64,000 nt of DNA from Nesterenkonia sp. E16_10 (GTDB lineage: Bacteria; Actinomycetota; Actinomycetes; Actinomycetales; Micrococcaceae): assembly GCF_017347085.1 (NCBI RefSeq), contig NZ_JADPSA010000042.1, positions 1 through 64,000 on the forward strand. Reading direction: 5' to 3'. The position numbers and the translations under genes are program-made. The notes under the pieces were generated by a model. That model was not told the DNA's origin, did no database searches, and worked only from the letters and a program-made list of their open reading frames with translations. Shown here one piece after another: positions 1 through 64,000 of this stretch. Every line of letters starts with the position of its first letter. Within the stretch, counting starts at the first letter, position 1.

Positions 1-40
1 CGGGCCCCGCCTGTTCGACCTCAGGTGGTGAGGCCGGTGT

Positions 41-367
41 CTACTTCAGCAGGTCAGCGAACTCCTGTTCCAGGGCCTGCTTCGGCTTCGCGCCGATGGA
101 GGACTGGACATGCTCGCCACCCTTGAAGGCGTAGACGGCGGGGATAGAGGTGATGCCGAACTTCGCGGCGGTGCCGGGATTCTCATCCACGTTGACCTTC
201 ACGACCTCGATCTTCTCGGGGTTCTCGGCGGCCAGCTCCTCGAGGATGGGAGTCAGCATGCGGCAGGGGCCGCACCATTCTGCCCAGAAGTCCACCAGGA
301 CCGGCTTGTCGGCCTGCAGGACATCCTGCTCGAAGCTTGCATCGGTGACGTTCTTGAGATCTGACAT
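41..367 (-). CDS. trxA: Thioredoxin
   Basis: Small cytosolic protein disulfide reductase, 108 aa, the normal size for the family. The active site W31-C-G-P-C35 is intact, and the cis-proline region (TSIPAVYAFKGG) follows as expected. Start: ATG at 367 preceded by a clear AAGGAG ribosome site. It lies 14 bases behind trxB, so the two are co-transcribed and TrxB reduces this protein with NADPH. Both probably answer to the SigR-type promoter upstream of trxB. Identification is essentially certain. Confidence 0.97.
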   Translation of the reverse strand: MSDLKNVTDASFEQDVLQADKPVLVDFWAEWCGPCRMLTPILEELAAENPEKIEVVKVNVDENPGTAAKFGITSIPAVYAFKGGEHVQSSIGAKPKQALEQEFADLLK

Positions 368-381
368 GTAGATCTCCTTTC

Positions 382-1392
382 TTAGGACGGGACGGGGGCA
401 GTGTTGGTCGGTGGGGTCGGGACTTTCGCCGCCTCAGAGTTCAAGGTGTCGGCCAACCAGTGTTCGACGTCGAGAGCTGCGACGCACCCGGAGCCGGCGG
501 CGGTGATCGCCTGGCGATAGGTCGGGTCCAGCACGTCTCCGGCTGCGAAGACTCCTGGGAGTGAGGTCCTCGAGGTGCGGCCTTCGACCCAGGCGGTGCC
601 CTCTTCGGTCAGGGTGATCTGATCCTTGAAGAGCTCGGTGCGCGGGTCATGACCAATCGCGACGAAGAGTCCTGTCACATCCAGGGTGGAGGGCTCGCCG
701 GTGGTGGTGTCACGCAGGATCAGGCGGCTCACCTTGCCTTCGCCCTGAACCTCGGTCACCTCGGTGTTCCAGATGAATTCGATCTTTTCATTGGCCTTGG
801 CCCGGTCGACCATGATCTGGGAGGCGCGCAGCTCCTGACGGCGGTGCAGGACCGTGACCTTGGAGGCGAACTTGGTCAGGAACAGCGCCTCCTCCATCGC
901 CGAGTCGCCGCCGCCGACCACGGCGATGTTCTGTTCCCGGAAGAAGAAGCCGTCACAGGTGGCGCACCAGCTGACCCCGTGTCCGGAGAGGGCCTTCTCG
1001 CCAGGGACACCGAGCTCCCGGTAGGCGGAGCCTGTAGCAAGCACCACTGCGCGGGCGTGGAGGACGTCTCCGGCTCCGGTGGTGATCTGCTTGACCGGGC
1101 GGTCCAGGACGAGCGCGGTGGCGTCCTCGTGGCGGATGTCGGTCCCGAAGCGTCGGGCCTGCTGTTCCATGTTCATCATGAGGTCAGGCCCCATGATGCC
1201 GTCTGGGAAGCCGGGGAAGTTCTCCACGTCGGTGGTGTTCATCAGCTCACCTCCGGCGGTCACCGAGCCGGTGAGCATGATGGGTTTGAGGTTCGCGCGT
1301 GCCATGTAGACGGCAGCGGTGTAGCCAGCAGGGCCGGAGCCGATGATGACCACGTCGTGAACCTGGTCAGGGGTCTGTTCAGTCACAATCAC
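382..1392 (-). CDS. trxB: Thioredoxin-disulfide reductase
   Basis: FAD- and NADPH-dependent reductase of thioredoxin, 336 aa. Visible: N-terminal FAD dinucleotide fold ([12 protein letters not shown], about 16-27), redox pair C143-A-T-C146 followed by Asp, NADPH fold ([12 protein letters not shown]), and C-terminal FAD motif ([14 protein letters not shown]). The start is GTG at 1392 with AAGGAC upstream; a second GTG two codons on is possible. First gene of a trxB-trxA pair, 138 bases downstream of the pseudokinase-like gene and with its own stress promoter in that gap. Confidence 0.97.
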
Positions 1393-1421
1393 ATGTCCTT
1401 AGCAACGGTCGTGGTGTCTGG

Positions 1422-1454
1422 AATATTGAACATCATCGATGTACAGCCTATTCC
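1422..1454 (-). promoter_or_regulatory. SigR/SigH-type promoter of trxB-trxA
   Basis: On the minus strand GGAAT (1450-1454) is followed by exactly 18 bases and then GTT (1429-1431). This is the GGAAT-N18-GTT consensus of the thiol-oxidative-stress sigma factor of actinobacteria (SigR of Streptomyces, SigH of mycobacteria), for which trxBA is a classical target. The predicted start lies about 30 bases before the trxB start codon. The motif is seen directly; sigma dependence is inferred. Confidence 0.8.
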
Positions 1455-1530
1455 ATCACCCGCCAGCCTACTGGAGCGGTGTGTGCGACCCCACTGCGCC
1501 CCCACTGCGCCCCCACTGCGGCCCCGAGGG

Positions 1531-3456
1531 TCAGTCCAGGGAGATCTCGGCCAGTTCAGCGCTGAAGGGCAGGCCGTCCGCATTCGGGGTGGCCTGACTG
1601 GGCAGCTCGGTGATGTTGAGGATCACGTAGCCGACCTCGCCCTCCGACTCGACCTCCACGGTGGTCTCGTTCCAGTTCAGGGTGCCGCTGCCGACCTGCT
1701 CTGCGCCCTCGAAGCTCGGCGTGTCATTGACCAGGATCTCGAAGGATCCTCCCGAGGAGTCACCCTCCTGGGTGACCGTGACCGCGGACAGCTCGGCGGG
1801 CTCCTGGAGTTCCGCCACCAGGCCGACGCCGGAGCTGAAGCCGCCGAAGTCAGCGGTCGCGAAGGACAGCGTGACCCAGGTGGTGGCGGGGTCCCCGTCC
1901 AGAAGGTTGGCGAGCTGGCCATCCCGGTCCGAGATCAGGTCTGGGGAGTCGGGCACCACGCGGGTGATGTTCGCGATCTCGGGTTCCACGGACTCGGCCT
2001 CGGTCGGGGCGGACTCCTCGGTGCCGGGCTCCTGATCGCCCTCCTCAGTTCCCTCGTCACCGCTCTCCTCGGCGCCGGCGTCCCCTGCGCCCTCCTCCTG
2101 GTCCTGCTGGTCGGAGGCGTCCTGCGTCTCGCCGCCGCGCAGGTTCATGAACATCACCACGGCAGCGACCAGCAACACCGCGGCGAGCACCGCGGCGGTG
2201 ATCCATCGGCCGATGCCAGGCTTCTCATCCTGGAAATCCGTGTCGGCGGGCTCGGCCGCCGTTGTTTCCGCCGCTGCCCCGGAGAGGCCCGCGGCGACAG
2301 GACCCTCGGAGCCGGAGTGCCCGGTGCGGGCCGGGCTGGAGCTGTGCAGTTCGGGAGCCGCGGCGGAGCTGGGGGCCTGCAGGGCCGCGTCATCCTCGAG
2401 GCGTGGCACCGGCCGGATCAGTCCGGTGAAAGAGACCGCGTCACTGAGTCCTCGTGAGCGCGCGGGACCGGGAAGCGGGGCCAGCGCCGGAGCGGCGGGC
2501 GCCAGGGGGAGATCCTCGTCCTCCACGAAGGAGTCTGGCGGGTCATCTACGACCTCATCACCGTCGAGCCGCTCGGCGTCCTGGGCCGGCGCAGGCTGGT
2601 CGGGGTATGAGTCCTGTGGCGCGAAGCCTTCCGAGTCACCGGATGCGGCGTCCGCGCCAGCCTCGGTGGGTGCGGAGGAGCGGTCCTCCTCAGGGGCTGT
2701 GGGCTCGCGGCCCTCAAAGGACTCGGCGGAAGCGGCAGTGAAGCTCTCCCGGGTGCCGGAGAAGTCCTCGGCGGTGTCGGCTGCGGGGTCCGCGCTGGTG
2801 ACCTCCATGTCGCTGAGCAGATAGGCCGCGGCGGCCGCACGGCCCTGGTCCGCCTGACCCTGATCCGCCTGGCCCTGGTCCGCCTGACCTGCAGCGACGG
2901 CGTGGGCAGCGGCGTCGTTCTCGGTATTCAGCCGGCGGTTCAGCGAGTCGGAGACCTTGTCCAGGAAGGCGGGCCGGCGTCGGCGGAAGCGACGTGCGGG
3001 ATCCTCGGAGCGGTCCTCGGCGGAGCCGGCGTGGAGTCCGGCGTAGTACTCGTCGTCGTCCTCGTAGGTCTCGGGCTCCATGATCCGGGACTGTCCGAAG
3101 AGCTCGGAGCCCAGCGAGTCGGTGAAGAACGGCTCCACGTAGGGCGCGGTGTCAGGCACCACCAGATCCAGCAGGGTGTTGGGATCGACCAGCGAGGAGA
3201 TCAGGTAGGTCCGCTCCTCGGCGAGGCCCAGATCAAGCACCTGGACGTCGGAGTCGCGGGAGCCCATCGCCAGTTCCCGCGCGGAGGTGGCCACCTGTTT
3301 GGCGTTCGAGCGTGAGGCCAGCAGGATGCTCACGTCCCGGTCGAGGACCTCGTCGCTCGCCTGGAAGACGATGTCCTGATCAGCTGACGTCACCACGTGG
3401 TGGGTGATGCGGTACCGCCCGCCCACCACATCGCCGACGCCGAAAGGCTGCGCCAC
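1531..3456 (-). CDS. Membrane protein with degenerate kinase N-lobe and extracellular F5/8-like domain (MurJ partner)
   Basis: 641 aa. Residues about 8-110 follow a Ser/Thr kinase N-lobe (GGRYRITHHV..., DRDVSILLA) but lack the glycine-rich loop and the ATP-binding lysine, so it looks like a pseudokinase. A long acidic, Ala/Pro/Ser-rich linker with a short repeated Q-A-D-Q-G unit follows, then one membrane helix (about 417-439), an acidic E/G-rich stretch and a C-terminal domain resembling discoidin/F5-8 carbohydrate-binding folds (DGDPATTWV...). In mycobacteria these parts are fused to the C-terminus of MviN, where the pseudokinase binds FhaA; here they form a separate protein 69 bases after murJ. 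GTG start at 3456 with GAGGAGG. The role in lipid II export control is inferred from that homology and context. Confidence 0.75.
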   Translation of the reverse strand: MAQPFGVGDVVGGRYRITHHVVTSADQDIVFQASDEVLDRDVSILLASRSNAKQVATSARELAMGSRDSDVQVLDLGLAEERTYLISSLVDPNTLLDLVVPDTAPYVEPFFTDSLGSELFGQSRIMEPETYEDDDEYYAGLHAGSAEDRSEDPARRFRRRRPAFLDKVSDSLNRRLNTENDAAAHAVAAGQADQGQADQGQADQGRAAAAAYLLSDMEVTSADPAADTAEDFSGTRESFTAASAESFEGREPTAPEEDRSSAPTEAGADAASGDSEGFAPQDSYPDQPAPAQDAERLDGDEVVDDPPDSFVEDEDLPLAPAAPALAPLPGPARSRGLSDAVSFTGLIRPVPRLEDDAALQAPSSAAAPELHSSSPARTGHSGSEGPVAAGLSGAAAETTAAEPADTDFQDEKPGIGRWITAAVLAAVLLVAAVVMFMNLRGGETQDASDQQDQEEGAGDAGAEESGDEGTEEGDQEPGTEESAPTEAESVEPEIANITRVVPDSPDLISDRDGQLANLLDGDPATTWVTLSFATADFGGFSSGVGLVAELQEPAELSAVTVTQEGDSSGGSFEILVNDTPSFEGAEQVGSGTLNWNETTVEVESEGEVGYVILNITELPSQATPNADGLPFSAELAEISLD

Positions 3457-3525
3457 AAGTCCTCCTCGGTCCGGGAAACATCCTGGCCACCCAATCGCAG
3501 ACAGCCAGGTCAGATCAGGTCAAGC

Positions 3526-5337
3526 CTACCGGGCCAGGCGGGACAGTGCTGGCACGCGCCTCGCCAGCGGTGCGATCGCGGCGGTGAACTCCTTGACCCG
3601 CAGCGCGCGCAGCATCAGCACGAAGACCACCGCCATCACCACGCCGACGACGGCGCAGCTGAGCACCGCGGTGAAGATGGAGTCCCAGGCGAAGCCCCAG
3701 TCATAGCCGCCGAGCAGCCACAGCGCGGCGGCCCCTGCCAGTCCGGCGACGCCGGCACAGGCACCGGAGCGCAGATAGGCGCTGAGCACCGAGGCGAAGT
3801 CGAAGCCGCCCCAGCGCCGGACCACCAGGAGATGAGCGATCAGGTACTGCAGCATGTGCAGCGCGGAGAAGAGCCCGATCACCAGGTAGGGGATCTGCTC
3901 ATCAGGCACGACCCCGGCAAGACCATAGGCGGTGCTCAGCCCGACTACCGCGATGATCGCGTAGATCAGCATCGGGGTCTTGGCATCCTCGGCGGAGTAG
4001 AAGACCCGCATCAGGTAGAAGCTGGCCGAACGGAAGGGCATCCCTAAGGCGAGCAGCACCAGCAGCTGCCCGATCGCCGCGCCGGCGAGGTTGGCGTTCT
4101 CCGCGGAGCCGCTGAAGATCCTGCCCAGCGGGCCGGAGAGCACCAGCACCGCCACCATGGCGAACATCACCGGGATGGCGAAGATCCGCAGGCCCTCGTT
4201 GATGATCTCCCGGGCTCTGCCATACCGGCCCGTGTCCATGGCCCGGGCCAGCTGGTTGAACAGCACCGTGGCGATGGAGAGCACGAACACCGAATGCGGC
4301 AGGATCGCGATCAGCTCCGCGACGTTGGCGGCGTACTCCCCGGGCACCCCGGCGCCGAGCGCGCCCATCTCCTCACGCACCGCGGTGGCCCCCGAGATCA
4401 GCCGCATGTAGAGCAGGTTGGCGATGTTGCCGATCAGCATGGTCACCAGGGTCCAGCCGGCGATCCGTCCGGTGGAGGCCAGGCCCATGCCCTTGAGCCC
4501 GAACTTCGGGCGCAGCTTCAGGCCGAGGCGGGAGAGCGGCCACAGCAGCAGCAGCGCCTGGGCGATGATGCCCACGGTGTGGCCGGCTGCCAGCCAGATG
4601 GTCTGCTGGGTGGTCCATTCGGTGAGCTGGTCATCACTGGCGGCGTATTGGCCGAAGGTGAGGATGAAGCTGATGATCACCCCGATGGCGATCAGGTTGT
4701 TCAGCACCGGGGCCCACATGTACCAGCCGAAGCGGGCATTGGCGTTGAGGACCTGCCCGGTGACCGCGTATAGCCCGTAGAAGAAGATCTGCGGCAGGGT
4801 CCAGATCGCGAAGGCGGTGCCCAGGGCGAGCATCGGCTCGGTCCAGTTGCGGGTCAGCGTGGAGATGATCGGGTAGGCCGCCAGGGTGAGCAGCACGGTG
4901 AACCCCGCCAGCACCGTGATGGTCAGCGTGAGCAGCCGCGAGGTGTAGTCTGCGCCCCGATCGGAGCGCCGCGCGGCCTTGATCAGCTGTGGGACCAGCA
5001 CCACGTTGAACATGCCGCCGGCGAGCAGCAGGTAGACCACGTTGGGGACGGTGTTGGCCTTCTCGAAGACGTCGCCCACCAGGGTGGTGCCGCCGATCGC
5101 CACCGCCAGCAGCGCTGTGCGCACGATGCCGAGCACCCGGGACACCAGGGTGCCGGCGGCCATGATCGCGCTGGCGCGGGCCAGGCCCTTCGCGGGGAGG
5201 TGGCTCTGGTCAGTCGAGGCGTCAGGGCTCACGGGACCAGGGGTCGCGGGGCCCGGGGTCGAGGGGCCTGGGGTCGAGGGAGTCGAGGGCGGAGGCGGTG
5301 GACCGGTCTCGGTCTGTCCGGGGGAAGCAGCAGTCAT
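3526..5337 (-). CDS. murJ: Lipid II flippase MurJ (MviN)
   Basis: 603 aa polytopic membrane protein of the MOP exporter family with about 14 hydrophobic segments; it moves the peptidoglycan precursor lipid II across the membrane. The conserved first segment region (MAAGTLVSRVLGIVRTALLA) is present after about 50 residues of Pro/Thr-rich low complexity built from repeated P-S-T-P-G units. Unlike mycobacterial MviN there is no C-terminal kinase-like part; that is in the next gene. The ATG at 5337 has no good ribosome site. A TATAGT hexamer at 5347-5352 suggests its own promoter in the 21-base gap after the NUDIX gene. Confidence 0.93.
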   Translation of the reverse strand: MTAASPGQTETGPPPPPSTPSTPGPSTPGPATPGPVSPDASTDQSHLPAKGLARASAIMAAGTLVSRVLGIVRTALLAVAIGGTTLVGDVFEKANTVPNVVYLLLAGGMFNVVLVPQLIKAARRSDRGADYTSRLLTLTITVLAGFTVLLTLAAYPIISTLTRNWTEPMLALGTAFAIWTLPQIFFYGLYAVTGQVLNANARFGWYMWAPVLNNLIAIGVIISFILTFGQYAASDDQLTEWTTQQTIWLAAGHTVGIIAQALLLLWPLSRLGLKLRPKFGLKGMGLASTGRIAGWTLVTMLIGNIANLLYMRLISGATAVREEMGALGAGVPGEYAANVAELIAILPHSVFVLSIATVLFNQLARAMDTGRYGRAREIINEGLRIFAIPVMFAMVAVLVLSGPLGRIFSGSAENANLAGAAIGQLLVLLALGMPFRSASFYLMRVFYSAEDAKTPMLIYAIIAVVGLSTAYGLAGVVPDEQIPYLVIGLFSALHMLQYLIAHLLVVRRWGGFDFASVLSAYLRSGACAGVAGLAGAAALWLLGGYDWGFAWDSIFTAVLSCAVVGVVMAVVFVLMLRALRVKEFTAAIAPLARRVPALSRLAR

Positions 5338-5358
5338 CGTCAGTGGACTATAGCCGGA

Positions 5359-5913
5359 TCAGCTGGACTGGACCGACTCATCGATCACCGCACGGGCGAG
5401 ATTCACGATCCGGCGCTCGTTGGGGAAGGACAGTGTGCGTTCCAGCGCATCCAGGTCCACCCAGGCGACGTCGACGGCCTCATGGTCGGGGTCGTTCTCG
5501 ATGCTGAGCTCCCCGCCCACAGCCTCCATGAGGTAATGGTGCACGGTCTTATGGATCCGGTGCGAGGGGACGGTGAACCAGTACTCGATGCTGCCGAGCG
5601 AGGTCAGGATCGCCCCCTCGATCCCGGTCTCCTCGGCGACCTCGCGCAGCGCGGCCTCCTCGAAGGTCTCGGTGCCCTCCGGGTGGCCCTTGGGCAGGCA
5701 CCACTCCAGGCGGCCGCCGCGGTTGTACCGGGCGATGATGGCGACCTCGAACCCTGCGGCGGCCGGGCGGATGATCACCCCTCCGGCGCTGACCTCCTCC
5801 ACCGTCGGGAGGCTGCCCTGCTGCCGCGTGGACTGCCGGGCCGGCATGCGCCGGGCACCCATTGACACCGTCAATGGGGTGCGCCGTTCATCGCCGGTCT
5901 CCGGTCTGTTCAT
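5359..5913 (-). CDS. NUDIX hydrolase
   Basis: 184 aa. The Nudix box is complete (about 77-99: GHPEGTETFEEAALREVAEETG, matching G-x5-E-x7-REVxEExG), so it should hydrolyse a nucleoside diphosphate linked to another moiety; the substrate is not predictable. The frame is open further upstream, but only the ATG at 5913 makes sense: the upstream part runs through the divergent pcnA gene, and a TAGAGT -10 box ends exactly 7 bases before this ATG. First gene of the leftward murJ-trx block and divergent from pcnA, the usual actinobacterial arrangement. Confidence 0.9.
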   Translation of the reverse strand: MNRPETGDERRTPLTVSMGARRMPARQSTRQQGSLPTVEEVSAGGVIIRPAAAGFEVAIIARYNRGGRLEWCLPKGHPEGTETFEEAALREVAEETGIEGAILTSLGSIEYWFTVPSHRIHKTVHHYLMEAVGGELSIENDPDHEAVDVAWVDLDALERTLSFPNERRIVNLARAVIDESVQSS

Positions 5914-5920
5914 ACCCGAC

Positions 5921-5926
5921 ACTCTA
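5921..5926 (-). promoter_or_regulatory. Leaderless -10 box of the NUDIX gene
   Basis: TAGAGT on the minus strand, followed by 7 bases and then ATG. There is no Shine-Dalgarno sequence between, so the transcript probably begins at the start codon. Confidence 0.6.
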
Positions 5927-6036
5927 ATAGGAGTGCCGCGCGGATCACGGAGTCCGGCGCGGAGCGCAGCGCGCATGCCGGTGCTGGCGCGGATCCGGGG
6001 CTCCCCGGGCGCGGCATATGGGACACTGTTTGCGCT

Positions 6037-7461
6037 ATGCCTTACCTTCCCTCTGGTTTCCCCGACGGCGCCTGGCTGCCCGAGGTCGTCGTCGAACTCG
6101 GCGAACGCTTCGCCGCCCACGGCTTCGAACTCTCCCTGGTGGGCGGTCCCGTGCGGGACCTCTTTCTGGGCCGGACCTCCCCGGATCTGGACTTCACCAC
6201 CGCCGCCACCCCGGATCAGATCATCGAGACGGTCTCCGGCTGGGCCGAGGCGCACTGGGACATCGGCCGGGACTTCGGCACCATCGGGATCCGCAAGGGT
6301 GCCGACACCATCGAGATCACCACCTACCGGGCGGAGGCCTACGACCCGGGCTCACGCAAGCCCCAGGTCAAATTCGGCACCGACCTGGGCGAGGACCTCG
6401 TCCGGCGCGACTTCACGGTCAACGCGATGGCGCTGAAGCTGCCCAGCTTTGAACTGGTGGACCCGCACGGCGGGGTCAAGGACCTGCACCTGCGAGTGCT
6501 GCGCACCCCCGCCACTCCCCAGGAGTCCTTCTCCGATGATCCGCTGCGCATGATGCGCGCGGCCCGCTTCGCCTCGCAGCTGCGCTTGGACGTCGCCGAA
6601 GAGGTGCGCGCGGCGATGACCGAGATGTCCCAGCGGCTGAGCATCGTCTCGGCGGAGCGGATCCGCGAGGAGCTGGTCAAGCTGATCTGCGGCGCCGACC
6701 CGCGCGCCGGGATCGACCTGCTGGTGGACTCCGGCCTGGCCGAGATCATGCTCCCGGAGGTGCCCGCGCTGAAGCTCACCGACGATGAGCACCACCGGCA
6801 CAAGGACGTCTACCAGCACTCCCTGCAGGTGCTGGAACAGGCCTGCGCCCTGGAGACCGAGGAGGAGGGCCCGGTGCCGGGCCCGGACTTCGTGCTGCGC
6901 TTCGCGGCCCTGATGCACGACGTCGGCAAGGCCAAGACCCGCCGCTTCGAACCCGGCGGCGGGGTCAGCTTCCGGCATCACGACGTGGTCGGCGCCAAGC
7001 AGACCCGCCGGCGGATGCAGGAGCTGCGCTTCGACAAGGCCACCATCGCCGCGGTGAGCCTGCTCGTGGAGCTGCACATGCGCTTCTACGGCTATGGCGA
7101 CCAGGGCTGGAGCGACTCGGCGGTGCGCCGCTACGTCACCGACGCCGGTGACCAGCTGCAGCGGCTGCACCGGCTCACCCGCTCGGATGTGACCACCAGG
7201 AACAAGAAGAAGGCCGCCCGGCTCGATCACGCCTACGACGACCTCGAAGCCCGGATCGCCGAGCTGGCCGAGCGTGAGCAGCTGGACCGGATCCGGCCGC
7301 ACCTCGACGGGGAGGCGATCATGGCTGTCCTGGAGATACCCCCCGGCCCCGAGGTCGGCCGGGCGTATAAGTTCCTGCTCGAACACCGCATGGAGCATGG
7401 GCCGGTGTCCCGCGAGGACGCGGTGCAGATCCTGAAGGACTGGGCCTCAGCGCAGCTCTGA
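6037..7461 (+). CDS. pcnA: CCA tRNA nucleotidyltransferase
   Basis: 474 aa enzyme that adds or repairs the 3'-terminal CCA of tRNAs. N-terminal class II nucleotidyltransferase head with the GGPVRD and DLDFTT motifs (two catalytic aspartates), then the RRDFTVNA and RMMRAARFA signatures, then an HD domain (DEHHRHKDVYQHS, LMHDVGKAKTR) as in actinobacterial members. Divergent from the NUDIX gene with 123 bases between. Its 3' end overlaps the convergent glycosyltransferase gene by 15 bases. The symbol follows actinobacterial usage; the family is often called cca. Confidence 0.95.
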   Translation: MPYLPSGFPDGAWLPEVVVELGERFAAHGFELSLVGGPVRDLFLGRTSPDLDFTTAATPDQIIETVSGWAEAHWDIGRDFGTIGIRKGADTIEITTYRAEAYDPGSRKPQVKFGTDLGEDLVRRDFTVNAMALKLPSFELVDPHGGVKDLHLRVLRTPATPQESFSDDPLRMMRAARFASQLRLDVAEEVRAAMTEMSQRLSIVSAERIREELVKLICGADPRAGIDLLVDSGLAEIMLPEVPALKLTDDEHHRHKDVYQHSLQVLEQACALETEEEGPVPGPDFVLRFAALMHDVGKAKTRRFEPGGGVSFRHHDVVGAKQTRRRMQELRFDKATIAAVSLLVELHMRFYGYGDQGWSDSAVRRYVTDAGDQLQRLHRLTRSDVTTRNKKKAARLDHAYDDLEARIAELAEREQLDRIRPHLDGEAIMAVLEIPPGPEVGRAYKFLLEHRMEHGPVSREDAVQILKDWASAQL

Positions 7462-8868
7462 GCTCGGCACCGGTTGCGTCCGGCCACCAGGCGCGGGATC
7501 CGGGTTCGCGCGGCGCACGGGATCCCGCTCCGGGCGCAGGATGTCGAGCACCACCTGGACCATCAGATAGATCGTGGCACCGATATGACCCAGCACCGCG
7601 GCGATGTAGAGCGCGGTGTCGAAGGAATGCTGCGGGTCCTGGTCCCCCACGATGCCTGCCAGGTACATCCACACCGCCCAGAAGTGCAGCAGCTGGAACC
7701 CCTGCCAGATCAGCGCGTCGCGCCAGCGCGGTGCCGCCAGCGCGATGAGCGGGATCAGCCAGATCATGAACTGCGGCGAATAGACCTTGTTCAGCAGCAG
7801 GAATGCCGCCACGATCAGGAACAGCAGCTGCACCATCCGGGGCGGGTGCTTCGCCAGCAGTCCCAGCACCAGCGCCCCCGCGCAGGCCGCGGCGAAGAGG
7901 CCCAGCCCGAGGCCCGAGATCAGCTCGGGACTCGGACCGCCGCGGTCCCCGGCGAGCAGCTGCCAGAGGTGCCAGGGCGAGGAGTATCCGGCGCCGCGCT
8001 CGGCCGAGAGCTCGAAGAACTGGGACCAGGAGGTGAAGCTCAGCGCCATCGCTGGGATGTTGAGCACCAGCCAGCTGGCCGCCGTGCCGCCGAGCACGCG
8101 CAGGAAGACCTGAAGCCCCAGCCGGGTGTCACGGCGCAGCACCAGGACCAGCACCGCACCGAGCATGAACAGCGGGAACAGCTTGAAGGACACCCCGACG
8201 CCGATCATCACCCCGGCGCTGACATGGGCACCGCGCTGGAAGGCCAGGATCGCCAGGGCCAGCGCGGTCACGGCCCAGATGTCCCAGTTGATCCCGATGC
8301 CGAAGATGATCGCCGGGGAGAGCGCCACGATCGCGGCGTCCCAGGGACGTGCACCGGCGGCCTTCATCACCACCAGCACCAGCACCAGCCACACCAGCGC
8401 GGCCGCGGCGAAGCTGAGGTCCCAGTAGAGCAGCGAGGCGCGCTCGGCGGACCAGCCCAGCGCCGCGGTCAGCTCCTGGGTGAGCAGCAACCGGGTCGAG
8501 GCCGCCAGCAGCGCCGCGACCAGGCTGGTGAGCACCGGGTACTCGAAGTAGCTCGGACCGATCAGCGGACCCCAGGGCGCCTGGCCGAGTTCACGCTGGG
8601 TGAAGAGCGCGCTGATGTCTGAATAACAGCCCGCGTGATAGACCCCGACCCCGCCCCAGCCGTTGATCCGACAATATTGGCTGGTCAGCGCCGAGAGCAG
8701 GATTCCCAGCACGGTCAGGCCCAACAACACCCGGCTCGGGTTGCCCCGAGGGCGCAGCCGGGTCCCTGCGGGTCCGCCGAAGCGTTCCGAGAGGTGCCGC
8801 AGCAGCGGGTCATCCCGGGTCGGAGCGACCGGGGGTCCGTCCTTCGGGGGCTTGGTCATCGGGTCCAC
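7447..8868 (-). CDS. GT87-type polytopic glycosyltransferase
   Basis: About 473 aa, with 9-11 hydrophobic segments and a GT-C layout. The large first periplasmic loop carries acidic and aromatic residues (SPSYFEYPVLT-like stretch), and the C-terminal part contains YSPQFMIWLIP, typical of the DUF2029/GT87 mannosyltransferases that use polyprenyl-phosphate mannose. Acceptor unknown. I prefer the GTG at 8868, five bases after GGAGG, over the ATG at 8859. Convergent with pcnA (15-base overlap) and divergent from ino1, a neighbour set common in Micrococcaceae. Confidence 0.78.
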   Translation of the reverse strand: MDPMTKPPKDGPPVAPTRDDPLLRHLSERFGGPAGTRLRPRGNPSRVLLGLTVLGILLSALTSQYCRINGWGGVGVYHAGCYSDISALFTQRELGQAPWGPLIGPSYFEYPVLTSLVAALLAASTRLLLTQELTAALGWSAERASLLYWDLSFAAAALVWLVLVLVVMKAAGARPWDAAIVALSPAIIFGIGINWDIWAVTALALAILAFQRGAHVSAGVMIGVGVSFKLFPLFMLGAVLVLVLRRDTRLGLQVFLRVLGGTAASWLVLNIPAMALSFTSWSQFFELSAERGAGYSSPWHLWQLLAGDRGGPSPELISGLGLGLFAAACAGALVLGLLAKHPPRMVQLLFLIVAAFLLLNKVYSPQFMIWLIPLIALAAPRWRDALIWQGFQLLHFWAVWMYLAGIVGDQDPQHSFDTALYIAAVLGHIGATIYLMVQVVLDILRPERDPVRRANPDPAPGGRTQPVPSSELR

Positions 8869-9001
8869 GATAACCTCCGAGGTCGACTCGCTATAGGCTT
8901 CTGACTCAGAGACACCAATATGACTGAGATCACCTTCCAGCTCGCGGCGGGACCCCCGCCGCGCTGGGAGACCAAGCTGCAAGACCCCAAGGAGAGCACT
9001 T

Positions 9002-10087
9002 TTGGCAGAACATCCCATCCGAGTCGCCGTGGTCGGCGTCGGAAACTGTGCGGCATCACTGGTCCAGGGCGTGGAATACTACAAGGATGCCCCCGATGAT
9101 CAGCGGGTTCCAGGGCTGATGCATGTCCGATTCGGGGACTATCACGTGAGCGACGTCCAGTTCGTCGCAGCCTTCGACGTCGACGCGAAGAAGGTCGGCC
9201 TGGACCTGGCCGAGGCGATCACCGCCTCGCAGAACAACACCATCAAGATCGCGGATGTCCCGGCCACCGGGGTCACCGTGCAGCGCGGACCCACCCTGGA
9301 CGGACTCGGGAAGTACTACCGGGAGACCATCGAGGAGTCCGCGGCCGAGCCGGTGGACGTGGTGGCCACGCTGAAGCAGGCCCAGGCCGATGTGCTGGTC
9401 TGCTACCTGCCGGTGGGCTCCGAGGAGGCCGCCCGGTTCTACGCGCAGGCCGCGATCGACGCCGGGGTGGCCTTCGTCAACGCGCTGCCGGTGTTCATCG
9501 CGGGCACCCCGGAATGGGCGGCCAAGTTCACCGAGGCAGGAGTGCCGATCGTCGGGGACGACATCAAGTCCCAGATCGGGGCGACGATCACGCACCGCGA
9601 GCTGGCCCACCTCTTCGAAGACCGCGGTGTCCACCTGGACCGGACGTATCAGCTCAACGTGGGCGGGAACATGGACTTCAAGAACATGCTCGAGCGCGAC
9701 CGGCTGGAGTCCAAGAAGATCTCCAAGACCCAGGCGGTCACCTCCAACACCTCGGCGCCGCTGGCGGACCGCGATGTCCATATCGGGCCCAGCGACTACA
9801 TCCAGTGGCTCGACGATCGGAAATGGGCGTTCATCCGGCTGGAGGGCCGCAACTTCGGCGACGCCCCGGTCTCCATCGAGCTCAAGCTCGAGGTCTGGGA
9901 CTCACCGAACTCCGCCGGGGTGATCATCGACGCGATCCGGGCGGCGAAGATCGGGCTGGACCGCGGCATCGGCGGACCGCTGCTCTCGGCCTCGAGCTAC
10001 TTCATGAAATCCCCGCCGGAGCAGTTCCACGACGACGTCGCCCACGAGAAGGTCGAGGCCTTCATCCGCGGCGAGGTCGACCGCTGA
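9002..10087 (+). CDS. ino1: Inositol-3-phosphate synthase
   Basis: 361 aa, actinobacterial-type myo-inositol-1-phosphate synthase, converting glucose 6-phosphate to inositol 3-phosphate with NAD as cofactor. This feeds mycothiol and phosphatidylinositol synthesis. Visible: NAD-binding [18 protein letters not shown] at the N-terminus, [12 protein letters not shown] and [13 protein letters not shown] signature blocks, and the C-terminal SSYFMKSPP. The start is TTG at 9002, seven bases after AAGGAGAG; no ATG fits. Transcribed alone; a long hairpin follows. Confidence 0.95.
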
Positions 10088-10103
10088 GCCCACCTGGTGT
10101 TGA

Positions 10104-10162
10104 ACCGGGGCGCGGGTGTCAGCTGACGTCCGGCGTCGCTGGTGTTGCGCGCGCGCCCCGGT
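10104..10162. terminator. Hairpin between convergent ino1 and channel genes
   Basis: An 11-bp perfect GC-rich stem pairs 10104-10114 (ACCGGGGCGCG) with 10152-10162; the loop is long (37 bases). There is no T-tract, but the position between two converging genes suits a bidirectional terminator. Confidence 0.5.
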
Positions 10163-10188
10163 GCACCCCGGTGAAACGAAGAAGTCGG

Positions 10189-11055
10189 TCAGCGTGGCCG
10201 TGGGTGGTCAGCGGCGTAGGCCGCGAAGATCTGCTCCAGGCCTTCTCCCGAGACGAAGCTCGGGCTCAGCGTGGAGGCGAGCTGGTCCAGCATGGTGCCG
10301 AGCTTCGCCGCGCTCATCCGCACCTCCAAAGAAGGGGATCCTTCAGCGGCTCGCTGCAGGGCCAGGGCGTAGGGCAGATGGTGTGAGAAGGAGACTCCGG
10401 CCGCATCAACCTGGAAGTAATAGGTCTCGCTGTGCTGGGAGAGATCTACGCAGATGTCCGAGATCCGTTCGGTGAGCCGATCCACCTCGATCTGCGCCGC
10501 CCAGGGCTGAAGCTCATGGAGGTTCTCGGCGTAGCCGGTCTCTTGGAGCGCCCTGAGCGTCAGCGCCGCCGATCTGCGCCGGAGCAGCGGCGGATAGACC
10601 TGCACGAACCAGGTGAGTGCGCCGGTGAGCAGTGCAAACCCGGTCAGGCCCTGGAGCGGGGTCACCAGTCTCAGCCAAGGATCCACGGCGACCACATCGC
10701 CGAAGCCCAGCGTCGCCAACGAGACCAGCGAGATGTAGAGCGCCTCGGCGAAGCTGGCATAGTCACCGGGGTTCACACCGTCGGAGTAGAGGAAACCCTC
10801 GGAGACGTGCGGCTGGTAGATCAACGCCCAGCCGATCCCCTGAATCAACACCCACAGCAGCACTATTGCGACCATCGTCCCGGGTCCCAGGGCGAAGCCC
10901 AACCGGTGACCGGTGGCCCGGGAGAGCCCCCACACCGCGGAGAAGACCAAGCCGCTGAGCCTGCCTGAACCACGCGGGTGCATCAGCTGGTGAAACATGT
11001 CCCAGAGTCCCACCAGGATGATCGAGATTCCGGCGATGGTCAGTACAGTGCCCAA
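10189..11055 (-). CDS. Potassium channel family protein
   Basis: 288 aa. A first hydrophobic helix at the extreme N-terminus, a second at about 55-80, then a pore loop with the selectivity filter TLGFGD (about 115-120) and a final helix (about 130-152), followed by a ~135-residue cytoplasmic region that I do not recognise as RCK. The filter matches T-x-G-Y/F-G-D of K+ channels. TTG start at 11055 preceded by GGGAGAG. Divergent from the DUF418 gene. Confidence 0.8.
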   Translation of the reverse strand: MGTVLTIAGISIILVGLWDMFHQLMHPRGSGRLSGLVFSAVWGLSRATGHRLGFALGPGTMVAIVLLWVLIQGIGWALIYQPHVSEGFLYSDGVNPGDYASFAEALYISLVSLATLGFGDVVAVDPWLRLVTPLQGLTGFALLTGALTWFVQVYPPLLRRRSAALTLRALQETGYAENLHELQPWAAQIEVDRLTERISDICVDLSQHSETYYFQVDAAGVSFSHHLPYALALQRAAEGSPSLEVRMSAAKLGTMLDQLASTLSPSFVSGEGLEQIFAAYAADHPRPR

Positions 11056-11117
11056 AGAACTCTCCCGACGAAATGGTTTCCTGCGACCCTACCGTCCGTG
11101 GCGCAGGCAGGGCCCGG

Positions 11118-11123
11118 TATTTT
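11118..11123 (+). promoter_or_regulatory. Leaderless -10 box of the DUF418 gene
   Basis: TATTTT ends 6 bases before the ATG at 11130; only G bases lie between. Weaker than the TAGNNT examples elsewhere in the window. Confidence 0.4.
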
Positions 11124-11129
11124 GGGGGG

Positions 11130-12440
11130 ATGGAACGACTTCACGCCGTGGACGCGCTGCGCGCGCTGGCCCTGCTGGGCATCTTGTCCGTGAACATCTG
11201 GTACTTCGCCTTTCCGGAGAACCTCGCCGGCGGCGGGCGTTCCGCCGGACTGGGCGAGACGGGCTCCGGAGGCGGCGCCGGGGCGTTCGCGGCTGCTGAT
11301 CAGTGGGTGGCCTTCGCCGCCACGGCGATCTTCGAGGGCAAGTCCTATGTGATCTTCTCCTTCCTCTTCGGTCTGGCCTTCGTGCTGCAGTGGAGCTCCG
11401 CGCACCGCGCCGGGGTCAGCGAGGTCTCCCGCTCACAGCGCCGCTTCGCCGGACTGGTGGTCCTGGGGCTGCTGCATGGGATCTTCCTCTTCGTGGGCGA
11501 CATCCTGCTCGCCTACGCCGTCCTGGGCTTCGCGCTGCTGGGGCTGCGCCGGATCAGCACCCGGGCCGCGCTGCTGCTCGCCGCCGGGCTCTGGACCGTG
11601 GTGGCGCTGGCGCTCCTCGGACTGGGCGCACTGACCTGGTGGCTGGAGTCCGCTCCGATGTTGGAGGGCGCGGCGATGACGGAGGGCGCGGGGATGAGCC
11701 CGGAGGCGATGGAGAGCTCTGGGCTGATCATGGCCACCGAGGAGGCCCGAGCGGCCTATACCGGGAGCCTCGGCAGCTACCTGGCGTTCCAGCTGGAGGC
11801 CTACGCGCTGGTGGCCCCCTCGATGCTGCTGGTGCAGGGGCCCATCGCGTTCGCGGCCTTCCTGCTGGGGCTGGTGATCGGACGAGCCCGGATGATCGAG
11901 CAGATCCTCGCCGGAGAGATCGCCACGACGCGGCTGGTCTCGGTCATGCTGCCCGCCCTCGCGGTGGGCGGCGGGCTCAGCGTGACCGCCGCGTGGATGG
12001 TCTGGGGCGGCGAACCGGGAGCCGGCGGGCTGGGCGCCGAGACGCTCAGCGCAGGACTGATCTTCCTCGCGGGACCGGTGCAGGCCACCGGTTATGTCCT
12101 GGCGGTGCTGCTGATCCTGCGCCACCGCGGGTTCAGCTGGCTGGTGCGCCTCCTGGCCCCTGCCGGACGGATGTCGCTGAGCAACTACCTGGGCCAGTCC
12201 CTGGTGCTCGCGCTGATCTTCTCCGCGCTGGGCGCCCCGCTGGGCCTGGGACTGGCCGGGCAGCTGAGCGCGAGCCAGGTGGGCGGCGTCATCGTCGGGC
12301 TCTGGCTGGGCCAGCTCGGGATCTCACACCTGTGGCTGCGCTTCTTCGACCGCGGCCCGATGGAGGCGCCGCTGCGCGCCTGGACCTACGCGGCGAAGCC
12401 GCTTCACGTGAAACCGACCCAGGATCATCCTTCAGCGTGA
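11130..12440 (+). CDS. DUF418 family membrane protein
   Basis: 436 aa with about ten hydrophobic segments. The N-terminus (RLHAVDALRALALLGILSVN) and the C-terminal region (SLSNYLGQSLVLALIF..., GISHLWLRFFDRGPMEAPLRAWTY) match the DUF418/YeiB family of acyltransferase-like membrane proteins; function unknown. An upstream in-frame ATG exists, but the family start is the ATG at 11130. There a TATTTT box lies 6 bases upstream and G bases fill the gap, suggesting a leaderless mRNA. The 3' end carries a parS-like sequence. Confidence 0.8.
   Translation: MERLHAVDALRALALLGILSVNIWYFAFPENLAGGGRSAGLGETGSGGGAGAFAAADQWVAFAATAIFEGKSYVIFSFLFGLAFVLQWSSAHRAGVSEVSRSQRRFAGLVVLGLLHGIFLFVGDILLAYAVLGFALLGLRRISTRAALLLAAGLWTVVALALLGLGALTWWLESAPMLEGAAMTEGAGMSPEAMESSGLIMATEEARAAYTGSLGSYLAFQLEAYALVAPSMLLVQGPIAFAAFLLGLVIGRARMIEQILAGEIATTRLVSVMLPALAVGGGLSVTAAWMVWGGEPGAGGLGAETLSAGLIFLAGPVQATGYVLAVLLILRHRGFSWLVRLLAPAGRMSLSNYLGQSLVLALIFSALGAPLGLGLAGQLSASQVGGVIVGLWLGQLGISHLWLRFFDRGPMEAPLRAWTYAAKPLHVKPTQDHPSA
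12401..12414. other. parS-like ParB-binding site
   Basis: GCTTCACGTGAAAC differs from the actinobacterial parS core GTTTCACGTGAAAC by one base. It lies within the last codons of the DUF418 gene, about 12 kb from trxA, in the chromosomal region where parS sites are expected. Occurrence by chance in coding DNA is not excluded. Confidence 0.5.
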
Positions 12441-12475
12441 TGCGCACCGCACCGGTGCGGACCTAGCGTGGAGCC

Positions 12476-13387
12476 ATGATCACAGCCAGCGGCCTGACCA
12501 AGAGCTACGGGGAGCGAACCGCGGTGGACGGGATCAGCTTCGCGCTGGAGCCCGGCCGGGTCACCGGCTTCCTGGGTCCCAATGGCGCGGGCAAGTCCAC
12601 CACGATGCGGCTGGCCATGGGGCTGGACCGGCCCAGCGCCGGGCAGATCACGATCAACGGCAGACCCTACGCCGAACACCGCGCCCCGCTGCGCGAGGTC
12701 GGAGCGGTGCTCGACGCCGGGGCGTGCCACCCGGGATGGACCGGGGAGCAGCAGCTGCGCATCCTGGCCGCCACCCACGCCATCCCCAAGGCCCGGGTCC
12801 AGGAGGTCATCGAGATGACCGGACTCAGCTCCGTGGCCACCCGACGGATCAAGAGCTACTCCCTGGGGATGACGCAGCGACTCGGGATCGCCGCCGCGAT
12901 GCTGGGAGACCCCGGGGTGTTGATCTTCGACGAGCCCATCAACGGACTGGACCCGGAGGGCGTGCGCTGGGTCCGCCAGCTGGTCCGCCGACTCGCCGCC
13001 CAGGGACGGACCGTGTTCATCTCCTCGCACCTGATGTCGGAGATGGCGCAGACCGCCGATCACCTGATCGTGCTCGGACAGGGGCGAATCATCGCCGATC
13101 AGCCGCTGGGCGATTTCATCGACCCCGCGGGAGAGACCCGGGTGCTGGTGCGCACCGAGGACGCGCAGGCGCTCATGGCCGCGCTCGCCGGAGCCCAGAT
13201 CACCCTGGTCTGCCAGGACGCCGAGACCTTCGAGGCGCGCGGCATCGATGCCCGCAGCATCGGCCGCCGGGCCCTGGAGATCGGTGCGGTCGTCCATGAG
13301 CTGACTCCGCTGCACTCCTCCCTGGAGGAGTCCTATCTCAGGCTGACCGGGAACTATGTCGAACACCGCTCCGGAGGACTCGTATGA
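12476..13387 (+). CDS. ABC transporter ATP-binding protein
   Basis: 303 aa, DrrA/CcmA-type ATPase of an ABC-2 transporter. Walker A GPNGAGKSTT (about 36-45), signature SLGMTQRLGIA, Walker B VLIFDEP followed by INGLDPEG, and a C-terminal extension typical of drug or antimicrobial-peptide exporters. It overlaps the permease gene by ATGA and is followed by a histidine kinase and response regulator. The four genes probably form an export system with its own control; the substrate cannot be told. Confidence 0.9.
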   Translation: MITASGLTKSYGERTAVDGISFALEPGRVTGFLGPNGAGKSTTMRLAMGLDRPSAGQITINGRPYAEHRAPLREVGAVLDAGACHPGWTGEQQLRILAATHAIPKARVQEVIEMTGLSSVATRRIKSYSLGMTQRLGIAAAMLGDPGVLIFDEPINGLDPEGVRWVRQLVRRLAAQGRTVFISSHLMSEMAQTADHLIVLGQGRIIADQPLGDFIDPAGETRVLVRTEDAQALMAALAGAQITLVCQDAETFEARGIDARSIGRRALEIGAVVHELTPLHSSLEESYLRLTGNYVEHRSGGLV

Positions 13388-14304
13388 ACGCCAATACCTC
13401 CCGCGCCCCGGGAAGCGCCCACCCCGACGCTGGGAGCACCGCGTCGGCGGCGAGCCCGACCTCGGCTGCGAGCACGGGGTCGGCGCTGGGCGCCGCCGAG
13501 GTCAGCTTCGCCCGTGCGCTGCGTGCGGAGTGGCTGAAGCTGACCAGCCTTCGGCTGAACTGGTGGCTGAGCCTGGCCGCACTCGCGGTGATGGTCCTCA
13601 CGCTGACCGCCACCGTGTTCAGCACCCGCTACCTGCTCGCCGACACCTCGCTGCAGGACACCGAGGCGCAGCTCACCGGGCTGGGACTGTTCGAGAACGC
13701 CTTCGCGAGCTTCACCCTGATCACGCTGCTGATGGGGGCGCTCGCGGCGGTCGCGATCACCACCGAGCACAGCTCCGGCTCGATCCGGTCCTCGCTGGCC
13801 GCGGTGCCGAACCGCAGCATATTCTTCGCCGCGAAGCTGCTGGCGGTCTGCGGCTTCATCGCCGCGCTCACCGCGGCGCTGATGCTGCTCTGCTTCCTGG
13901 TCCTGCTGCCGCTGGCGGGGTTCTACGACGTGATGCCCCCGCTGTGGGAGCCCGAGCTCTGGTGGATGACGCTGAGCAGTGCGGCGGTGGTGATCATCAC
14001 CGCCGCGCTCGGCTTCGGACTCGGCGCGCTGCTGCGCAGCACCGCCGGGGCGGTGGTCACCTACTGCCTGCTGCTCTTCAGCGGACCGATCGCGCTGGGC
14101 CTGCTGCAGGCGCTCACCGACTTCGCTCCGTGGGTCGAGGAGCTGGCGCGCTTCGAGATCTTCGCGCTTCAGCGCCAGTTCACCGCCGGCAGCGCCTCGC
14201 TGGCCACAGACCTGCCGGTGCCGCTGGCCGGCGCACTGCTGTTGGCCTGGGCCGGGCTCGTGCTGATCCCGGGATGGCTGCTGTTCACGCGACGCGATGC
14301 CTGA
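13384..14304 (+). CDS. ABC-2 type transporter permease
   Basis: 306 aa. After a ~35-residue Ala/Ser/Thr-rich start there are about six hydrophobic helices (near 55-77, 112-135, 157-180, 200-228, 235-255, 279-300). The motif AEWLKLTSLRLNWWLSL at the entry is typical of ABC-2 permeases of the ABC-2 family type seen with DrrA-like ATPases. ATGA overlap with the ATPase gene indicates translational coupling. Confidence 0.87.
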   Translation: MNANTSRAPGSAHPDAGSTASAASPTSAASTGSALGAAEVSFARALRAEWLKLTSLRLNWWLSLAALAVMVLTLTATVFSTRYLLADTSLQDTEAQLTGLGLFENAFASFTLITLLMGALAAVAITTEHSSGSIRSSLAAVPNRSIFFAAKLLAVCGFIAALTAALMLLCFLVLLPLAGFYDVMPPLWEPELWWMTLSSAAVVIITAALGFGLGALLRSTAGAVVTYCLLLFSGPIALGLLQALTDFAPWVEELARFEIFALQRQFTAGSASLATDLPVPLAGALLLAWAGLVLIPGWLLFTRRDA

Positions 14305-14325
14305 CCCCGGTGCCGCGCCGCTGGG

Positions 14326-14331
14326 TAGAGT
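14326..14331 (+). promoter_or_regulatory. Leaderless -10 box of the histidine kinase gene
   Basis: TAGAGT ends 7 bases before the GTG at 14339, the same arrangement as at the NUDIX gene. It would let the two-component pair be expressed apart from the transporter. Confidence 0.5.
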
Positions 14332-14338
14332 CGATGCC

Positions 14339-15718
14339 GTGATCACCCAGGCGCCCTCCGAATCCCCCACGGGGCAGGTCTTCCCCCCTGGCTTCGAGGA
14401 TCTCGCGATCGTGCGTCGGCGCGGCCTGCGCGGCTGGTTCCGCAGGCATCCGAGGTCGATGGACGCGGTGGTCATCGGGGTCTATGTGCTGCTGGCCCTG
14501 TGGGTCTACCCGTACGCCTTCTACGACCTGGGCCGCGGCGCGCTGTGGCTGCTGCTCGGCTACGGCGTGATCATCGCGGCGCTGTGCTTCCGACGCTCGC
14601 ATCCGCTGAGCGTGCTCGCCCTGGTGGCCCTGGCCGAGGCGGCGCTGCTGGCGTTCTACCCCTGGCAGGGCGTGCAGATGTGGGGACTCTGCTTCGCCGC
14701 CTACTCCGTGGCGCGGCAGCGCGGGCTGCTGGTCGGGCTGATCACCGGGCTCCCGGCCACGGTGCTGGGCTACCTGACCTTCCTGCGCATGGACACCTGG
14801 ATCTCCCGGAACGGCCCCAGCTGGTGGATGGAGAACTACTACGATCCGATGGGACTCAACGAGGTCGAGTCGCTGAGCATCCTGGCGGTGACGATGTTCT
14901 TCAGCGTCGGGATCTCGGCCGGCATCGGCGCCGCGGTGCGCCGCGGACACAGCCACGAGCAGGAGGTCCTGGAGTGGGCCCGGCGCAGCCAGCAGCTGGC
15001 CCAGGTCGCCGAGCGCAACCGGATCGCTCGAGAGATGCATGACGTGATCGCCCATTCGCTCTCGGTGATGATCTCGCTGGCCGACGGCGCCCGGATCGTG
15101 GCGCGCAAGGATCCGCACCGCGCCGGTGAGGTCCTCGAAGAGCTCTCCGGCACCGGCCGCACCGCGCTGGGAGACATGCGTCGCGTGATCGGGGTGCTGC
15201 GCGAGGGCCAGGACGTCGGCGCCGCCCGCCGCCCGATCGGGGAATCCCTCGAAGACCTCTATGAGAACTTCCGCCAAGCGGGCCTGCCGCTGACCGTGAG
15301 CCTCACCGGGCCCTCGCTGCCCGAGGACGCCGGCTTCGGTCTCACGGTGCACCGGATCATCCAGGAATCACTGACCAACGTGCTGCGCTACGGGCGCCTG
15401 GTCACCGAGGTGACGGTGCACATCGAACACCGCGCCGGTCCGGGCCTGGAGGAGTCGCGACGGCTGCGCTCCGAAGGCCTCAGCGCGGCGGACCAGGCCG
15501 CGCTGGGAATGCCGGCCACCGGTCAGGTGGTGCTCACGATCACCGACGACGGCGTGCACCCGGCCCATGGTGAGCGCCGTGAATCGGTGGGCAGCGGCCA
15601 GGGGATCCATGGCATGGAGGAGCGCGCCGGCTTCTACAACGGTTCGGTCTACGCAGGCCCGGCACCGCGCCGGGGCTGGATGGTGCGCGCGGTGCTGGAA
15701 CCGCCGCAGAAGGGATGA
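14339..15718 (+). CDS. Sensor histidine kinase (DesK/NarX type)
   Basis: 459 aa if the GTG at 14339 is used; an ATG at 14297 in frame would add 14 residues but has no ribosome site. About four to six hydrophobic helices in the first 200 residues form the sensor, then HisKA_3 with the phosphorylated His in IAREMHDVIAHSL, then HATPase_c with N-box IIQESLTNVLRYG and G-boxes TDDG and GQGIHGMEERA. Four bases separate it from its response regulator. With the upstream exporter it resembles bacterial cell-envelope or antimicrobial-response modules; the signal is unknown. Confidence 0.9.
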   Translation: MITQAPSESPTGQVFPPGFEDLAIVRRRGLRGWFRRHPRSMDAVVIGVYVLLALWVYPYAFYDLGRGALWLLLGYGVIIAALCFRRSHPLSVLALVALAEAALLAFYPWQGVQMWGLCFAAYSVARQRGLLVGLITGLPATVLGYLTFLRMDTWISRNGPSWWMENYYDPMGLNEVESLSILAVTMFFSVGISAGIGAAVRRGHSHEQEVLEWARRSQQLAQVAERNRIAREMHDVIAHSLSVMISLADGARIVARKDPHRAGEVLEELSGTGRTALGDMRRVIGVLREGQDVGAARRPIGESLEDLYENFRQAGLPLTVSLTGPSLPEDAGFGLTVHRIIQESLTNVLRYGRLVTEVTVHIEHRAGPGLEESRRLRSEGLSAADQAALGMPATGQVVLTITDDGVHPAHGERRESVGSGQGIHGMEERAGFYNGSVYAGPAPRRGWMVRAVLEPPQKG

Positions 15719-15722
15719 CCCG

Positions 15723-16601
15723 GTGAACAACCACCACCACGACGACGCGGCACACCCCGCACACCTCGGGGCCGCTGCGCCCAGGGAGGAGCCGCGCACC
15801 GACCCGTTGAAGGTGATGCTGGTCGATGATCAGCACCTGCTCCGGATGGGCTTCCGGCTGATCCTCGAGGGCGAGGAGGACCTGGAGGTCGTGGCCGAGG
15901 CCGCAGACGGGATCGAGGCGCTGCAGACGCTCAACGCGCTCCCCCCTGGCCAGCGCCCGGACGTGGTGCTGATGGACGTGCGGATGCCCCGGATGGACGG
16001 CATCGAGGCCACCACGAAGGTGGTCGCGCAGTTCCCGCAGACCCGCGTGATCATCCTGACCACCTTCGACCTGGACGAATACGCCTTCTCCGGACTTCAA
16101 GCCGGCGCGAGCGCCTTCCTGCTCAAGGACGTCACCCCGGAGGACCTGGTCCACGCGGTGCGCGTGGTGGCAGAGGGCGACGCCGTGGTGGCCCCGCGGA
16201 TCACCCAGCGGCTGCTGGAGGTCTACCTGCGCGGTGGCGCGCGGATCGCACCCTCGGCGGCGCAGGGCTCCGGCGGCGGGGCAGCTCACGGCGCGGCCGG
16301 CGGCGCTCGCGGAGCAGCGGCTGGCGCAGCGGCCGGCACGGGGCGGCCGCTGCCCGATGGTCGGGAGATCGCCGAGGCGATGGACGACGGAGTTCCGCGC
16401 GAACCCCTGACCCAGCGCGAGACCGAGATGCTCTTCGCCGTGGCCGAGGGTCTCTCCAACGCGGAGATCGCCGCGAAGTTCTTCCTCTCCGAGGCCACGG
16501 TGAAGACCCATGTGCGTCGGATCCTGACCAAGCTGCAGCTGCGGGACCGGGTGCAGGCCGTGGTCTACGTGTTCCAGACCGGGCTCCTCGGTCCGCTCTA
16601 G
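15723..16601 (+). CDS. LuxR/NarL-family response regulator
   Basis: 292 aa from the GTG at 15723. The N-terminus is His/Asp/Ala-rich, then a receiver domain (MLVDDQHLLRMGF; phospho-acceptor Asp in VVLMDVRMPRMDG; conserved Lys in FLLKD) and a C-terminal LuxR helix-turn-helix (LTQRETEMLFAVAEGLSNAE...). Between them is an unusually long Gly/Ala-rich linker of about 35 residues, compared with 10-20 in most family members. Partner of the preceding kinase. Confidence 0.92.
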   Translation: MNNHHHDDAAHPAHLGAAAPREEPRTDPLKVMLVDDQHLLRMGFRLILEGEEDLEVVAEAADGIEALQTLNALPPGQRPDVVLMDVRMPRMDGIEATTKVVAQFPQTRVIILTTFDLDEYAFSGLQAGASAFLLKDVTPEDLVHAVRVVAEGDAVVAPRITQRLLEVYLRGGARIAPSAAQGSGGGAAHGAAGGARGAAAGAAAGTGRPLPDGREIAEAMDDGVPREPLTQRETEMLFAVAEGLSNAEIAAKFFLSEATVKTHVRRILTKLQLRDRVQAVVYVFQTGLLGPL

Positions 16602-16615
16602 GGGTGCCCGGCGGG

Positions 16616-16801
16616 TCAGGTCTCGGACCGGCTGCGGATCCGATCTGCGGCCTGGGACTGCTCCTCGCGGTAGGTGTCGTGGTCGCGCAGCGCATTGCGC
16701 ACCGCGGCGCGGATCGTGGCGTGCAGCACGAACATCACGATGAGCAGCAGCGCCACGAAGAGCAGGAGATTGATGAGAAGGCCAGCCCATATCGATGACA
16801 T
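16616..16801 (-). CDS. Small membrane protein
   Basis: 61 aa: one hydrophobic helix near the N-terminus (about 8-30, rich in Leu/Ile/Val) and a charged amphipathic tail. It sits between the response regulator (convergent, 14 bases apart) and the aminopeptidase gene (divergent). No family recognised. The clear membrane segment and the gap it fills support a real gene. Confidence 0.6.
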   Translation of the reverse strand: MSSIWAGLLINLLLFVALLLIVMFVLHATIRAAVRNALRDHDTYREEQSQAADRIRSRSET

Positions 16802-16846
16802 GCGGCCACGCTAGCAGCGGGCCCCACAGGAATCGAGACCTCTGAT

Positions 16847-16852
16847 TAGGAT
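16847..16852 (+). promoter_or_regulatory. Leaderless -10 box of the M18 aminopeptidase gene
   Basis: TAGGAT, preceded by TGAT (extended -10 style), ends 7 bases before the ATG at 16860. This supports that start over the ATG at 16851, which overlaps the box. Confidence 0.55.
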
Positions 16853-16859
16853 GGCGAGC

Positions 16860-18179
16860 ATGACATCCGAAGAGCTGATCCAAGACCTCGCAGACTATGT
16901 GACCGCCTCGCCCTCCTCCTTCCATGCGGCGACCGTGGCGGCGCAGCGGCTGGTCAGCGCCGGATTCACCCAGCTGGGCGAGCATCAGGACTGGCCCGCC
17001 GAGCCCGGACGCTACGTCGTGGTCCGCGATGGAGCCGTGTTGGCCTGGGTGGTGCCGGCCGGGGCCTCCCCGGTGACCCCGCTGCGCATTCTCGGGGCAC
17101 ATACCGATTCCCCCGGGTTCAAGCTCAAGCCCAAGTCCACGATGATCAGCCAGGGCTGGCTGCAGGCCGGCGTCGAGGTCTACGGGGGACCGCTGCTGAA
17201 CTCCTGGCTGGATCGGGAGCTGCGCCTGGCCGGACGCCTGGTCACCCGCGACGGAGCCACTCACCTGGCCTCCACCGGGCCCGTGGCTCGCATCCCGCAG
17301 CTGGCCATCCATCTGGACCGCCAGGTCAACGAGGGCCTCAAGCTGGGCAAGCAGGCGCACACCGCCCCGATCCTGGGACTCGCCTGCTCCGCGGAGCAGG
17401 CGGCTGCCGCCGACGTGCTGGGCCTGCTGGCCGCCTCCGCCGGGGTGGACCCCGCCCAGGTCGACGGCTATGACGTGGTCCTCGCCGACGCCCAGGCCCC
17501 GGCGACCTTCGGTGCGGCGCAGGAGTTCCTCGCCTCGAGCCGGCTCGACAACCTCTCCTCGGTCCACGCCGGGCTCAGTGCCCTGATCGGCACCGCGGAG
17601 GCGGCCGAGGCCGGCACGGTGATTCCGATGCTGGCCGCCTTCGACCACGAGGAGCTGGGCTCGGCCTCACGCTCCGGCGCCGCCGGGCCCTTCCTGGAAG
17701 AGGTCCTCGGCCGGATCTATGAAGGCCTCGGCCGAGCCGCAGGTCAGCCCGATGCCACCACCACCCAGCGGGCTCAGGCGCTGGCGGCCTCCTGGCACCT
17801 CTCCAGCGATGCCGGGCACGCGGTCCACCCGAACTACTCCGAACGCCATGACCCGGCGAACCGACCGCTGCCCAACGGCGGTCCGCTGCTGAAGATCAAC
17901 GCCAACCAGCGCTACACGACCGACGCCCCGGGGGCGGCGATGTGGGCTCAGGTCTGCCGCACCGCCGGAGTGCCCACCCAGGAGTTCGTCTCCAACAACG
18001 ACCTCCCCTGCGGCTCCACCATCGGGCCGATCACCGCCACCCGGCTGGGCATCCGCACGGTCGACGTCGGGATCGCGCTGCTCTCGATGCATTCGGCCCG
18101 GGAGATGTGCGGGGTCCAGGACATCGCCCATCTCCGGGACGCCGTGGCGAGCTTCTTCACCACCTCGCTCAACAGCTGA
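16860..18179 (+). CDS. M18 family aminopeptidase
   Basis: 439 aa cytosolic metallopeptidase related to aspartyl aminopeptidase. Zinc ligands and catalytic residues are visible in GAHTDSPGFKLKP, FDHEELGSASRSGA and SSDAGHAVHPNY, and the C-terminal GIALLSMHSAREM block is present. It removes N-terminal residues from peptides and needs a divalent metal. Stands alone ahead of the ribosomal operon. Start chosen by the TAGGAT box; the ATG at 16851 would add only MAS. Confidence 0.92.
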   Translation: MTSEELIQDLADYVTASPSSFHAATVAAQRLVSAGFTQLGEHQDWPAEPGRYVVVRDGAVLAWVVPAGASPVTPLRILGAHTDSPGFKLKPKSTMISQGWLQAGVEVYGGPLLNSWLDRELRLAGRLVTRDGATHLASTGPVARIPQLAIHLDRQVNEGLKLGKQAHTAPILGLACSAEQAAAADVLGLLAASAGVDPAQVDGYDVVLADAQAPATFGAAQEFLASSRLDNLSSVHAGLSALIGTAEAAEAGTVIPMLAAFDHEELGSASRSGAAGPFLEEVLGRIYEGLGRAAGQPDATTTQRAQALAASWHLSSDAGHAVHPNYSERHDPANRPLPNGGPLLKINANQRYTTDAPGAAMWAQVCRTAGVPTQEFVSNNDLPCGSTIGPITATRLGIRTVDVGIALLSMHSAREMCGVQDIAHLRDAVASFFTTSLNS

Positions 18180-18212
18180 GCGGGCGCGTTCGTCGCCCGG
18201 GCGCAAAGCCGG

Positions 18213-18353
18213 TACGATGGTGCAGGTTGTCTGACCTTGATTCTTCCTGCCCTCATGCCGAGGGCGGAGGAACAGGCCCAGATGCAGATGCAGATAGACC
18301 CTCCTGTTACGGAAATCCCGTGACCGCAAGGCCAAAGGAGGTGGGTTAACACA
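18213..18353 (+). promoter_or_regulatory. rpsF promoter and leader
   Basis: A TACGAT -10 box at 18213-18218 would start a leader of about 130 bases before rpsF. The leader contains a stem pairing 18249-18254 (GCCCTC) with 18260-18265, and ends in AAAGGAGG seven bases or so before the ATG. Leaders of rpsF operons in many bacteria bind the S6:S18 dimer; whether this one does is not shown by the sequence. Confidence 0.45.
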
Positions 18354-18653
18354 ATGCGTCACTATGAACTGATGGTGCTCGTCGACCCCGAGGTTGACGA
18401 GCGCACCGTGGAACCGACTCTCGGCAAGTACATGGAGGTCGTCAAGAAGGACGGCGGCACCGTGGACAACGTCGATGTCTGGGGCCGTCGCCGCCTGGCT
18501 TACGAGATCCAGAAGAAGACGGAAGCGGTCTACGCCGTCGTCAACTTCCACTCGACTCCTGACGCCGCCGCCGAGCTCGACCGACTGCTGCGCCTGAACG
18601 AGACGATCATGCGCACCAAGATCACCCGCCCCGAGGAACAGAAGATCGATTAA
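18354..18653 (+). CDS. rpsF: 30S ribosomal protein S6
   Basis: 99 aa, full length. Conserved [17 protein letters not shown] at the N-terminus and [24 protein letters not shown] in the core. Binds 16S rRNA together with S18, which is encoded two genes downstream. First gene of the rpsF-ssb-rpsR-rplI operon; very strong ribosome site. Confidence 0.98.
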
Positions 18654-18709
18654 TCCTCCAGGTGGTCCATCCACCTGTCAGGGCGAACCAGCAACCAAGG
18701 AGCATTTCC

Positions 18710-19294
18710 ATGGCCGGCGAGACCATCATCACCGTTGTAGGCAACCTGACGGCAGATCCAGAGCTCCGCTTCACCCCCTCGGGTGCCGCGGTCTCCAACT
18801 TCGCCATCGCGTCTACGCCGCGGTTCTTCGACCGTCAAGCAAACGAATGGAAGGACGGAGAGACTCTCTTCGTGCGTTGTTCGCTGTGGCGTGAAGCCGC
18901 AGAGAACGCCGCCGAGTCCCTCACCAAGGGCACCCGCGTGATCGCGCAGGGTCGCCTGAAGGCTCGGTCGTTCCAGACCAAGGAGGGGGAGAACCGCACC
19001 TCCTGGGAGCTCGACGTCGATGAGATCGGTCCCTCGCTGCGCTTCGCCACGGCCAGCGTCCAGCGCTCGAGCGGCGGCCAAGGCGGCCGTCCGAGCGGCG
19101 GAGGCGGGTTCGGCGGCGGCAACGCCGGCGGCGCGGCCTCCGGCGGCGGCTTCGGCGGAGGAAACTCCGGCGGAGGCGGCTCCTCCTCCGGCGGCGGGTG
19201 GAACAACGATTCCGCACCGCAGGATCCGTGGGGCGGCCAGCCCTCCGGCGGCGGAAGCTGGGGCACCCCTGACAACAACGAGCCACCGTTCTGA
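18710..19294 (+). CDS. ssb: Single-stranded DNA-binding protein
   Basis: 194 aa. OB-fold in residues 1-115 ([43 protein letters not shown]), then a Gly/Ser-rich disordered tail with repeats of G-G-G-F-G-G, ending in an acidic tip DNNEPPF that corresponds to the protein-docking tail (DDDIPF in E. coli). Start at the ATG following AAGGAG; an in-frame ATG 16 codons earlier lies in the intergenic spacer and lacks a site. Protects single strands in replication and repair. Confidence 0.97.
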
Positions 19295-19408
19295 GCCTGA
19301 GCAGCGCCACGCGCTCCTCGAGCCCGCGAACAGCGGCTTGAACACACACACTATCCACCATCCCGCATCCCACAGGTGCGGGCTCCGAGAATGAGAAGGA
19401 GCACCACG

Positions 19409-19648
19409 ATGGCAAAGGCTGAACTCAAGAAGCCAAAGCCCAAGGCGAACCCGCTGAAGGCTGCTGACATCACGGTCATCGACTACAAGGACACCGCTCT
19501 GCTGCGGAAGTTCATTTCCGACCGAGGCAAGATCCGCGCACGTCGGGTGACCGGCGTGACTGTCCAGGAGCAGCGAAAGATCGCCCAGGCGATCAAGAAC
19601 GCTCGCGAAGTCGCACTGTTGCCGTACGCCGGCGCAGGCCGCGGCTGA
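19409..19648 (+). CDS. rpsR: 30S ribosomal protein S18
   Basis: 79 aa, Lys-rich N-terminus ([15 protein letters not shown]) and the conserved core [26 protein letters not shown]. Start at the ATG after GAAGGAG; an upstream in-frame ATG is rejected because it falls in the spacer. There is no CXXC-type cysteine set, so this is a zinc-independent paralogue. Confidence 0.97.
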
Positions 19649-19681
19649 TCCAGGACTGACTGGGAAGGAAAGGAACAACCC

Positions 19682-20134
19682 ATGGCAAAGCTCATCCTGA
19701 CTCAGGAAGTGACCGGTCTCGGCGCCTCCGGAGATGTGGTCGACGTCAGAAGCGGCTACGCACGCAACTACCTGTTGCCGCGTGGCTTCGCACTGGCCTG
19801 GACCAAGGGCGGCGAAAAGGATGTGGAGCGCCTGCGCTCCGCTCGCAAGGCTCGCGAGATCGCAACGGTCGAGGAAGCACAGGCAGTGGCCACCAAGCTG
19901 CAGTCTGCCCCCGTGAAGATCACCGTGAAGACCGGCGACTCCGGTCGCCTGTTCGGAACCGTCGGTTCCGCACAGATCGCCGATGCGGTCGAGGCCTCCG
20001 GCCTGGGCTCCATCGACAAGCGCACCGTCGAGATCCCCGCACGCATCAAGGCAGTCGGCAGCTACAAGGCCACCGTCCGCCTGCATGCTGATGTCTCTGC
20101 GACCCTCGACCTGCAGGTCGTCGGCTCGAAGTAG
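19682..20134 (+). CDS. rplI: 50S ribosomal protein L9
   Basis: 150 aa, full length: N-terminal [35 protein letters not shown], a long connecting helix and a C-terminal 23S rRNA-binding domain ([17 protein letters not shown]...). Last gene of the operon; a hairpin terminator follows 36 bases later. Confidence 0.98.
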
Positions 20135-20170
20135 GCAGCACGCAGCATCCCAGCCGGACCCGGCTGAAAC

Positions 20171-20214
20171 ATGAGAGAGCCTCGGACTCCTGCGGGAGGC
20201 CGGGGCTTTCTCAT
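20171..20214 (+). terminator. Terminator of the rpsF-rplI operon
   Basis: A 15-bp stem pairs 20171-20185 with 20200-20214; 13 pairs are Watson-Crick and two are G-U. The loop is 14 bases. No long T-tract, as usual in this GC range. Confidence 0.7.
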
Positions 20215-20285
20215 GCCCTGACGGGAGCCCCGGCCGACGCGCGAGCAGGGGCGTCTGAGGGGAATGATCGCGGGGCGGCGCGGGT

Positions 20286-20311
20286 TATGCTGGGCGTGCT
20301 TCAAATTTGAA
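20286..20311 (+). promoter_or_regulatory. Promoter and TTCAA-type operator of the monooxygenase gene
   Basis: TATGCT at 20286-20291 fits a -10 box, and the perfect 12-bp palindrome TTCAAATTTGAA at 20300-20311 sits on the predicted transcription start. TTGAA/TTCAA half sites are typical of MarR-family repressors in actinobacteria. A near copy precedes the pirin gene at 31883. Confidence 0.6.
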
Positions 20312-20360
20312 CCAGTGGCCGGAATGGACCGGGCCACCCGTGACGGCGCAGGGAGCAGCT

Positions 20361-21482
20361 ATGCAGTTCGGCATATTCAGCATCGGCGACATGACACCGG
20401 ATCCGAGAACCGGACGGGTGCCCACCGGGCACGAGCGGATCCAGTCGATGGTGGCGATCGCGAAACGGGCCGAAGAGGTCGGGCTCGACGTCTTCGCGGT
20501 CGGTCAGCATCACAACCCGCCCTTCGTGGCTCCGGCCAACCCGCCGATCCTCATGGCCTACCTGGCGGCGCAGACCAGTCGGATCCAGCTCTCTACGGCG
20601 ACCACGCTGATCACCACCACCGACCCGGTGCGGATCGCGGAGGACTACGCCTTCGCGCAGCACCTGGCCCAGGGGCGCGTGGATCTCACCCTGGGTCGGG
20701 GGAACACCGGACCGGTCTACCCCTGGTTCGGGAAGGACATCCGCACCGGCATTCCGCTGGCGCTGGAGAACTACGCGCTGCTGCACCGGCTCTGGCGCGA
20801 GACTGAGGTCGACTTCTCCGGGCGCTTCCGCACCCCGCTGCAGGGATTCACCTCCACGCCGCGTCCGCTTGATGACGTCCCACCCTTCGTCTGGCATGGT
20901 TCGATCCGTTCACCGGAGATCGCCGAACAGGCCGCCTACTACGGCGACGGGTTCTTCCACAACAACATCTTCTGGAACAAGGAACACACGGGCCGGATGA
21001 TCGAGCTCTACCGGTCTCGCTACGCGCACTACGGCCATGGGCCGGCCGAGCAGGCCATCGTGGGCCTGGGCGGCCAGGTGTTCATGCGCAGGGACTCGCA
21101 GGACGCCATCCGGGAGTTCCGGCCCTACTTCGACCGGGCGCCGGTCTACGGCAACGGACCCTCACTCGAGGACTTCAGTGCGCAGACCCCGTTGACCGTG
21201 GGCACACCCGATCAGGTCATCGAGCGGACGCTGAGCTTCCGAGACTACGCCGGGGACTATCAGCGTCAGCTCTTCCTGATCGACCACGCGGGACTGCCGC
21301 TGAAGACGGTGCTGGAGCAGATCGACCTGCTCGGGGAGGAGGTCGTGCCGGTGCTGCGACGAGAGGTGGCCGCACGCGCCCCGCAGAGCACCCCTGAGGC
21401 GCCCACGCACCAGGTCCTGGCCCGTCGCCGCGCCGAGGGTCGCGACCCGGTCCCAGGAGGCGGCACAGCGGCGGCCGCCTGA
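20361..21482 (+). CDS. LLM class flavin-dependent oxidoreductase
   Basis: 373 aa luciferase-like monooxygenase, a TIM barrel using reduced FMN or F420. Visible: N-terminal MQFGIFSIGD, EEVGLDVFAVGQHH, RIQLSTATTLITTTDPVRIAEDYA, QGRVDLTLGRG, and the C-terminal SFRDYAGDYQRQLFL. Natural substrate unknown. The start is the ATG at 20361 after GGGAG; an upstream in-frame ATG lies inside the palindromic promoter region. Single gene, convergent with glutaminase. Confidence 0.88.
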   Translation: MQFGIFSIGDMTPDPRTGRVPTGHERIQSMVAIAKRAEEVGLDVFAVGQHHNPPFVAPANPPILMAYLAAQTSRIQLSTATTLITTTDPVRIAEDYAFAQHLAQGRVDLTLGRGNTGPVYPWFGKDIRTGIPLALENYALLHRLWRETEVDFSGRFRTPLQGFTSTPRPLDDVPPFVWHGSIRSPEIAEQAAYYGDGFFHNNIFWNKEHTGRMIELYRSRYAHYGHGPAEQAIVGLGGQVFMRRDSQDAIREFRPYFDRAPVYGNGPSLEDFSAQTPLTVGTPDQVIERTLSFRDYAGDYQRQLFLIDHAGLPLKTVLEQIDLLGEEVVPVLRREVAARAPQSTPEAPTHQVLARRRAEGRDPVPGGGTAAAA

Positions 21483-21484
21483 GC

Positions 21485-21508
21485 CTGCCCGAGAGACTGC
21501 CCGAGAGA
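21485..21508 (+). repeat. 12-bp tandem duplication
   Basis: CTGCCCGAGAGA occurs twice without a gap, followed by degenerate copies; GGCGCCGCCCG also occurs twice at 21520 and 21547. Found between two convergent genes; probably slippage-generated spacer. Confidence 0.6.
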
Positions 21509-21606
21509 CTGCGTGAGACGGCGCCGCCCGAGAGACGGCACGAGCTGGCGCCGCCCGTGGGGGCGCGGTCCAGGCTCAGGCCTCGCCCGAACCCTGGAGG
21601 TCCGGC

Positions 21607-22617
21607 TCAGCCGCGGCGTTCCAGCTCCTCGATCACGTTGATCCGCTCACTGCTCATCAGATGCAGCGAGAGCTCGTTGGAGAGGTGCTGGAACATCGCC
21701 ACGCCCTGGACGCTGCTGCCTTCCTCGTTCAGCCGCGGCGCGAAGGAGGCGATGCCGACCTGACCGGGCAGCACCCCGATGATGCCCCCGGAGATGCCCG
21801 ACTTCGCCGGGATGCCGATCTGGGTCAGCCAGCGCCCGGAGGCGTCATACATCCCGCAGGTCGCCATGATGCCCAGCGTGGTGCGGGCGGACTCGGCGGA
21901 GACCACCCGCTGGCCGTTCTCCGGGTTGATCCCATTATTGGCCAGTGTGGCGGCCATCCGGGCGATGTCTTTGACCGTGACCAGGATCGAGCACTGATCG
22001 ATATAGCCGCGCACGGCCTCATCGGGCTCGGTCTCCAGGGAGCCGTGAGACTTCAGCATGTGAGCGATCGCCATATTGCGATACGCGGTGGAGTACTCCT
22101 CCTCGGCCGCGTCCCAATCGATCTCGAGCGGACGTCCGGCGAAGGCCGACATGCCATCGAGGATCCGGGTGGTGCGGCTGCGGACCTCGGAGGTGCGAGA
22201 GTCGCTCTGCCGGCCACCGGGGTGCTCCTCGTGGCTGGTGTGATCCACCAGGTGGTGCGTCGCGATGGCGCCGGCGTTGATCATCGGGTTCAGCGGCCGC
22301 CCGGTGCCCCCTTCCAGGGAGAGCTCGTTGAACGCCTCGCCGGAGGGTTCCATCCCGACCATCTCGCGGACTCGGTCCAGCCCGATGTCATCCAGCGCCA
22401 GCGCGTAGACGAACGGCTTGGAGATGGACTGGATGGTGAACAGGTGCTCGTCGTCCCCGGCTGAGCATTCCTGTCCGTCTGCGGTCGCCAGGGCGAGCGC
22501 CTGCAGGTTCTCATCGGCGTCTCGCAGCCGCGGGATGTAGGCGGCGAGCTTGCCGCTGACATCCGCGCTGGATTCCTTGAGCACCTCACGGAGGTACGTG
22601 TTGATCGACTCGTGCAC
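21607..22617 (-). CDS. glsA: Glutaminase
   Basis: 336 aa, beta-lactamase-fold glutaminase hydrolysing L-glutamine to glutamate and ammonia. Catalytic SxxK is S64-I-S-K67 (TIQSISKPFVYALAL); also NPMINAGAI and the C-terminal AKSGISGGIIGVLPGQVGIASFAPRL. It carries a ~17-residue insertion with charged residues around 125-145 (HTSHEEHPGGRQSDS) not seen in E. coli GlsA. GTG start at 22617 after GAGGAGA. Its upstream region contains the DnaA-box cluster. Confidence 0.94.
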   Translation of the reverse strand: MHESINTYLREVLKESSADVSGKLAAYIPRLRDADENLQALALATADGQECSAGDDEHLFTIQSISKPFVYALALDDIGLDRVREMVGMEPSGEAFNELSLEGGTGRPLNPMINAGAIATHHLVDHTSHEEHPGGRQSDSRTSEVRSRTTRILDGMSAFAGRPLEIDWDAAEEEYSTAYRNMAIAHMLKSHGSLETEPDEAVRGYIDQCSILVTVKDIARMAATLANNGINPENGQRVVSAESARTTLGIMATCGMYDASGRWLTQIGIPAKSGISGGIIGVLPGQVGIASFAPRLNEEGSSVQGVAMFQHLSNELSLHLMSSERINVIEELERRG

Positions 22618-22695
22618 CGGATGTCTCCTCGGGGGTTGGTCCTCCCACGCTACCCGCTGGGATCCGCCGATCCGCCGGACAGGTTCTCACCAGGG

Positions 22696-22983
22696 TGTGG
22701 ACAACTTGTGGAAAACCGGGAGTCCAAGGGTCCATACACCTAACGAGGGGGTTACGGCAACACGACGCAATGATGGAAAAACTGGTATCTGTCATGCGTG
22801 GTGCACAGGCGTGTCAGGACAAAACTACTGGTCAGAAGCGTAATTGCGGTGTTACAGGGATGTTATCCACAGCTTGCTGCACATGTTGTGCACAAGACAC
22901 GCCGCGTAGTCCACATTTACTCCACAGGCAGGAGCATTTCGGCCTATTGCCCCTGCTGGGCTCGGGACCTAAAGTGTGGAAAG
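22696..22983. other. Cluster of DnaA boxes, non-coding
   Basis: Within about 290 bases, in DNA visibly poorer in G+C than its surroundings, are TGTGGACAA (22696-22704, reverse of the actinobacterial box TTGTCCACA, perfect), TGTGGAAAA (22707-22715, reverse, one mismatch), TTATCCACA (22863-22871, perfect), TTGTGCACA (22886-22894, one mismatch), TAGTCCACA (22907-22915, one mismatch), TACTCCACA (22918-22926, weak) and TGTGGAAAG (22975-22983, reverse, weak). No convincing gene covers the stretch. It could be a DnaA-titration or regulatory site, or part of a replication origin; dnaA and dnaN are not in the window. Confidence 0.65.
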
Positions 22984-22992
22984 TCCCTCGGA

Positions 22993-23031
22993 CGTGAATA
23001 TTGGCTGGGCCCCGCCCAGCGCGCATTCACG
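22993..23031. repeat. Two-step hairpin next to the DnaA boxes
   Basis: Outer arms CGTGAAT (22993-22999) and ATTCACG (23025-23031) enclose an inner stem GCTGGGC (23004-23010) / GCCCAGC (23014-23020) with a three-base loop. Together they make an extended cruciform-like element ten bases after the last DnaA-like box. From 23032 to 23227 I see no gene and no other convincing element. Confidence 0.55.
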
Positions 23032-23227
23032 CGGCGCCGCAGTCTGCGGCGGGAGCGGAGACACGGCGCCGGCAGGCATGTTCTCAGGCTGGCCCGTGGT
23101 CGACGTGTCTGAGGCCTCGGAGAAACAGAGGAGATCCTGGTCACCGCGTCCCCGCGTGCACAGCGTGGGAGGCCCAGCGGCAGGATCTGGGGCATATCGG
23201 GTCGCCGGGAGACCGGCCAAGGGAAGG

Positions 23228-23254
23228 GGATCACGCGCTCACCGCCCGTGATCC
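23228..23254 (-). terminator. Putative terminator of the alpha/beta hydrolase gene
   Basis: Perfect 8-bp inverted repeat GGATCACG (23228-23235) / CGTGATCC (23247-23254) with an 11-base loop, about 60 bases beyond the stop codon at 23313 on the minus strand and followed there by a C/T-rich run. Confidence 0.45.
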
Positions 23255-23312
23255 TGCTGGGTCTTCCGGCGATCCGGTCTCCGCCCCCGCAGCCTGGTCC
23301 CGTCTGGGGCGC

Positions 23313-24113
23313 TCAGCAGGGGTGTGCAGCGATGAAGCGCGCCACCCGGCGCGGCCAGGTGTCCAGCTCCTCGGGCGTCTCTGCGATCTGCAGCCGTGAG
23401 TTCGGGATCAGGTCGTGCAGCTTCTCGGCGGTGGAGACCGGGTGGGCATAGTCATCCACCCAGGCCAGGATCAGCGTGGGCACCTTGAGCTCGCGGATCT
23501 TCTCCGCACTGGGAAGATCGCTGACCCCGGCCCCTCGGAAGATCGAGGGCAGCAGCTCCTGGCTGACCGCCGGGACGCGCTCCTTGGGCCGGTCTGCCAG
23601 GGCTGGCGGCGGCAGCACCTGGCGTCCCACCCGGACGAAGGCGCCGATCCCGTGGTCCTCGATCAGCTCGGCGGACCTCTGATACGTCTCGGCCTGTCCC
23701 GCGCGGGTCGCCCACGCCGTGGGTGGAACCATCAGCGTCAGCGTGGCGAAGCGCTCGGGATCGCGCAGCGCGGCATAGAGCAGGGTCGCGGCGCCCATCG
23801 AGGGGCCCGCGGCGTGGACCTTCGCTCCCGGCGCGAGCTCGTCGAGCAGCGCGAGCAGGTCCTCGGCGAGCCGGGGCCACAGGTAGTCCTCCGGCACGGC
23901 GCGGCCGGTGGAGGAGCCGTGACCGCGGGCGTCGTAGCGCAGGATCCGGCAGTCATCGAGGCTGAGCGTCATGTCCAGCCCGGCGCGCTGCTCCCGTGAG
24001 GCGCAGGAGGTCAGTCCATGCAGCTGGACGAAGGTCGGACCCTCGCCGGCGACCTCGTAGGCGAGTTTCGCCCCCGCCGTCTGGAAAAGCCCCACGGTCT
24101 CCGACTCCTCCAT
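23313..24113 (-). CDS. Alpha/beta hydrolase fold protein
   Basis: 266 aa. Oxyanion region LHGLTS (about 31-36), nucleophile elbow GPSMG with Ser105, and an acidic candidate in LAWVDDYAHP (about 218-227). The histidine normally found in a GxGH-type loop near the C-terminus is absent: the matching stretch reads AETPEELDTWP. Either another His serves or the protein is not a classical hydrolase. Start ATG at 24113 with no strong ribosome site. Divergent from the acyltransferase gene, 66 bases apart. Confidence 0.75.
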   Translation of the reverse strand: MEESETVGLFQTAGAKLAYEVAGEGPTFVQLHGLTSCASREQRAGLDMTLSLDDCRILRYDARGHGSSTGRAVPEDYLWPRLAEDLLALLDELAPGAKVHAAGPSMGAATLLYAALRDPERFATLTLMVPPTAWATRAGQAETYQRSAELIEDHGIGAFVRVGRQVLPPPALADRPKERVPAVSQELLPSIFRGAGVSDLPSAEKIRELKVPTLILAWVDDYAHPVSTAEKLHDLIPNSRLQIAETPEELDTWPRRVARFIAAHPC

Positions 24114-24166
24114 CTCAGGTGAACAAAAAGTTGCGCCGGAAGCATGCCAGTGCAGTGAACGCCACC

Positions 24167-24172
24167 TAGACT
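24167..24172 (+). promoter_or_regulatory. Leaderless -10 box of the acyltransferase-dnaB operon
   Basis: TAGACT ends 7 bases before the ATG at 24180. No ribosome-binding sequence is present, so translation probably begins at the 5' end of the mRNA. Confidence 0.55.
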
Positions 24173-24179
24173 ACGCCGT

Positions 24180-25745
24180 ATGCGGTTGACCAATGTGGCG
24201 CAGATGCACGCCAGGCCAGGACGTCTGTCCAGCTACTCGGTGGTGGCCCAGCCTGCCGCCGCCGTCGCGCCGGGCCGGGGCTCCGGAGCCGGTTTCAGCG
24301 TCGAGCCTGCGCAGAACGGTGCCCAGGCCTCTGATCCACCCGGCGGGCTTCCGGTCTCTTTCGACCAGAACCGCCATGTCAGCTTCGGGTCTCGGCCCGG
24401 ATCGTGGATGGCGGTTTCTTTTCAGCTCGACGGCCCCGCCTCGCTGGAGGAGATCGCCGCCGTCTGGCAGGTGGTGATCCAGCGCCACGGCACGCTGCGC
24501 ACGGTCTTCGACTGGCGGCCCGAGCATCTTCCGCGCCGCAGTGACACACATCACGCCAATACCGGTCCAGGCGGAGACTCCGGCGGACCGATCAGTGACC
24601 TGGTGCTGCAGGAGGTCGCGATGCTGCCCGGCACCTGGGAGCAGCTCTCGGCCCCCGAGCCGCACCGGGCTCCCATAGGATTCAGCACAGGCTCGCGGGC
24701 GGCGCTGCAGACGGCGCACCTGGCAGCGCCGAGGGAGCAGCTCAACGCGGCCGAGGTCAAGGCCGCCCTGCGCGCCCACTTCGACACCGTCTGTGATCCC
24801 TTCGGCACGCCCTCGCATCGGCTCTGCGTCATCGACGACGGTGAATCAGCCGCGGTGCGCGATACCGCGGGTTCGCCGCAGATCGTCATCGGCTCCGACC
24901 ACTCCCACGTGGACGCCTGGTCCCTGCTGGTGCTGGTCCGAGACTTCAACGCGGTGCTCAACAACCTGCGCGCCGGTCATCCCGCAGCCCAGGGGCTCCC
25001 GGTGCCCGAGTCCTTCGCGGCCCACACCAGGGCGATGGAGGCCAAGCCGTTTCCCCCCGAGGCGGTGGTCACCCGCTGGCGCGAGATCCTGGAGGCGGGG
25101 GGCGGGGTGATGCCGACCTTCCCGCTGCCGCTGGGTGACATCTCCCTGCCGGTCAGTGAGAAGGTCGAGGTCCGCGACGTGCTGGACTCCGCAGAGCTGA
25201 ACAAGCTGGAGGCCCACGCCAAGGCCGAGGGGGTCCGACTGATCGCCGTCGCCGTCTCGGTGATGACCCGGCTCTTCCGCGAACTGGGCGACCAGCCGCT
25301 GCGCACGGTCTTCCCGGTGCACAGCCGAGACGAGCCGCGCTGGTTCGACTCGGTGGGCTGGTTCATCACCAACGCGGTGCTGGAGAACGACGACGACAGC
25401 CTGCGCGGCAGCTACCAGGCCGTCAAGGAGGCGATCCGGCTGGGCTCGCATCCGCTGGCCCCGATCATGCGCCCCTATGGCGGAATGCCCGCCGAGCCGG
25501 GGATGTTCGCGATGAGCTGGCTCGATCACCGCAGGCTCCCGGTCAACGTGGAGGAGGCGCTCAACGCCCAGCACATTTCCGCCGTGGTCCAGACCGACGG
25601 GGTGATGATCTGGTTCGTGGTCAACGAGACCGGGCTGCACCTGCGCTGCCGCTATCCCGATACTCCCCAGGCTCGAGAGACGATGCACACCTGGCTGGAG
25701 GCAGTGGTCGAGGGACTGCGTGCACCGAGTATCGTGGAGGGGTGA
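24180..25745 (+). CDS. HxxxD acyltransferase / condensation-domain protein
   Basis: 521 aa stand-alone protein of the CoA-dependent acyltransferase superfamily (peptide-synthetase condensation domains, PapA-type acyltransferases). The catalytic motif is H241-S-H-V-D245 in a DHSHVDAWS context: the active His and structural Asp are kept, the first His of the canonical HHxxxDG is Asp and the Gly is Ala. SVGWFITNAVLEN near 400 matches the second conserved block. No carrier protein or adenylation domain is adjacent. Its TGA overlaps the GTG of dnaB, so the two are translationally coupled. Substrate unknown. Confidence 0.75.
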   Translation: MRLTNVAQMHARPGRLSSYSVVAQPAAAVAPGRGSGAGFSVEPAQNGAQASDPPGGLPVSFDQNRHVSFGSRPGSWMAVSFQLDGPASLEEIAAVWQVVIQRHGTLRTVFDWRPEHLPRRSDTHHANTGPGGDSGGPISDLVLQEVAMLPGTWEQLSAPEPHRAPIGFSTGSRAALQTAHLAAPREQLNAAEVKAALRAHFDTVCDPFGTPSHRLCVIDDGESAAVRDTAGSPQIVIGSDHSHVDAWSLLVLVRDFNAVLNNLRAGHPAAQGLPVPESFAAHTRAMEAKPFPPEAVVTRWREILEAGGGVMPTFPLPLGDISLPVSEKVEVRDVLDSAELNKLEAHAKAEGVRLIAVAVSVMTRLFRELGDQPLRTVFPVHSRDEPRWFDSVGWFITNAVLENDDDSLRGSYQAVKEAIRLGSHPLAPIMRPYGGMPAEPGMFAMSWLDHRRLPVNVEEALNAQHISAVVQTDGVMIWFVVNETGLHLRCRYPDTPQARETMHTWLEAVVEGLRAPSIVEG

Positions 25746-27103
25746 CTACCGAGCTCTACGACACCGGATCGCCCGCAGGGGTGGACTCCCGCACGCCCCC
25801 GCAGGACATGGTGGCCGAGCAGTCCGTGCTCGGCGGCATGATGCTCTCCAAGGATGCCATCGCCGACGTCGTGGAGGTGCTGCGCGGCTCAGACTTCTAC
25901 CGCCCCGCGCATGAGCTGATCTACGACGCGATCATCGACCTCTACGGACGCGGGGAACCCGCCGACGTGGTCACCATCTCGGATCACCTGACCAAGCGCG
26001 GTGAGCTGCAGCGCATCGGCGGCCCCGCCTACCTGCACAACCTGGCCCAGTCGGTGCCCACCGCCGCGAACGCCGGGTTCTACGCCGAGATCGTGCGCGA
26101 GCGCGCGATCCTGCGCCGCCTGGTCGACGCCGGGACCAAGATCGTGCAGCTCGGACATACCGCCGACGGCGAGGTCGAGGGCATCGTCAACCAGGCGCAG
26201 TCCGAGATCTACAACGTGGCGGAGAACCGGCAGAGCGAGGACTATGTCGCGCTCTCCGAGATCCTGGGCCCCACGATCGATGAGATCGAGACCAACTCCG
26301 CCCACGACGGCGGACTCACCGGCATTCCCACCGGGTTCCGCGAACTCGATGACCTGACCCACGGCTTCCACGGCGGACAGATGATCATCATCGCCGCCCG
26401 CCCCGCCATGGGTAAGTCCACCCTGGCGCTGGACTTCGCCCGCGCCGCCGCGGTGAACAACAAGATGACCGCCGCCTTCTTCTCCCTGGAGATGGGCCGC
26501 AATGAGATAGCGATGCGTCTGCTCTCCGCAGAGTCCCGGATCCTGTTCTCCGACCTGCGCAAGGGCAATATCCGTGATGAGGACTGGGAGAAGATGTCCG
26601 AGGCGGTGGACCGGCTCAACGATGTGCCGCTGTTCATCGACGACTCCCCGAACATGTCGCTGATGGAGATCCGGGCGAAGTGCCGCCGGCTCAAGCAGCG
26701 CCATAACCTCAAGCTCGTGGTGCTGGACTACCTGCAGCTGCTCTCCTCGGGCAAGCGGGTGGAGTCCCGTCAGCAGGAGGTCAGCGAGTTCTCCCGTACC
26801 TTGAAGCTGTTGGCCAAGGAGCTCGACGTCCCGATCATCGCGCTGTCCCAGCTCAACCGTGGCTCCGAGTCTCGCCCGGACAAGAAGCCGCAGGTCTCAG
26901 ACCTGCGTGAATCCGGGTCCATCGAGCAGGACGCGGACATGGTCATGCTGCTGCACCGGCCCGAGGTCTATGACAAGGAGACCGAGCGCGCCGGCGAGGC
27001 CGACATCATCGTCGCGAAGAACCGTAACGGTCCCACCCGCGACATCACCGTGGCGTTCCAGGGCCACTACGCCCGCTTTCAAGACATGGCCCGCGACTTC
27101 TAG
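25742..27103 (+). CDS. dnaB: Replicative DNA helicase
   Basis: 453 aa, full length and without an intein, unlike several actinobacterial DnaB proteins. N-terminal DnaB domain (QDMVAEQSVLGGMMLSKDAI), linker, RecA-type motor with Walker A ARPAMGKST (219-227) and Walker B KLVVLDYLQLL, and the RESGSIEQDADMV and VAKNRNGPTRD blocks. GTG start overlapping the stop of the upstream acyltransferase gene, with GGAGG just before. Hexameric helicase unwinding DNA at the fork. Confidence 0.97.
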   Translation: MTTELYDTGSPAGVDSRTPPQDMVAEQSVLGGMMLSKDAIADVVEVLRGSDFYRPAHELIYDAIIDLYGRGEPADVVTISDHLTKRGELQRIGGPAYLHNLAQSVPTAANAGFYAEIVRERAILRRLVDAGTKIVQLGHTADGEVEGIVNQAQSEIYNVAENRQSEDYVALSEILGPTIDEIETNSAHDGGLTGIPTGFRELDDLTHGFHGGQMIIIAARPAMGKSTLALDFARAAAVNNKMTAAFFSLEMGRNEIAMRLLSAESRILFSDLRKGNIRDEDWEKMSEAVDRLNDVPLFIDDSPNMSLMEIRAKCRRLKQRHNLKLVVLDYLQLLSSGKRVESRQQEVSEFSRTLKLLAKELDVPIIALSQLNRGSESRPDKKPQVSDLRESGSIEQDADMVMLLHRPEVYDKETERAGEADIIVAKNRNGPTRDITVAFQGHYARFQDMARDF

Positions 27104-27164
27104 CCGGGTTCTTGGTCTGTGCCGCCGGCTCTTTGGTCTGCGCTGCCGGGCGCAGGACCCAGGC

Positions 27165-28157
27165 TCACCGGTAGTCCGAGGCCTCCAGCGTCGCGGCGTC
27201 GGTGGTCTCCAGATCCGTGATGAAGCGCCACGCATCGGGCCGGGATCCATCGACGTCGGTGAGGCCATAATGCTGAGCCAGCTCGAAGGAGCTTGTCGAG
27301 AGGGTGTTCCATGCCCTCCGCTGCGGATCCGCCGCAAGCGCGGTGATCCCGCGCGCGAGCATCGCCGGGGTCTCGGAGATGACGAACTCGTAGGGCGGGA
27401 CCACTTCGGTCTTTCCGCCGTTGGCCTCGGCGGCGGTGCGCCAGGTCTGTTCGGTCACCCCGAAGCCGTCGAGCATCATCTCTGAGCGCAGCCAGCCGGG
27501 GGAGACCGAGACGGCGGTCCCGCCATGAGGGGCCAGCTCATGGCCCTGGGCGAAGGCCAGCCGGTCCACCGCCGTCTTGGTCAGGTCGTGGAAGACGTTC
27601 TCGCGGAAGTGGGAGGCGTTATAGGTGCGAGTCCCGTCGGTCACCTCCACCACGAGGCCCCCGGAGCTGCGGATCAGCAGCGGCAGTGCGGCGTGGCTGG
27701 TGTTCAGATGCGTGGAGAATCCGGTGTCGAAGAGCTTCTTGCCGGCTGCTAGGTCGGAATCCCACAGCGTCTTGCCGAACTCCACATAGGCCTCTCCGCC
27801 GATGTCATTGATCAAGATGTCCAACCGGCCCTGCTCGGCGTCGATCCGCTGGATCAGCGCTTGGACCTCCTCCACCTGGAGGTGATCCACGATCACCGGA
27901 TGCGCGGTGCCGCCGGCGTCACGGATCAGCTGCGCGGTCTCTTCCACGGTCTCGGTTCGGCCGTAGTCCGAGGGGGCCTGGGCCGTGGAGCGCCCGGTGC
28001 AGTACACCACCACTCCGGAAGCGGCGAGCTCGCGGGCGATGGCGCGGCCCGCTCCGCGGGTGGCCCCGGTGACCAAGGCGATCCGCCCGGAGAGTGTGGC
28101 CGGGCTCGACGGCGGGATCGCGCGGGATGCCGGAGCCGGTGAGGGCTGAGCAGACAT
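27165..28157 (-). CDS. SDR family oxidoreductase with altered active site
   Basis: 330 aa. Rossmann fold after a ~22-residue Pro/Ser-rich lead: TGATRGAGRAIA (about 30-41) and LDILINDIGG (112-121). The catalytic Tyr-x-x-x-Lys reads His190-D-L-T-Lys194, so the Tyr is missing and the usual Ser position is also not Ser. The fold suggests NAD(P) binding, but classical dehydrogenase chemistry is doubtful. Convergent with dnaB. Confidence 0.8.
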   Translation of the reverse strand: MSAQPSPAPASRAIPPSSPATLSGRIALVTGATRGAGRAIARELAASGVVVYCTGRSTAQAPSDYGRTETVEETAQLIRDAGGTAHPVIVDHLQVEEVQALIQRIDAEQGRLDILINDIGGEAYVEFGKTLWDSDLAAGKKLFDTGFSTHLNTSHAALPLLIRSSGGLVVEVTDGTRTYNASHFRENVFHDLTKTAVDRLAFAQGHELAPHGGTAVSVSPGWLRSEMMLDGFGVTEQTWRTAAEANGGKTEVVPPYEFVISETPAMLARGITALAADPQRRAWNTLSTSSFELAQHYGLTDVDGSRPDAWRFITDLETTDAATLEASDYR

Positions 28158-28223
28158 GGGTGCCTTCCGGAGAGATGATCGGTGATCTCCAGGATCCCAC
28201 TTCGCGGTCTGGGGAAGCTGGGT

Positions 28224-28850
28224 TCAGAGGGCGCCGAGGATGACGTCGAGGAAGGTGAACCCCAGGGTGCCGTAGAGCAGCCCGATCCACAGCGAGTGGG
28301 TCAGGGACCTCCAGAACTGGCCGGTGGCGATGAGCAGCCCGAAGGCCGCCGGGGTGCAGGCCATGGCGTATCCGCCCACCAGCATCCAGAGCCCGGTGAA
28401 CTCACCCAGGGCCAACATGTAGAAGCCCACCCCGATGGTCCAGATCATGGTGAACTCGAAGAGCAGCGCGGCGATGACCACGGTGACGATCACCGCCCAG
28501 AGATACCGGCCCCAGTCTCCGGCGAAGCGCCGCAGGGCGCTGGGTCGGCGTTCCGGCGCGGAGGCCGCCCGGGGTCTCGCGTTCGCCCCGGCCTTGGCCC
28601 TTGGAGCGGCCTTGCCCGTTGGACGGGACTTGCCCGTTGACTGGGCTCTGCCGGTTGAATGGGACTTTCCAGCCGTCCGGGCCTTCCCTGCTGACCGAGC
28701 CTTCCCAGCCGGCTGAGCCTTCCCTGCTGACCGAGCCTTCCCGGTGGTTCGGGTGGCGGGTCGGCGCGCGGCCGTGGTGCTCCGCCTTCGCGGCGTAGTC
28801 GAGGACCCTCCGGCGGGCCGCTTGGCGGTGGACTTCTTGCTGGTGCTCAC
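28224..28850 (-). CDS. Membrane protein with Lys/Ala-rich repeat tail
   Basis: 208 aa. Residues about 1-85 are strongly basic; about 37-75 consist of roughly ten five- or six-residue repeats of the type A-G-K-A-R-S, similar in composition to histone-H1-like tails. The second half has four hydrophobic helices (about 108-130, 133-150, 155-175, 185-205). GTG start at 28850, 8 bases after a TACGCT box, so possibly leaderless. Family not recognised beyond being a small actinobacterial membrane protein. Confidence 0.65.
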   Translation of the reverse strand: MSTSKKSTAKRPAGGSSTTPRRRSTTAARRPATRTTGKARSAGKAQPAGKARSAGKARTAGKSHSTGRAQSTGKSRPTGKAAPRAKAGANARPRAASAPERRPSALRRFAGDWGRYLWAVIVTVVIAALLFEFTMIWTIGVGFYMLALGEFTGLWMLVGGYAMACTPAAFGLLIATGQFWRSLTHSLWIGLLYGTLGFTFLDVILGAL

Positions 28851-28965
28851 AGCGTGTCAGCGTACCGGGACTCGGGCCTGACCAGGACACCGGTCGAAGC
28901 GGCGCGGTGCACGTGGGCCCGAGGCGAACCATCCCTTGGGAGTGGGGGAGTGGCCGGCTCAGAGA

Positions 28966-29148
28966 TCAGATCCCACCGAGGTAGGGCAGGGCCAGGAGAA
29001 AGACGATCACCCCGATGCCGACGCCCAGGGTGATCGCGACGGTGACGTCGGAATTGGATCGACCGAGCCCGGGCGCCTGTCGATCGGAGGGCACCGGGTC
29101 CGGGGGGTCCAGCTCCTGGGGGGAGGAATGTGCGGGATGAGATGACAT
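28966..29148 (-). CDS. Small single-helix membrane protein
   Basis: 60 aa from the ATG at 29148 (CGAGGTG upstream). A polar Pro/Ser-rich N-terminal half and one C-terminal hydrophobic helix (VTVAITLGVGIGVIVFLLAL). Open frame extends further upstream but without a start signal. No family recognised. Confidence 0.5.
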   Translation of the reverse strand: MSSHPAHSSPQELDPPDPVPSDRQAPGLGRSNSDVTVAITLGVGIGVIVFLLALPYLGGI

Positions 29149-29272
29149 TCGTGCACCTCGCTTGGCAGAATCGTGCCTGGTAGATGGGCAAAACGTTCTG
29201 ACCTGGATTCTAAGCAGGGTCTCTGAAAATGAGCTGGGCACGAGGTCAACCTTGGCCGGGTGGCGGGGCAGC

Positions 29273-29932
29273 TCAGTGCAGGAGGCCCGCGGGGATCTGC
29301 AGATCGGGTCCCTGGTGCAGCGCCTCGGTCAGGAGCAGGTCCATCGCCCGCACCGCCTGCGCGCGGCTCACCGGAGACCCGGCCGCCGACAGCTCCGGGA
29401 CGTGGACGAATCCGGCCGGCGTCGAGGGCTGGACCGCGTGCAGCAGCGCATAGAGCAGGTTGTTGCACACGAAGCTTCCGGCGCTGAGCGAGAGCGCCAC
29501 GGGGATTCCGGCGGCGCTGATCGCGGCATGGGCCGCCTTCAGGCGCAGGGTGGAGAACATCGCAGGAGGGCCTCCCGGGACCACGGGTTCTTCGGTGGGC
29601 TGGTGCCCGGCATTGTCAGGGATCCGGGCATCGCGCAGATTCAGTCCCACCCGCTCCAGCCGCACCACATCGGTGCCGGCGGCCAGGCCCACAGCGATCA
29701 CCAGATCTGGGGCGGCCTCGGCGAGCTGCTCGAGCATCAGATCGGCGCTGGCATGGAACTCCACCGGCAGCAGCGCGGTGCGCATCACGATCTCGCCATG
29801 GACCTGCTGGGCGTGCAGCACGGTGCGTGCGGCGGCGTCGGCCAGATCGGTGACCACGTCCCAGGACGGGTTGTGGTCCATCCCCGCGAAGGGTTCGAAG
29901 CCGGTCAGCAGGACGGTCGGTGAAGGGTTCAT
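29273..29932 (-). CDS. pcp: Pyroglutamyl-peptidase I
   Basis: 219 aa cytosolic cysteine peptidase (C15) that removes N-terminal pyroglutamate from peptides. N-terminal LLTGFEPFAGMDHNPSW, the RVGLNLRDARIPDN block, and the catalytic Cys in LSAGSFVCNNLLYALL are present; the usual C-terminal HVP (FVHVPELSA) supplies the His. Nineteen bases after galK on the same strand, so probably co-transcribed; the pairing has no obvious metabolic logic. Confidence 0.93.
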   Translation of the reverse strand: MNPSPTVLLTGFEPFAGMDHNPSWDVVTDLADAAARTVLHAQQVHGEIVMRTALLPVEFHASADLMLEQLAEAAPDLVIAVGLAAGTDVVRLERVGLNLRDARIPDNAGHQPTEEPVVPGGPPAMFSTLRLKAAHAAISAAGIPVALSLSAGSFVCNNLLYALLHAVQPSTPAGFVHVPELSAAGSPVSRAQAVRAMDLLLTEALHQGPDLQIPAGLLH

Positions 29933-29951
29933 GGTGTGCTCCGCTGCGCGG

Positions 29952-31304
29952 TCACAGCGCCTGCGCGGCGGAGGAGGGCGCGACGTCGAGCAGGCGGATG
30001 CGGCGGCTGATGCGTTCCAGCGCGAAGGTGAGCTTGGGGATCGCCGCGGGGGTGATCAGCACCAGCACCGACCCGCCGAAGCCACCCCCAATCAGCCGGG
30101 CCCCCTCGGCGCCCTGGGCCAGCGCGGTCTCCACCACGAGGTCGGCGACGTCGAAGGAGACCTCGGCGTCGTCGCGCATGCTCATGTGTCCGGCGGTGAG
30201 GATGTCACCCACCGTGGAGGCGATGTGGCGCACGCCGTAGGCCTCCCCGGAGAGCAGATGATGCAGCTTCTCGGAGCGCACCATCTCGGTCAGGGCGTGC
30301 CGCAGTCGCCGCCGGCAGGCGGCGATGCTGCGCCCCTGGAGCGTCTCGAGCTGTTCCGCGAGCCGATCGAACTCCTCCAGCACGTGGGAGACGTCGACCT
30401 TGCGCGGGCGCTCGGGCAGCGCGTCGCGCAGCCGGTCGAAGCCCAGCAGGCCTGCTGCGGCCTCGGCGTCTGCGCGTCGGTCCCCGAACTGGCCGTCGGC
30501 CAGCCGATGTGCTTCCCCGGTGTCCACCGCGATCAGCCGGTAGCCGCGAAGGATGCAGCCGATGTCCAGGGGCGTGACGCTGAAGTCCCGGCAGTCCAAG
30601 GAGAGCACCTTGCCCGGCCGGGCGCGCATCGCCGCGGTCTGATCCAGGCCTCCGGTGCCGGCGCCGACGACCTCGACCTCGGCGCGCACGCAGGCGGCGG
30701 CGAGGTCTCGGCGGTTCTCCCGGGTCAGCGCGGCGTTGAGGCTCTGGTGTGGATTGTCCTGGCCGAAAGGGGTGCCCAGGGCGAGGAACGCGAGGATCGA
30801 GGCACACTCAAGGGCGGCCGAGGAGGACAGGCCCCCGCCGATGGGCAGCGTGGAGACCACCAACAGGTCGGCGCCGAAGCCCTCATCCACGGCGAACGCC
30901 GGCTGGGACCTGCCCAGTTCGCGCAGCGCCCAGAGGACCCCGGAGACGTAGTGGCTCCAGTGGGCCTGCTCTCGCGCCGCGTCTGGTCCGATCTGGTCCG
31001 GACTCACGGTGGTGACCCCGTCGTCGAGAGAGGCGTCAAGGGTGCGCAGGCGAAGCCTGCCATCGGTGCGAGGAGCCGCGGCCACATAGGTCCCGTGTGC
31101 CAGGGCCATGGGCAGACAGCGGCCGGCGTGGAAGTCGATGTGCTCGCCGTTGAGATTGGCCCTGCCCGGGGCGAACCAGGTGCCCGAAGCTGCCCGGCCG
31201 TACTCCTGTTGGAAGCGGCTGACCAGGTCAGATTGGATCTCTTGTGGTTCGCCAGGGGCAATCCAGACGGCATCGGTAGTTCGCACGATTCTCCATTGTG
31301 CCAC
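29952..31304 (-). CDS. galK: Galactokinase
   Basis: 450 aa GHMP kinase that phosphorylates galactose. Signature GRANLNGEHIDFHAG near residue 48 (usual GRVNLIGEHTDYNxG), ATP loop PIGGGLSSSAALECA near 160, and RLIGGGFGGSVLVLI near the C-terminus. It is about 50 residues longer than E. coli GalK, mainly at the N-terminus and in loops. No galT or galE nearby. The LNGEH variant could mean a different sugar, but GHMP galactokinase is the best reading. Start ATG at 31304, weak ribosome site. Confidence 0.88.
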   Translation of the reverse strand: MAQWRIVRTTDAVWIAPGEPQEIQSDLVSRFQQEYGRAASGTWFAPGRANLNGEHIDFHAGRCLPMALAHGTYVAAAPRTDGRLRLRTLDASLDDGVTTVSPDQIGPDAAREQAHWSHYVSGVLWALRELGRSQPAFAVDEGFGADLLVVSTLPIGGGLSSSAALECASILAFLALGTPFGQDNPHQSLNAALTRENRRDLAAACVRAEVEVVGAGTGGLDQTAAMRARPGKVLSLDCRDFSVTPLDIGCILRGYRLIAVDTGEAHRLADGQFGDRRADAEAAAGLLGFDRLRDALPERPRKVDVSHVLEEFDRLAEQLETLQGRSIAACRRRLRHALTEMVRSEKLHHLLSGEAYGVRHIASTVGDILTAGHMSMRDDAEVSFDVADLVVETALAQGAEGARLIGGGFGGSVLVLITPAAIPKLTFALERISRRIRLLDVAPSSAAQAL

Positions 31305-31399
31305 TCACAGCGGTGTGGTGTTTTATGGGAATGACCTGCACTGCTGCGGAACCATCGCGGCAGCGGCAGACCCTGCAGGACTATCGAAAGGATCTCTCC

Positions 31400-31828
31400 A
31401 TGGCGATCGAGACCGTGTACACCGCAGAAGCACTGGCCACCGGCGATGGACGCAACGGGCGCACCCGCACCTCAGACGGCATGATCGACCTGAATCTGAG
31501 CACCCCCGCGCCGATGGGCGGCTCGGGGGAGGGGGCGAATCCGGAGCAGCTCTTCGCCGCCGGCTACGCCGCCTGCTTCCACGGGGCGCTGCGCAAGATC
31601 GCCTCCGGGGAGGGCGCCGATGTGAGCGACTCCTCGGTCGGGGCGCAGGTGAGCATCGGTAAGGACGAGGACGGCGGCTTCGGTCTCGCCGTGGTCATCG
31701 AGGTGGTCATCCCCCACGTCGATCAGGACCAGGCCGAGGCGCTCGCTGAGAAGGCCCACGCGCTGTGCCCCTACTCCAAGGCCACCCGCGGCAATATCGA
31801 GGTCACGGTCACCGTCTCCGAGGACTAA
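31400..31828 (+). CDS. Organic hydroperoxide resistance protein (Ohr/OsmC)
   Basis: 142 aa. Both redox cysteines are in place: GYAACFHGAL (about 56-65) and HALCPYSKATRGNIEV near the C-terminus, the pattern of Ohr thiol peroxidases. Start at the ATG after GAAAGGAT; an in-frame ATG 34 codons upstream overlaps the divergent galK promoter region and is rejected. No OhrR gene next to it. Confidence 0.93.
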   Translation: MAIETVYTAEALATGDGRNGRTRTSDGMIDLNLSTPAPMGGSGEGANPEQLFAAGYAACFHGALRKIASGEGADVSDSSVGAQVSIGKDEDGGFGLAVVIEVVIPHVDQDQAEALAEKAHALCPYSKATRGNIEVTVTVSED

Positions 31829-31882
31829 GGCGGGTCTTTGGCGCGCCCCCTGCGCCCGGAGCGGACACCCTGGGCTTATTCA

Positions 31883-31894
31883 TTCAACTTTGAA
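31883..31894. promoter_or_regulatory. TTCAA-type palindrome upstream of pirin gene
   Basis: TTCAACTTTGAA, a palindrome with one mismatched pair, 45 bases before the pirin ATG, in a short AT-rich stretch. It differs in one base from the perfect copy at 20300. Confidence 0.5.
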
Positions 31895-31938
31895 ATACTC
31901 AGGGTTGAAGCTGGTCACCCGCAGCAGAGGAGACGTCG

Positions 31939-33126
31939 ATGAGCAGCACCGAGACCGAACCGCAGGAGCAGGTCTGCATCAACGGGCCCTACACCTATGA
32001 GGGTCTGCGCGATGGCGTCACCCGCGCCGAGGACGGGGTGGAGCTGCTCGAGCCGCGAACGGTGCCGCTGGGCGGGCCGCGGGCGATGACGGTGCGCCGG
32101 ACCCTTCCGCAGCGCGCCCGATCTCTCGTCGGCGCCTGGTGCTTCCTGGACTTCTACGGGCCCGATGACCTGACGCAGGCCACGCCGATGCGGGTGCCCC
32201 GGCACCCGCATACCGGACTGGCCACCGTCTCCTGGCTCTTCGAGGGTCGGATCGATCATATGGACTCCGCAGGAAATTGGGCCACCGTGCGCCCCGGTGA
32301 GGTGGCGGTGATGAACGCCGGCAGCGGGATCAGCCACTCCGAGTACTCCTCCGCCGACACCACCGTGCTGCATGGCGCCCAGCTCTGGTACGCCTTCCCC
32401 GATGCGCACCGCTTCGTGGAGCCCTCCTTGGAGACCGACCGCCCGGATCCGGTGCAGGGGCCCGGCTGGGAGGCCCGGGTCTTCCTGGGCGAGCTGCTGG
32501 GTCAGCGTTCGCCGGTGAAGACCTATCTCCCGCTGACCGGGGCGCAGCTGCGCCTCGAGCCGGGCACGGTCCTCGAGATCGAGGTCCCCGCCGGCCATGA
32601 GCATGGGCTGCTGCGGATCTCCGGTGCGGTGCGGCTCAACGGCGCGCTGGTGGAAGAGGATCATCTGGCGGTGACCGAGACCGGGAGCACCATGCTCCGC
32701 GTGGAGGCGCTGAAGGAGCCGGTGCTCGCGCTGCTCATCGGTGGCGAGCCCCTGGGCGAGCAGATCGTGATGTGGTGGAACTTCGTGGGACGCAGTCATG
32801 ACGAGATCGTGGCGTTCCGCGACGCCTACCAGGCAGAGATGGGCTTCGAACCCCCGGCGCAGGACTCTCCGCTGCACATGCAGCCCGGGGCCGCCGAGAA
32901 CGGCTCTACCGAGCGTGCGGCCCGGGCCGACGGCTCGGAGCACCAGGTCCCGGTCCCCTCCGGCGCGCTGGGCAGCCCGGTGCACGGTCGGCTGCGCGAT
33001 GTGCTGGCCAAGGCCCGCTACGACGACGGACGGCCGTTTCCGCAGTTCGGCGACTTCCCGCCCGGCCAGGCCGCTCCGCTGCCGGCCCCGGAGCTGCCCA
33101 ACACCCGGATGAAGCCCCGCGGCTGA
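31939..33126 (+). CDS. Pirin family protein
   Basis: 395 aa, a bicupin. The N-terminal cupin has the metal-ligand block MRVPRHPHTGLATVSWLFEGRIDHMDS (His-x-His spacing plus later His), and GEVAVMNAGSGISHSE; the C-terminal Pirin_C part includes LLIGGEPLGEQIVMWWNFVGRSHDE. Family members include quercetinases and redox-sensing co-regulators; the role here is unknown. The last ~90 residues are a low-complexity extension. ATG after AGAGGAG. Confidence 0.9.
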   Translation: MSSTETEPQEQVCINGPYTYEGLRDGVTRAEDGVELLEPRTVPLGGPRAMTVRRTLPQRARSLVGAWCFLDFYGPDDLTQATPMRVPRHPHTGLATVSWLFEGRIDHMDSAGNWATVRPGEVAVMNAGSGISHSEYSSADTTVLHGAQLWYAFPDAHRFVEPSLETDRPDPVQGPGWEARVFLGELLGQRSPVKTYLPLTGAQLRLEPGTVLEIEVPAGHEHGLLRISGAVRLNGALVEEDHLAVTETGSTMLRVEALKEPVLALLIGGEPLGEQIVMWWNFVGRSHDEIVAFRDAYQAEMGFEPPAQDSPLHMQPGAAENGSTERAARADGSEHQVPVPSGALGSPVHGRLRDVLAKARYDDGRPFPQFGDFPPGQAAPLPAPELPNTRMKPRG

Positions 33127-33216
33127 ACGAGACGGCCCCGACGAGGGTCGACTGCTGTGCAAGACTTGTCCTGCTCAGATCGTGAGCGGCACCAGGACCG
33201 GCGAGCAGGAGGCTCA

Positions 33217-33609
33217 GTGAGCGAAGACCCAGTGCGCGCGGACCCGCAGCGGGGACGCCTGAGCTCCCGCCTGCTGGCACATGGGCAGGAGCCGGACCCA
33301 CGCTTCACCCTCGCCAACGAGCGCACCTTCCTGGCCTGGATCCGCACCGCGCTGGCGTTCCTCGCCGGCGGGGTCGCCGTGGAAGCCTTCGCCGCCGAGG
33401 TGTTCGCCGATCCCTACCGCACCGTGGTCTCGGTGCTGACGATCAGCGTAGGACTGCTGATCAGCGTGGGTGCGGCGATGCGCTGGCTCAACGTGGAGCG
33501 CAGCATGCGCCTGGGTCGTCCGCTCCCGATGCCGCTGATCATCCCGCTGCTGAGCTTCGCCTCCGGCGTCGCCATGGCTGTGGTCATCGTGCTGGTGGTG
33601 CTGGACTGA
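33217..33609 (+). CDS. DUF202 (YidH) family membrane protein
   Basis: 130 aa from the GTG at 33217 (AGGAGG at ideal distance). The family signature ANERTFLAWIRTALAFLAGG is present, followed by two more hydrophobic helices. TGATG overlap with another DUF202 gene; the two products probably form a complex. Function unknown. Confidence 0.85.
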   Translation: MSEDPVRADPQRGRLSSRLLAHGQEPDPRFTLANERTFLAWIRTALAFLAGGVAVEAFAAEVFADPYRTVVSVLTISVGLLISVGAAMRWLNVERSMRLGRPLPMPLIIPLLSFASGVAMAVVIVLVVLD

Positions 33610-33941
33610 TGTCCCCGGCGGCGCCACTGCACGCGGATCCGGGTCTCCAGCCCGAACGCACGGTGCTCTCCTGGGGCCGGACCATGATGCTCTTCGCCGT
33701 GGTGGGCGCGGTCTTCCTACGCTGGCTGCCGCACTACGGCCTCTGGACCGTGGGATTGACGCTGAGCTGCGCCGTCGTCGCCGGAGCCATCTACGCCACC
33801 CAGCGGCGGCGGTATTCCCGGCAGTCCCGCGGCATCGCGGCCGAGCAGGTGGAGGCCGATGTGCCCGCCGTGCTGATCACGACCCTGGCCACCGCGGTGC
33901 TCGGCCTCCTGGGGATCCTGGCCGTGCTGGCCCAAAGCTGA
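33609..33941 (+). CDS. DUF202 family membrane protein
   Basis: 110 aa, three hydrophobic helices. LQPERTVLSWGRTMMLFAVVG is the DUF202 signature in the shorter form. Start codon overlaps the stop of the preceding paralogue by one base. Confidence 0.82.
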   Translation: MSPAAPLHADPGLQPERTVLSWGRTMMLFAVVGAVFLRWLPHYGLWTVGLTLSCAVVAGAIYATQRRRYSRQSRGIAAEQVEADVPAVLITTLATAVLGLLGILAVLAQS

Positions 33942-33964
33942 ACAGCTGGCGTGAACCCTTTTCC

Positions 33965-34011
33965 GCTGACCTGCCCTCGGGGCGCTGACCTGTTCGTTAG
34001 CCGCTGACCTG
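33965..34011 (+). repeat. Three GCTGACCTG repeats at 19-base period
   Basis: GCTGACCTG at 33965-33973, 33984-33992 and 34003-34011, exactly 19 bases apart. Two GGCCTG copies follow. All lie upstream of a TACGTT box (34058-34063) for the lipoprotein gene, so they may bind a regulator. Confidence 0.6.
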
Positions 34012-34095
34012 AACCCGGCCTGAACGCGGCCTGGTCTCTGTGCTGAGCCCACCGTGCTACGTTTCGCGCTCGACTACCAACAGGAGGTCCTTGCC

Positions 34096-34899
34096 TTGTC
34101 GAAGAAAATGATCACCACCGGTTTCGCGCTGGCCGGCGTGCTGGCCCTGTCCGCATGCAGCGACTCACCCGACTCCGAGTCCGGCGAGGCCGGAGCCGAG
34201 GAGCAGAGCTCGCAGGAAGAGGCCGCAGGCCCTGAAGCGGGAGCCAGCGGTGAGCAGCCCGAGATGCCAGAGGCCGATACCTCTGACATCCCCGAGGTCG
34301 TGGCGGAGGTCAACGGCGACGAGCTCACCGGCGAGGACTTCACCGTGCTCTATGAGTCCCAGTTCCAGCAGATGGCGATGCAGTCTCAGATGACCGGAGA
34401 GGAGCCGGACCAGGATCAGCTCAAGGAGCAGACCCTGGAATCGATGATCGGCAACGAGCTGCTGCTCCAGGACGCCGAGGAGGAGGGCTACGAGGCCTCC
34501 CAGGAGGAGGTTGACGCGATCATCAGTGACGCCGCCGAGTCCGCCGGCATGGGCTCCTCCGAGGAGTTCATCGAGGCCTACGAAGAACAGGGCATGGACG
34601 AGGAGCAGCTCACCTCAAACGCCGAGAGCCAGGTCCTGATCAACCAGGTCCTCGAGCAGCTCGATGTCCCCGAGCCCTCGGAGGAGGAGCTTCGGGAGAC
34701 CTACGACGAGGCTGTGGCCGCCCAAGAGAGCGCCGAAGGTGCCGAGGGTGCCGAGGGCGCTGAGGAGGCGGAGATCCCGCCGTTCGACGAGGTGCGCGAT
34801 GACCTCGAGACGCAGCTCACCGACGAGGCCCGCAGCGAGGCCGCACAGGCTCATGTGGCGGAGCTCCGCTCCGACGCAGACGTGCAGACGCACCTCTGA
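34096..34899 (+). CDS. SurA_N-like lipoprotein
   Basis: 267 aa from the TTG at 34096 (CAGGAGG upstream). Lipoprotein signal peptide with lipobox LSAC, Cys21. A very acidic Glu/Ser/Gly-rich linker follows, then a SurA_N/trigger-factor-like chaperone fold (VVAEVNGDELTGEDF..., LIGNELLLQDAEEEGYEASQEEV..., to about 200), and an acidic Ala/Glu-rich insertion. No parvulin domain is seen, so chaperone activity on exported proteins is more likely than prolyl isomerisation. The extreme acidity would suit a salt-tolerant host. Confidence 0.8.
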   Translation: MSKKMITTGFALAGVLALSACSDSPDSESGEAGAEEQSSQEEAAGPEAGASGEQPEMPEADTSDIPEVVAEVNGDELTGEDFTVLYESQFQQMAMQSQMTGEEPDQDQLKEQTLESMIGNELLLQDAEEEGYEASQEEVDAIISDAAESAGMGSSEEFIEAYEEQGMDEEQLTSNAESQVLINQVLEQLDVPEPSEEELRETYDEAVAAQESAEGAEGAEGAEEAEIPPFDEVRDDLETQLTDEARSEAAQAHVAELRSDADVQTHL

Positions 34900-34914
34900 T
34901 CCACGATGGCTCGT

Positions 34915-34999
34915 GACTCACGGCCCGCCGATGGCTCACCGGCGGCCGTGAGTCGCAGCCCGTCGCGTCAGGGCCCGTCGTGACACGGCCCGCCGTGTC
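34915..34999. terminator. Hairpins between convergent lipoprotein and glycerate kinase genes
   Basis: First stem: 34915-34930 with 34940-34954, 15 pairs with one bulged C. Second: GACACGG / CCGTGTC at 34982-34999 with a four-base loop. AGCCCGTCGCGTC occurs as a direct repeat at 34957 and 35002. Confidence 0.6.
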
Positions 35000-35049
35000 C
35001 CAGCCCGTCGCGTCGCAGCCTCCCGCAGCCTGCTCCGTCGCCCACCGGG

Positions 35050-36228
35050 TCAGGGCAGGCTGGGTGATGATCTGCTGTGGCTCAGCAGCCCGCAGGCCTG
35101 CGCCGTGGTGTCGGTGATCAGCTCCACAGCCCGGTCCAGCAGATCCTGCAGTGAGGCCGCCCCGGGGGCGATCGAGAACGCCGCGGTGAGCCCGGCCGCG
35201 CGGCACTGTTCCGGGCTGAGCTGGACCGTCCCGGCGATCACCAGCACCGCTGCCTCGGCCGGGGCGCAGCGCTGCACGGCCTGGACCACCTTGCCGCCGA
35301 GGGACTGGGCGTCCAGCGAGCCCTCCCCGGTGATCACGAGATCCGCCCTTGCCAGGGTCTCCTCGAGGTTCAGCGCCTCGGCCACCATCTGTGAACCCGG
35401 CAGCACCTGAGCCCCGAGCAGCACGCTCAGCGCCAGCGGCATGCCGCCGGCCGCGCCGAAGCCTGCGGCTTCGCGCAGCAGCTCCGGATCGGTCTCGTCC
35501 AGCGCGCCCAGCACCTCGGCGAGTCGGGCGAGACCAGCATCGAGCAGACCGACCTGTTCCGGCGTCGCGCCCTTCTGGGGCCCGAACACCGCCGCCGCCC
35601 CGCGCTCGCCGGTGAGCGGATTGTCCACATCCACCGCGACCCGCCAGCGCACCTGGCGGGCCCGGGGTTCCAGCGCGCTGAGGTCCACGGAGCTGATCTC
35701 GGCCAGGCCCGCGCCGCCGGGGACCACCGGCGCCCCGTCCGCGTCGAGGAACTCGGCGCCCAGGGCGCGCAGCAGCCCGGTGCCGCCGTCGGTGCTCGCG
35801 GAGCCGCCGATGCACAGCAGGATCTCGGTGCAGTCCGGCTCGGCCAGCAGCGCCCGAGCGATGAGCCCGACTCCGAAGGTGTCGGCGCGCAGCGGCTGCG
35901 GCGCGACATCGGAGACCTGCGGAAGCCCGTTGCCCTGCGCCGCCTCGATCACCCCTGTACGCCCGTCGGCAGAGCGCCCGTACTGCGCGGTCGCCGGTCG
36001 CCCCAGCGCGTCACAGATCTCCACGGTCTCCGGAGTGCGCCCCCAGGCGGCCAGCAGCGCCTCCAGGGTGCCCTCGCCGCCGTCGGCGAAGGGCAGCTCG
36101 AGGATCTCGGCCGCGCCGAAGACCTGTCGAGCGCCGTGAGCCATGGCCGCGGCCGCCTCGGCCGCGGTCGCGGAGCCCTTGAAGGAGTCCGGGACGCAGA
36201 CGATGCGCGGTGCGGCGGCGGTGCTCAT
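35050..36228 (-). CDS. Glycerate kinase
   Basis: 392 aa, GarK/GlxK family, phosphorylating D-glycerate, usually at position 2. N-terminal VCVPDSFKGSATAAEAA, PFADGGEGTLEALL, the IGGSASTDGGTGLLRALGA block and LVITGEGSLDAQSLGGK are all conserved. Last gene of a leftward five-gene operon (Gfo/Idh, DUF993, isomerase, Usp, kinase). Its presence suggests that the pathway yields glycerate or a C3 fragment feeding glycolysis. Confidence 0.92.
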   Translation of the reverse strand: MSTAAAPRIVCVPDSFKGSATAAEAAAAMAHGARQVFGAAEILELPFADGGEGTLEALLAAWGRTPETVEICDALGRPATAQYGRSADGRTGVIEAAQGNGLPQVSDVAPQPLRADTFGVGLIARALLAEPDCTEILLCIGGSASTDGGTGLLRALGAEFLDADGAPVVPGGAGLAEISSVDLSALEPRARQVRWRVAVDVDNPLTGERGAAAVFGPQKGATPEQVGLLDAGLARLAEVLGALDETDPELLREAAGFGAAGGMPLALSVLLGAQVLPGSQMVAEALNLEETLARADLVITGEGSLDAQSLGGKVVQAVQRCAPAEAAVLVIAGTVQLSPEQCRAAGLTAAFSIAPGAASLQDLLDRAVELITDTTAQACGLLSHSRSSPSLP

Positions 36229-36258
36229 CGTCTGCGGATCTCCCGGTGTCTGCGGGTC

Positions 36259-36687
36259 CTAGTCGACATAGGTGTTGGCGATGTAGACGTCGCAGCCTGC
36301 CGTGTGTGACACGGTGTTCGCGACGCTGCCCAGCACCCGACGGGCTCCGCGCATGCGCTGGTTGCCCACCACGATCAGCTGGGCGCCCGCCTTCTCCGCG
36401 TAGTCGATCAGCGCCTCCGCGGGCTTGCCCTGAGCCGATCCCGCGTGGATCTTCAGCCCGGGGGTGCGCAGACCTCGGACCACCTGCTCGGCGATGTAGA
36501 GCGCGTTGTCGGCACCCGAGACCACCCACTGGTCCGAGCCGCTGTTGACGTGTTCGATGGTGGAGTCGGTGTGCGCGGACACCACATGCAGCGCGACATC
36601 GAGCTTCAGCGCGAGATCGCGGGCCTTCTGGGCGGCGCGCTGGGCCGTCGGGCTTCCGTCCACGCCGACGATGATCGGACCTGTCAT
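36259..36687 (-). CDS. Universal stress protein
   Basis: 142 aa single UspA domain: IIVGVDGSPTAQRAA at the start and the ATP-binding region VVGNQRMRGARRVLGSVANTV near the end. Good ribosome site (GAAGGAG). Located inside the sugar operon between isomerase and glycerate kinase, 30-38 bases from each; its role there is unclear. Confidence 0.93.
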   Translation of the reverse strand: MTGPIIVGVDGSPTAQRAAQKARDLALKLDVALHVVSAHTDSTIEHVNSGSDQWVVSGADNALYIAEQVVRGLRTPGLKIHAGSAQGKPAEALIDYAEKAGAQLIVVGNQRMRGARRVLGSVANTVSHTAGCDVYIANTYVD

Positions 36688-36725
36688 GGTGTTCTCCTTC
36701 TTTGAGGTGTGAGGGTGACCACAGA

Positions 36726-37646
36726 TCAGCGTACTGGAGCTTCGGCGGCTGGGCGCGCACCCTGCAGGGCGGGCAGGACGAGCTGGGCATAACGCTGCTT
36801 CATGGTCTCCAGCGTGGTCGCGGCGTCCTGGTCATTGATCTGCTGGTTGAAGATCTCGACCTCCACCGGGCCGGTGTAGCCGGCCTCGGCCACCCAGCGG
36901 CTGATCGTGGGGAAGTCCACATAGCCGTCGCCCATCATGCCGCGGGACTTCAGCGCGTCGGCGGCGAGCGGGAGGTTGAAGTCACACACCTGATAGCTGG
37001 CGAGGCGGTGCTCGGCGCCGGCCCGGGCGATCATCTCGCGCAGCTGCGGGTCCCACCAGACATGGAAGGTGTCGACGACGACGCCGACCGTCTGCGCCGG
37101 GTGCGGGGCCGCGAGGTCCAGAGCTTCGCCCAGGGTGGAGAGCACCGCCCGGTCCGCGGCGTACATCGGGTGCAGCGGCTCCAGCACCAGCCGGACCCCA
37201 TGCTCGGCGGCGTAGGGGACCAGCTCGGCGATGCCCTCGGCCACGCGTTCGCGGGCGCCGAGGATGTCCTTGTCCGCGCTGCTCTGCTCCATGGCGCCGT
37301 CTTGGGCATCGATGAGGTGTGCCGCGGCCGGCAGCCCACCGACCACCATGATCAGCTCGGCGGTGCCGATCATCGCCGCCTCACGGATCGCCGCCCGGTT
37401 CGACTCCAGCGCCACTCGGCGGCCCTCCGGGTCCGCCGGGGTGAGGAACCCCCCGCGGCACAGGGTGGTGGCGGTGAGACCGGCGGCGGCGATGATCGCC
37501 GAGGCCTTCTCGGCCCCGCCGGCCTGCTCCACCAGGTGCCGCCAGGGGCCGATGTGCCTGAGCCCGGAGGCGGCGACCGCCTCGGCGGCCTGTTCCAGGC
37601 TCAGGTGCGGGGTGGTGCCGGTGTTGAGTGAGAGTTCGAAGCTCAT
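36726..37646 (-). CDS. Sugar phosphate isomerase/epimerase (AP_endonuc_2 TIM barrel)
   Basis: 306 aa. Metal ligands expected of the xylose-isomerase-like barrel are visible: Glu in LVLEPLHPMY, Asp/His in VVDTFHVWWD, Asp in VCDFNLP and Glu in VEVEIFNQQ. Members isomerise or epimerise keto-sugars or inositol derivatives. ATGA overlap with the DUF993 gene upstream shows tight coupling, so it probably acts on a product of that pathway. Confidence 0.87.
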   Translation of the reverse strand: MSFELSLNTGTTPHLSLEQAAEAVAASGLRHIGPWRHLVEQAGGAEKASAIIAAAGLTATTLCRGGFLTPADPEGRRVALESNRAAIREAAMIGTAELIMVVGGLPAAAHLIDAQDGAMEQSSADKDILGARERVAEGIAELVPYAAEHGVRLVLEPLHPMYAADRAVLSTLGEALDLAAPHPAQTVGVVVDTFHVWWDPQLREMIARAGAEHRLASYQVCDFNLPLAADALKSRGMMGDGYVDFPTISRWVAEAGYTGPVEVEIFNQQINDQDAATTLETMKQRYAQLVLPALQGARPAAEAPVR

Positions 37647-38941
37647 CCGAGCCCTCCGGTCTTCAGCAGCGCGGACATCCGCTCGGCCGCCAGCTGCGGG
37701 TTCCGCAGCAGTCCGGCCTGATCGGCGAGCACGAAGGTGTGCGCCAGGTGGCTCAGTGAGCGTCCCGAATGCAGCCCGCCCACCAGCTGGAATCCGCTCT
37801 GGTGGCCGTTGAGCCAGGCCAGGAACGCGATGCCGGTCTTGTAGTACAGGGTGGGGGCGGCGAAGATGTGCTGGCCCAGCGCCCGGGTAGAGTCCATGAT
37901 CGCCAGGCCGCGCTCCGGGTCTCCGGCGTCGTAGGCCTGCAGCGCCGCGGAGGCCGCCGGGTAGATGGCCGCGAAGATGCCCAGCAGCGCATCGGAGTGC
38001 ACGCCGTCCTCGCCGTGGATCAGCTCCGGGTAGTTGAAATCATCACCGGTGTAGAGCCGGACGCCCTGAGGAAGAGCGGCGCGCAGCTGCTTCTCGTGTG
38101 CGGCGTCGAGCAGCGAGACCTTCACGCCGTCGACCTTCTCGGCGTTCTCCTGGATCAGTCGCAGGAAGGTGCTGGTCGCCGCCGGGACGCCTGTGGAGCC
38201 CCAGTAGCCGGTGAGCGCGGGATCGAACATCGGGCCCAGCCAGTGCAGGATGACCGGCTCCTTGGCCTGGTCAAGCAGCTGCGAGTAGATCGCGAGGTAG
38301 TCCTCCGGGCCGCCGGCGACCTTGGCCAGCGCGCGGGAGGCCATCAGGATGACCTTGGCCCCGGAGTCCTCGACCACGGCGAGCTGCTCGCGGTACGCGG
38401 CGAGCACTGCATCCAGGCCTGCGGTTCCGGGTTCCAGGGATGCGGGGTCCAGCTGGTCGGTGCCGGCGCCGCAGGCGAGCAGGTCCCGCACCGAGCGGCC
38501 CACCACCGCCGGGTGGCGCTGCGTGCGCACCACCGTGGCGGCCTCGGCGGCCGAGCGGCGGATCAGGTCCTTCGTCGCGGCCCAGTCCAGGCCCATCCCG
38601 CGCTGGGCGGTGTCCATGGCGTCGGCGACGCCGAACCCGTAGGACCACAGCTCATGCCGGTAGGCCAGGGTGGCCTCCCAGTCCAGCTGCGCGGGCGCGC
38701 CGGGGACGTTCTCGGCGGTCATCACCGGCACCACGTGTGCCGCGGCGTAGACCTTCCGGGAGGTCAGCGGCCGGCTCGGCGGAGCGAAGTCTGCGGGACC
38801 CGCCATGGTGTAGTCCAGCAGCTGTCCCTCCGGAGAGGGCAGCCGCAGCGTGGGCAGCACCGGCGTGGTGGTCGGCACGGGGTGGTTCTCCTCGGCGCTG
38901 CCGCCTGCGCCGGTGATGCGCTCGAGGCCGGGGGCGCTCAC
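37643..38941 (-). CDS. DUF993 family protein
   Basis: 432 aa, matches the DUF993 family, thought to have an aldolase/dihydrodipicolinate-synthase-like barrel; function not established. Visible blocks: AAHVVPVMTAENVPGAPAQLDWEATLAYRHELW-type region (about 70-100), VILMASRALAKVAGG, VILHWLGPMFDPALTGYWG and YTGDDFNYPELI. GTG start overlapping the stop of the Gfo/Idh gene (GTGA), and its own stop overlaps the isomerase start. In this operon a lyase on a keto-sugar intermediate is a reasonable guess. Confidence 0.8.
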   Translation of the reverse strand: MSAPGLERITGAGGSAEENHPVPTTTPVLPTLRLPSPEGQLLDYTMAGPADFAPPSRPLTSRKVYAAAHVVPVMTAENVPGAPAQLDWEATLAYRHELWSYGFGVADAMDTAQRGMGLDWAATKDLIRRSAAEAATVVRTQRHPAVVGRSVRDLLACGAGTDQLDPASLEPGTAGLDAVLAAYREQLAVVEDSGAKVILMASRALAKVAGGPEDYLAIYSQLLDQAKEPVILHWLGPMFDPALTGYWGSTGVPAATSTFLRLIQENAEKVDGVKVSLLDAAHEKQLRAALPQGVRLYTGDDFNYPELIHGEDGVHSDALLGIFAAIYPAASAALQAYDAGDPERGLAIMDSTRALGQHIFAAPTLYYKTGIAFLAWLNGHQSGFQLVGGLHSGRSLSHLAHTFVLADQAGLLRNPQLAAERMSALLKTGGLG

Positions 38942-40104
38942 AGCGTGATCTCCGGGATGTCGAGGGTGCGGCGTTCAGCGGCGGAGCGCAGTCCGAGCTC
39001 GGCCAGCTGGACCCCGCGAGCGGCGGAGAGCAGGCCGAAGCGGTGTTCGCGACCGGTCACGACGTCGGAGAGGAACTCTTCCCACTGCGCCTTGAAGCCG
39101 TTGTCCAGATCGGCGTTGGCGGGCACCTCGCTCCATTGCTCACGGAAGGACTCGGTGACCGGCAGGTCAGGGTTCCACACCGGCTTCGGGGTGTGGGCGC
39201 GCTGCTGGGCCACACACTTGGTCAGCCCGGCGACCGCGGAGCCATGGGTGCCGTCGACCTGGAACTCCACGAGCTCGTCGCGGTAGACCCGCACGGCCCA
39301 GGAGGAGTTGATCTGAGCGATGACCTGATCGCCCTCCGGTGTCTCGAGGTCGAAGATGCCGTAGGCGGCGTCGTCGGCGTCGGCGGTGTAGGCCTCGCCG
39401 TGTTCGTCCCAGCGCTGCGGGATGTGCGTGGCGGTCTTGGAGGTCACGGTCTTGACCGGGCCGATGATGCTCTCGAGCACGTAGTTCCAGTGGCAGTACA
39501 TGTCAGTGGTCATCGAACCGCCGTCGGCGAGCCGGTAGTTCCAGGAGGGGCGCTGGGCGGGCTGGTGGTCCCCCTCGAAGACCCAGTAGCCGAACTCCCC
39601 GCGCAGCGAGAGGATCCGGCCGAAGAAGCCCTCCTGAACCAGACGGCGCAGCTTGATCAGACCCGGGAGGTAGAGCTTGTCATGCACGACCCCGGCGGTG
39701 ATGCCTGCCGCCTGGGCCTGACGCGCCAGGTCCACGGCCTCCTGGAGGGTCTCGGCGGTCGGCTTCTCGGTGAAGATGTGCTTCCCGGCGCCGATGGCCT
39801 TGGACAGGGTGGCGTGGCGCAACGAGGTCATCGAGGCGTCGAAGACGATGTCCACGGAGGGATCGTCGATCACAGCGTCGAGATCGGTGCCGTAGTGCTC
39901 GACGTCGTGCTTCGCGGCCAGCTCCTTGACCTTCGCCTCGTTGCGCCCGATCAGGATGGGCTCGACGGTGACGGTGGACCCGTCGGCCAAGGTGATGCCG
40001 CCTTGATCACGGATGGGCAGGATCGAGCGCAGCAGATGCTGGCGGTATCCCATTCGGCCGGTGATGCCGTTCATGGCGATGCGCAGGACGCGGGGCTCAG
40101 ACAT
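38938..40104 (-). CDS. Gfo/Idh/MocA family oxidoreductase
   Basis: 388 aa. N-terminal NAD(P)-binding domain (IAMNGITGRMGYRQHLL, with a GITGRMG variant of the glycine motif), the EKP motif (FTEKPTAE) contributing the catalytic lysine, and a C-terminal alpha/beta domain. Acts on a sugar or polyol; substrate unknown. First gene of the leftward operon. ATG at 40104 with AGGAG about 10 bases before; an ATG 15 codons upstream is less likely. Divergent from a LacI regulator. Confidence 0.88.
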   Translation of the reverse strand: MSEPRVLRIAMNGITGRMGYRQHLLRSILPIRDQGGITLADGSTVTVEPILIGRNEAKVKELAAKHDVEHYGTDLDAVIDDPSVDIVFDASMTSLRHATLSKAIGAGKHIFTEKPTAETLQEAVDLARQAQAAGITAGVVHDKLYLPGLIKLRRLVQEGFFGRILSLRGEFGYWVFEGDHQPAQRPSWNYRLADGGSMTTDMYCHWNYVLESIIGPVKTVTSKTATHIPQRWDEHGEAYTADADDAAYGIFDLETPEGDQVIAQINSSWAVRVYRDELVEFQVDGTHGSAVAGLTKCVAQQRAHTPKPVWNPDLPVTESFREQWSEVPANADLDNGFKAQWEEFLSDVVTGREHRFGLLSAARGVQLAELGLRSAAERRTLDIPEITL

Positions 40105-40133
40105 GGTGAGGGAACTCCTAGGAGGCACGAGTG

Positions 40134-40147
40134 GGAATGCGCTTTCC
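40134..40147. promoter_or_regulatory. LacI-type operator between Gfo/Idh operon and lacI gene
   Basis: GGAATGCGCTTTCC is a 14-bp palindrome with one mismatched pair around a central GCGC, the usual form of LacI-family operators. It lies 30 bases before the Gfo/Idh start and about 100 before the divergent regulator gene, which probably binds it. Confidence 0.6.
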
Positions 40148-40250
40148 AAACTATTTCACCGAGTTAGTTGTGTCAAACGTCACAATTCGGGATCCGCGTG
40201 GGTGCGCGGATGTGGCAGGATCGTCTCGAGCAGGGGAGAGGAGCCGCGAG

Positions 40251-41279
40251 GTGAGCGTGGCCAAGCGCAAGGGTGCCAGGCGGCCGTCGATGGTCGACGT
40301 CGCCAAACATGCCGGTGTCTCGCACCAGAGCGTCTCCCGGGTGCTCAATGCTCCCGAGACGGTGCACCCGGACACCCGGGAGCGGATCGAACGCTCCATG
40401 GCCGCCCTGGGGTACCGGCGCAACAGCCAGGCCCGGGCACTGAAGACCCAGAGCACCGGTCTGATCGGCGTGGTCAGCCAGGGGGACACCGACTTCGGCC
40501 CCACCCGGATGACCTGGGCGATCGAGAACGCCGCCCGGCAGCGCGGCTACGCCACCGCGCTCAGTGTGGTCCGTGATCAGCGCGCTGAGACGGTGGACTC
40601 CACGCTGGAGTTCTTCCTCAGCCACGGAATCGAGGGGATCGTGGTGATCACCCCGGTGCCCGCGCTGGCCGAGGCGGCCAAGCAGCTTTCTGCCCGGGTG
40701 CCGCTGGTGCTGGTCACCTCCGGGCTCTGGCCCGCCGGGAACATGAACGTGGCGGGCATCGACCAGGAGCTCGGCGCGCGCCGCGCCACCACGCACCTGA
40801 TCGAACGCGGCCACCGCAGGATCGCCCACATCGCCGGACCCATGGACTGGTTCGACGCCCGCGGGCGTGTGGTCGGGTGGCGGCAGGCGCTCGCCGTCGC
40901 TGATCTCAGCGCACCACCGATGATCCGGGCCGCAGGCTGGACGGCCGAGGCCGGCTACGAGGCCGCCCAGGAGCTCTTCCGCGGGGCTCCGCTGCCCGAT
41001 GCGATCTTCGCCTCCAACGACTTCATCGCCCTGGGACTGATCCGGGCGCTGGCCGAGCGCGGGATCCGCGTCCCGGGAGACATCTCGGTGGTCGGGTTCG
41101 ACGACGTCGATGCCGCCGGGTACTTCTCCCCGCCGCTGACCACGGTGCGCCAGCCCTTCGAGGAGGCCGGACGCGCGGCGCTGGAGCTGCTGCTGGATCT
41201 CACCGACGGACTGACCCACGTGCCGAACTTCATCTCCCCGGAACTGATCGAACGCGGATCCACCGCCTTCCGCCGCTGA
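40251..41279 (+). CDS. LacI family transcriptional regulator
   Basis: 342 aa from the GTG at 40251. Helix-turn-helix and hinge: SMVDVAKHAGVSHQSVSRVLN ... RRNSQARALKTQSTGLIGVV, then a periplasmic-binding-protein-like ligand domain ending in the conserved VVGFDDVDAAGYFSPPLTTV region. Upstream in-frame codons overlap the promoter and are rejected. It sits between the DUF993 operon and the araBDA promoter, and either or both may be its target. Confidence 0.92.
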   Translation: MSVAKRKGARRPSMVDVAKHAGVSHQSVSRVLNAPETVHPDTRERIERSMAALGYRRNSQARALKTQSTGLIGVVSQGDTDFGPTRMTWAIENAARQRGYATALSVVRDQRAETVDSTLEFFLSHGIEGIVVITPVPALAEAAKQLSARVPLVLVTSGLWPAGNMNVAGIDQELGARRATTHLIERGHRRIAHIAGPMDWFDARGRVVGWRQALAVADLSAPPMIRAAGWTAEAGYEAAQELFRGAPLPDAIFASNDFIALGLIRALAERGIRVPGDISVVGFDDVDAAGYFSPPLTTVRQPFEEAGRAALELLLDLTDGLTHVPNFISPELIERGSTAFRR

Positions 41280-41301
41280 TCCAGAAAATTTTGAGAAAGC
41301 C

Positions 41302-41364
41302 TTGACGCGGAGTGCGATGTTAACGTTAACATTGCTGAGACGCAGATCACGTGATCCAGATCAC
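41302..41364 (+). promoter_or_regulatory. araBDA promoter with LacI-type operator and CRP-like site
   Basis: TTGACG (-35, 41302-41307) precedes a perfect 16-bp palindrome ATGTTAACGTTAACAT (41317-41332) that covers the expected -10 region, ideal for repression. Downstream is GATCACGTGATC (41345-41356, perfect palindrome), overlapping GTGATCCAGATCAC (41351-41364), i.e. GTGA-N6-TCAC, the CRP/GlxR form. A CRP site here, downstream of the start, would more likely repress or roadblock than activate. Confidence 0.65.
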
Positions 41365-41432
41365 GCCTCAAAACTGCCGATCGGTCAGGATCTGCCCGAC
41401 GTCAGATCCAGCTCAAGGAAGAACGGTGTTCC

Positions 41433-43112
41433 ATGCCTGCTGCGGACGCAGTCGTCATCGGTGTCGACTACGGCACGCTCTCGGGACGCGCCCTGGTGGT
41501 GCGCATCAGCGACGGCGCCGAGCTCGGCTCCGCGGTCCACGAATACCGCCACGCGGTCATGGATGCCACGCTCACCGCCCACCGCGACGAGCCGCTGCCC
41601 CCGGAATGGGCGCTCCAGGTCCCCGCCGACTACGTCGACGTGCTGAAGTCCGCGGTCCCTGCGGCGCTGCGCGCAGCCGGGGTCGCTGCTGAGCAGGTCA
41701 TCGGCATCGCCACGGACTTCACCGCCTGCACCATGGTGCCCACGACTCGGCAGGGCACCCCGCTCAACGAGCTGCCCGAATACGCCGACCGGCCCCACGC
41801 CTACGTGAAGCTCTGGAAGCACCACGCCGCGCAGGCCCAGGCCGACCGGATCAACGAGCTCGCCCACTCCCGCGGGGAGTCCTGGATCAATCGCTACGGC
41901 GGGTTCATCTCCTCCGAATGGGAGTTCGCCAAGGGCCTGCAGGTCCTGGAGGAGGATCCCGAGATCTACGCGGCCATGGACCACTGGGTCGAGGCCGCCG
42001 ACTGGATCGTCTGGCGGCTGACCGGCGAGTACGTGCGCAACGCCTGCACCGCTGGCTATAAGGGCATCTACCAGGACGGCAGCTACCCGGACACCGAGTT
42101 CCTCTCCGCTCTGAACCCCGAGTTCTCCGGCTTCGTCACCGAGAAGCTCGAGCACCGGATCGGGCAGCTCGGGGAGCGCGCCGGGGGACTCAGCCCCGCC
42201 GCCGCGGAGTGGACCGGGCTGCCCGAGGGCATCGCCGTGGCCGTGGGCAACGTGGACGCCCACGTCACCGCTCCGGCCGCCGACGCCGTCGCACCGGGAC
42301 AGATGGTCGCCATCATGGGCACATCCACCTGCCACGTGATGAACGGAGACCACCTGGCCGAGGTGCCCGGCATGTGCGGGGCCGTCTACGGCGGGATCAC
42401 CGACGGGCTCTGGGGCTATGAGGCCGGACAGTCCGGCGTCGGTGACATCTTCGCCTGGTACGTGGCGAACCAGGTCCCTGGAAGCATCAGCGAGGAGGCC
42501 GAAGCCCGGGGCCTGAGCGTCCACGAGCTGCTCACCGAGAAGGCCGCCACGCAGCCGGTGGGCGCGCACGGTCTGATCGCCCTGGACTGGCATTCGGGCA
42601 ACCGCTCGGTGCTGGTGGACCACGAGCTCTCCGGGCTGATGCTCGGTGCGACCCTGGCCACCAGGCCCGAGGACGGCTACCGCGCCCTGCTGGAGTCCAC
42701 CGCCTTCGGCACCCGCACCATCATCGAGGCCTTCAACGACTCCGGCGTCCCGGTGACCGAACTCGTCGTCGCCGGGGGATTGCTGCGGAACTCCTTCCTG
42801 ATGCAGCTCTACGCCGACATCACCGGGCTCCCGATCTCGACCATCGTCTCCACCCAGGGCCCCGCCCTGGGCTCGGCCATCCACGCCGCCGTCGCGGCCG
42901 GCGCCTACCCGGACGTCTCCGCCGCCGGCGCCGTCATGGGCGGACGCCGCAAGAACGCCTACACCCCGCAGCCAGAGGCGGCCACGGCCTATGACGAGCT
43001 CTACGCCGAATACCGGACGCTGCATGATCACTTCGGCCGAGGCGGCAACGACGTGATGCGCCGGCTCAAGGCCATCCGGCGTCGAGCCCACCACCAGGAG
43101 GTCAGCGCATGA
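41433..43112 (+). CDS. araB: L-ribulokinase
   Basis: 559 aa FGGY kinase phosphorylating L-ribulose to L-ribulose 5-phosphate with ATP. N-terminal VIGVDYGTLSGRALVV, IGIATDFTACTMVP, the MGTSTCHVMN block and the C-terminal VVAGGLLRNSFLMQLYADI are typical of AraB (E. coli protein 566 aa). First gene of araBDA, coupled by ATGA to araD. Preceded by AAGGAAG. Confidence 0.95.
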   Translation: MPAADAVVIGVDYGTLSGRALVVRISDGAELGSAVHEYRHAVMDATLTAHRDEPLPPEWALQVPADYVDVLKSAVPAALRAAGVAAEQVIGIATDFTACTMVPTTRQGTPLNELPEYADRPHAYVKLWKHHAAQAQADRINELAHSRGESWINRYGGFISSEWEFAKGLQVLEEDPEIYAAMDHWVEAADWIVWRLTGEYVRNACTAGYKGIYQDGSYPDTEFLSALNPEFSGFVTEKLEHRIGQLGERAGGLSPAAAEWTGLPEGIAVAVGNVDAHVTAPAADAVAPGQMVAIMGTSTCHVMNGDHLAEVPGMCGAVYGGITDGLWGYEAGQSGVGDIFAWYVANQVPGSISEEAEARGLSVHELLTEKAATQPVGAHGLIALDWHSGNRSVLVDHELSGLMLGATLATRPEDGYRALLESTAFGTRTIIEAFNDSGVPVTELVVAGGLLRNSFLMQLYADITGLPISTIVSTQGPALGSAIHAAVAAGAYPDVSAAGAVMGGRRKNAYTPQPEAATAYDELYAEYRTLHDHFGRGGNDVMRRLKAIRRRAHHQEVSA

Positions 43113-43882
43113 GCGCCCTGCACCTGAACGACTTCTCACCCACCGCCCGCGAGGCCATCGCCGAGGCCCGAGAGATTGTGGCAGCGCTGCACGCCGAGCT
43201 GCCGCGCAATGACCTGGTGGCCTGGACCGCCGGCAATGTCTCTGCGCGGGTGGACCTGCCGCAGGAGGCTGCCCAGGCCGCCGCCGAGGCCTCGGGCCAC
43301 GTCTCTGGTGATGTGTCAGGACTCTTCGTGATCAAGCCCTCCGGGGTCAGCTACGACGAGCTGGAGCCCGGGAACATGGTGGTCTGCACCCTGGACGGGG
43401 TCAAGATCGACGACGACACCTCCATCGGGCTCAGCCCCTCCTCCGACACCGCCGCCCACGCCTATGTCTACCGGCACATGCCCCACGTGGGCGGGGTGGT
43501 CCACACCCATTCCCCCTACGCGACCTCCTGGGCGGCCCGGGGCGAATCGATCCCGTGTGTGCTGACCATGATGGCCGATGAGTTCGGCGGAGACATCCCC
43601 GTGGGTCCCTTCGCGCTGATCGGGGACGACTCCATCGGCCGCGGGATCGTGGAGACCCTGGAAGCCTCCCGGTCCAAGGCGGTGCTGATGGACCGCCACG
43701 GGCCCTTCACCATCGGTGCCGATGCCCGCCAGGCGGTGAAGGCCGCGGTGCTCTGCGAGGAGGTCGCGCGCACCGTGCACTACGCCCGCGCCTACGGAGA
43801 GCCCGAACGGATCGCCCAGCACCAGATCGACGCGCTCTACGCGCGCTACCAGAACGTCTATGGACAGAAGGACCACGCATGA
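43109..43882 (+). CDS. araD: L-ribulose-5-phosphate 4-epimerase
   Basis: 257 aa class II aldolase-type zinc enzyme giving D-xylulose 5-phosphate. Zinc histidines in [14 protein letters not shown] and near the C-terminus in DRHGPFTIG; the phosphate-binding [12 protein letters not shown] block is present. About 25 residues longer than E. coli AraD because of an Ala/Gly-rich insertion after [10 protein letters not shown] (about residues 52-68). ATGA overlaps on both sides. Confidence 0.94.
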
Positions 43883-45432
43883 GCACCGCTGCCGATACAT
43901 CGAGCACCCCCGGTTCGGCCCCGTCGGCCTCACCCTTCGAGGGAAAGTCCATCTGGTTCCTCACCGGGTCCCAGGGCCTCTACGGATCCGAGACCCTGGA
44001 TCAGGTCGCCGAGCAGTCCCAGCAGGTCACCGCCGCCCTCGACGCCGCCGACCAGATCCCGGTCCAGATCGTGTGGAAACCGGTGCTCACCGAGCGCGAC
44101 GCGATCCGCACCGCCGCACGGGAGGCCAACGCCGATGAGAACTGCCTCGGGGTGATCGTGTGGATGCATACCTTCTCCCCGGCGAAGATGTGGATCGCCG
44201 GGCTCGAGGCGCTGGCGAAGCCGCTGCTGCACTTCCACACCCAGGCGAACATGGCGCTGCCCTGGGCGGAGATCGACATGGATTTCATGAACCTGAACCA
44301 GGCCGCCCACGGGGACCGCGAGTTCGGCTACATCGCCACCCGCACCGGGGTGCGCCGGAAGACCGTGGTCGGGCACAGCTCCGATCCCCGGGTCCAGGCC
44401 GAGGTGGCCAGCTGGGCACGTGCGGCAGCCGGATGGAACGAGCTGCAGAACATGCGGGTGTGCCGGTTCGGGGACAATATGCGCAATGTGGCGGTCACCG
44501 AGGGAGACAAGACCGAGGCCGAGATCCGGTTGGGCACCTCGATCAACACCTGGGCGGTCAACGACCTGGTGACACGGGTAGACGCCGTCACCGATGCCCA
44601 GGTGGACGCGCTGCTGGCGGAATACGACGCGCACTACGACGTCGCCGAGGAGCTGCAGGAAGGCGGCGCCCGCCGTGAGTCGCTGGCCTACGCCGCCCGC
44701 CAGGAAGCCGGCATGCGCTCCTTCCTTCAAGAGGGCGGATTCTCCGCCTTCACCACCAACTTCGAGGACCTCGGCGGACTGCGTCAGCTTCCCGGTCTGG
44801 CCGTGCAGCGACTGATGAGCGCCGGCTACGGGTTCGGTGCCGAAGGGGACTGGAAGACGGCCCTGCTGGTCCGCGCCGCGAAGGTGATGGGGCACGGCCT
44901 GGACGGCGGTGCCTCGCTCATGGAGGACTACACCTACGAGATGACCCCGGGAAAGGAAAAGATCCTCGGCGCGCACATGCTCGAGATCTGCCCCTCACTG
45001 ACCACCACCACCCCGCGGATCGAGATCCACCCGCTGGGCATCGGCGACCGCGAGGACCCGGTCCGGATGGTCTTCGACACCGATCCCGGCGAGGGCGTCG
45101 TCGTCGCCATGTCGGATCTGCGCGAACGCTTCCGGCTGACCGCGAACCTGGTGGACCTGGTGGCTCCGGATCAGCCGCTGCCGAATCTTCCGGTAGCCCG
45201 CGCGGTCTGGGAGCCGCGGCCCGATTTCGCGACCTCGGCGACCTGCTGGCTCACCGCCGGGGCAGCCCACCACACGGTGCTCTCCACCGGGGCCGGGCTT
45301 CAGGCCTTCGAGGACCTCGCCGAGATCGCCGGCATGGAGCTGGCGGTCATCGATGCCGACACCACCGCCCGCGGCTTCGCGAAGGAGCTGCGCTTCAATG
45401 CGGCCTACCACCGACTTGCGCAGGGGCTCTAG
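43879..45432 (+). CDS. araA: L-arabinose isomerase
   Basis: 517 aa, interconverting L-arabinose and L-ribulose; manganese dependent. [14 protein letters not shown] at the N-terminus, [46 protein letters not shown], and LEICPSLT with the metal-binding C-terminal histidines are conserved. Gene order B-D-A as in many actinobacteria. Overlaps araD by ATGA. Confidence 0.96.
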
Positions 45433-45468
45433 CCCTGGCGCTGGAATATGAATCGATCACTCGCACCA

Positions 45469-45493
45469 CGTGCCTACCGCAGGGGCAGGCACG
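45469..45493 (+). other. Intercistronic hairpin between araA and the binding-protein gene
   Basis: CGTGCCT (45469-45475) pairs with AGGCACG (45487-45493), loop 11 bases, just before the AGGAGG of the next gene. Probably a processing or stability element, or a partial terminator. Confidence 0.45.
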
Positions 45494-45512
45494 AAACCCA
45501 GGAGGAAACATC

Positions 45513-46673
45513 ATGCAGAACCGATCAATGAAGATGCTGGGCGTCTCGGCCGCCCTGGTTTTGGGCCTCACCGCATGCTCCGGCGGAGGCGCGGGCAGCG
45601 ACGGCGGCGACGACGCCGGCGGAGGGGATGCCGCACCGGAGGACATGACAGTGGGCGTCGCGATGCCGACCCAGACCTACGAGCGCTGGCTCAACGACGG
45701 CGCCTCCGTGGAGGAGGGCCTGGAAGAGCTCGGCTACACCGCTGACCTGCAGTTCGCCGATGACGACATCCCGACCCAGCAGCAGCAGATCGACCAGATG
45801 ATCACCCAGGAGTACGACGCGCTGATCATCGCCTCCATCGACGGCTCGGCGCTGACCAGCCAGCTCGACGCCGCCGCCGCGGCGGACATTCCGGTGATCT
45901 CCTACGACCGGCTGCTGACCAACAGCGAGAACGTCGACTTCTACGTCACCTTCGACAACTTCGCCGTGGGCCAGGAGCAGGCCAACGCTCTGCTCTACGG
46001 CCTGGGAGTCTTCGACGAGAACTTCGAGGAAGCCGATGACGCCCCCGAGGAGACGCTGAACGTGGAGCTCTTCGCCGGCTCCCTGGATGACAACAACGCC
46101 CGCTTCTTCTGGGACGGTGCGATGGATGTGCTCGAGCCATACATCGAGGACGGGACCCTTGCAGTTCCCTCCGGCCAGACCACGATCGAGCAGGCAGCCA
46201 CCCAGCGCTGGGAGCAGGAGACCGCCCAGGAGCGTATGGAGAACCTGCTCACCAGCGACTACGCCGGTGATGAGGAGCTCCACGGCGTGCTCTCCCCGGC
46301 AGATCCGCTCTCTCGCGGCATCATCAACGCCCTGCGCAGCGATGGCATGGGAGACACCATCGAGGACGGTCTGCCGATCGTGACCGGCCAGGACGCCGAG
46401 ATCGCCTCGGTCTCGCTGATCGCGGAGGGCGTGCAGCACTCCACCATCTTCAAGGACACCCGCAACCTGGCGGACGAAGCTGTCAGCGCAGCCGACGCCT
46501 TCCTCAACGGTGAAGAGCCTGAGGCCAATGACACCGAGAGCTACGACAACGGCTCCGCGGTGATCCCCTCCTACCTGCTGCCGGTGGAGATGATCCTCGA
46601 GGAGAACTACGAGGAGATCCTCGTGGAGTCTGACTTCTACACCGAGGAGCAGGTCGAGTCCGGCCAGCAGTGA
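45513..46673 (+). CDS. Sugar ABC transporter substrate-binding lipoprotein (CUT2)
   Basis: 386 aa. Lipoprotein signal with lipobox LTAC, Cys22, then a Peripla_BP_4 domain (MTVGVAMPTQTYERWLNDGASVEEGLEELGY-type region, IIASIDGSALTSQLDAA, YVTFDNFAVGQEQA), the multiple-monosaccharide (ChvE/MmsE) type. The genes after araBDA make L-arabinose the likely ligand. Eighty bases after araA with a strong AGGAGG, and followed by a very stable hairpin, the usual way to give binding protein in excess over the membrane parts. Confidence 0.92.
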   Translation: MQNRSMKMLGVSAALVLGLTACSGGGAGSDGGDDAGGGDAAPEDMTVGVAMPTQTYERWLNDGASVEEGLEELGYTADLQFADDDIPTQQQQIDQMITQEYDALIIASIDGSALTSQLDAAAAADIPVISYDRLLTNSENVDFYVTFDNFAVGQEQANALLYGLGVFDENFEEADDAPEETLNVELFAGSLDDNNARFFWDGAMDVLEPYIEDGTLAVPSGQTTIEQAATQRWEQETAQERMENLLTSDYAGDEELHGVLSPADPLSRGIINALRSDGMGDTIEDGLPIVTGQDAEIASVSLIAEGVQHSTIFKDTRNLADEAVSAADAFLNGEEPEANDTESYDNGSAVIPSYLLPVEMILEENYEEILVESDFYTEEQVESGQQ

Positions 46674-46785
46674 TCCTCATCGAGCAGCGACCCCGATAGC
46701 GCGGGGACATCGATCGGCCAGGACCCCTGCGGGGGTGCCCAGCTCGATCTGCCACTGAGCTGAGCACGGCTCACCAGTTTCGCCG

Positions 46786-46817
46786 GTCGGGCCCGGGGCG
46801 GAAGCCCCGGGCCCGAC
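46786..46817 (+). other. 14-bp GC hairpin after the binding-protein gene
   Basis: Perfect 14-bp stem 46786-46799 / 46804-46817 closed by a GGAA tetraloop. Placed between binding-protein and ATPase genes; likely an mRNA-protecting or partial termination element. A second small stem GACCT/AGGTC (46815-46819/46827-46831) precedes the ribosome site. Confidence 0.7.
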
Positions 46818-46844
46818 CTTCGGCAGAGGTCCTAAGGAGGGCCC

Positions 46845-48386
46845 ATGAACGAGAACATCCTTGAGATGCGCTCCATCACCAAGCGATTCCCCGGGGTGGT
46901 GGCGCTCCAAGACGTGAACCTGCAGGTGCGCCGCGGAGAGATCCACGCGGTCTGCGGCGAGAACGGGGCAGGAAAGTCCACCCTGATGAAGGTGCTCTCC
47001 GGCGTGCATCCGGCAGGCACCTACGAGGGCGAGATCCACTTCGAGTCGAAGCAGGTGAGCTTCTCTTCACTCAACGACTCCGAGGACCTTGGCATCGTCA
47101 TCATCCACCAGGAGCTTGCACTGGTGCCACACCTTTCGGTGGCAGAGAACATCTTCCTGGGAAATGAGAAGAGTCGCGCAGGAATCATCAACTGGCACGA
47201 CGTCAATCTTGAGGCCGCGGCCCTGCTGGACAAGGTCGGTCTGCGAGAGAACCCGGTGACCCCGGTGGGCCACCTCGGGGTGGGCAAGCAGCAGCTCGTC
47301 GAGATTGCCAAGGCGCTCAGCAAAGATGTGAAGCTGCTCATCCTCGACGAGCCCACCGCCGCGCTGAACGACGACGACTCCGCCCACCTCCTCGGTCTCA
47401 TCCGAGACCTGCGCGAGGAAGGCGTCACCTGCATCATCATTTCGCACAAGCTCGGCGAGATCGCTGCAGTGGCCGACTCGACCACGGTCATCCGGGACGG
47501 CAGCACCGTGGAGACGATCGACATGGCGGAAGCCTCCGCCAACGGTGAGGACCTCACCCGACGGATCATCCGCGACATGGTCGGGCGGGACATGGAGAAC
47601 ATGTACCCGGAGCGGGACGTGACCCTCGGTGAAGAGGTCTTCCGCATCGAGGACTGGCACGTCAGGCACCCGACCCAGCGGGAACGCAAGGTGGTGGACG
47701 GAGCGTCGCTCAACGTCCGCGCCGGGGAGGTGGTCGGGATCGCCGGACTCATGGGTGCCGGACGCACCGAGCTGGCGATGAGCGTCTTCGGGAAGTCCTA
47801 CGGCCGAGACATCACGGGAACCGTGTATATGCACGGAGAGCCGGTGAAGATCGAGACCGTCTCCGACGCGATCAAGGCGGGGATCGCCTACGTCAGTGAA
47901 GACCGGAAGCGCTACGGGCTGAACCTGATCGACGACATCCGCCGCAACGTGAGCTCGGCCGCGCTGAAGCGGATCGCTCCGCGCGGCTGGATCAACGAGA
48001 ACGAAGAGATCGCGGTGGCAGAGCGCTACCGCACCTCGATGAACATCAAGGCGCCCACGGTCATGTCGGTCCTGGGCAAGCTCTCGGGAGGCAACCAGCA
48101 GAAGGTGGTGCTGAGCAAATGGCTCTACACCGAACCCGAGCTGCTGATCCTCGACGAGCCCACCCGCGGCATCGACGTCGGCGCGAAATACGAGATCTAC
48201 TCGATCATCAATAAATTGGCGGCCTCCGGGAAGGCGATCATCGTGATCTCCTCCGAGCTGCCCGAGGTGCTGGGCATGTGTGACCGCGTCTACACGCTGT
48301 CCTCTGGCCGGATCACCGGGCAGCTGCCCGTGGAAGATGCCACCCAGGAGCGCCTCATGGAGCTCATGACTATGGAGAAGGACTGA
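46845..48386 (+). CDS. Sugar ABC transporter ATP-binding protein (CUT2)
   Basis: 513 aa with two ABC cassettes. First: Walker A GENGAGKSTLMKVL, signature LGVGKQQLVEIAKAL, Walker B LLILDEPTAAL. Second: degenerate Walker A GLMGAGRTELAMS, signature KLSGGNQQKVVLSKWL, Walker B LLILDEPTRGIDVGAKYE. This is the MmsA/XylG/AraG pattern; energises L-arabinose or related monosaccharide uptake. AAGGAGG upstream of ATG. Confidence 0.93.
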   Translation: MNENILEMRSITKRFPGVVALQDVNLQVRRGEIHAVCGENGAGKSTLMKVLSGVHPAGTYEGEIHFESKQVSFSSLNDSEDLGIVIIHQELALVPHLSVAENIFLGNEKSRAGIINWHDVNLEAAALLDKVGLRENPVTPVGHLGVGKQQLVEIAKALSKDVKLLILDEPTAALNDDDSAHLLGLIRDLREEGVTCIIISHKLGEIAAVADSTTVIRDGSTVETIDMAEASANGEDLTRRIIRDMVGRDMENMYPERDVTLGEEVFRIEDWHVRHPTQRERKVVDGASLNVRAGEVVGIAGLMGAGRTELAMSVFGKSYGRDITGTVYMHGEPVKIETVSDAIKAGIAYVSEDRKRYGLNLIDDIRRNVSSAALKRIAPRGWINENEEIAVAERYRTSMNIKAPTVMSVLGKLSGGNQQKVVLSKWLYTEPELLILDEPTRGIDVGAKYEIYSIINKLAASGKAIIVISSELPEVLGMCDRVYTLSSGRITGQLPVEDATQERLMELMTMEKD

Positions 48387-48389
48387 GGC

Positions 48390-49571
48390 ATGACCGGTAC
48401 ATCAAATCTCATCGAGCTCATGACGCGAAACCTGCGTCAGAGCGGCATCTACATCGCCTTCGTGCTCATCGTCCTGCTCTTCACGGTGCTCACCGGAGGC
48501 ACGCTGCTCAGCCCGGGAAACATCACGAACCTGGTGCTGCAGTACTCCTACATCCTGATCCTCGCCATCGGCATGGTGATGATCATCGTCGCCGGCCACA
48601 TCGACCTCTCCGTAGGTTCGGTGGTGGCGCTCACCGGCGGCGTGGCCGCAGTGGTCGTGATCCGCGAGGGCATGCCCTGGTGGGTGGGCGTCATCGCCGC
48701 ACTCATCACCGGTGTCCTGGTGGGCATCTGGCAGGGCTTCTGGGTGGCGATCGTGGGGATCCCCGCATTCATCGTGACCCTTGCAGGCATGCTGATCTTC
48801 CGCGGACTGGCCATGCAGGTGCTGGACAACGTCTCACTCTCCCCCTTCCCGGAGGAGTACCGACAGATCGCTGGCGGCTTCTCCAACGGGCTGCTCGGCG
48901 GACCCGGCTACGACCTCTTCACGCTGGTGATCTTCGCGCTCGCCTCGGTGGGCTTCGCTGTCCAGCAGTGGCGTGCACGGATGCGCAAGCTCGAATACAA
49001 GCAGCCGGTTGAAGCTCTGTGGCTGTTCGCCGTCCGGGTGCTTCTGGTGATCACCGTCATCATGGCCTTCGGGTGGCAGCTCGCCAACTCGCGCGGGATG
49101 CCCTATGTGCTGGTGCTGCTCGCCGCGCTCGTGCTGATCTACGGCTTCGTCACCCAGCGCACCGTCTTCGGCCGCCACATCTACGCCATGGGCGGCAACC
49201 TCGACGCCGCCAAGCTCTCCGGCGTCAAGACCCGCAGGGTCAACTTCATGCTCTTTGTGAACATGGGCGTGCTGGCGGCCATCGCCGGCATCGTCTACTC
49301 GGCCCGCTCGAACTCGGCCCAGCCTGCGGCGGGAAACATGTTCGAGCTGGACGCGATCGCCGCGGCCTTCATCGGCGGCGCGGCGGTTACCGGCGGCGTG
49401 GGCAAGGTCCAGGGCGCGATCATCGGTGGTCTGATCATGGCGGTGATGTCCAATGGCATGCAGATCATGGGCATCGACCAGTCCACGCAGAACGTGGTGC
49501 GAGGCGTGGTGCTGGTGCTGGCCGTGGCCTACGACGTCTGGAGCAAGAAGCGGTCCTCGGTCAGCGCCTGA
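48390..49571 (+). CDS. Sugar ABC transporter permease (CUT2)
   Basis: 393 aa with about ten hydrophobic helices, the MmsB/XylH-type permease. MIIVAGHIDLSVGSVVALTGG and the AAFIGGAAVTGGVGKVQGAIIGGLIMAVMSNGM-type C-terminal region (shown by its blocks AVTGGVG and GAIIGG) are conserved. Three bases after the ATPase gene. Forms the channel of the CUT2 transporter. Confidence 0.92.
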   Translation: MTGTSNLIELMTRNLRQSGIYIAFVLIVLLFTVLTGGTLLSPGNITNLVLQYSYILILAIGMVMIIVAGHIDLSVGSVVALTGGVAAVVVIREGMPWWVGVIAALITGVLVGIWQGFWVAIVGIPAFIVTLAGMLIFRGLAMQVLDNVSLSPFPEEYRQIAGGFSNGLLGGPGYDLFTLVIFALASVGFAVQQWRARMRKLEYKQPVEALWLFAVRVLLVITVIMAFGWQLANSRGMPYVLVLLAALVLIYGFVTQRTVFGRHIYAMGGNLDAAKLSGVKTRRVNFMLFVNMGVLAAIAGIVYSARSNSAQPAAGNMFELDAIAAAFIGGAAVTGGVGKVQGAIIGGLIMAVMSNGMQIMGIDQSTQNVVRGVVLVLAVAYDVWSKKRSSVSA

Positions 49572-49598
49572 GGCCCATCCCGCGGCGAGCCCGTGGCA

Positions 49599-49675
49599 GT
49601 CCTCGAGTGTGCGATCCGATCAGGTGATCCGGCCAGGTCAGGCCGAACTCCTGGGAGGATCGCGCACTCGAGGAC
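49599..49675. repeat. 18-bp inverted repeat after the transporter operon
   Basis: 49599-49616 pairs with 49658-49675 over 18 bases with a single G-T position; the 41-base loop contains GGCC..GGCC self-complementary parts. May terminate the ara operon or be an interspersed repeat. The arms contain CTCGAG. Confidence 0.6.
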
Positions 49676-49728
49676 GTCCGGGCGACATCGCGCACCGTGA
49701 CACCGCCCACGTCTGGAAGTATGAGGGA

Positions 49729-51954
49729 ATGACCATCGATTCCGCACAGCACACCTCGGTAGTCCTCAGCGAATGGGCCCCGGTGGACGAGCGTCGGCTC
49801 TTCCTCGGCGAAGGCGCGCGTTTTCTGGAGACCGGCATCAGCCCGGTCCCGGAGACGCGGCAGCCCGACGCCGCCCAGCACCCCTTCGTGCTGGTCGACA
49901 TCCTGGACGGCGCCCTGTACTCCACCACGGCCGAGCCCGGCTCGGGACTGACCCCGCAGGGCAGCCTGGACCAGCCGCTCGGCGCTGTGGCCCCGGTGCG
50001 CCAGCACAGCTCCGCACCCGACGGCCGCTGGGTCGCGGCACTGGGCAAGGGCCTGGCCCTGCTGGAACGCTCCGCCACCGGTGAGCTGCAGGTCATCGAG
50101 ACCCTGGGCGAACCCGCCGCCGGCCGCTCCTCGGTGCCGCTGCGGATGAACGACGCCGTGGCCGACCCGCACGGCCGCTTCTGGGCCGGCGCCATGGCCT
50201 ACGACGGCGACGCCGGGCAGGGCTTCCTGCTCCGGCTGGATCCCGACGGGGCGATCCACATCGTGCTCGAGGACCTGGCCATCCCCAACGGCCCGGCCTT
50301 CAGTGCCGACGGCGCCACGATGTACCTCTCCGACACCCCCACCGGCTGGATCCGCCGCTACCGGGTGGACATCGCCACCGGTGCGCTCGACGCCGGGGAG
50401 GACTTCATCCACATCAGCGAGGGCGGCCCCGACGGGATGACCGTCGACGCCGAGGACTGCCTCTGGTCCGCGGTCTGGGGAGCCTCCTGCCTGCACCGCT
50501 ACTCACCGTCCGGGGAGCTGCTCGAACGCATCGCCGTTCCGGTCCGGCAGCCCACTTCCATCGCGCTCAGCGCAGCCCCGCCCTACCGGGTGATGGTCAC
50601 CTCCGCCACCGAGAACCTCGAGGAGCCCATCGAGCACGACGGTCGGGTGATCACCGCCGAGGTCAGCGTCGCGGGACGCCCCGCGGTGAGCCATCTGCGC
50701 AGCTCCGGGCAGGAGCCGCAGGCCAACTGGGCCGGGAACCTCACCTACTCCGCCGACCGACTGGTCCGGCCGCGCTCCATCGAGGAGCTGGCCCGGATCG
50801 TCGCCGAGTCCGACCGGATCAAGGCATTGGGCAGCCGGCACAGCTTCAGCTCCGTGGCCGACACCACCGGCACCCTGATCGAACTCACCGCGATGCCGCG
50901 GGTCTTCACCCTCGACGCCCAGGCCGGCACGGTCACCTTCGACGCGGCCACCCGCTACGGGGACCTCGCCGCCGCGCTGCAGGCCGAGGGCTGGGCGCTG
51001 CCGAACATGGCCTCGCTGCCGCACATCACCGTGGCCGGGTCGGTGGCCACCGGCACCCACGGCTCCGGTGACCGCAATCCGCCGCTGGCCTCCTCCGTGC
51101 GCAGCCTGGAGATGGTCCTGGCCGACGGCAGCCTGCGCACCTTCAGCCGCGGCGACGCAGACTTCGACGGCGCAGTGGTCAGCCTCGGCGCCCTCGGGGT
51201 CGTCACCACGCTCACCCTCGACGTGATCCCCAGCTTCGACGTCCGCCAGGACATCTACGACGGGGTCAGCTGGGAGGGCGTGCTGGAGAACTTCGAGGAG
51301 CTCGCAGGCGCGGCCTACAGCGTCAGCCTGTTCACCCGCTGGGCCGGGGAGGACTTCGGGCTGGTCTGGATGAAGTCCACGCAGGAGCCCCCGGCCGAGG
51401 TGCTCGGCGTCGCCGCACGGCGCGAGGACATCGGTCTCGCCGGAGGACCCCCGGAGTTCGCCACGGAACAGGGCGGACGATGGGGCAGCTGGGACCAGCG
51501 CCTGCCGCACTTCCGGTTGGACTTCACCCCCAGCAACGGCGACGAGCTGCAGACCGAATACCTGCTTCCGCGCGAGAACGCCGTGGAGGGACTCCGCCGG
51601 ATGCGCGCCCTCAGCTCCGAGATCGAACCGCTGCTGCTGATCAGCGAGATCCGCACGATGGCAGCCGACGAGCAGTGGATGAGCGGCGCCTCCGGTCGAG
51701 ACACCGTCGGGTTCCACTTCACCTGGCTGCAGCGCGAGGCGGAGGTCGCCGCGCTGCTGCCGCGCCTGGAGGAGCAGCTGCTCCCGCTCGGGGCCCGGCC
51801 GCACTGGGGCAAGCGTTTCGCCACCACCGACATCGCGAGCTTCTACCCCCGGCTGGGCGACTTCACCCGTCTCGCGAAGGAGCTGGATCCCAAGGGCACG
51901 TTCCGCAACGCGTTCCTGAACGATCTGCTCTTCGGCGAGGAGCCGCGCGGCTAG
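49729..51954 (+). CDS. SMP-30/gluconolactonase - alditol oxidase fusion protein
   Basis: 741 aa. Residues about 10-320 form an SMP-30/gluconolactonase propeller with all expected metal ligands: Glu in LGEGARF, Asn in RMNDAVADPHGRFWAG, Asn in IPNGPAFS, Asp in GGPDGMTVDAED. Residues about 331-741 match Streptomyces alditol oxidase AldO over its whole length (about 418 aa): NWAGNLTYSADRLVRP, the covalent-FAD His371 in GSRHSFSS, NMASLPHITVAGSVATGTHG, RPHWGKRF and the C-terminal FRNAFLN. AldO-type enzymes oxidise xylitol, sorbitol and similar at C1 with oxygen, giving H2O2. The frame is continuous with no stop between the parts. No signal peptide. Could start earlier only through intergenic hairpin DNA, so ATG 49729 is chosen. 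A lactone-forming oxidase feeding an attached lactonase is inferred. Confidence 0.85.
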   Translation: MTIDSAQHTSVVLSEWAPVDERRLFLGEGARFLETGISPVPETRQPDAAQHPFVLVDILDGALYSTTAEPGSGLTPQGSLDQPLGAVAPVRQHSSAPDGRWVAALGKGLALLERSATGELQVIETLGEPAAGRSSVPLRMNDAVADPHGRFWAGAMAYDGDAGQGFLLRLDPDGAIHIVLEDLAIPNGPAFSADGATMYLSDTPTGWIRRYRVDIATGALDAGEDFIHISEGGPDGMTVDAEDCLWSAVWGASCLHRYSPSGELLERIAVPVRQPTSIALSAAPPYRVMVTSATENLEEPIEHDGRVITAEVSVAGRPAVSHLRSSGQEPQANWAGNLTYSADRLVRPRSIEELARIVAESDRIKALGSRHSFSSVADTTGTLIELTAMPRVFTLDAQAGTVTFDAATRYGDLAAALQAEGWALPNMASLPHITVAGSVATGTHGSGDRNPPLASSVRSLEMVLADGSLRTFSRGDADFDGAVVSLGALGVVTTLTLDVIPSFDVRQDIYDGVSWEGVLENFEELAGAAYSVSLFTRWAGEDFGLVWMKSTQEPPAEVLGVAARREDIGLAGGPPEFATEQGGRWGSWDQRLPHFRLDFTPSNGDELQTEYLLPRENAVEGLRRMRALSSEIEPLLLISEIRTMAADEQWMSGASGRDTVGFHFTWLQREAEVAALLPRLEEQLLPLGARPHWGKRFATTDIASFYPRLGDFTRLAKELDPKGTFRNAFLNDLLFGEEPRG

Positions 51955-52018
51955 GACATCACCGAGGCCACGGCCGCACCCCGCCGGGGCGCTGCCGGCG
52001 CCGGAGAGCGAGACACAC

Positions 52019-52522
52019 ATGTGGTTCGAGACATGGTCAGATCTGGGCCGGGTGCTGCTGATCGGCATGGCCGCCTACGCCGTACTGATCCTGGTGATCC
52101 GACTCTCCGGGAAGCGGACGCTGAGTCAGCTCAACGCCTTCGACTTCATCGTCACCGTGGCACTGGGCTCCGTGCTCGCGACCATCCTGCTCAGCAGCGA
52201 CGTGTCCTGGTCCGAGGGTGCGCTGGCGCTGGTCCTGCTCGCGGGACTGCAGTTCATCCTCGCCTGGATCTCCGCGCGGGCGCCGAAGTTCCGGACCCTC
52301 ATCACGGCGCGGCCTGCCGTGGTGTTCTGGCACGGAGAGATGCAGCAGGAGCAGCTGCGTCGCAACCGGCTCTCGGCCTCCGAGGTGCACCAGGCCATCC
52401 GCAGCAGCGGCTCCGGGGACCTGAGCAGCATCGGCGCCGTCGTGCTGGAGACCAACGGCACGCTCAGCGTGATCTCGGCGCAGAGCCTGGGCGACGGCTC
52501 CGCCCTGCGCGACCTCGGCTGA
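52019..52522 (+). CDS. DUF421 family membrane protein
   Basis: 167 aa. Two to three N-terminal hydrophobic helices, then the DUF421/YetF core (VIRLSGKRTLSQLNAFDFIVTVALGSVLATILLS-type region around 30-60, and LSASEVHQAIRSSGSGDLSSIGAVVLETNG-type C-terminal region). Function unknown. It separates the fusion oxidase from the next sugar cluster; ATG after GGAGAG. Confidence 0.85.
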   Translation: MWFETWSDLGRVLLIGMAAYAVLILVIRLSGKRTLSQLNAFDFIVTVALGSVLATILLSSDVSWSEGALALVLLAGLQFILAWISARAPKFRTLITARPAVVFWHGEMQQEQLRRNRLSASEVHQAIRSSGSGDLSSIGAVVLETNGTLSVISAQSLGDGSALRDLG

Positions 52523-52615
52523 GTGACCTCGACTGAGCGACCCCGCTGAGCCGGAGTGTCGGAGCCGGACCGTCGCACGCCTCGGCGCCGCAGGACATGA
52601 TTAGTTGCGCGGTGA

Positions 52616-52642
52616 TGTGTTTTGCGACACAAGGCGTAAGGT
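52616..52642 (+). promoter_or_regulatory. Promoter and palindrome before the Gfo/Idh-ThuA operon
   Basis: TGTGTTTTGCGACACA (TGTGT-N6-ACACA, 52616-52631) lies just upstream of a TAAGGT -10 box (52637-52642), in a short AT-rich stretch 40 bases before the start codon. Resembles CRP/LacI-type half-site spacing. Confidence 0.5.
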
Positions 52643-52681
52643 TGACGCGGATCACGTTCCTGCTGCCGCCGAGGAGTCCGA

Positions 52682-53914
52682 TTGACCGAGTCCACCGAAG
52701 TTCACCAGCCCGCCCCGACGTCCGCCGGGCGCCCTCTGCGGGTGGCCATCATCGGGCATGCGTTCATGGGCGTCGCCCACACCCACGCCTGGCGGACCGC
52801 GCCCAGGTTCTTCTCCATGCCGGCTCCGCCCGAGCTCGCCCTGCTCGTGGGTCGTGACGAGGCCCGCACCCGGGCCGCCGCGGATCGGCTTCAGATCGCG
52901 GAGATCGAGACCGACTGGCGCCGCGCCGTCGAACGCGAGGACATCGACGTCGTCGACATCTGCACCCCGGGCAACACCCACGCCGAGATCGCCCTGGCGG
53001 CCCTGGCCGCCGGCAAGCACGTGCTGTGCGAGAAGCCGCTGGCCAACTCGGTGGCCGAGGCCGAGGCGATGACGGCGGCCGCCGAACAGGCCGCGCCCCA
53101 CGGGGCCCGGACCTTCTGCGGATTCAGCTACCGCCGCACCCCCGCGCTGGCGCTGGCGAAGCGCTTCGTCGAGGAGGGGCGGCTCGGAGAGATCCGGCAT
53201 GTGCGGGCCCAGTACCTCCAGGACTGGCTCAGCGACGCCGACACCCCGCTGAACTGGCGGCTGGACAAGGACCAGGCCGGAAGCGGAGCCCTGGGCGATA
53301 TCTGCGCCCATTCCGTGGACGCCGCCCAGTGGGTCTCCGGACAGCTCATCGAAGGCGTCTCGGCAATGCTGCACACCTTCGTGGAGACCCGCCCGCTGGC
53401 CGGCGCGGCCGAGGGACTGGGCGGCCGTGCTGAAGCCGGCGCGCCGCGCGGACCGGTGACGGTCGACGACGCCGCGGCGTTCACCGCCCGGTTCGACGGC
53501 GGAGCCATCGGCGTCTTCGAGGCCACCCGGTTCGCCCAGGGACGCCGCAACGCCAACCGGCTGGAGATCAACGGCAGCCTGGGCTCCATCGCCTTCGACT
53601 TCGAGTCGATGAACACCTTGGAGTACTTCGACGCCCGCGACGACCAGGAGGCCCAGGGCTTCCGCACCATCCAGGTCACCGATGCGGTGCACCCCTATAC
53701 CGATCACTGGTGGCCGGTGGGCCACGGCCTGGGCTACGGGGACCTCTTCGTGCACCAGGTGGCCGACGTGGTCGCCGCCCTGGAGACCGGCACCGGTCCG
53801 CGCCCTGACTTCGCGGATGCGCTGAAGGTCCAGCGGGTGCTCCACGCCGTGGAGGCCAGCGCGCAGGACGCCAGTCGCTACACCCCGGTCCATCGACCCG
53901 AACCCCAAGACTGA
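52682..53914 (+). CDS. Gfo/Idh/MocA family oxidoreductase
   Basis: 410 aa. VAIIGHAFMGVAHTHAWR is a variant of the GxGxxG nucleotide motif, as in a subgroup acting on glycosides or inositols; HVLCEKPLANSVAEAE carries the catalytic Lys, and IKDQ-like C-terminal blocks follow (WLSDADTPLNWRLDKDQAGSG-type region near 180). TTG start at 52682 after CGAGGAG. Leads a three-gene set with a ThuA protein and another Gfo/Idh enzyme. Confidence 0.88.
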   Translation: MTESTEVHQPAPTSAGRPLRVAIIGHAFMGVAHTHAWRTAPRFFSMPAPPELALLVGRDEARTRAAADRLQIAEIETDWRRAVEREDIDVVDICTPGNTHAEIALAALAAGKHVLCEKPLANSVAEAEAMTAAAEQAAPHGARTFCGFSYRRTPALALAKRFVEEGRLGEIRHVRAQYLQDWLSDADTPLNWRLDKDQAGSGALGDICAHSVDAAQWVSGQLIEGVSAMLHTFVETRPLAGAAEGLGGRAEAGAPRGPVTVDDAAAFTARFDGGAIGVFEATRFAQGRRNANRLEINGSLGSIAFDFESMNTLEYFDARDDQEAQGFRTIQVTDAVHPYTDHWWPVGHGLGYGDLFVHQVADVVAALETGTGPRPDFADALKVQRVLHAVEASAQDASRYTPVHRPEPQD

Positions 53915-53922
53915 GAGAGACC

Positions 53923-54615
53923 ATGACCAAGAGCGCACTCATCGTCCGCGGCGGCTGGGACGGGCATCAGCCCGTGGAGGCCACCGAGATGTTCCTGCCC
54001 TTCCTTCAGGCCAGCGGCTACCAGGTGGCGATCCATGAATCCCCGGAGGTCTACGCCGACGCCGCGACCATGGAGTCCGTGGACCTGATCGTGCAGTGCA
54101 TGACCATGTCCACCATCGAGAAGGACCAGCTGGCAGGCCTGCGCGCCGCCGTCGCCGGCGGCGCCGGGCTGGCGGGCTGGCACGGCGGCATCGCCGACTC
54201 CTACCGGGCCAGCGACGGATACCTGCAGCTGATCGGCGGGCAGTTCGCCCACCACCCGGCGGTGCACCCCGACGAGCGCACCGGGGAGCAGTCCGACTAC
54301 TACACCCCGCATCGCATCGACATCGTCCCTGAGGCCGCCGATCACCCGATCACCGCCGGCATCGAGAGCTTCGACCTGGTCACCGAACAGTACTGGGTGC
54401 TCCACGACCAGCTCATCGACGTGCTCGCCACCACCACGCTGCCCAAGCGCGACTTCGACGACTGGGAGCGCCCGCATGTGAACCCGGCGATCTGGACCCG
54501 CCGCTGGGGACAGGGCCGGGTCTTCGTCTCGACCCCGGGGCACCGCGTCGAGGTCTTGTCGAACCCGAACGTGCGCACCATGATCGAGCGCGGCATGCTC
54601 TGGGCCAGCCGATGA
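53923..54615 (+). CDS. ThuA domain-containing protein
   Basis: 230 aa glutamine-amidotransferase-like fold: ALIVRGGWDGHQPVEA, GLAGWHGGIADSYR, IGGQFAHHPAV, and YWVLHDQLIDVLA. In rhizobia ThuA acts with the Gfo/Idh enzyme ThuB in trehalose use through a 3-keto intermediate. Here flanked on both sides by Gfo/Idh genes (8-base gap, ATGA overlap), so a keto-glycoside route is a fair inference. Confidence 0.88.
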   Translation: MTKSALIVRGGWDGHQPVEATEMFLPFLQASGYQVAIHESPEVYADAATMESVDLIVQCMTMSTIEKDQLAGLRAAVAGGAGLAGWHGGIADSYRASDGYLQLIGGQFAHHPAVHPDERTGEQSDYYTPHRIDIVPEAADHPITAGIESFDLVTEQYWVLHDQLIDVLATTTLPKRDFDDWERPHVNPAIWTRRWGQGRVFVSTPGHRVEVLSNPNVRTMIERGMLWASR

Positions 54616-55745
54616 GCGCCGGGGCAGGGTCACCGCAGGGATCAGCGGAAGAGTCGCCGCGGAGGCTCCACCTCGGGATCATCGGGGCCGGCAACATCAG
54701 CGGCCAGTACCTTCAGACGCTGAATCGGCTGCAGGACCTGAACCTGGTCGCCGTCGCCGACCTGGACATCGACCGCGCCCGTGAGGTCGCCGCGACCGGC
54801 GGCGCCCAGGGCATGAGCGTCGAGGATCTGCTGGCCTCCCCGGAGGTGGAAGCCGTCATCAACCTCACGATCCCGCGGGCCCACGCCGAGACCTCGCTGG
54901 CCGCCATCGCCGCCGGCAAGGGCGTGTACGTGGAGAAGCCCTTCGCCGCGACCGTGGCCGAGGGTCAGCAGATGCTCGCCGCCGCCGAGGCGGCCGGAGT
55001 GGTCATGGGCAGCGCTCCGGACACTGTGCTGGGCACCGGGGTGCAGACCGCACGCGCAGCCGTGGACGCCGGTCAGATCGGCACCCCGATCAGCGCGGTG
55101 GCCACCATGGTCACCGCCGGGCACGAGAGCTGGCACCCCAACCCTGACTTCTATTACCAGCCCGGTGGCGGGCCGCTGCTGGACATGGGCCCCTACTACG
55201 TCACTAGCCTGGTCACGCTGCTGGGTCCGGTGGCCTCTGTCATCGGCGCCTCCAGCGCGCTGCGCGCCGAGCGCGAGATCGGCTCAGGTCCCAGAGCCGG
55301 GGAGAAGCTGAGCGTGAGCACTCCGAGCCACATCACCGGCGCGCTGATCCACGAGTCGGGTGCCATCTCCACCCTGGTGATGAGCTTCGACGGCACCGCC
55401 AGCCAGGCGCCGCCGATCGAGGTCCACGGCACCGAAGGCTCGATGGCGGTCCCGGACCCGAACCACTTCGCCGGGGAGGTGCAGATCGCCCGCGACCGCG
55501 GCCAGTGGCAGACGCTGGAGACCACCGGCGGCTACGTGCAGGCCGCCCGGGGCTACGGCCTGGCCGATCTGTTCTGGTCCGGCGCCTTCGACGGCGACCC
55601 CACGCGGGGACGCGCGCAGGGAGCCCTGGGTCTGCATGTGCTCGAGGTGATGGCCGGGGTGCTCACCGCCGCGGAGACCGGCGCCTCGGTGACCGTCAGC
55701 TCCCGGGCGGATCGTCCGAGCGCGGTGCCGCTGGACCAGCGATGA
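54612..55745 (+). CDS. Gfo/Idh/MocA family oxidoreductase
   Basis: 377 aa. Glycine motif GIIGAGNISGQYLQTL, EKP motif VYVEKPFAATVAE, and a C-terminal domain with GGGPLLDMGPYYVTSLVTLLGP. ATG overlapping the ThuA stop. Substrate unknown; probably performs the opposite or next redox step to the first oxidoreductase of the set. Confidence 0.9.
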   Translation: MSAGAGSPQGSAEESPRRLHLGIIGAGNISGQYLQTLNRLQDLNLVAVADLDIDRAREVAATGGAQGMSVEDLLASPEVEAVINLTIPRAHAETSLAAIAAGKGVYVEKPFAATVAEGQQMLAAAEAAGVVMGSAPDTVLGTGVQTARAAVDAGQIGTPISAVATMVTAGHESWHPNPDFYYQPGGGPLLDMGPYYVTSLVTLLGPVASVIGASSALRAEREIGSGPRAGEKLSVSTPSHITGALIHESGAISTLVMSFDGTASQAPPIEVHGTEGSMAVPDPNHFAGEVQIARDRGQWQTLETTGGYVQAARGYGLADLFWSGAFDGDPTRGRAQGALGLHVLEVMAGVLTAAETGASVTVSSRADRPSAVPLDQR

Positions 55746-55793
55746 GTCCCCACCTCGGGGGCCCTGCGGTCTCGGCCCGGGTGGATTGAGGCC

Positions 55794-55799
55794 TAGGCT
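55794..55799 (+). promoter_or_regulatory. Leaderless -10 box of the second lacI gene
   Basis: TAGGCT ends 7 bases before the ATG at 55807, identical in spacing to the other leaderless genes here. Confidence 0.55.
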
Positions 55800-55806
55800 T
55801 GCTGCC

Positions 55807-56868
55807 ATGAACCCGCCCAGCTCCAGGCCCACGATGCGCGATGTCGCCGAGCGCGCGGGCGTATCGCCCAAGACGGTCTCCAATGTGCTCACCGGGAGCG
55901 CCCAGGTGCGGGAGCCGACCCGGCTGCGCGTGGAGCAGGCCATGCGGGAGCTGGACTTCGTGCCCAACCTCAGCGCCCGCGGGCTGCGCAACGGCCGGTC
56001 CGGAGTCATCGGGCTGGCGCAGCCGGACCTGCGGGCCGCCTTCTCCGCCAGCATGACCCACGCGGTGGTGGAGGCCGCCCACGCCCGGGGACTGGTGGTG
56101 CAGGTCGAAGAGACCGCCGCGGAGCCTGCGCGGGAACACGACCTGGTGACCCGGGCCCGCACGCACCTGATCGACGGGATGATCCTGAATCCCGTGCGGC
56201 TGCAGGACAGCGTGGTCGAGCACCTGGACCACCTGCCGCCGATCGTGCTGATCGGCGAGGTGGAGCAGCACCGCACCGACCGGGTCTTCATCAACTCACG
56301 ATCCGCCGCCCGCGAGGCGGTCCAGCACCTGATCGCCCGCGGCGCCCGGCGGATCGTGGCACTGGGCGGCGCGGAGCACGGGGCCGGGCTGGACAAGGCC
56401 ACCCAGGGGCAGCGGCTGCGCGGATACCTCGCCGGACTCGCCGAGGCGCAGCTCCCCGCACGGCCCGAGCTGCAGGTCGAGGTCCCGGAGTGGACCATCG
56501 CCGGCGGCGCGGCGGGGATGCGAGAGGTCCTGGAGCGGGGAGTGGAGTTCGATGCGGTCCTGGCCTTCACGGACTCCATCGCGCTCGGCGCCATGCATGA
56601 GCTGCGCAGCTGGGGGGGCCGGCTGCCCGAAGACGTGCTGGTCTGCGGTTTCGACGACGTCGAGCACGCAAGCTTCGCCGGCACCCCGCTGACCACGATC
56701 GCCTTCGACCACCAGGCCTACGCCAACGCGGCGCTGGACCTGCTGACCTCCCGAATGCGGGACCGCGGGCTGCCGCCGCGCGCACAGGAGATCCCCTATG
56801 AGCTGCTGGCGCGCGCCAGCACCCAGGGCCCTCCCGCCGGCTTCTCAGGAAAAAACTCACCGATCTAG
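55807..56868 (+). CDS. LacI family transcriptional regulator
   Basis: 353 aa. TMRDVAERAGVSPKTVSNVLTG helix-turn-helix, hinge LSARGLRNGRSGVIG, ligand-binding domain with VCGFDDVEHASFAGTPLTTI. The ATG at 55807 is set by the TAGGCT box; a TTG 7 codons earlier would overlap it. Directly upstream of the CUT1 transporter and GH51 genes, whose promoter has a perfect palindrome that this protein probably binds. Confidence 0.92.
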   Translation: MNPPSSRPTMRDVAERAGVSPKTVSNVLTGSAQVREPTRLRVEQAMRELDFVPNLSARGLRNGRSGVIGLAQPDLRAAFSASMTHAVVEAAHARGLVVQVEETAAEPAREHDLVTRARTHLIDGMILNPVRLQDSVVEHLDHLPPIVLIGEVEQHRTDRVFINSRSAAREAVQHLIARGARRIVALGGAEHGAGLDKATQGQRLRGYLAGLAEAQLPARPELQVEVPEWTIAGGAAGMREVLERGVEFDAVLAFTDSIALGAMHELRSWGGRLPEDVLVCGFDDVEHASFAGTPLTTIAFDHQAYANAALDLLTSRMRDRGLPPRAQEIPYELLARASTQGPPAGFSGKNSPI

Positions 56869-56890
56869 TGTGACCCGTGCCACATCTGTG

Positions 56891-56922
56891 TAGGATGGGC
56901 CCAGTCTTTACATCGATGTAAA
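56891..56922 (+). promoter_or_regulatory. Promoter and LacI-type operator of the arabino-oligosaccharide operon
   Basis: TAGGAT (-10, 56891-56896, with upstream TGTG) is followed by the perfect 16-bp palindrome TTTACATCGATGTAAA at 56907-56922, a position that blocks initiation or elongation. The central CG is typical for LacI-family operators. Confidence 0.7.
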
Positions 56923-56978
56923 AGACAGCCGATCTCGATTGCGGAGCTTGAGCCCGCGCACGTCCGGAGTGGTGAGTC

Positions 56979-58304
56979 ATGACCGAACTACGCGTCAACC
57001 GTCGAAGCGTCCTAGCCGGGGGCCTCGCCGCGGCAGGCCTTGCAGCGCTCTCGGGCTGCTCCCCGGGCCAGACCGGCGCCGCGCGGACCCTGCAGTTCTG
57101 GCACCTGCTCAGCGGGGGCGACGGGATCGCCCTGCAGGGACTGATCGACGGGGTGAACTCCGCCCACCCTGAATTCCACGTGCGCCCCACGGTGCTCGCC
57201 TGGGGTGCGCCGTACTACACGAAGCTCTCCATGGCCGGCGCCGGAGGCCGCGCCCCCGAGCTCGCGGTGATGCACTCCTCCCGCGTGCCCGGCTACGTCC
57301 CCGGCGGTCTGCTGGACCCCTGGGACCTGAACCGGTTCCGCGAGCTCGGCGTGGACGAGTCCACCTTCAGCGAACCGGTCTGGAACTCCTCGGTGGTCGA
57401 CGGGGAGCTCTACAGCGTCGCCCTCGACGCGCATCCGTTCATCGCGCTGTACAACACCGAGATCTGCGAGCAGGCCGGGGCGCTGGACTCCGACGGTCAG
57501 CTGCTGCGCCCCAGCGATCCCGAGGAGTTCCGCGAGATGTGCCGCGAGATCGCCGGGGTCACCGGGACCCACGGCCTGTCCTATGGCTTCATCGGCGACG
57601 GCCAGCAGATGTGGCGGCTGTTCTACACGCTCTACTGCCAGCACGGCGCCCAGATGACCTTCCCGCCGGGGGGCCAGGTGGAGATGGATCCCGAGGCCTT
57701 CGCCGCGGTGCTGGAGTTCATGCACTCCCTGGCCGACGGCGAGATCGCCGCCCAGCGCGGCACCATCGATGTGGCGATCGCCGAGTTCGCCGCACAGCGC
57801 TCCGGCATCCATTTCACCGGCGTCTGGGAGCTGCCGGCGATGCAGGACGCCGGAGTGCCGGTCGGGGCCACCATGATCCCACCGCTCTTCGGCGGGGACG
57901 CGGTCTACGCGGACTCGCACTCCTTCGTGCTCCCACACCAGAGCGAACCCGACGAGCAGGCCCGCAACGACACCTACACGGTGGTCGCGGACCTGCTGAA
58001 GTCCTCGCTCACCTGGGCGGCCGCCGGCCATATTCCGGCCTACCTGCCCATCGTGGAGGACCCGGCGTACGCCGAGCTCACACCCCAGGCGGAATACGCC
58101 GAGGCCGCGGACTACCTGGTCTATGACCCGGTGGCCTGGTTCACCGGATCCGGATCCAACTTCGTCCAACAGTTCGGCCAGATCGTCGGCGGTGCGGTGG
58201 TCTCGGGCAGCGGCTACGCCGAGGCCGCGGAAGGCTTCCGCAGCTACGTCAACACCATGCTCGCCCAGCCCAATCCCGCCGATCCCCAGGGAGAACGGTC
58301 ATGA
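56979..58304 (+). CDS. Extracellular solute-binding lipoprotein (CUT1)
   Basis: 441 aa, family 1 binding protein. N-terminus has a twin-arginine-like NRRSVLAGG followed by a hydrophobic core and lipobox LSGC with Cys27, so possibly a Tat-exported lipoprotein. Oligosaccharide-type body (LQFWHLLSGGDG, NSAHPEFHV, PELAVMHSSRV). Followed by two permeases and a GH51 enzyme, which points to arabino-oligosaccharides. No ATPase gene in the operon, as usual when a shared MsiK-type ATPase serves. Confidence 0.9.
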   Translation: MTELRVNRRSVLAGGLAAAGLAALSGCSPGQTGAARTLQFWHLLSGGDGIALQGLIDGVNSAHPEFHVRPTVLAWGAPYYTKLSMAGAGGRAPELAVMHSSRVPGYVPGGLLDPWDLNRFRELGVDESTFSEPVWNSSVVDGELYSVALDAHPFIALYNTEICEQAGALDSDGQLLRPSDPEEFREMCREIAGVTGTHGLSYGFIGDGQQMWRLFYTLYCQHGAQMTFPPGGQVEMDPEAFAAVLEFMHSLADGEIAAQRGTIDVAIAEFAAQRSGIHFTGVWELPAMQDAGVPVGATMIPPLFGGDAVYADSHSFVLPHQSEPDEQARNDTYTVVADLLKSSLTWAAAGHIPAYLPIVEDPAYAELTPQAEYAEAADYLVYDPVAWFTGSGSNFVQQFGQIVGGAVVSGSGYAEAAEGFRSYVNTMLAQPNPADPQGERS

Positions 58305-59278
58305 CAGATGTGATGGCAGACCGCAGCGCGGTCGGACCCGACCCGGAGGTGACGCCCGGAGAGACTCGATCCGGACCGCGCCCCGCCCCGCCCACACAGC
58401 GTCAGGCCAGGCGCCGCGGCCAGCTGGCCGCGTGGGCCTTCCTGGCGCCGTTCATGGTGGCCTTCGTGCTCTTCGTGATCTGGCCGCTGATCCACGGAAT
58501 CTATCTGTCCCTGACGGATCAGTCCCTGACCGGCACCGGCGGAAGCTTCATCGGCCTGCAGAACTACTCCGAGGCGCTCTCCGACGCCGTGATGTGGCGC
58601 TCGATCGGCAACACCGTGTGGTTCACCGTGATCACCACGGTGCCACTGGTGCTCTTCGCGCTGATCATGGCCCTGTTGGTGAACACCGGGCTTCCCGGCC
58701 AGTGGCTGTGGCGGCTCTCCTTCTTCATGCCCTTCCTGCTCGCCTCCACCGTGATCTCCCAGATCTGGGTCTGGATCTTCAACCCCGAGATCGGCGCGGC
58801 CAACGAGATCCTCAGCGCCGTCGGCCTCGAGCCGATCGCCTGGCTGCAGACCGCGAACGTCGACCTGATCTCGATCGCCATCGCCACCATCTGGTGGACC
58901 GTGGGCTTCAACTTCCTGCTCTACCTCGCGGCGCTGCAGAACATCCCGACCCTGCAGTATGAGGCTGCGGCCGTCGACGGGGCCGGACCCTGGCGGCAGC
59001 TGTTCTCGATCACGCTGCCGCAGCTGGGGCCGGTCACCGGAGTCATCCTGATCCTGCAGATGCTGGCCTCGCTGAAGCTCTTCGACCAGGCCTACCAGAT
59101 GATGGACGGCAACTCCTCGGAGAGCTCGCGACCGATCGTGCAGTACATCTTCGAGGCTGGGTTCGTCGGCTACCGCTTCGGCTACGCCTCCGCCATCTCC
59201 TACATCTTCTTCGTGCTCATCCTCCTCGTGGGCATCACGCAGATGATCGTGCTCCGCCGCCGGAAGGAAGACTCATGA
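58301..59278 (+). CDS. Sugar ABC transporter permease (MalF/AraP type)
   Basis: 325 aa, six hydrophobic helices after a polar ~50-residue start. EAA loop: YEAAAVDGAGPWRQLFSITLPQLGP (near 225-250), the contact site for the ATPase. ATGA overlaps with both neighbours. Inner-membrane half of the CUT1 importer. Confidence 0.93.
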   Translation: MTDVMADRSAVGPDPEVTPGETRSGPRPAPPTQRQARRRGQLAAWAFLAPFMVAFVLFVIWPLIHGIYLSLTDQSLTGTGGSFIGLQNYSEALSDAVMWRSIGNTVWFTVITTVPLVLFALIMALLVNTGLPGQWLWRLSFFMPFLLASTVISQIWVWIFNPEIGAANEILSAVGLEPIAWLQTANVDLISIAIATIWWTVGFNFLLYLAALQNIPTLQYEAAAVDGAGPWRQLFSITLPQLGPVTGVILILQMLASLKLFDQAYQMMDGNSSESSRPIVQYIFEAGFVGYRFGYASAISYIFFVLILLVGITQMIVLRRRKEDS

Positions 59279-60189
59279 GCGCCACGACGACCCTCAACGA
59301 GATCGATGCCCCTGGGGCCGATGTCACCCAGGTGAGACGGACCAACCGGATGCCGGGGGAGAAGCGCTTCGGGCTGCTCCGGATCCTCGCCTTCGCCGCC
59401 CTGGTGAGCATGGCGGTGCTCTGGCTGCTCCCAGTCTTCTGGGCGCTGGTGACCTCCTTCAAGACCGAGACCGACGCCGCCTCCGGAGGCCTCGACCTGA
59501 TCGGCCCCAGCGGCTTCACCACCCAGGCCTTCGAGGCGATTCTCTCCCAGGGCAACGTCTACATCTGGGCGCTCAACAGCCTCTGGACCTCCGCGGTGAT
59601 CACCGCCATCACCGTGGCGATCTCCGCGCTGGCCGCCTATGCCTTCTCCCGGCTCGACTTCAAAGGCAGTCGCTGGATCTTTCTCGCGGTCATCGCCTCG
59701 ATCATCGTGCCGTCCCAGGCGCTGATCATTCCGCTCTACTACCAGATGCTGACCTTCAACATGGTCGACACCTACTGGGGGCTGATCCTCCCGCAGGTCG
59801 TGATGGCGCCGATCGTGTTCATCCTGAAGAAGTTCTTCGACGCGGTGCCGGTGGAGCTCGAAGACGCGGCCCGGGTCGACGGCGCGGGCCGGCTGCGGGT
59901 GTTCTTCTCCGTGGTGCTCCCGCTCTCGCGCCCGATCCTCGGCGCGGTGTCGATCTTCGTGTTCATCCAGGCCTGGAACAACTTCCTATGGCCCTTCCTG
60001 ATCATCAACGACACCACCCTGATGACGCTGCCGGTCGGGCTGCAGACCGTGCTCAGCGCCTACGGCGTGCAGTACTCCCAGGTCATGGCGCAGGCGGTGC
60101 TCGCCGCGCTGCCCCTGGTGATCGTGTTCCTGTTCTACCAGCGCCAGATCGTCAAGGGGGTGGCGACCACCGGCTTCGGCGGCCAGTGA
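59275..60189 (+). CDS. Sugar ABC transporter permease (MalG/AraQ type)
   Basis: 304 aa, six hydrophobic helices. EAA loop: LEDAARVDGAGRLRVFFSVVLPLSRP (near 198-222). N-terminal LLRILAFAALVSMAVLWLLPVFWALVTSFK is typical of the second CUT1 permease. Overlaps the first permease by ATGA; 101 bases to the GH51 gene with no terminator seen. Confidence 0.93.
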   Translation: MSATTTLNEIDAPGADVTQVRRTNRMPGEKRFGLLRILAFAALVSMAVLWLLPVFWALVTSFKTETDAASGGLDLIGPSGFTTQAFEAILSQGNVYIWALNSLWTSAVITAITVAISALAAYAFSRLDFKGSRWIFLAVIASIIVPSQALIIPLYYQMLTFNMVDTYWGLILPQVVMAPIVFILKKFFDAVPVELEDAARVDGAGRLRVFFSVVLPLSRPILGAVSIFVFIQAWNNFLWPFLIINDTTLMTLPVGLQTVLSAYGVQYSQVMAQAVLAALPLVIVFLFYQRQIVKGVATTGFGGQ

Positions 60190-60290
60190 CCGATCATCCA
60201 GCCCGAGCAGTCCCGACAGAGCTGTCCAGAAGCGGCAGCGCAGTTCCAGCAGGCGCCCACGCAGCGCACACCCCGATTTCAAGGAGCACC

Positions 60291-61847
60291 ATGTCCCACG
60301 CCCGCATCATCGTCGACCGTGACTTCACCATCGCCGATGTTCCTCCGCGACTCTTCGGCTCCTTCGTGGAGCATATGGGCCGCTGCGTCTACACCGGAAT
60401 CTACGAGCCCGGCCACCCGGAGGCCGATGACCAGGGATTCCGCAAGGATGTGATGGCCCTGGCCAAGGAGCTCGGCGCCACGGTCGTGCGCTACCCCGGA
60501 GGCAACTTCGTCTCGGGCTACAACTGGGAGGACGGGGTCGGCCCGCGGGAGGACCGACCGGTGCGGATCGACGGCGCCTGGCACACCATCGAGACCAACG
60601 CCTTCGGCCTGCACGAGTTCGTCGAATGGGCCAAGCGCGCGGACATGGAGGTGATGGAGGCGATCAACCTGGGCACCCGCGGCGTGGACGAGGCCCGGGC
60701 GCTGGTGGAATACGCCAATCACCCCTCCGGCACCTACTGGTCGGATCTCCGCCGCGAGCACGCCGCTGCCGCAGGCACCAGCGAGGAGCCCTTCGGCATC
60801 AAGCTGTGGTGCCTGGGCAACGAGCTCGACGGCCCCTGGCAGATCGGGCACAAGACCGCCGAGGAATATGGCCGGCTCGCCCAGGAGGCCGCGAAGGCGA
60901 TGAAGCTGGTGGACCCCGACATCGAGCTGGTCGCCGTGGGCTCCTCGGGCAAGCAGATGCCGACCTTCGGCACCTGGGAGCAGACCGTGCTCAGCCACAC
61001 CTATGACGAGGTCGACTACATCTCGATGCATGCCTACTACCAGGAGCACGACGGCGACGCCGCCTCGTTCCTGGCCGAGGCGGTGAACATGGACGGCTTC
61101 ATCGACGGGGTGGTCGCGACCATCGACGCGGTGAAGGCGGCCGGGAAGCACACCAAGCAGATCGATATCTCCTTCGACGAGTGGAACGTCTGGTACCAGC
61201 AGGGCGTCGATACCGAGGACCAGCCGGAACAGGTGGCCAAGGAGTGGAAGTCCCATCCGCGGCTCATCGAAGACCGGTACTCGGTCACGGACGCCGTCGT
61301 CGTCGGCACCCTGATGCACTCGCTGCTGCGTCACGGGGACCGGGTGCGGATCGCGAACCAGGCTCAGCTGGTCAACGTGATCGCTCCGATCCGGTCCGAG
61401 GAGAACGGGCCGGCCTGGCGGCAGACCATCTTCTGGCCCTTCGCGCGGATCGCGGAGCTGGCCACCGGCGAGATCCTGCGCCTGGTCGTGGACGCGGATC
61501 AGCAGCCCACCACGCGGCACGGCGACGTGGACATCATCGACGCCGCCGCCACCTACGACGCCGAGACCGGGGCGCTGAGCCTGTTCGTCGCGAACCGCGG
61601 GTTGGAGGAGGCTGCCGAGGTCTCCCTGGACCTGCGCGGTTTCACCGCCAGCGAGGTGCTGCGCGCGGAGGTGCTCACCATCCCCGAGGGCGGTGACCGG
61701 CACACCGCCAATGACCTGGAGCGCCAGGAGGCCGTGGGACTGGTGCCGTTGAACGGCGTCCGGCTGGAGGACTCCGGGCACGGGGCGGCGGTGCAGATGA
61801 GCCTGCCGGCCCTGTCCTGGGCCGTGGTGCAGCTGAAGGTGGCCTGA
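60291..61847 (+). CDS. abfA: Alpha-L-arabinofuranosidase (GH51)
   Basis: 518 aa intracellular enzyme releasing L-arabinose from arabino-oligosaccharides. Acid/base Glu178 in LWCLGNELDGPWQ and nucleophile Glu297 in ISFDEWNVWY; N-terminal FGSFVEHMGRCVYTGIYEP and RYPGGNFVSGYNWEDGVGP are family hallmarks. No signal peptide, consistent with import of oligosaccharides by the preceding transporter. Start at ATG after AAGGAG. Confidence 0.95.
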   Translation: MSHARIIVDRDFTIADVPPRLFGSFVEHMGRCVYTGIYEPGHPEADDQGFRKDVMALAKELGATVVRYPGGNFVSGYNWEDGVGPREDRPVRIDGAWHTIETNAFGLHEFVEWAKRADMEVMEAINLGTRGVDEARALVEYANHPSGTYWSDLRREHAAAAGTSEEPFGIKLWCLGNELDGPWQIGHKTAEEYGRLAQEAAKAMKLVDPDIELVAVGSSGKQMPTFGTWEQTVLSHTYDEVDYISMHAYYQEHDGDAASFLAEAVNMDGFIDGVVATIDAVKAAGKHTKQIDISFDEWNVWYQQGVDTEDQPEQVAKEWKSHPRLIEDRYSVTDAVVVGTLMHSLLRHGDRVRIANQAQLVNVIAPIRSEENGPAWRQTIFWPFARIAELATGEILRLVVDADQQPTTRHGDVDIIDAAATYDAETGALSLFVANRGLEEAAEVSLDLRGFTASEVLRAEVLTIPEGGDRHTANDLERQEAVGLVPLNGVRLEDSGHGAAVQMSLPALSWAVVQLKVA

Positions 61848-61860
61848 CCCGACCCGGGTG

Positions 61861-61906
61861 GTGATGGGGTATATGGTCAGCCTGACGGCACTGTATGCCC
61901 CATCAC
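61861..61906. repeat. Nested inverted repeats upstream of lldD
   Basis: Arms 61861-61873 and 61894-61906 pair over 13 positions with one G-T. The loop contains a second palindrome GTCAGCCTGAC (61876-61886). Lies 44 bases before the lldD start and 14 after abfA; could be terminator or operator. Confidence 0.55.
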
Positions 61907-61949
61907 GTACCGTCCACGGTTCTCGAAGCGACCGGTCTAGGAGCAACCC

Positions 61950-63185
61950 ATGGTTCAGCGTCAACTGCCCAAGCCGCGCGACATCGCGCCGCTGATGAAG
62001 TTCAAGAAGTTCGACTTCAACGCCTCCCGCCGCAGGCTGGCCGCGGCGCTGACCATCGAGGACCTGCATAAGATCGCCAAGCGGCGCACCCCCAAGGCCG
62101 CGTTCGACTACACCGACGGCGCCGCGGAGGGTGAGTTCTCGCTGACCCGGGCCCGGGAGGCGTTCCAGGACATCGAGTTCAACCCCTCGATCCTGCGCGA
62201 CGTCTCGGAGGTCGACACCTCGTGTGAGATCTTCGGCGGACGCTCCGCGCTGCCCTTCGGGATCGCCCCGACCGGGTTCACCCGGCTGATGCAGACCGAG
62301 GGAGAGATCGCCGGGGCCACCGCGGCCGGGGCCGCCGGGATCCCGTTCACGCTCTCCACGCTGGGGACCACCAGCATCGAGGCGGTCAAGGAGGCGAATC
62401 CGGCCGGACGCAACTGGTTCCAGCTCTATGTGATGAAGGACCGCGAGATCTCCTATGACCTCACCGAGCGGGCCGGCAAGGCAGGGTTCGACACGTTGTT
62501 CTTCACCGTGGACACCCCGGTGGCCGGGGCCCGGCTGCGGGATAAGCGCAACGGGTTCTCGATCCCGCCGCAGCTGAGCCTGGGCACCGTTCTCAACGCG
62601 ATCCCGCGGCCCTGGTGGTGGTATGACTTCCTGACCACCCCGCCGCTGGAGTTCGCCTCACTGACCTCCACCGGAGGCACGGTGGGGGAGATGCTGGACA
62701 AGGCGATGGATCCCTCGATCAGCTTCGAGGACCTGAAGATCATCCGGGGACTGTTCCCCGGGAAGCTGGTGGTCAAGGGGGTGCAGAACGTCGAGGACGC
62801 GAAGAAGCTCGCCAGCCTCGGAGTGGACGGGATCGTGCTCTCCAACCACGGCGGCCGGCAGCTGGACCGCGCGCCGGTGCCGTTCCACCTGCTGCCCGAG
62901 GTGGTCCGTGAGGTCGGGGAGGACCTCGAGGTCACCATCGACACCGGGATCATGAACGGAGCCGACATCGTGGCCTCGATCGCGCTGGGCGCGAAGTTCA
63001 CCCTGATCGGGCGGGCGTATCTCTATGGGCTCATGGCCGGCGGCCGGGCCGGGGTGGATCGGACGATCGAGATCCTGGCCGATCAGGTGGAGCGCACGAT
63101 GAAGCTGCTGGAGGTCCCGAACCTCGCAGAGCTGACACCTAAGCACGTGACCCAGCTGGAACGCCTGGTCCCCCGCGCCCGCTGA
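61950..63185 (+). CDS. FMN-dependent alpha-hydroxy-acid dehydrogenase (LldD-type)
   Basis: 411 aa. Catalytic His300 in [11 protein letters not shown]-terminal [42 protein letters not shown], and [22 protein letters not shown]. These match quinone-linked L-lactate dehydrogenase, though lactate 2-monooxygenase-like and glycolate-type relatives share them. A short basic lead of about 30 residues may hold it to the membrane. ATG after TAGGAG. Confidence 0.88.
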
Positions 63186-63195
63186 CCTCCGTTTA

Positions 63196-63253
63196 CCTGG
63201 GTGGTTGAGTAATCCGGCGGTGACGTTCCGACCGGATTACTCAACCACCCAGG
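63196..63253. repeat. Perfect 22-bp inverted repeat between convergent genes
   Basis: 63196-63217 and 63232-63253 are exact reverse complements with a 14-base loop. The arms include GGTGGTTGAGTA, a string also common in interspersed repeats of actinobacterial genomes. Position fits a bidirectional terminator. Confidence 0.75.
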
Positions 63254-63266
63254 AAGGCGGGGCGGC

Positions 63267-64000
63267 TCAGCGCTTGGACGCGCGGTAGCCCGCGTTCCGG
63301 GCGCCGGCCGTGGTGGCGAAGCACTCTTCGGGCTTGGTCGCCTTGTAGTACGCCCCGTTGGGCACGTGGTAGATCCCGGAGTTGGCGTTGCCCTTGACCG
63401 GGTAGCCCTTCGGGCAGTTGAAGGTCGAGGACGTGATCTTCACGCTGGTCGGCTTCTTCACCGGGGCCGGCGACTTCACCGCAGCGGTCGATGCCGAGCT
63501 GCGGGTCAGCGTGGTGTGTCCGGACTTCTTGCCGGTCACCACCACCGAGATCCGCTTGCCCTTATGGGCGTTGGCGACCTTATAGGTCCGGCTGGTCGCG
63601 CCCTTGATCGAGGTGCCGTTGGCGCGCCACTGGTAGGAGAACGATGTCGAGGATGTCCAGGTCCCGACGCTGGCCGAGAGGGTCTTCCCGGTCGTCGCCG
63701 AGCCGGTGATCTTCGGGGTGGAGGACCGCGCCACCTTCAGCGTGGCCGCCGAGGTCTTCGAGGCGGTGGCGTAGCCGGAGCGTTTCCCCGTCACCTGCAC
63801 GGTGATCCGCTTGCCCTGCTGTGCGGTGCTCGGGGTGAAGGTGCTGCGCGTGGCGCCGCTGATCGCCTTTCCGTCGGCGGACCACCGGTAGCTGCGAGCG
63901 GTCCCGCTGGTCCAGGTGCCCGGCTTCGCGGTGAGCTTCGCGCCCACGGCGGCGGCGCCGGAGATCGTCGGGGTGGGAGCGCGCAGGGTCTTCAGTGCGG
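63267..64000 (-). CDS. Surface/secreted protein with Ig-like repeats and Sunset domain (partial)
   Basis: C-terminal part only; the start lies beyond the window. At least two ~85-residue Ig-like repeats, each with G-x-L-x-A-x-x-G-T-W and a K-R-I-x-V-x-V-T-G-K-x-S-G ending, then a Pro/Lys linker and a C-terminal Sunset domain (CPKGYPVKGNANSGIYHVP ... KPEECFATTAGARNAGYR) with two cysteines. Proteins of this design are usually exported and often carry a catalytic N-terminal domain. The ATG at 63947 is internal to a repeat, so not the true start. Confidence 0.8.
   Translation of the reverse strand, partial: ALKTLRAPTPTISGAAAVGAKLTAKPGTWTSGTARSYRWSADGKAISGATRSTFTPSTAQQGKRITVQVTGKRSGYATASKTSAATLKVARSSTPKITGSATTGKTLSASVGTWTSSTSFSYQWRANGTSIKGATSRTYKVANAHKGKRISVVVTGKKSGHTTLTRSSASTAAVKSPAPVKKPTSVKITSSTFNCPKGYPVKGNANSGIYHVPNGAYYKATKPEECFATTAGARNAGYRASKR

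Follow-up and report, generated by a model that had tools for sequence, protein, structure and literature searches.

A gene of Nesterenkonia sp. E16_10 was found to encode a putative sugar lactonase and an alditol oxidase-like flavoprotein in one chain. The gene occupies 49729-51954 (+) of the window, the 64,000-nucleotide stretch of DNA that was analysed, and consists of a single stop-free frame of 741 codons and a stop codon. Pfam analysis of the 741-aa product placed an SGL domain at residues 47-293 (E 5e-56), a FAD_binding_4 domain at 343-472 (4e-24) and an ALO domain at 608-731 (5e-16), all above cut-off, which confirmed the observation of an earlier note that a single frame joins an SMP-30 domain to an AldO flavoprotein. 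The full-length SGL-AldO gene was present in five of 30 Nesterenkonia genomes (that of the window, G152, G042, G089 and G107), and the other four proteins were 89-92% identical to that of the window. Overall, SGL-AldO is a real fusion that, among the sampled genomes, is confined to one lineage. Both enzyme families were already known; what is new is the domain combination and not a new kind of system.

The first half of the protein (residues 1-320; 49729-50688, +) was identified as a SMP-30/gluconolactonase-like domain from Pfam, PDB relatives and an AlphaFold2 model. The SGL profile scored 190.5 bits against a curated cut-off of 26.3, and phmmer aligned this half with 2ghs, 7plb and regucalcin (3g4e). 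The likeness to the SMP-30/gluconolactonase/LRE family extends to the metal and substrate residues, whereas those chains of 290-333 residues consist of SGL alone and here SGL is the N-terminal half of a fusion. The model of this half was nearly all beta, with pLDDT mostly 70-94 at residues 11-320 and lower values in a few loops. Three putative metal ligands were assigned, namely Glu28 (49810-49812, +), Asn187 (50287-50289, +) and Asp235 (50431-50433, +), for human Glu18, Asn154 and Asp204, respectively. The "metal-complete" domain of the earlier note was thereby upheld, with Asn187 and Asp235 placed by alignment and Glu28 by the expected GEG motif only, since the local alignment stops short of it. 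In addition, R139 and N141 aligned with human R101 and N103. The ligands in human numbering and the roles of the residues are given in the available part of PMC3551927. From its family, this half is a putative sugar lactonase and is predicted to hydrolyse lactones.

The second half (residues 332-741; 50722-51951, +) was identified as an AldO-type alditol oxidase domain. Residues 332-736 aligned by phmmer with the AldO-type structure 2vfr, a "xylitol oxidase" that we take to be Streptomyces coelicolor AldO (402 bits), and residues 332-731 with the FAD-binding protein 8ot8 (401 bits). His371 (50839-50841, +), within SRHSF, aligned with the FAD-linking histidine of AldO, presumably His46, so that a full-length AldO-like flavoprotein with His371 was found as claimed, the covalent attachment of FAD at this residue being presumed from the alignment to 2vfr. 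Residues S429, Q608, E640, R642, H663, T665 and K695 aligned with the active-site residues of AldO, which we take to be S106, Q288, E320, R322, H343, T345 and K375. A428 aligned with Ala105, the gatekeeper of AldO according to the available part of PMC5646868. The NCBIfam models TIGR01678, TIGR01679 and TIGR01676 scored 144, 179.8 and 56 bits, well below their cut-offs of 396.8, 292.25 and 458.25, and the second half is therefore AldO-like and not a member of the sugar-1,4-lactone oxidases. The whole chain of AldO (2vfr, 8ot8) is homologous to residues 332-736, with the FAD-linking histidine, gatekeeper alanine and substrate contacts kept. However, 2vfr is a stand-alone protein of 422 residues and here AldO is the C-terminal half of a fusion; the single-domain character of AldO enzymes is absent, as translation and Pfam place SGL on the same chain. 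AldO accepts many sugar alcohols, with galactitol, xylitol and sorbitol among those tested, and yields aldoses or further oxidised acids (available part of PMC4513209). This half is predicted to carry out an O2-dependent alditol oxidation.

The frame of the fusion gene stays open 5' as far as 49453; 49729 was chosen as the start, which is supported by conservation of the N-terminus among the relatives. AlphaFold2, run with a 10-row alignment, modelled the SGL half well and the AldO half poorly (mean pLDDT 57.1, pTM 0.46). No promoter or terminator was found by scans of 49400-52800.

Upstream of the fusion gene and on the same strand were a LacI-type regulator, an araB-like FGGY sugar kinase gene (ribulokinase; 41433-43112, +; Pfam FGGY_N and FGGY_C), an araD-like gene for a class II aldolase family protein (ribulose-5-phosphate epimerase; 43109-43882, +; Pfam Aldolase_II), the L-arabinose isomerase gene araA (43879-45432, +) and the genes of a ChvE-GguA-GguB-type sugar ABC transporter (45513-49571, +; NCBIfam NF040907, NF040905 and NF040906 over cut-off). 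Downstream, Pfam identified genes for a YetF-like (DUF421) protein, a GFO/IDH/MocA oxidoreductase, a ThuA protein, a second GFO/IDH/MocA oxidoreductase and a LacI regulator (52019-56868, +), with the ThuA gene flanked by both oxidoreductase genes. Beyond this second LacI gene were sugar-transporter-like genes and an alpha-L-arabinofuranosidase frame (59988-61847, +; Pfam Alpha-L-AF_C), the true start of which is probably further in. The araB- and araD-like genes, araA, the transporter and the arabinofuranosidase frame mark this region as an arabinose/arabinoside locus. The isomerase-kinase arabinose pathway that had been reported next to the fusion gene was thus recovered, with araA over cut-off in both Pfam and NCBIfam, and araB and araD named by Pfam family and operon position.

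A 77-nt hairpin was found by folding and repeat search between gguB and the fusion gene (49599-49675, +), in a region that folds with a z of -4.8. The genome contains five scattered, paired, REP-like copies, this one included, whose arms lie 56 nt from each other, and the hairpin is therefore a dispersed repeat that is not special to the fusion gene. In the record of Nesterenkonia sp. LB17 (NZ_JAJOYX010000004.1; L055:9807-9935), the fusion gene is closely preceded by long G and C runs, which probably reflect an error of sequencing or assembly at the hairpin repeat. Elsewhere in the window, a divergent operon (35050-40149, -) encodes a GFO/IDH/MocA protein, a DUF993 protein, a xylose-isomerase-like TIM barrel, a universal stress protein and a glycerate kinase; relatives of four of these genes lie directly downstream of AldO in G150 (L112). 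The window also holds a second galactokinase-family gene (29952-31304, -); galK itself is on contig C16 (L260) and adjoins what look like galE and galT.

Among the 30 Nesterenkonia genomes, SGL and AldO genes were adjacent but separated by a stop in G066, G168, G160 and G157, both were present but apart in G012, G150 and G155, and AldO of this clade occurred without a close SGL in G165 and G153. At thresholds of at least 50% identity for SGL and at least 59% for the AldO clade, the two co-occurred in 12 genomes, AldO was alone in two and SGL was alone in one weaker case (G164); this co-occurrence could be explained by shared descent alone. In 395 genomes of the family, the five Nesterenkonia proteins were the only full-length matches listed (E 1e-140 or better). 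Outside the genome of the window, no fusion was among the matches listed in 396 genomes of the order, 394 of the class and 396 of the phylum, samples that overlap with each other and with that of the family, in searches that scored two candidates per genome and that a fusion with weakly conserved halves could escape. None of 822 matching plasmid records held 80% of the query in one place. Named public relatives were Nesterenkonia proteins and one Sphaerisporangium SGL. The earlier note had known both families only as separate proteins and had called for their taxonomic spread to be mapped. The sampled genomes place the fusion in Nesterenkonia only; no SGL-AldO fusion was found in any other genus among them, and there the two genes occurred only apart. 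No description of the fusion was found in open-licence papers, as judged by titles and the starts of abstracts. A Cu/Zn-SOD with a beta-propeller lactonase from Deinococcus, as presented in the available part of PMC12362111, likewise has a lactonase-type propeller fused to an oxygen-related redox enzyme, although the redox domain and the host differ from those of SGL-AldO.

In the four split relatives, SGL ended in TAG, followed by a spacer with a AGGAAGGA Shine-Dalgarno sequence and the GTG start of AldO. Residues of the KSSSQDPQ..NW type came after the GTG in three of the four split species, and those of G160 differed. In the two split pairs checked over 22 kb (L058, L059), the pair stood at the same place and in the same gene order as the fusion. 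The interval from GRVITAEV to NWAGN was 99 nt in all five fused genes compared to 168-218 nt in the split ones, a net difference of 69-119 nt that covers the stop, Shine-Dalgarno sequence and start. Comparison with the split relatives showed the junction (residues 321-331, SHLRSSGQEPQ; 50689-50721, +) to consist of the SGL end and an apparent remnant of the AldO N-terminus, and the fused genes seemed to retain a readable vestige of the AldO leader (SSGQEPQANW). The fused genes clustered as a group of five in the AldO tree with a support of 100/99, beside the four split ones (99/97), while the SGL tree of 12 rows left the five fused genes unresolved. As AldO is not joined to SGL in more distant relatives, the simplest history is that of one fusion caused by a deletion. 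One event in the ancestor of the five Nesterenkonia species would have removed, by a short deletion, the SGL stop, the Shine-Dalgarno spacer and the AldO start. Both states were observed, and the direction from split to fused is most likely in view of the unfused relatives. In G107 (L128:11685-18434) and G160 (L129:2918-8493), an insert with a GH106-type rhamnosidase gene and what look like genes for solute-binding proteins lies between gguB and the SGL gene.

Averaged over the pairs of fused genes, dN/dS was 0.195 in the SGL half and 0.142 in the AldO half, which indicated that both halves are kept by purifying selection; values in the split group were similar (SGL 0.190, AldO 0.108). The fusion was unbroken in five species with a mean synonymous divergence of about 0.3 and is thus at least well tolerated. 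These results also bear on a missed stop or frameshift that joined two genes during sequencing or assembly, for which the split versions in sister species might speak. The same architecture was present in five genome assemblies, three of which are also named public records, and both the junction interval, identical in all five fused genes, and the purifying selection across them argue against such an error, the probability of which is negligible. Near 50700, where the earlier note had asked whether resequencing would reveal a stop or frameshift, four other genomes carry the same uninterrupted full-length protein; with the frame common to five genomes, an artefact was ruled out.

AldO of the same clade was also found fused to the C-terminus of a galactokinase in two further genomes of the genus, G155 (L114:9094-11523, -) and G165 (L116:8923-11352, +). 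This GalK-AldO protein has 809 aa, with a galactokinase signature, both GHMP domains, FAD_binding_4 and ALO. It resembles SGL-AldO in having this AldO clade as the C-terminal partner and in the genus, but its N-terminal partner is GalK and not a lactonase. No SGL match was found in the 20 kb fetched around L114 or L116. In the AldO tree the two GalK-AldO genes formed a group of their own (100/99), placed elsewhere in the genus, so that GalK-AldO represents a separate event. In G012, galT, galK and AldO adjoin without fusion. No paper on a galactokinase joined to an alditol oxidase was found among open-licence papers. In total, an AldO match was present in 238 loci, several of which repeat one gene, and 85 of these loci had an in-frame upstream extension of at least 150 codons. 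Thirteen of the 85 extensions matched SGL (nine loci, five genomes) or GalK (four loci, two genomes), and the other 72 did not match any of the 24 query proteins. Five of these 72 were scanned with Pfam and contained no further domain, and ten that were read by eye resembled antisense read-through. L134, L156, L163, L167 and L121 initially resembled fusions but were set aside, their extensions being without a further domain or like antisense read-through.

The occurrence of AldO with two different partners within one genus would also fit a fusion that is an accidental, near-neutral product of an operon, with halves that act on unrelated substrates and share one chain only through the deletion. 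SGL would then serve the product of a GFO/IDH/MocA dehydrogenase and AldO an alditol. The two GFO/IDH/MocA genes downstream, the similar dN/dS of fused and split genes and the fact that these differ by little beyond spacer, stop and start are consistent with this explanation. However, the persistence of an unbroken frame at the observed synonymous divergence and the presence of a sugar enzyme as the partner in both fusions make it rather improbable.

The neighbourhoods of AldO were compared in 69 loci, a non-random set of top-scoring matches with mostly one locus per genus, in which related genera are not independent. The set included four Nesterenkonia loci without SGL; the SGL-linked Nesterenkonia loci L128 and L129, L130 with SGL only and L181 without AldO were outside the count. 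In 20 of the 69 loci, from 14 genera, the 13-20 kb that had been fetched contained an aldose-using gene (xylA in 11, araA in eight and galK in one), and none of the three was present in 49. The chance expectation is estimated at about one neighbour match in all, if genomes are about 4 Mb with one copy of each gene. Gaps to neighbours were measured as distances between tblastn ends. Four loci from other genera of the family (L122, L126, L172 and L190) had xylA-xylB-AldO on one strand, 38-63 nt before AldO, an array which suggests that AldO supplies xylose from xylitol. In five loci xylA was divergent from AldO at 168-277 nt (L123, L150, L173, L178 and L185), in two araA preceded AldO by 62-70 nt (L127 and L183), and in L158 AldO was followed by galK after 67 nt. 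In L187, AldO came after araD-araA-chvE-gguA-gguB; its position matched that in the window, but SGL was absent. As the gene stands beside xylAB, araBDA or galK, whose products consume aldoses, AldO can be read as an alditol-to-aldose feeder, although an aldose oxidase beside an aldose-using gene would also fit.

For the window, we give roughly even chances to a deletion-born protein in which AldO supplies an aldose to the Ara enzymes, SGL opens a lactone and the fusion mainly fixes expression. With covalently bound FAD and O2, the AldO half would convert an alditol to an aldose by oxidation at the terminal hydroxyl, with H2O2 as the other product. The likeliest reaction would be L-arabinitol to L-arabinose (or galactitol to galactose), and the aldose would feed the upstream AraA-AraB-AraD route. 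The configuration at C2-C4 is common to L-arabinose and D-galactose, which makes it reasonable that one AldO clade moves between ara and gal loci. The SGL half would open an aldonolactone that comes from over-oxidised aldose or is made by the GFO-family dehydrogenases of the locus. The fusion may mainly fix a 1:1 expression of the halves, for which direct channelling would not be needed. These functional steps are predicted from sequence, architecture, history and neighbourhood, which are the observed part. For an oxidase that acts on alditols alone, a lactonase is a strange partner, and over-oxidation accounts only weakly for it; if over-oxidation ran through the aldehyde hydrate, the acid would form directly and leave no lactone to open.

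The earlier note had instead proposed that AldO oxidises an aldose (L-arabinose or galactose) at C1 to a lactone that is opened by SGL, as a H2O2-forming route to aldonate. The catalytic residues present in both halves and the 12 of 30 genomes that contain SGL together with this AldO clade fit this proposal, as does the ability of AldO to over-oxidise to acids (available part of PMC4513209). In addition, the SGL gene of G150 lies in a galK-galT-SGL-pfkB-KDPG-aldolase cluster (L113:7437-12406, -) that is like an oxidative galactose route, and its clustering with pfkB-, KDPG-aldolase-, galK- and galT-type genes suggests a real sugar-lactonase role. On the other hand, AldO is classically an alditol oxidase, GalK-AldO requires no lactone, and G165 and G153 have AldO without a close SGL. 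The genome of the window (98.75% complete) contained one IlvD/EDD dehydratase and no KDPG/KHG aldolase, and no clear use of an aldonate was evident. It also contained two MR_MLE proteins over cut-off, one of which adjoins a TPP-enzyme gene that resembles menD, a name given by reading; the second (L257) could be a sugar-acid (aldonate) dehydratase, which would favour the proposal. As a general account we regard it as unlikely, though with an appreciable share of the probability, and a dedicated oxidase-lactonase route is possible but less supported than AldO as a supplier of aldose. Of the earlier interpretation, the genuine and conserved fusion with complete catalytic residues in an arabinose locus stood, while a dedicated side route, in which one half of the fusion makes a lactone for the other to open, was not supported in the form proposed, given GalK-AldO and the 20 feeder-like loci.

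A related and doubtful reading is that of a one-chain aldonate synthase that would use O2 and no NAD(P), taking the L-arabinitol/L-arabinose or galactose pair to a lactone for the attached lactonase. The aldonate might then be exported or used by unrecognised enzymes, for example the neighbouring GFO/DUF993/glycerate-kinase set, and GalK-AldO would capture the aldose instead. If this were true, the same oxidase module would be wired to two exits in one genus.

AldO-type alditol oxidases are known as biocatalysts, and nothing that ties AldO to a cellular pathway was found in the open-licence papers searched, as judged by titles and the starts of abstracts. The two separate fusions and the recurring xylAB, araBDA or galK neighbourhood, with AldO supplying aldose as the preferred reading, lead to a testable proposal in which AldO feeds the isomerase or kinase encoded next to it. 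SGL-AldO and GalK-AldO are natural bifunctional oxidase proteins, and the nine genomes with SGL and AldO fused or split show an adjacent gene pair turning into one protein. Finally, the fusion probably helps Nesterenkonia to use plant sugars such as arabinose.
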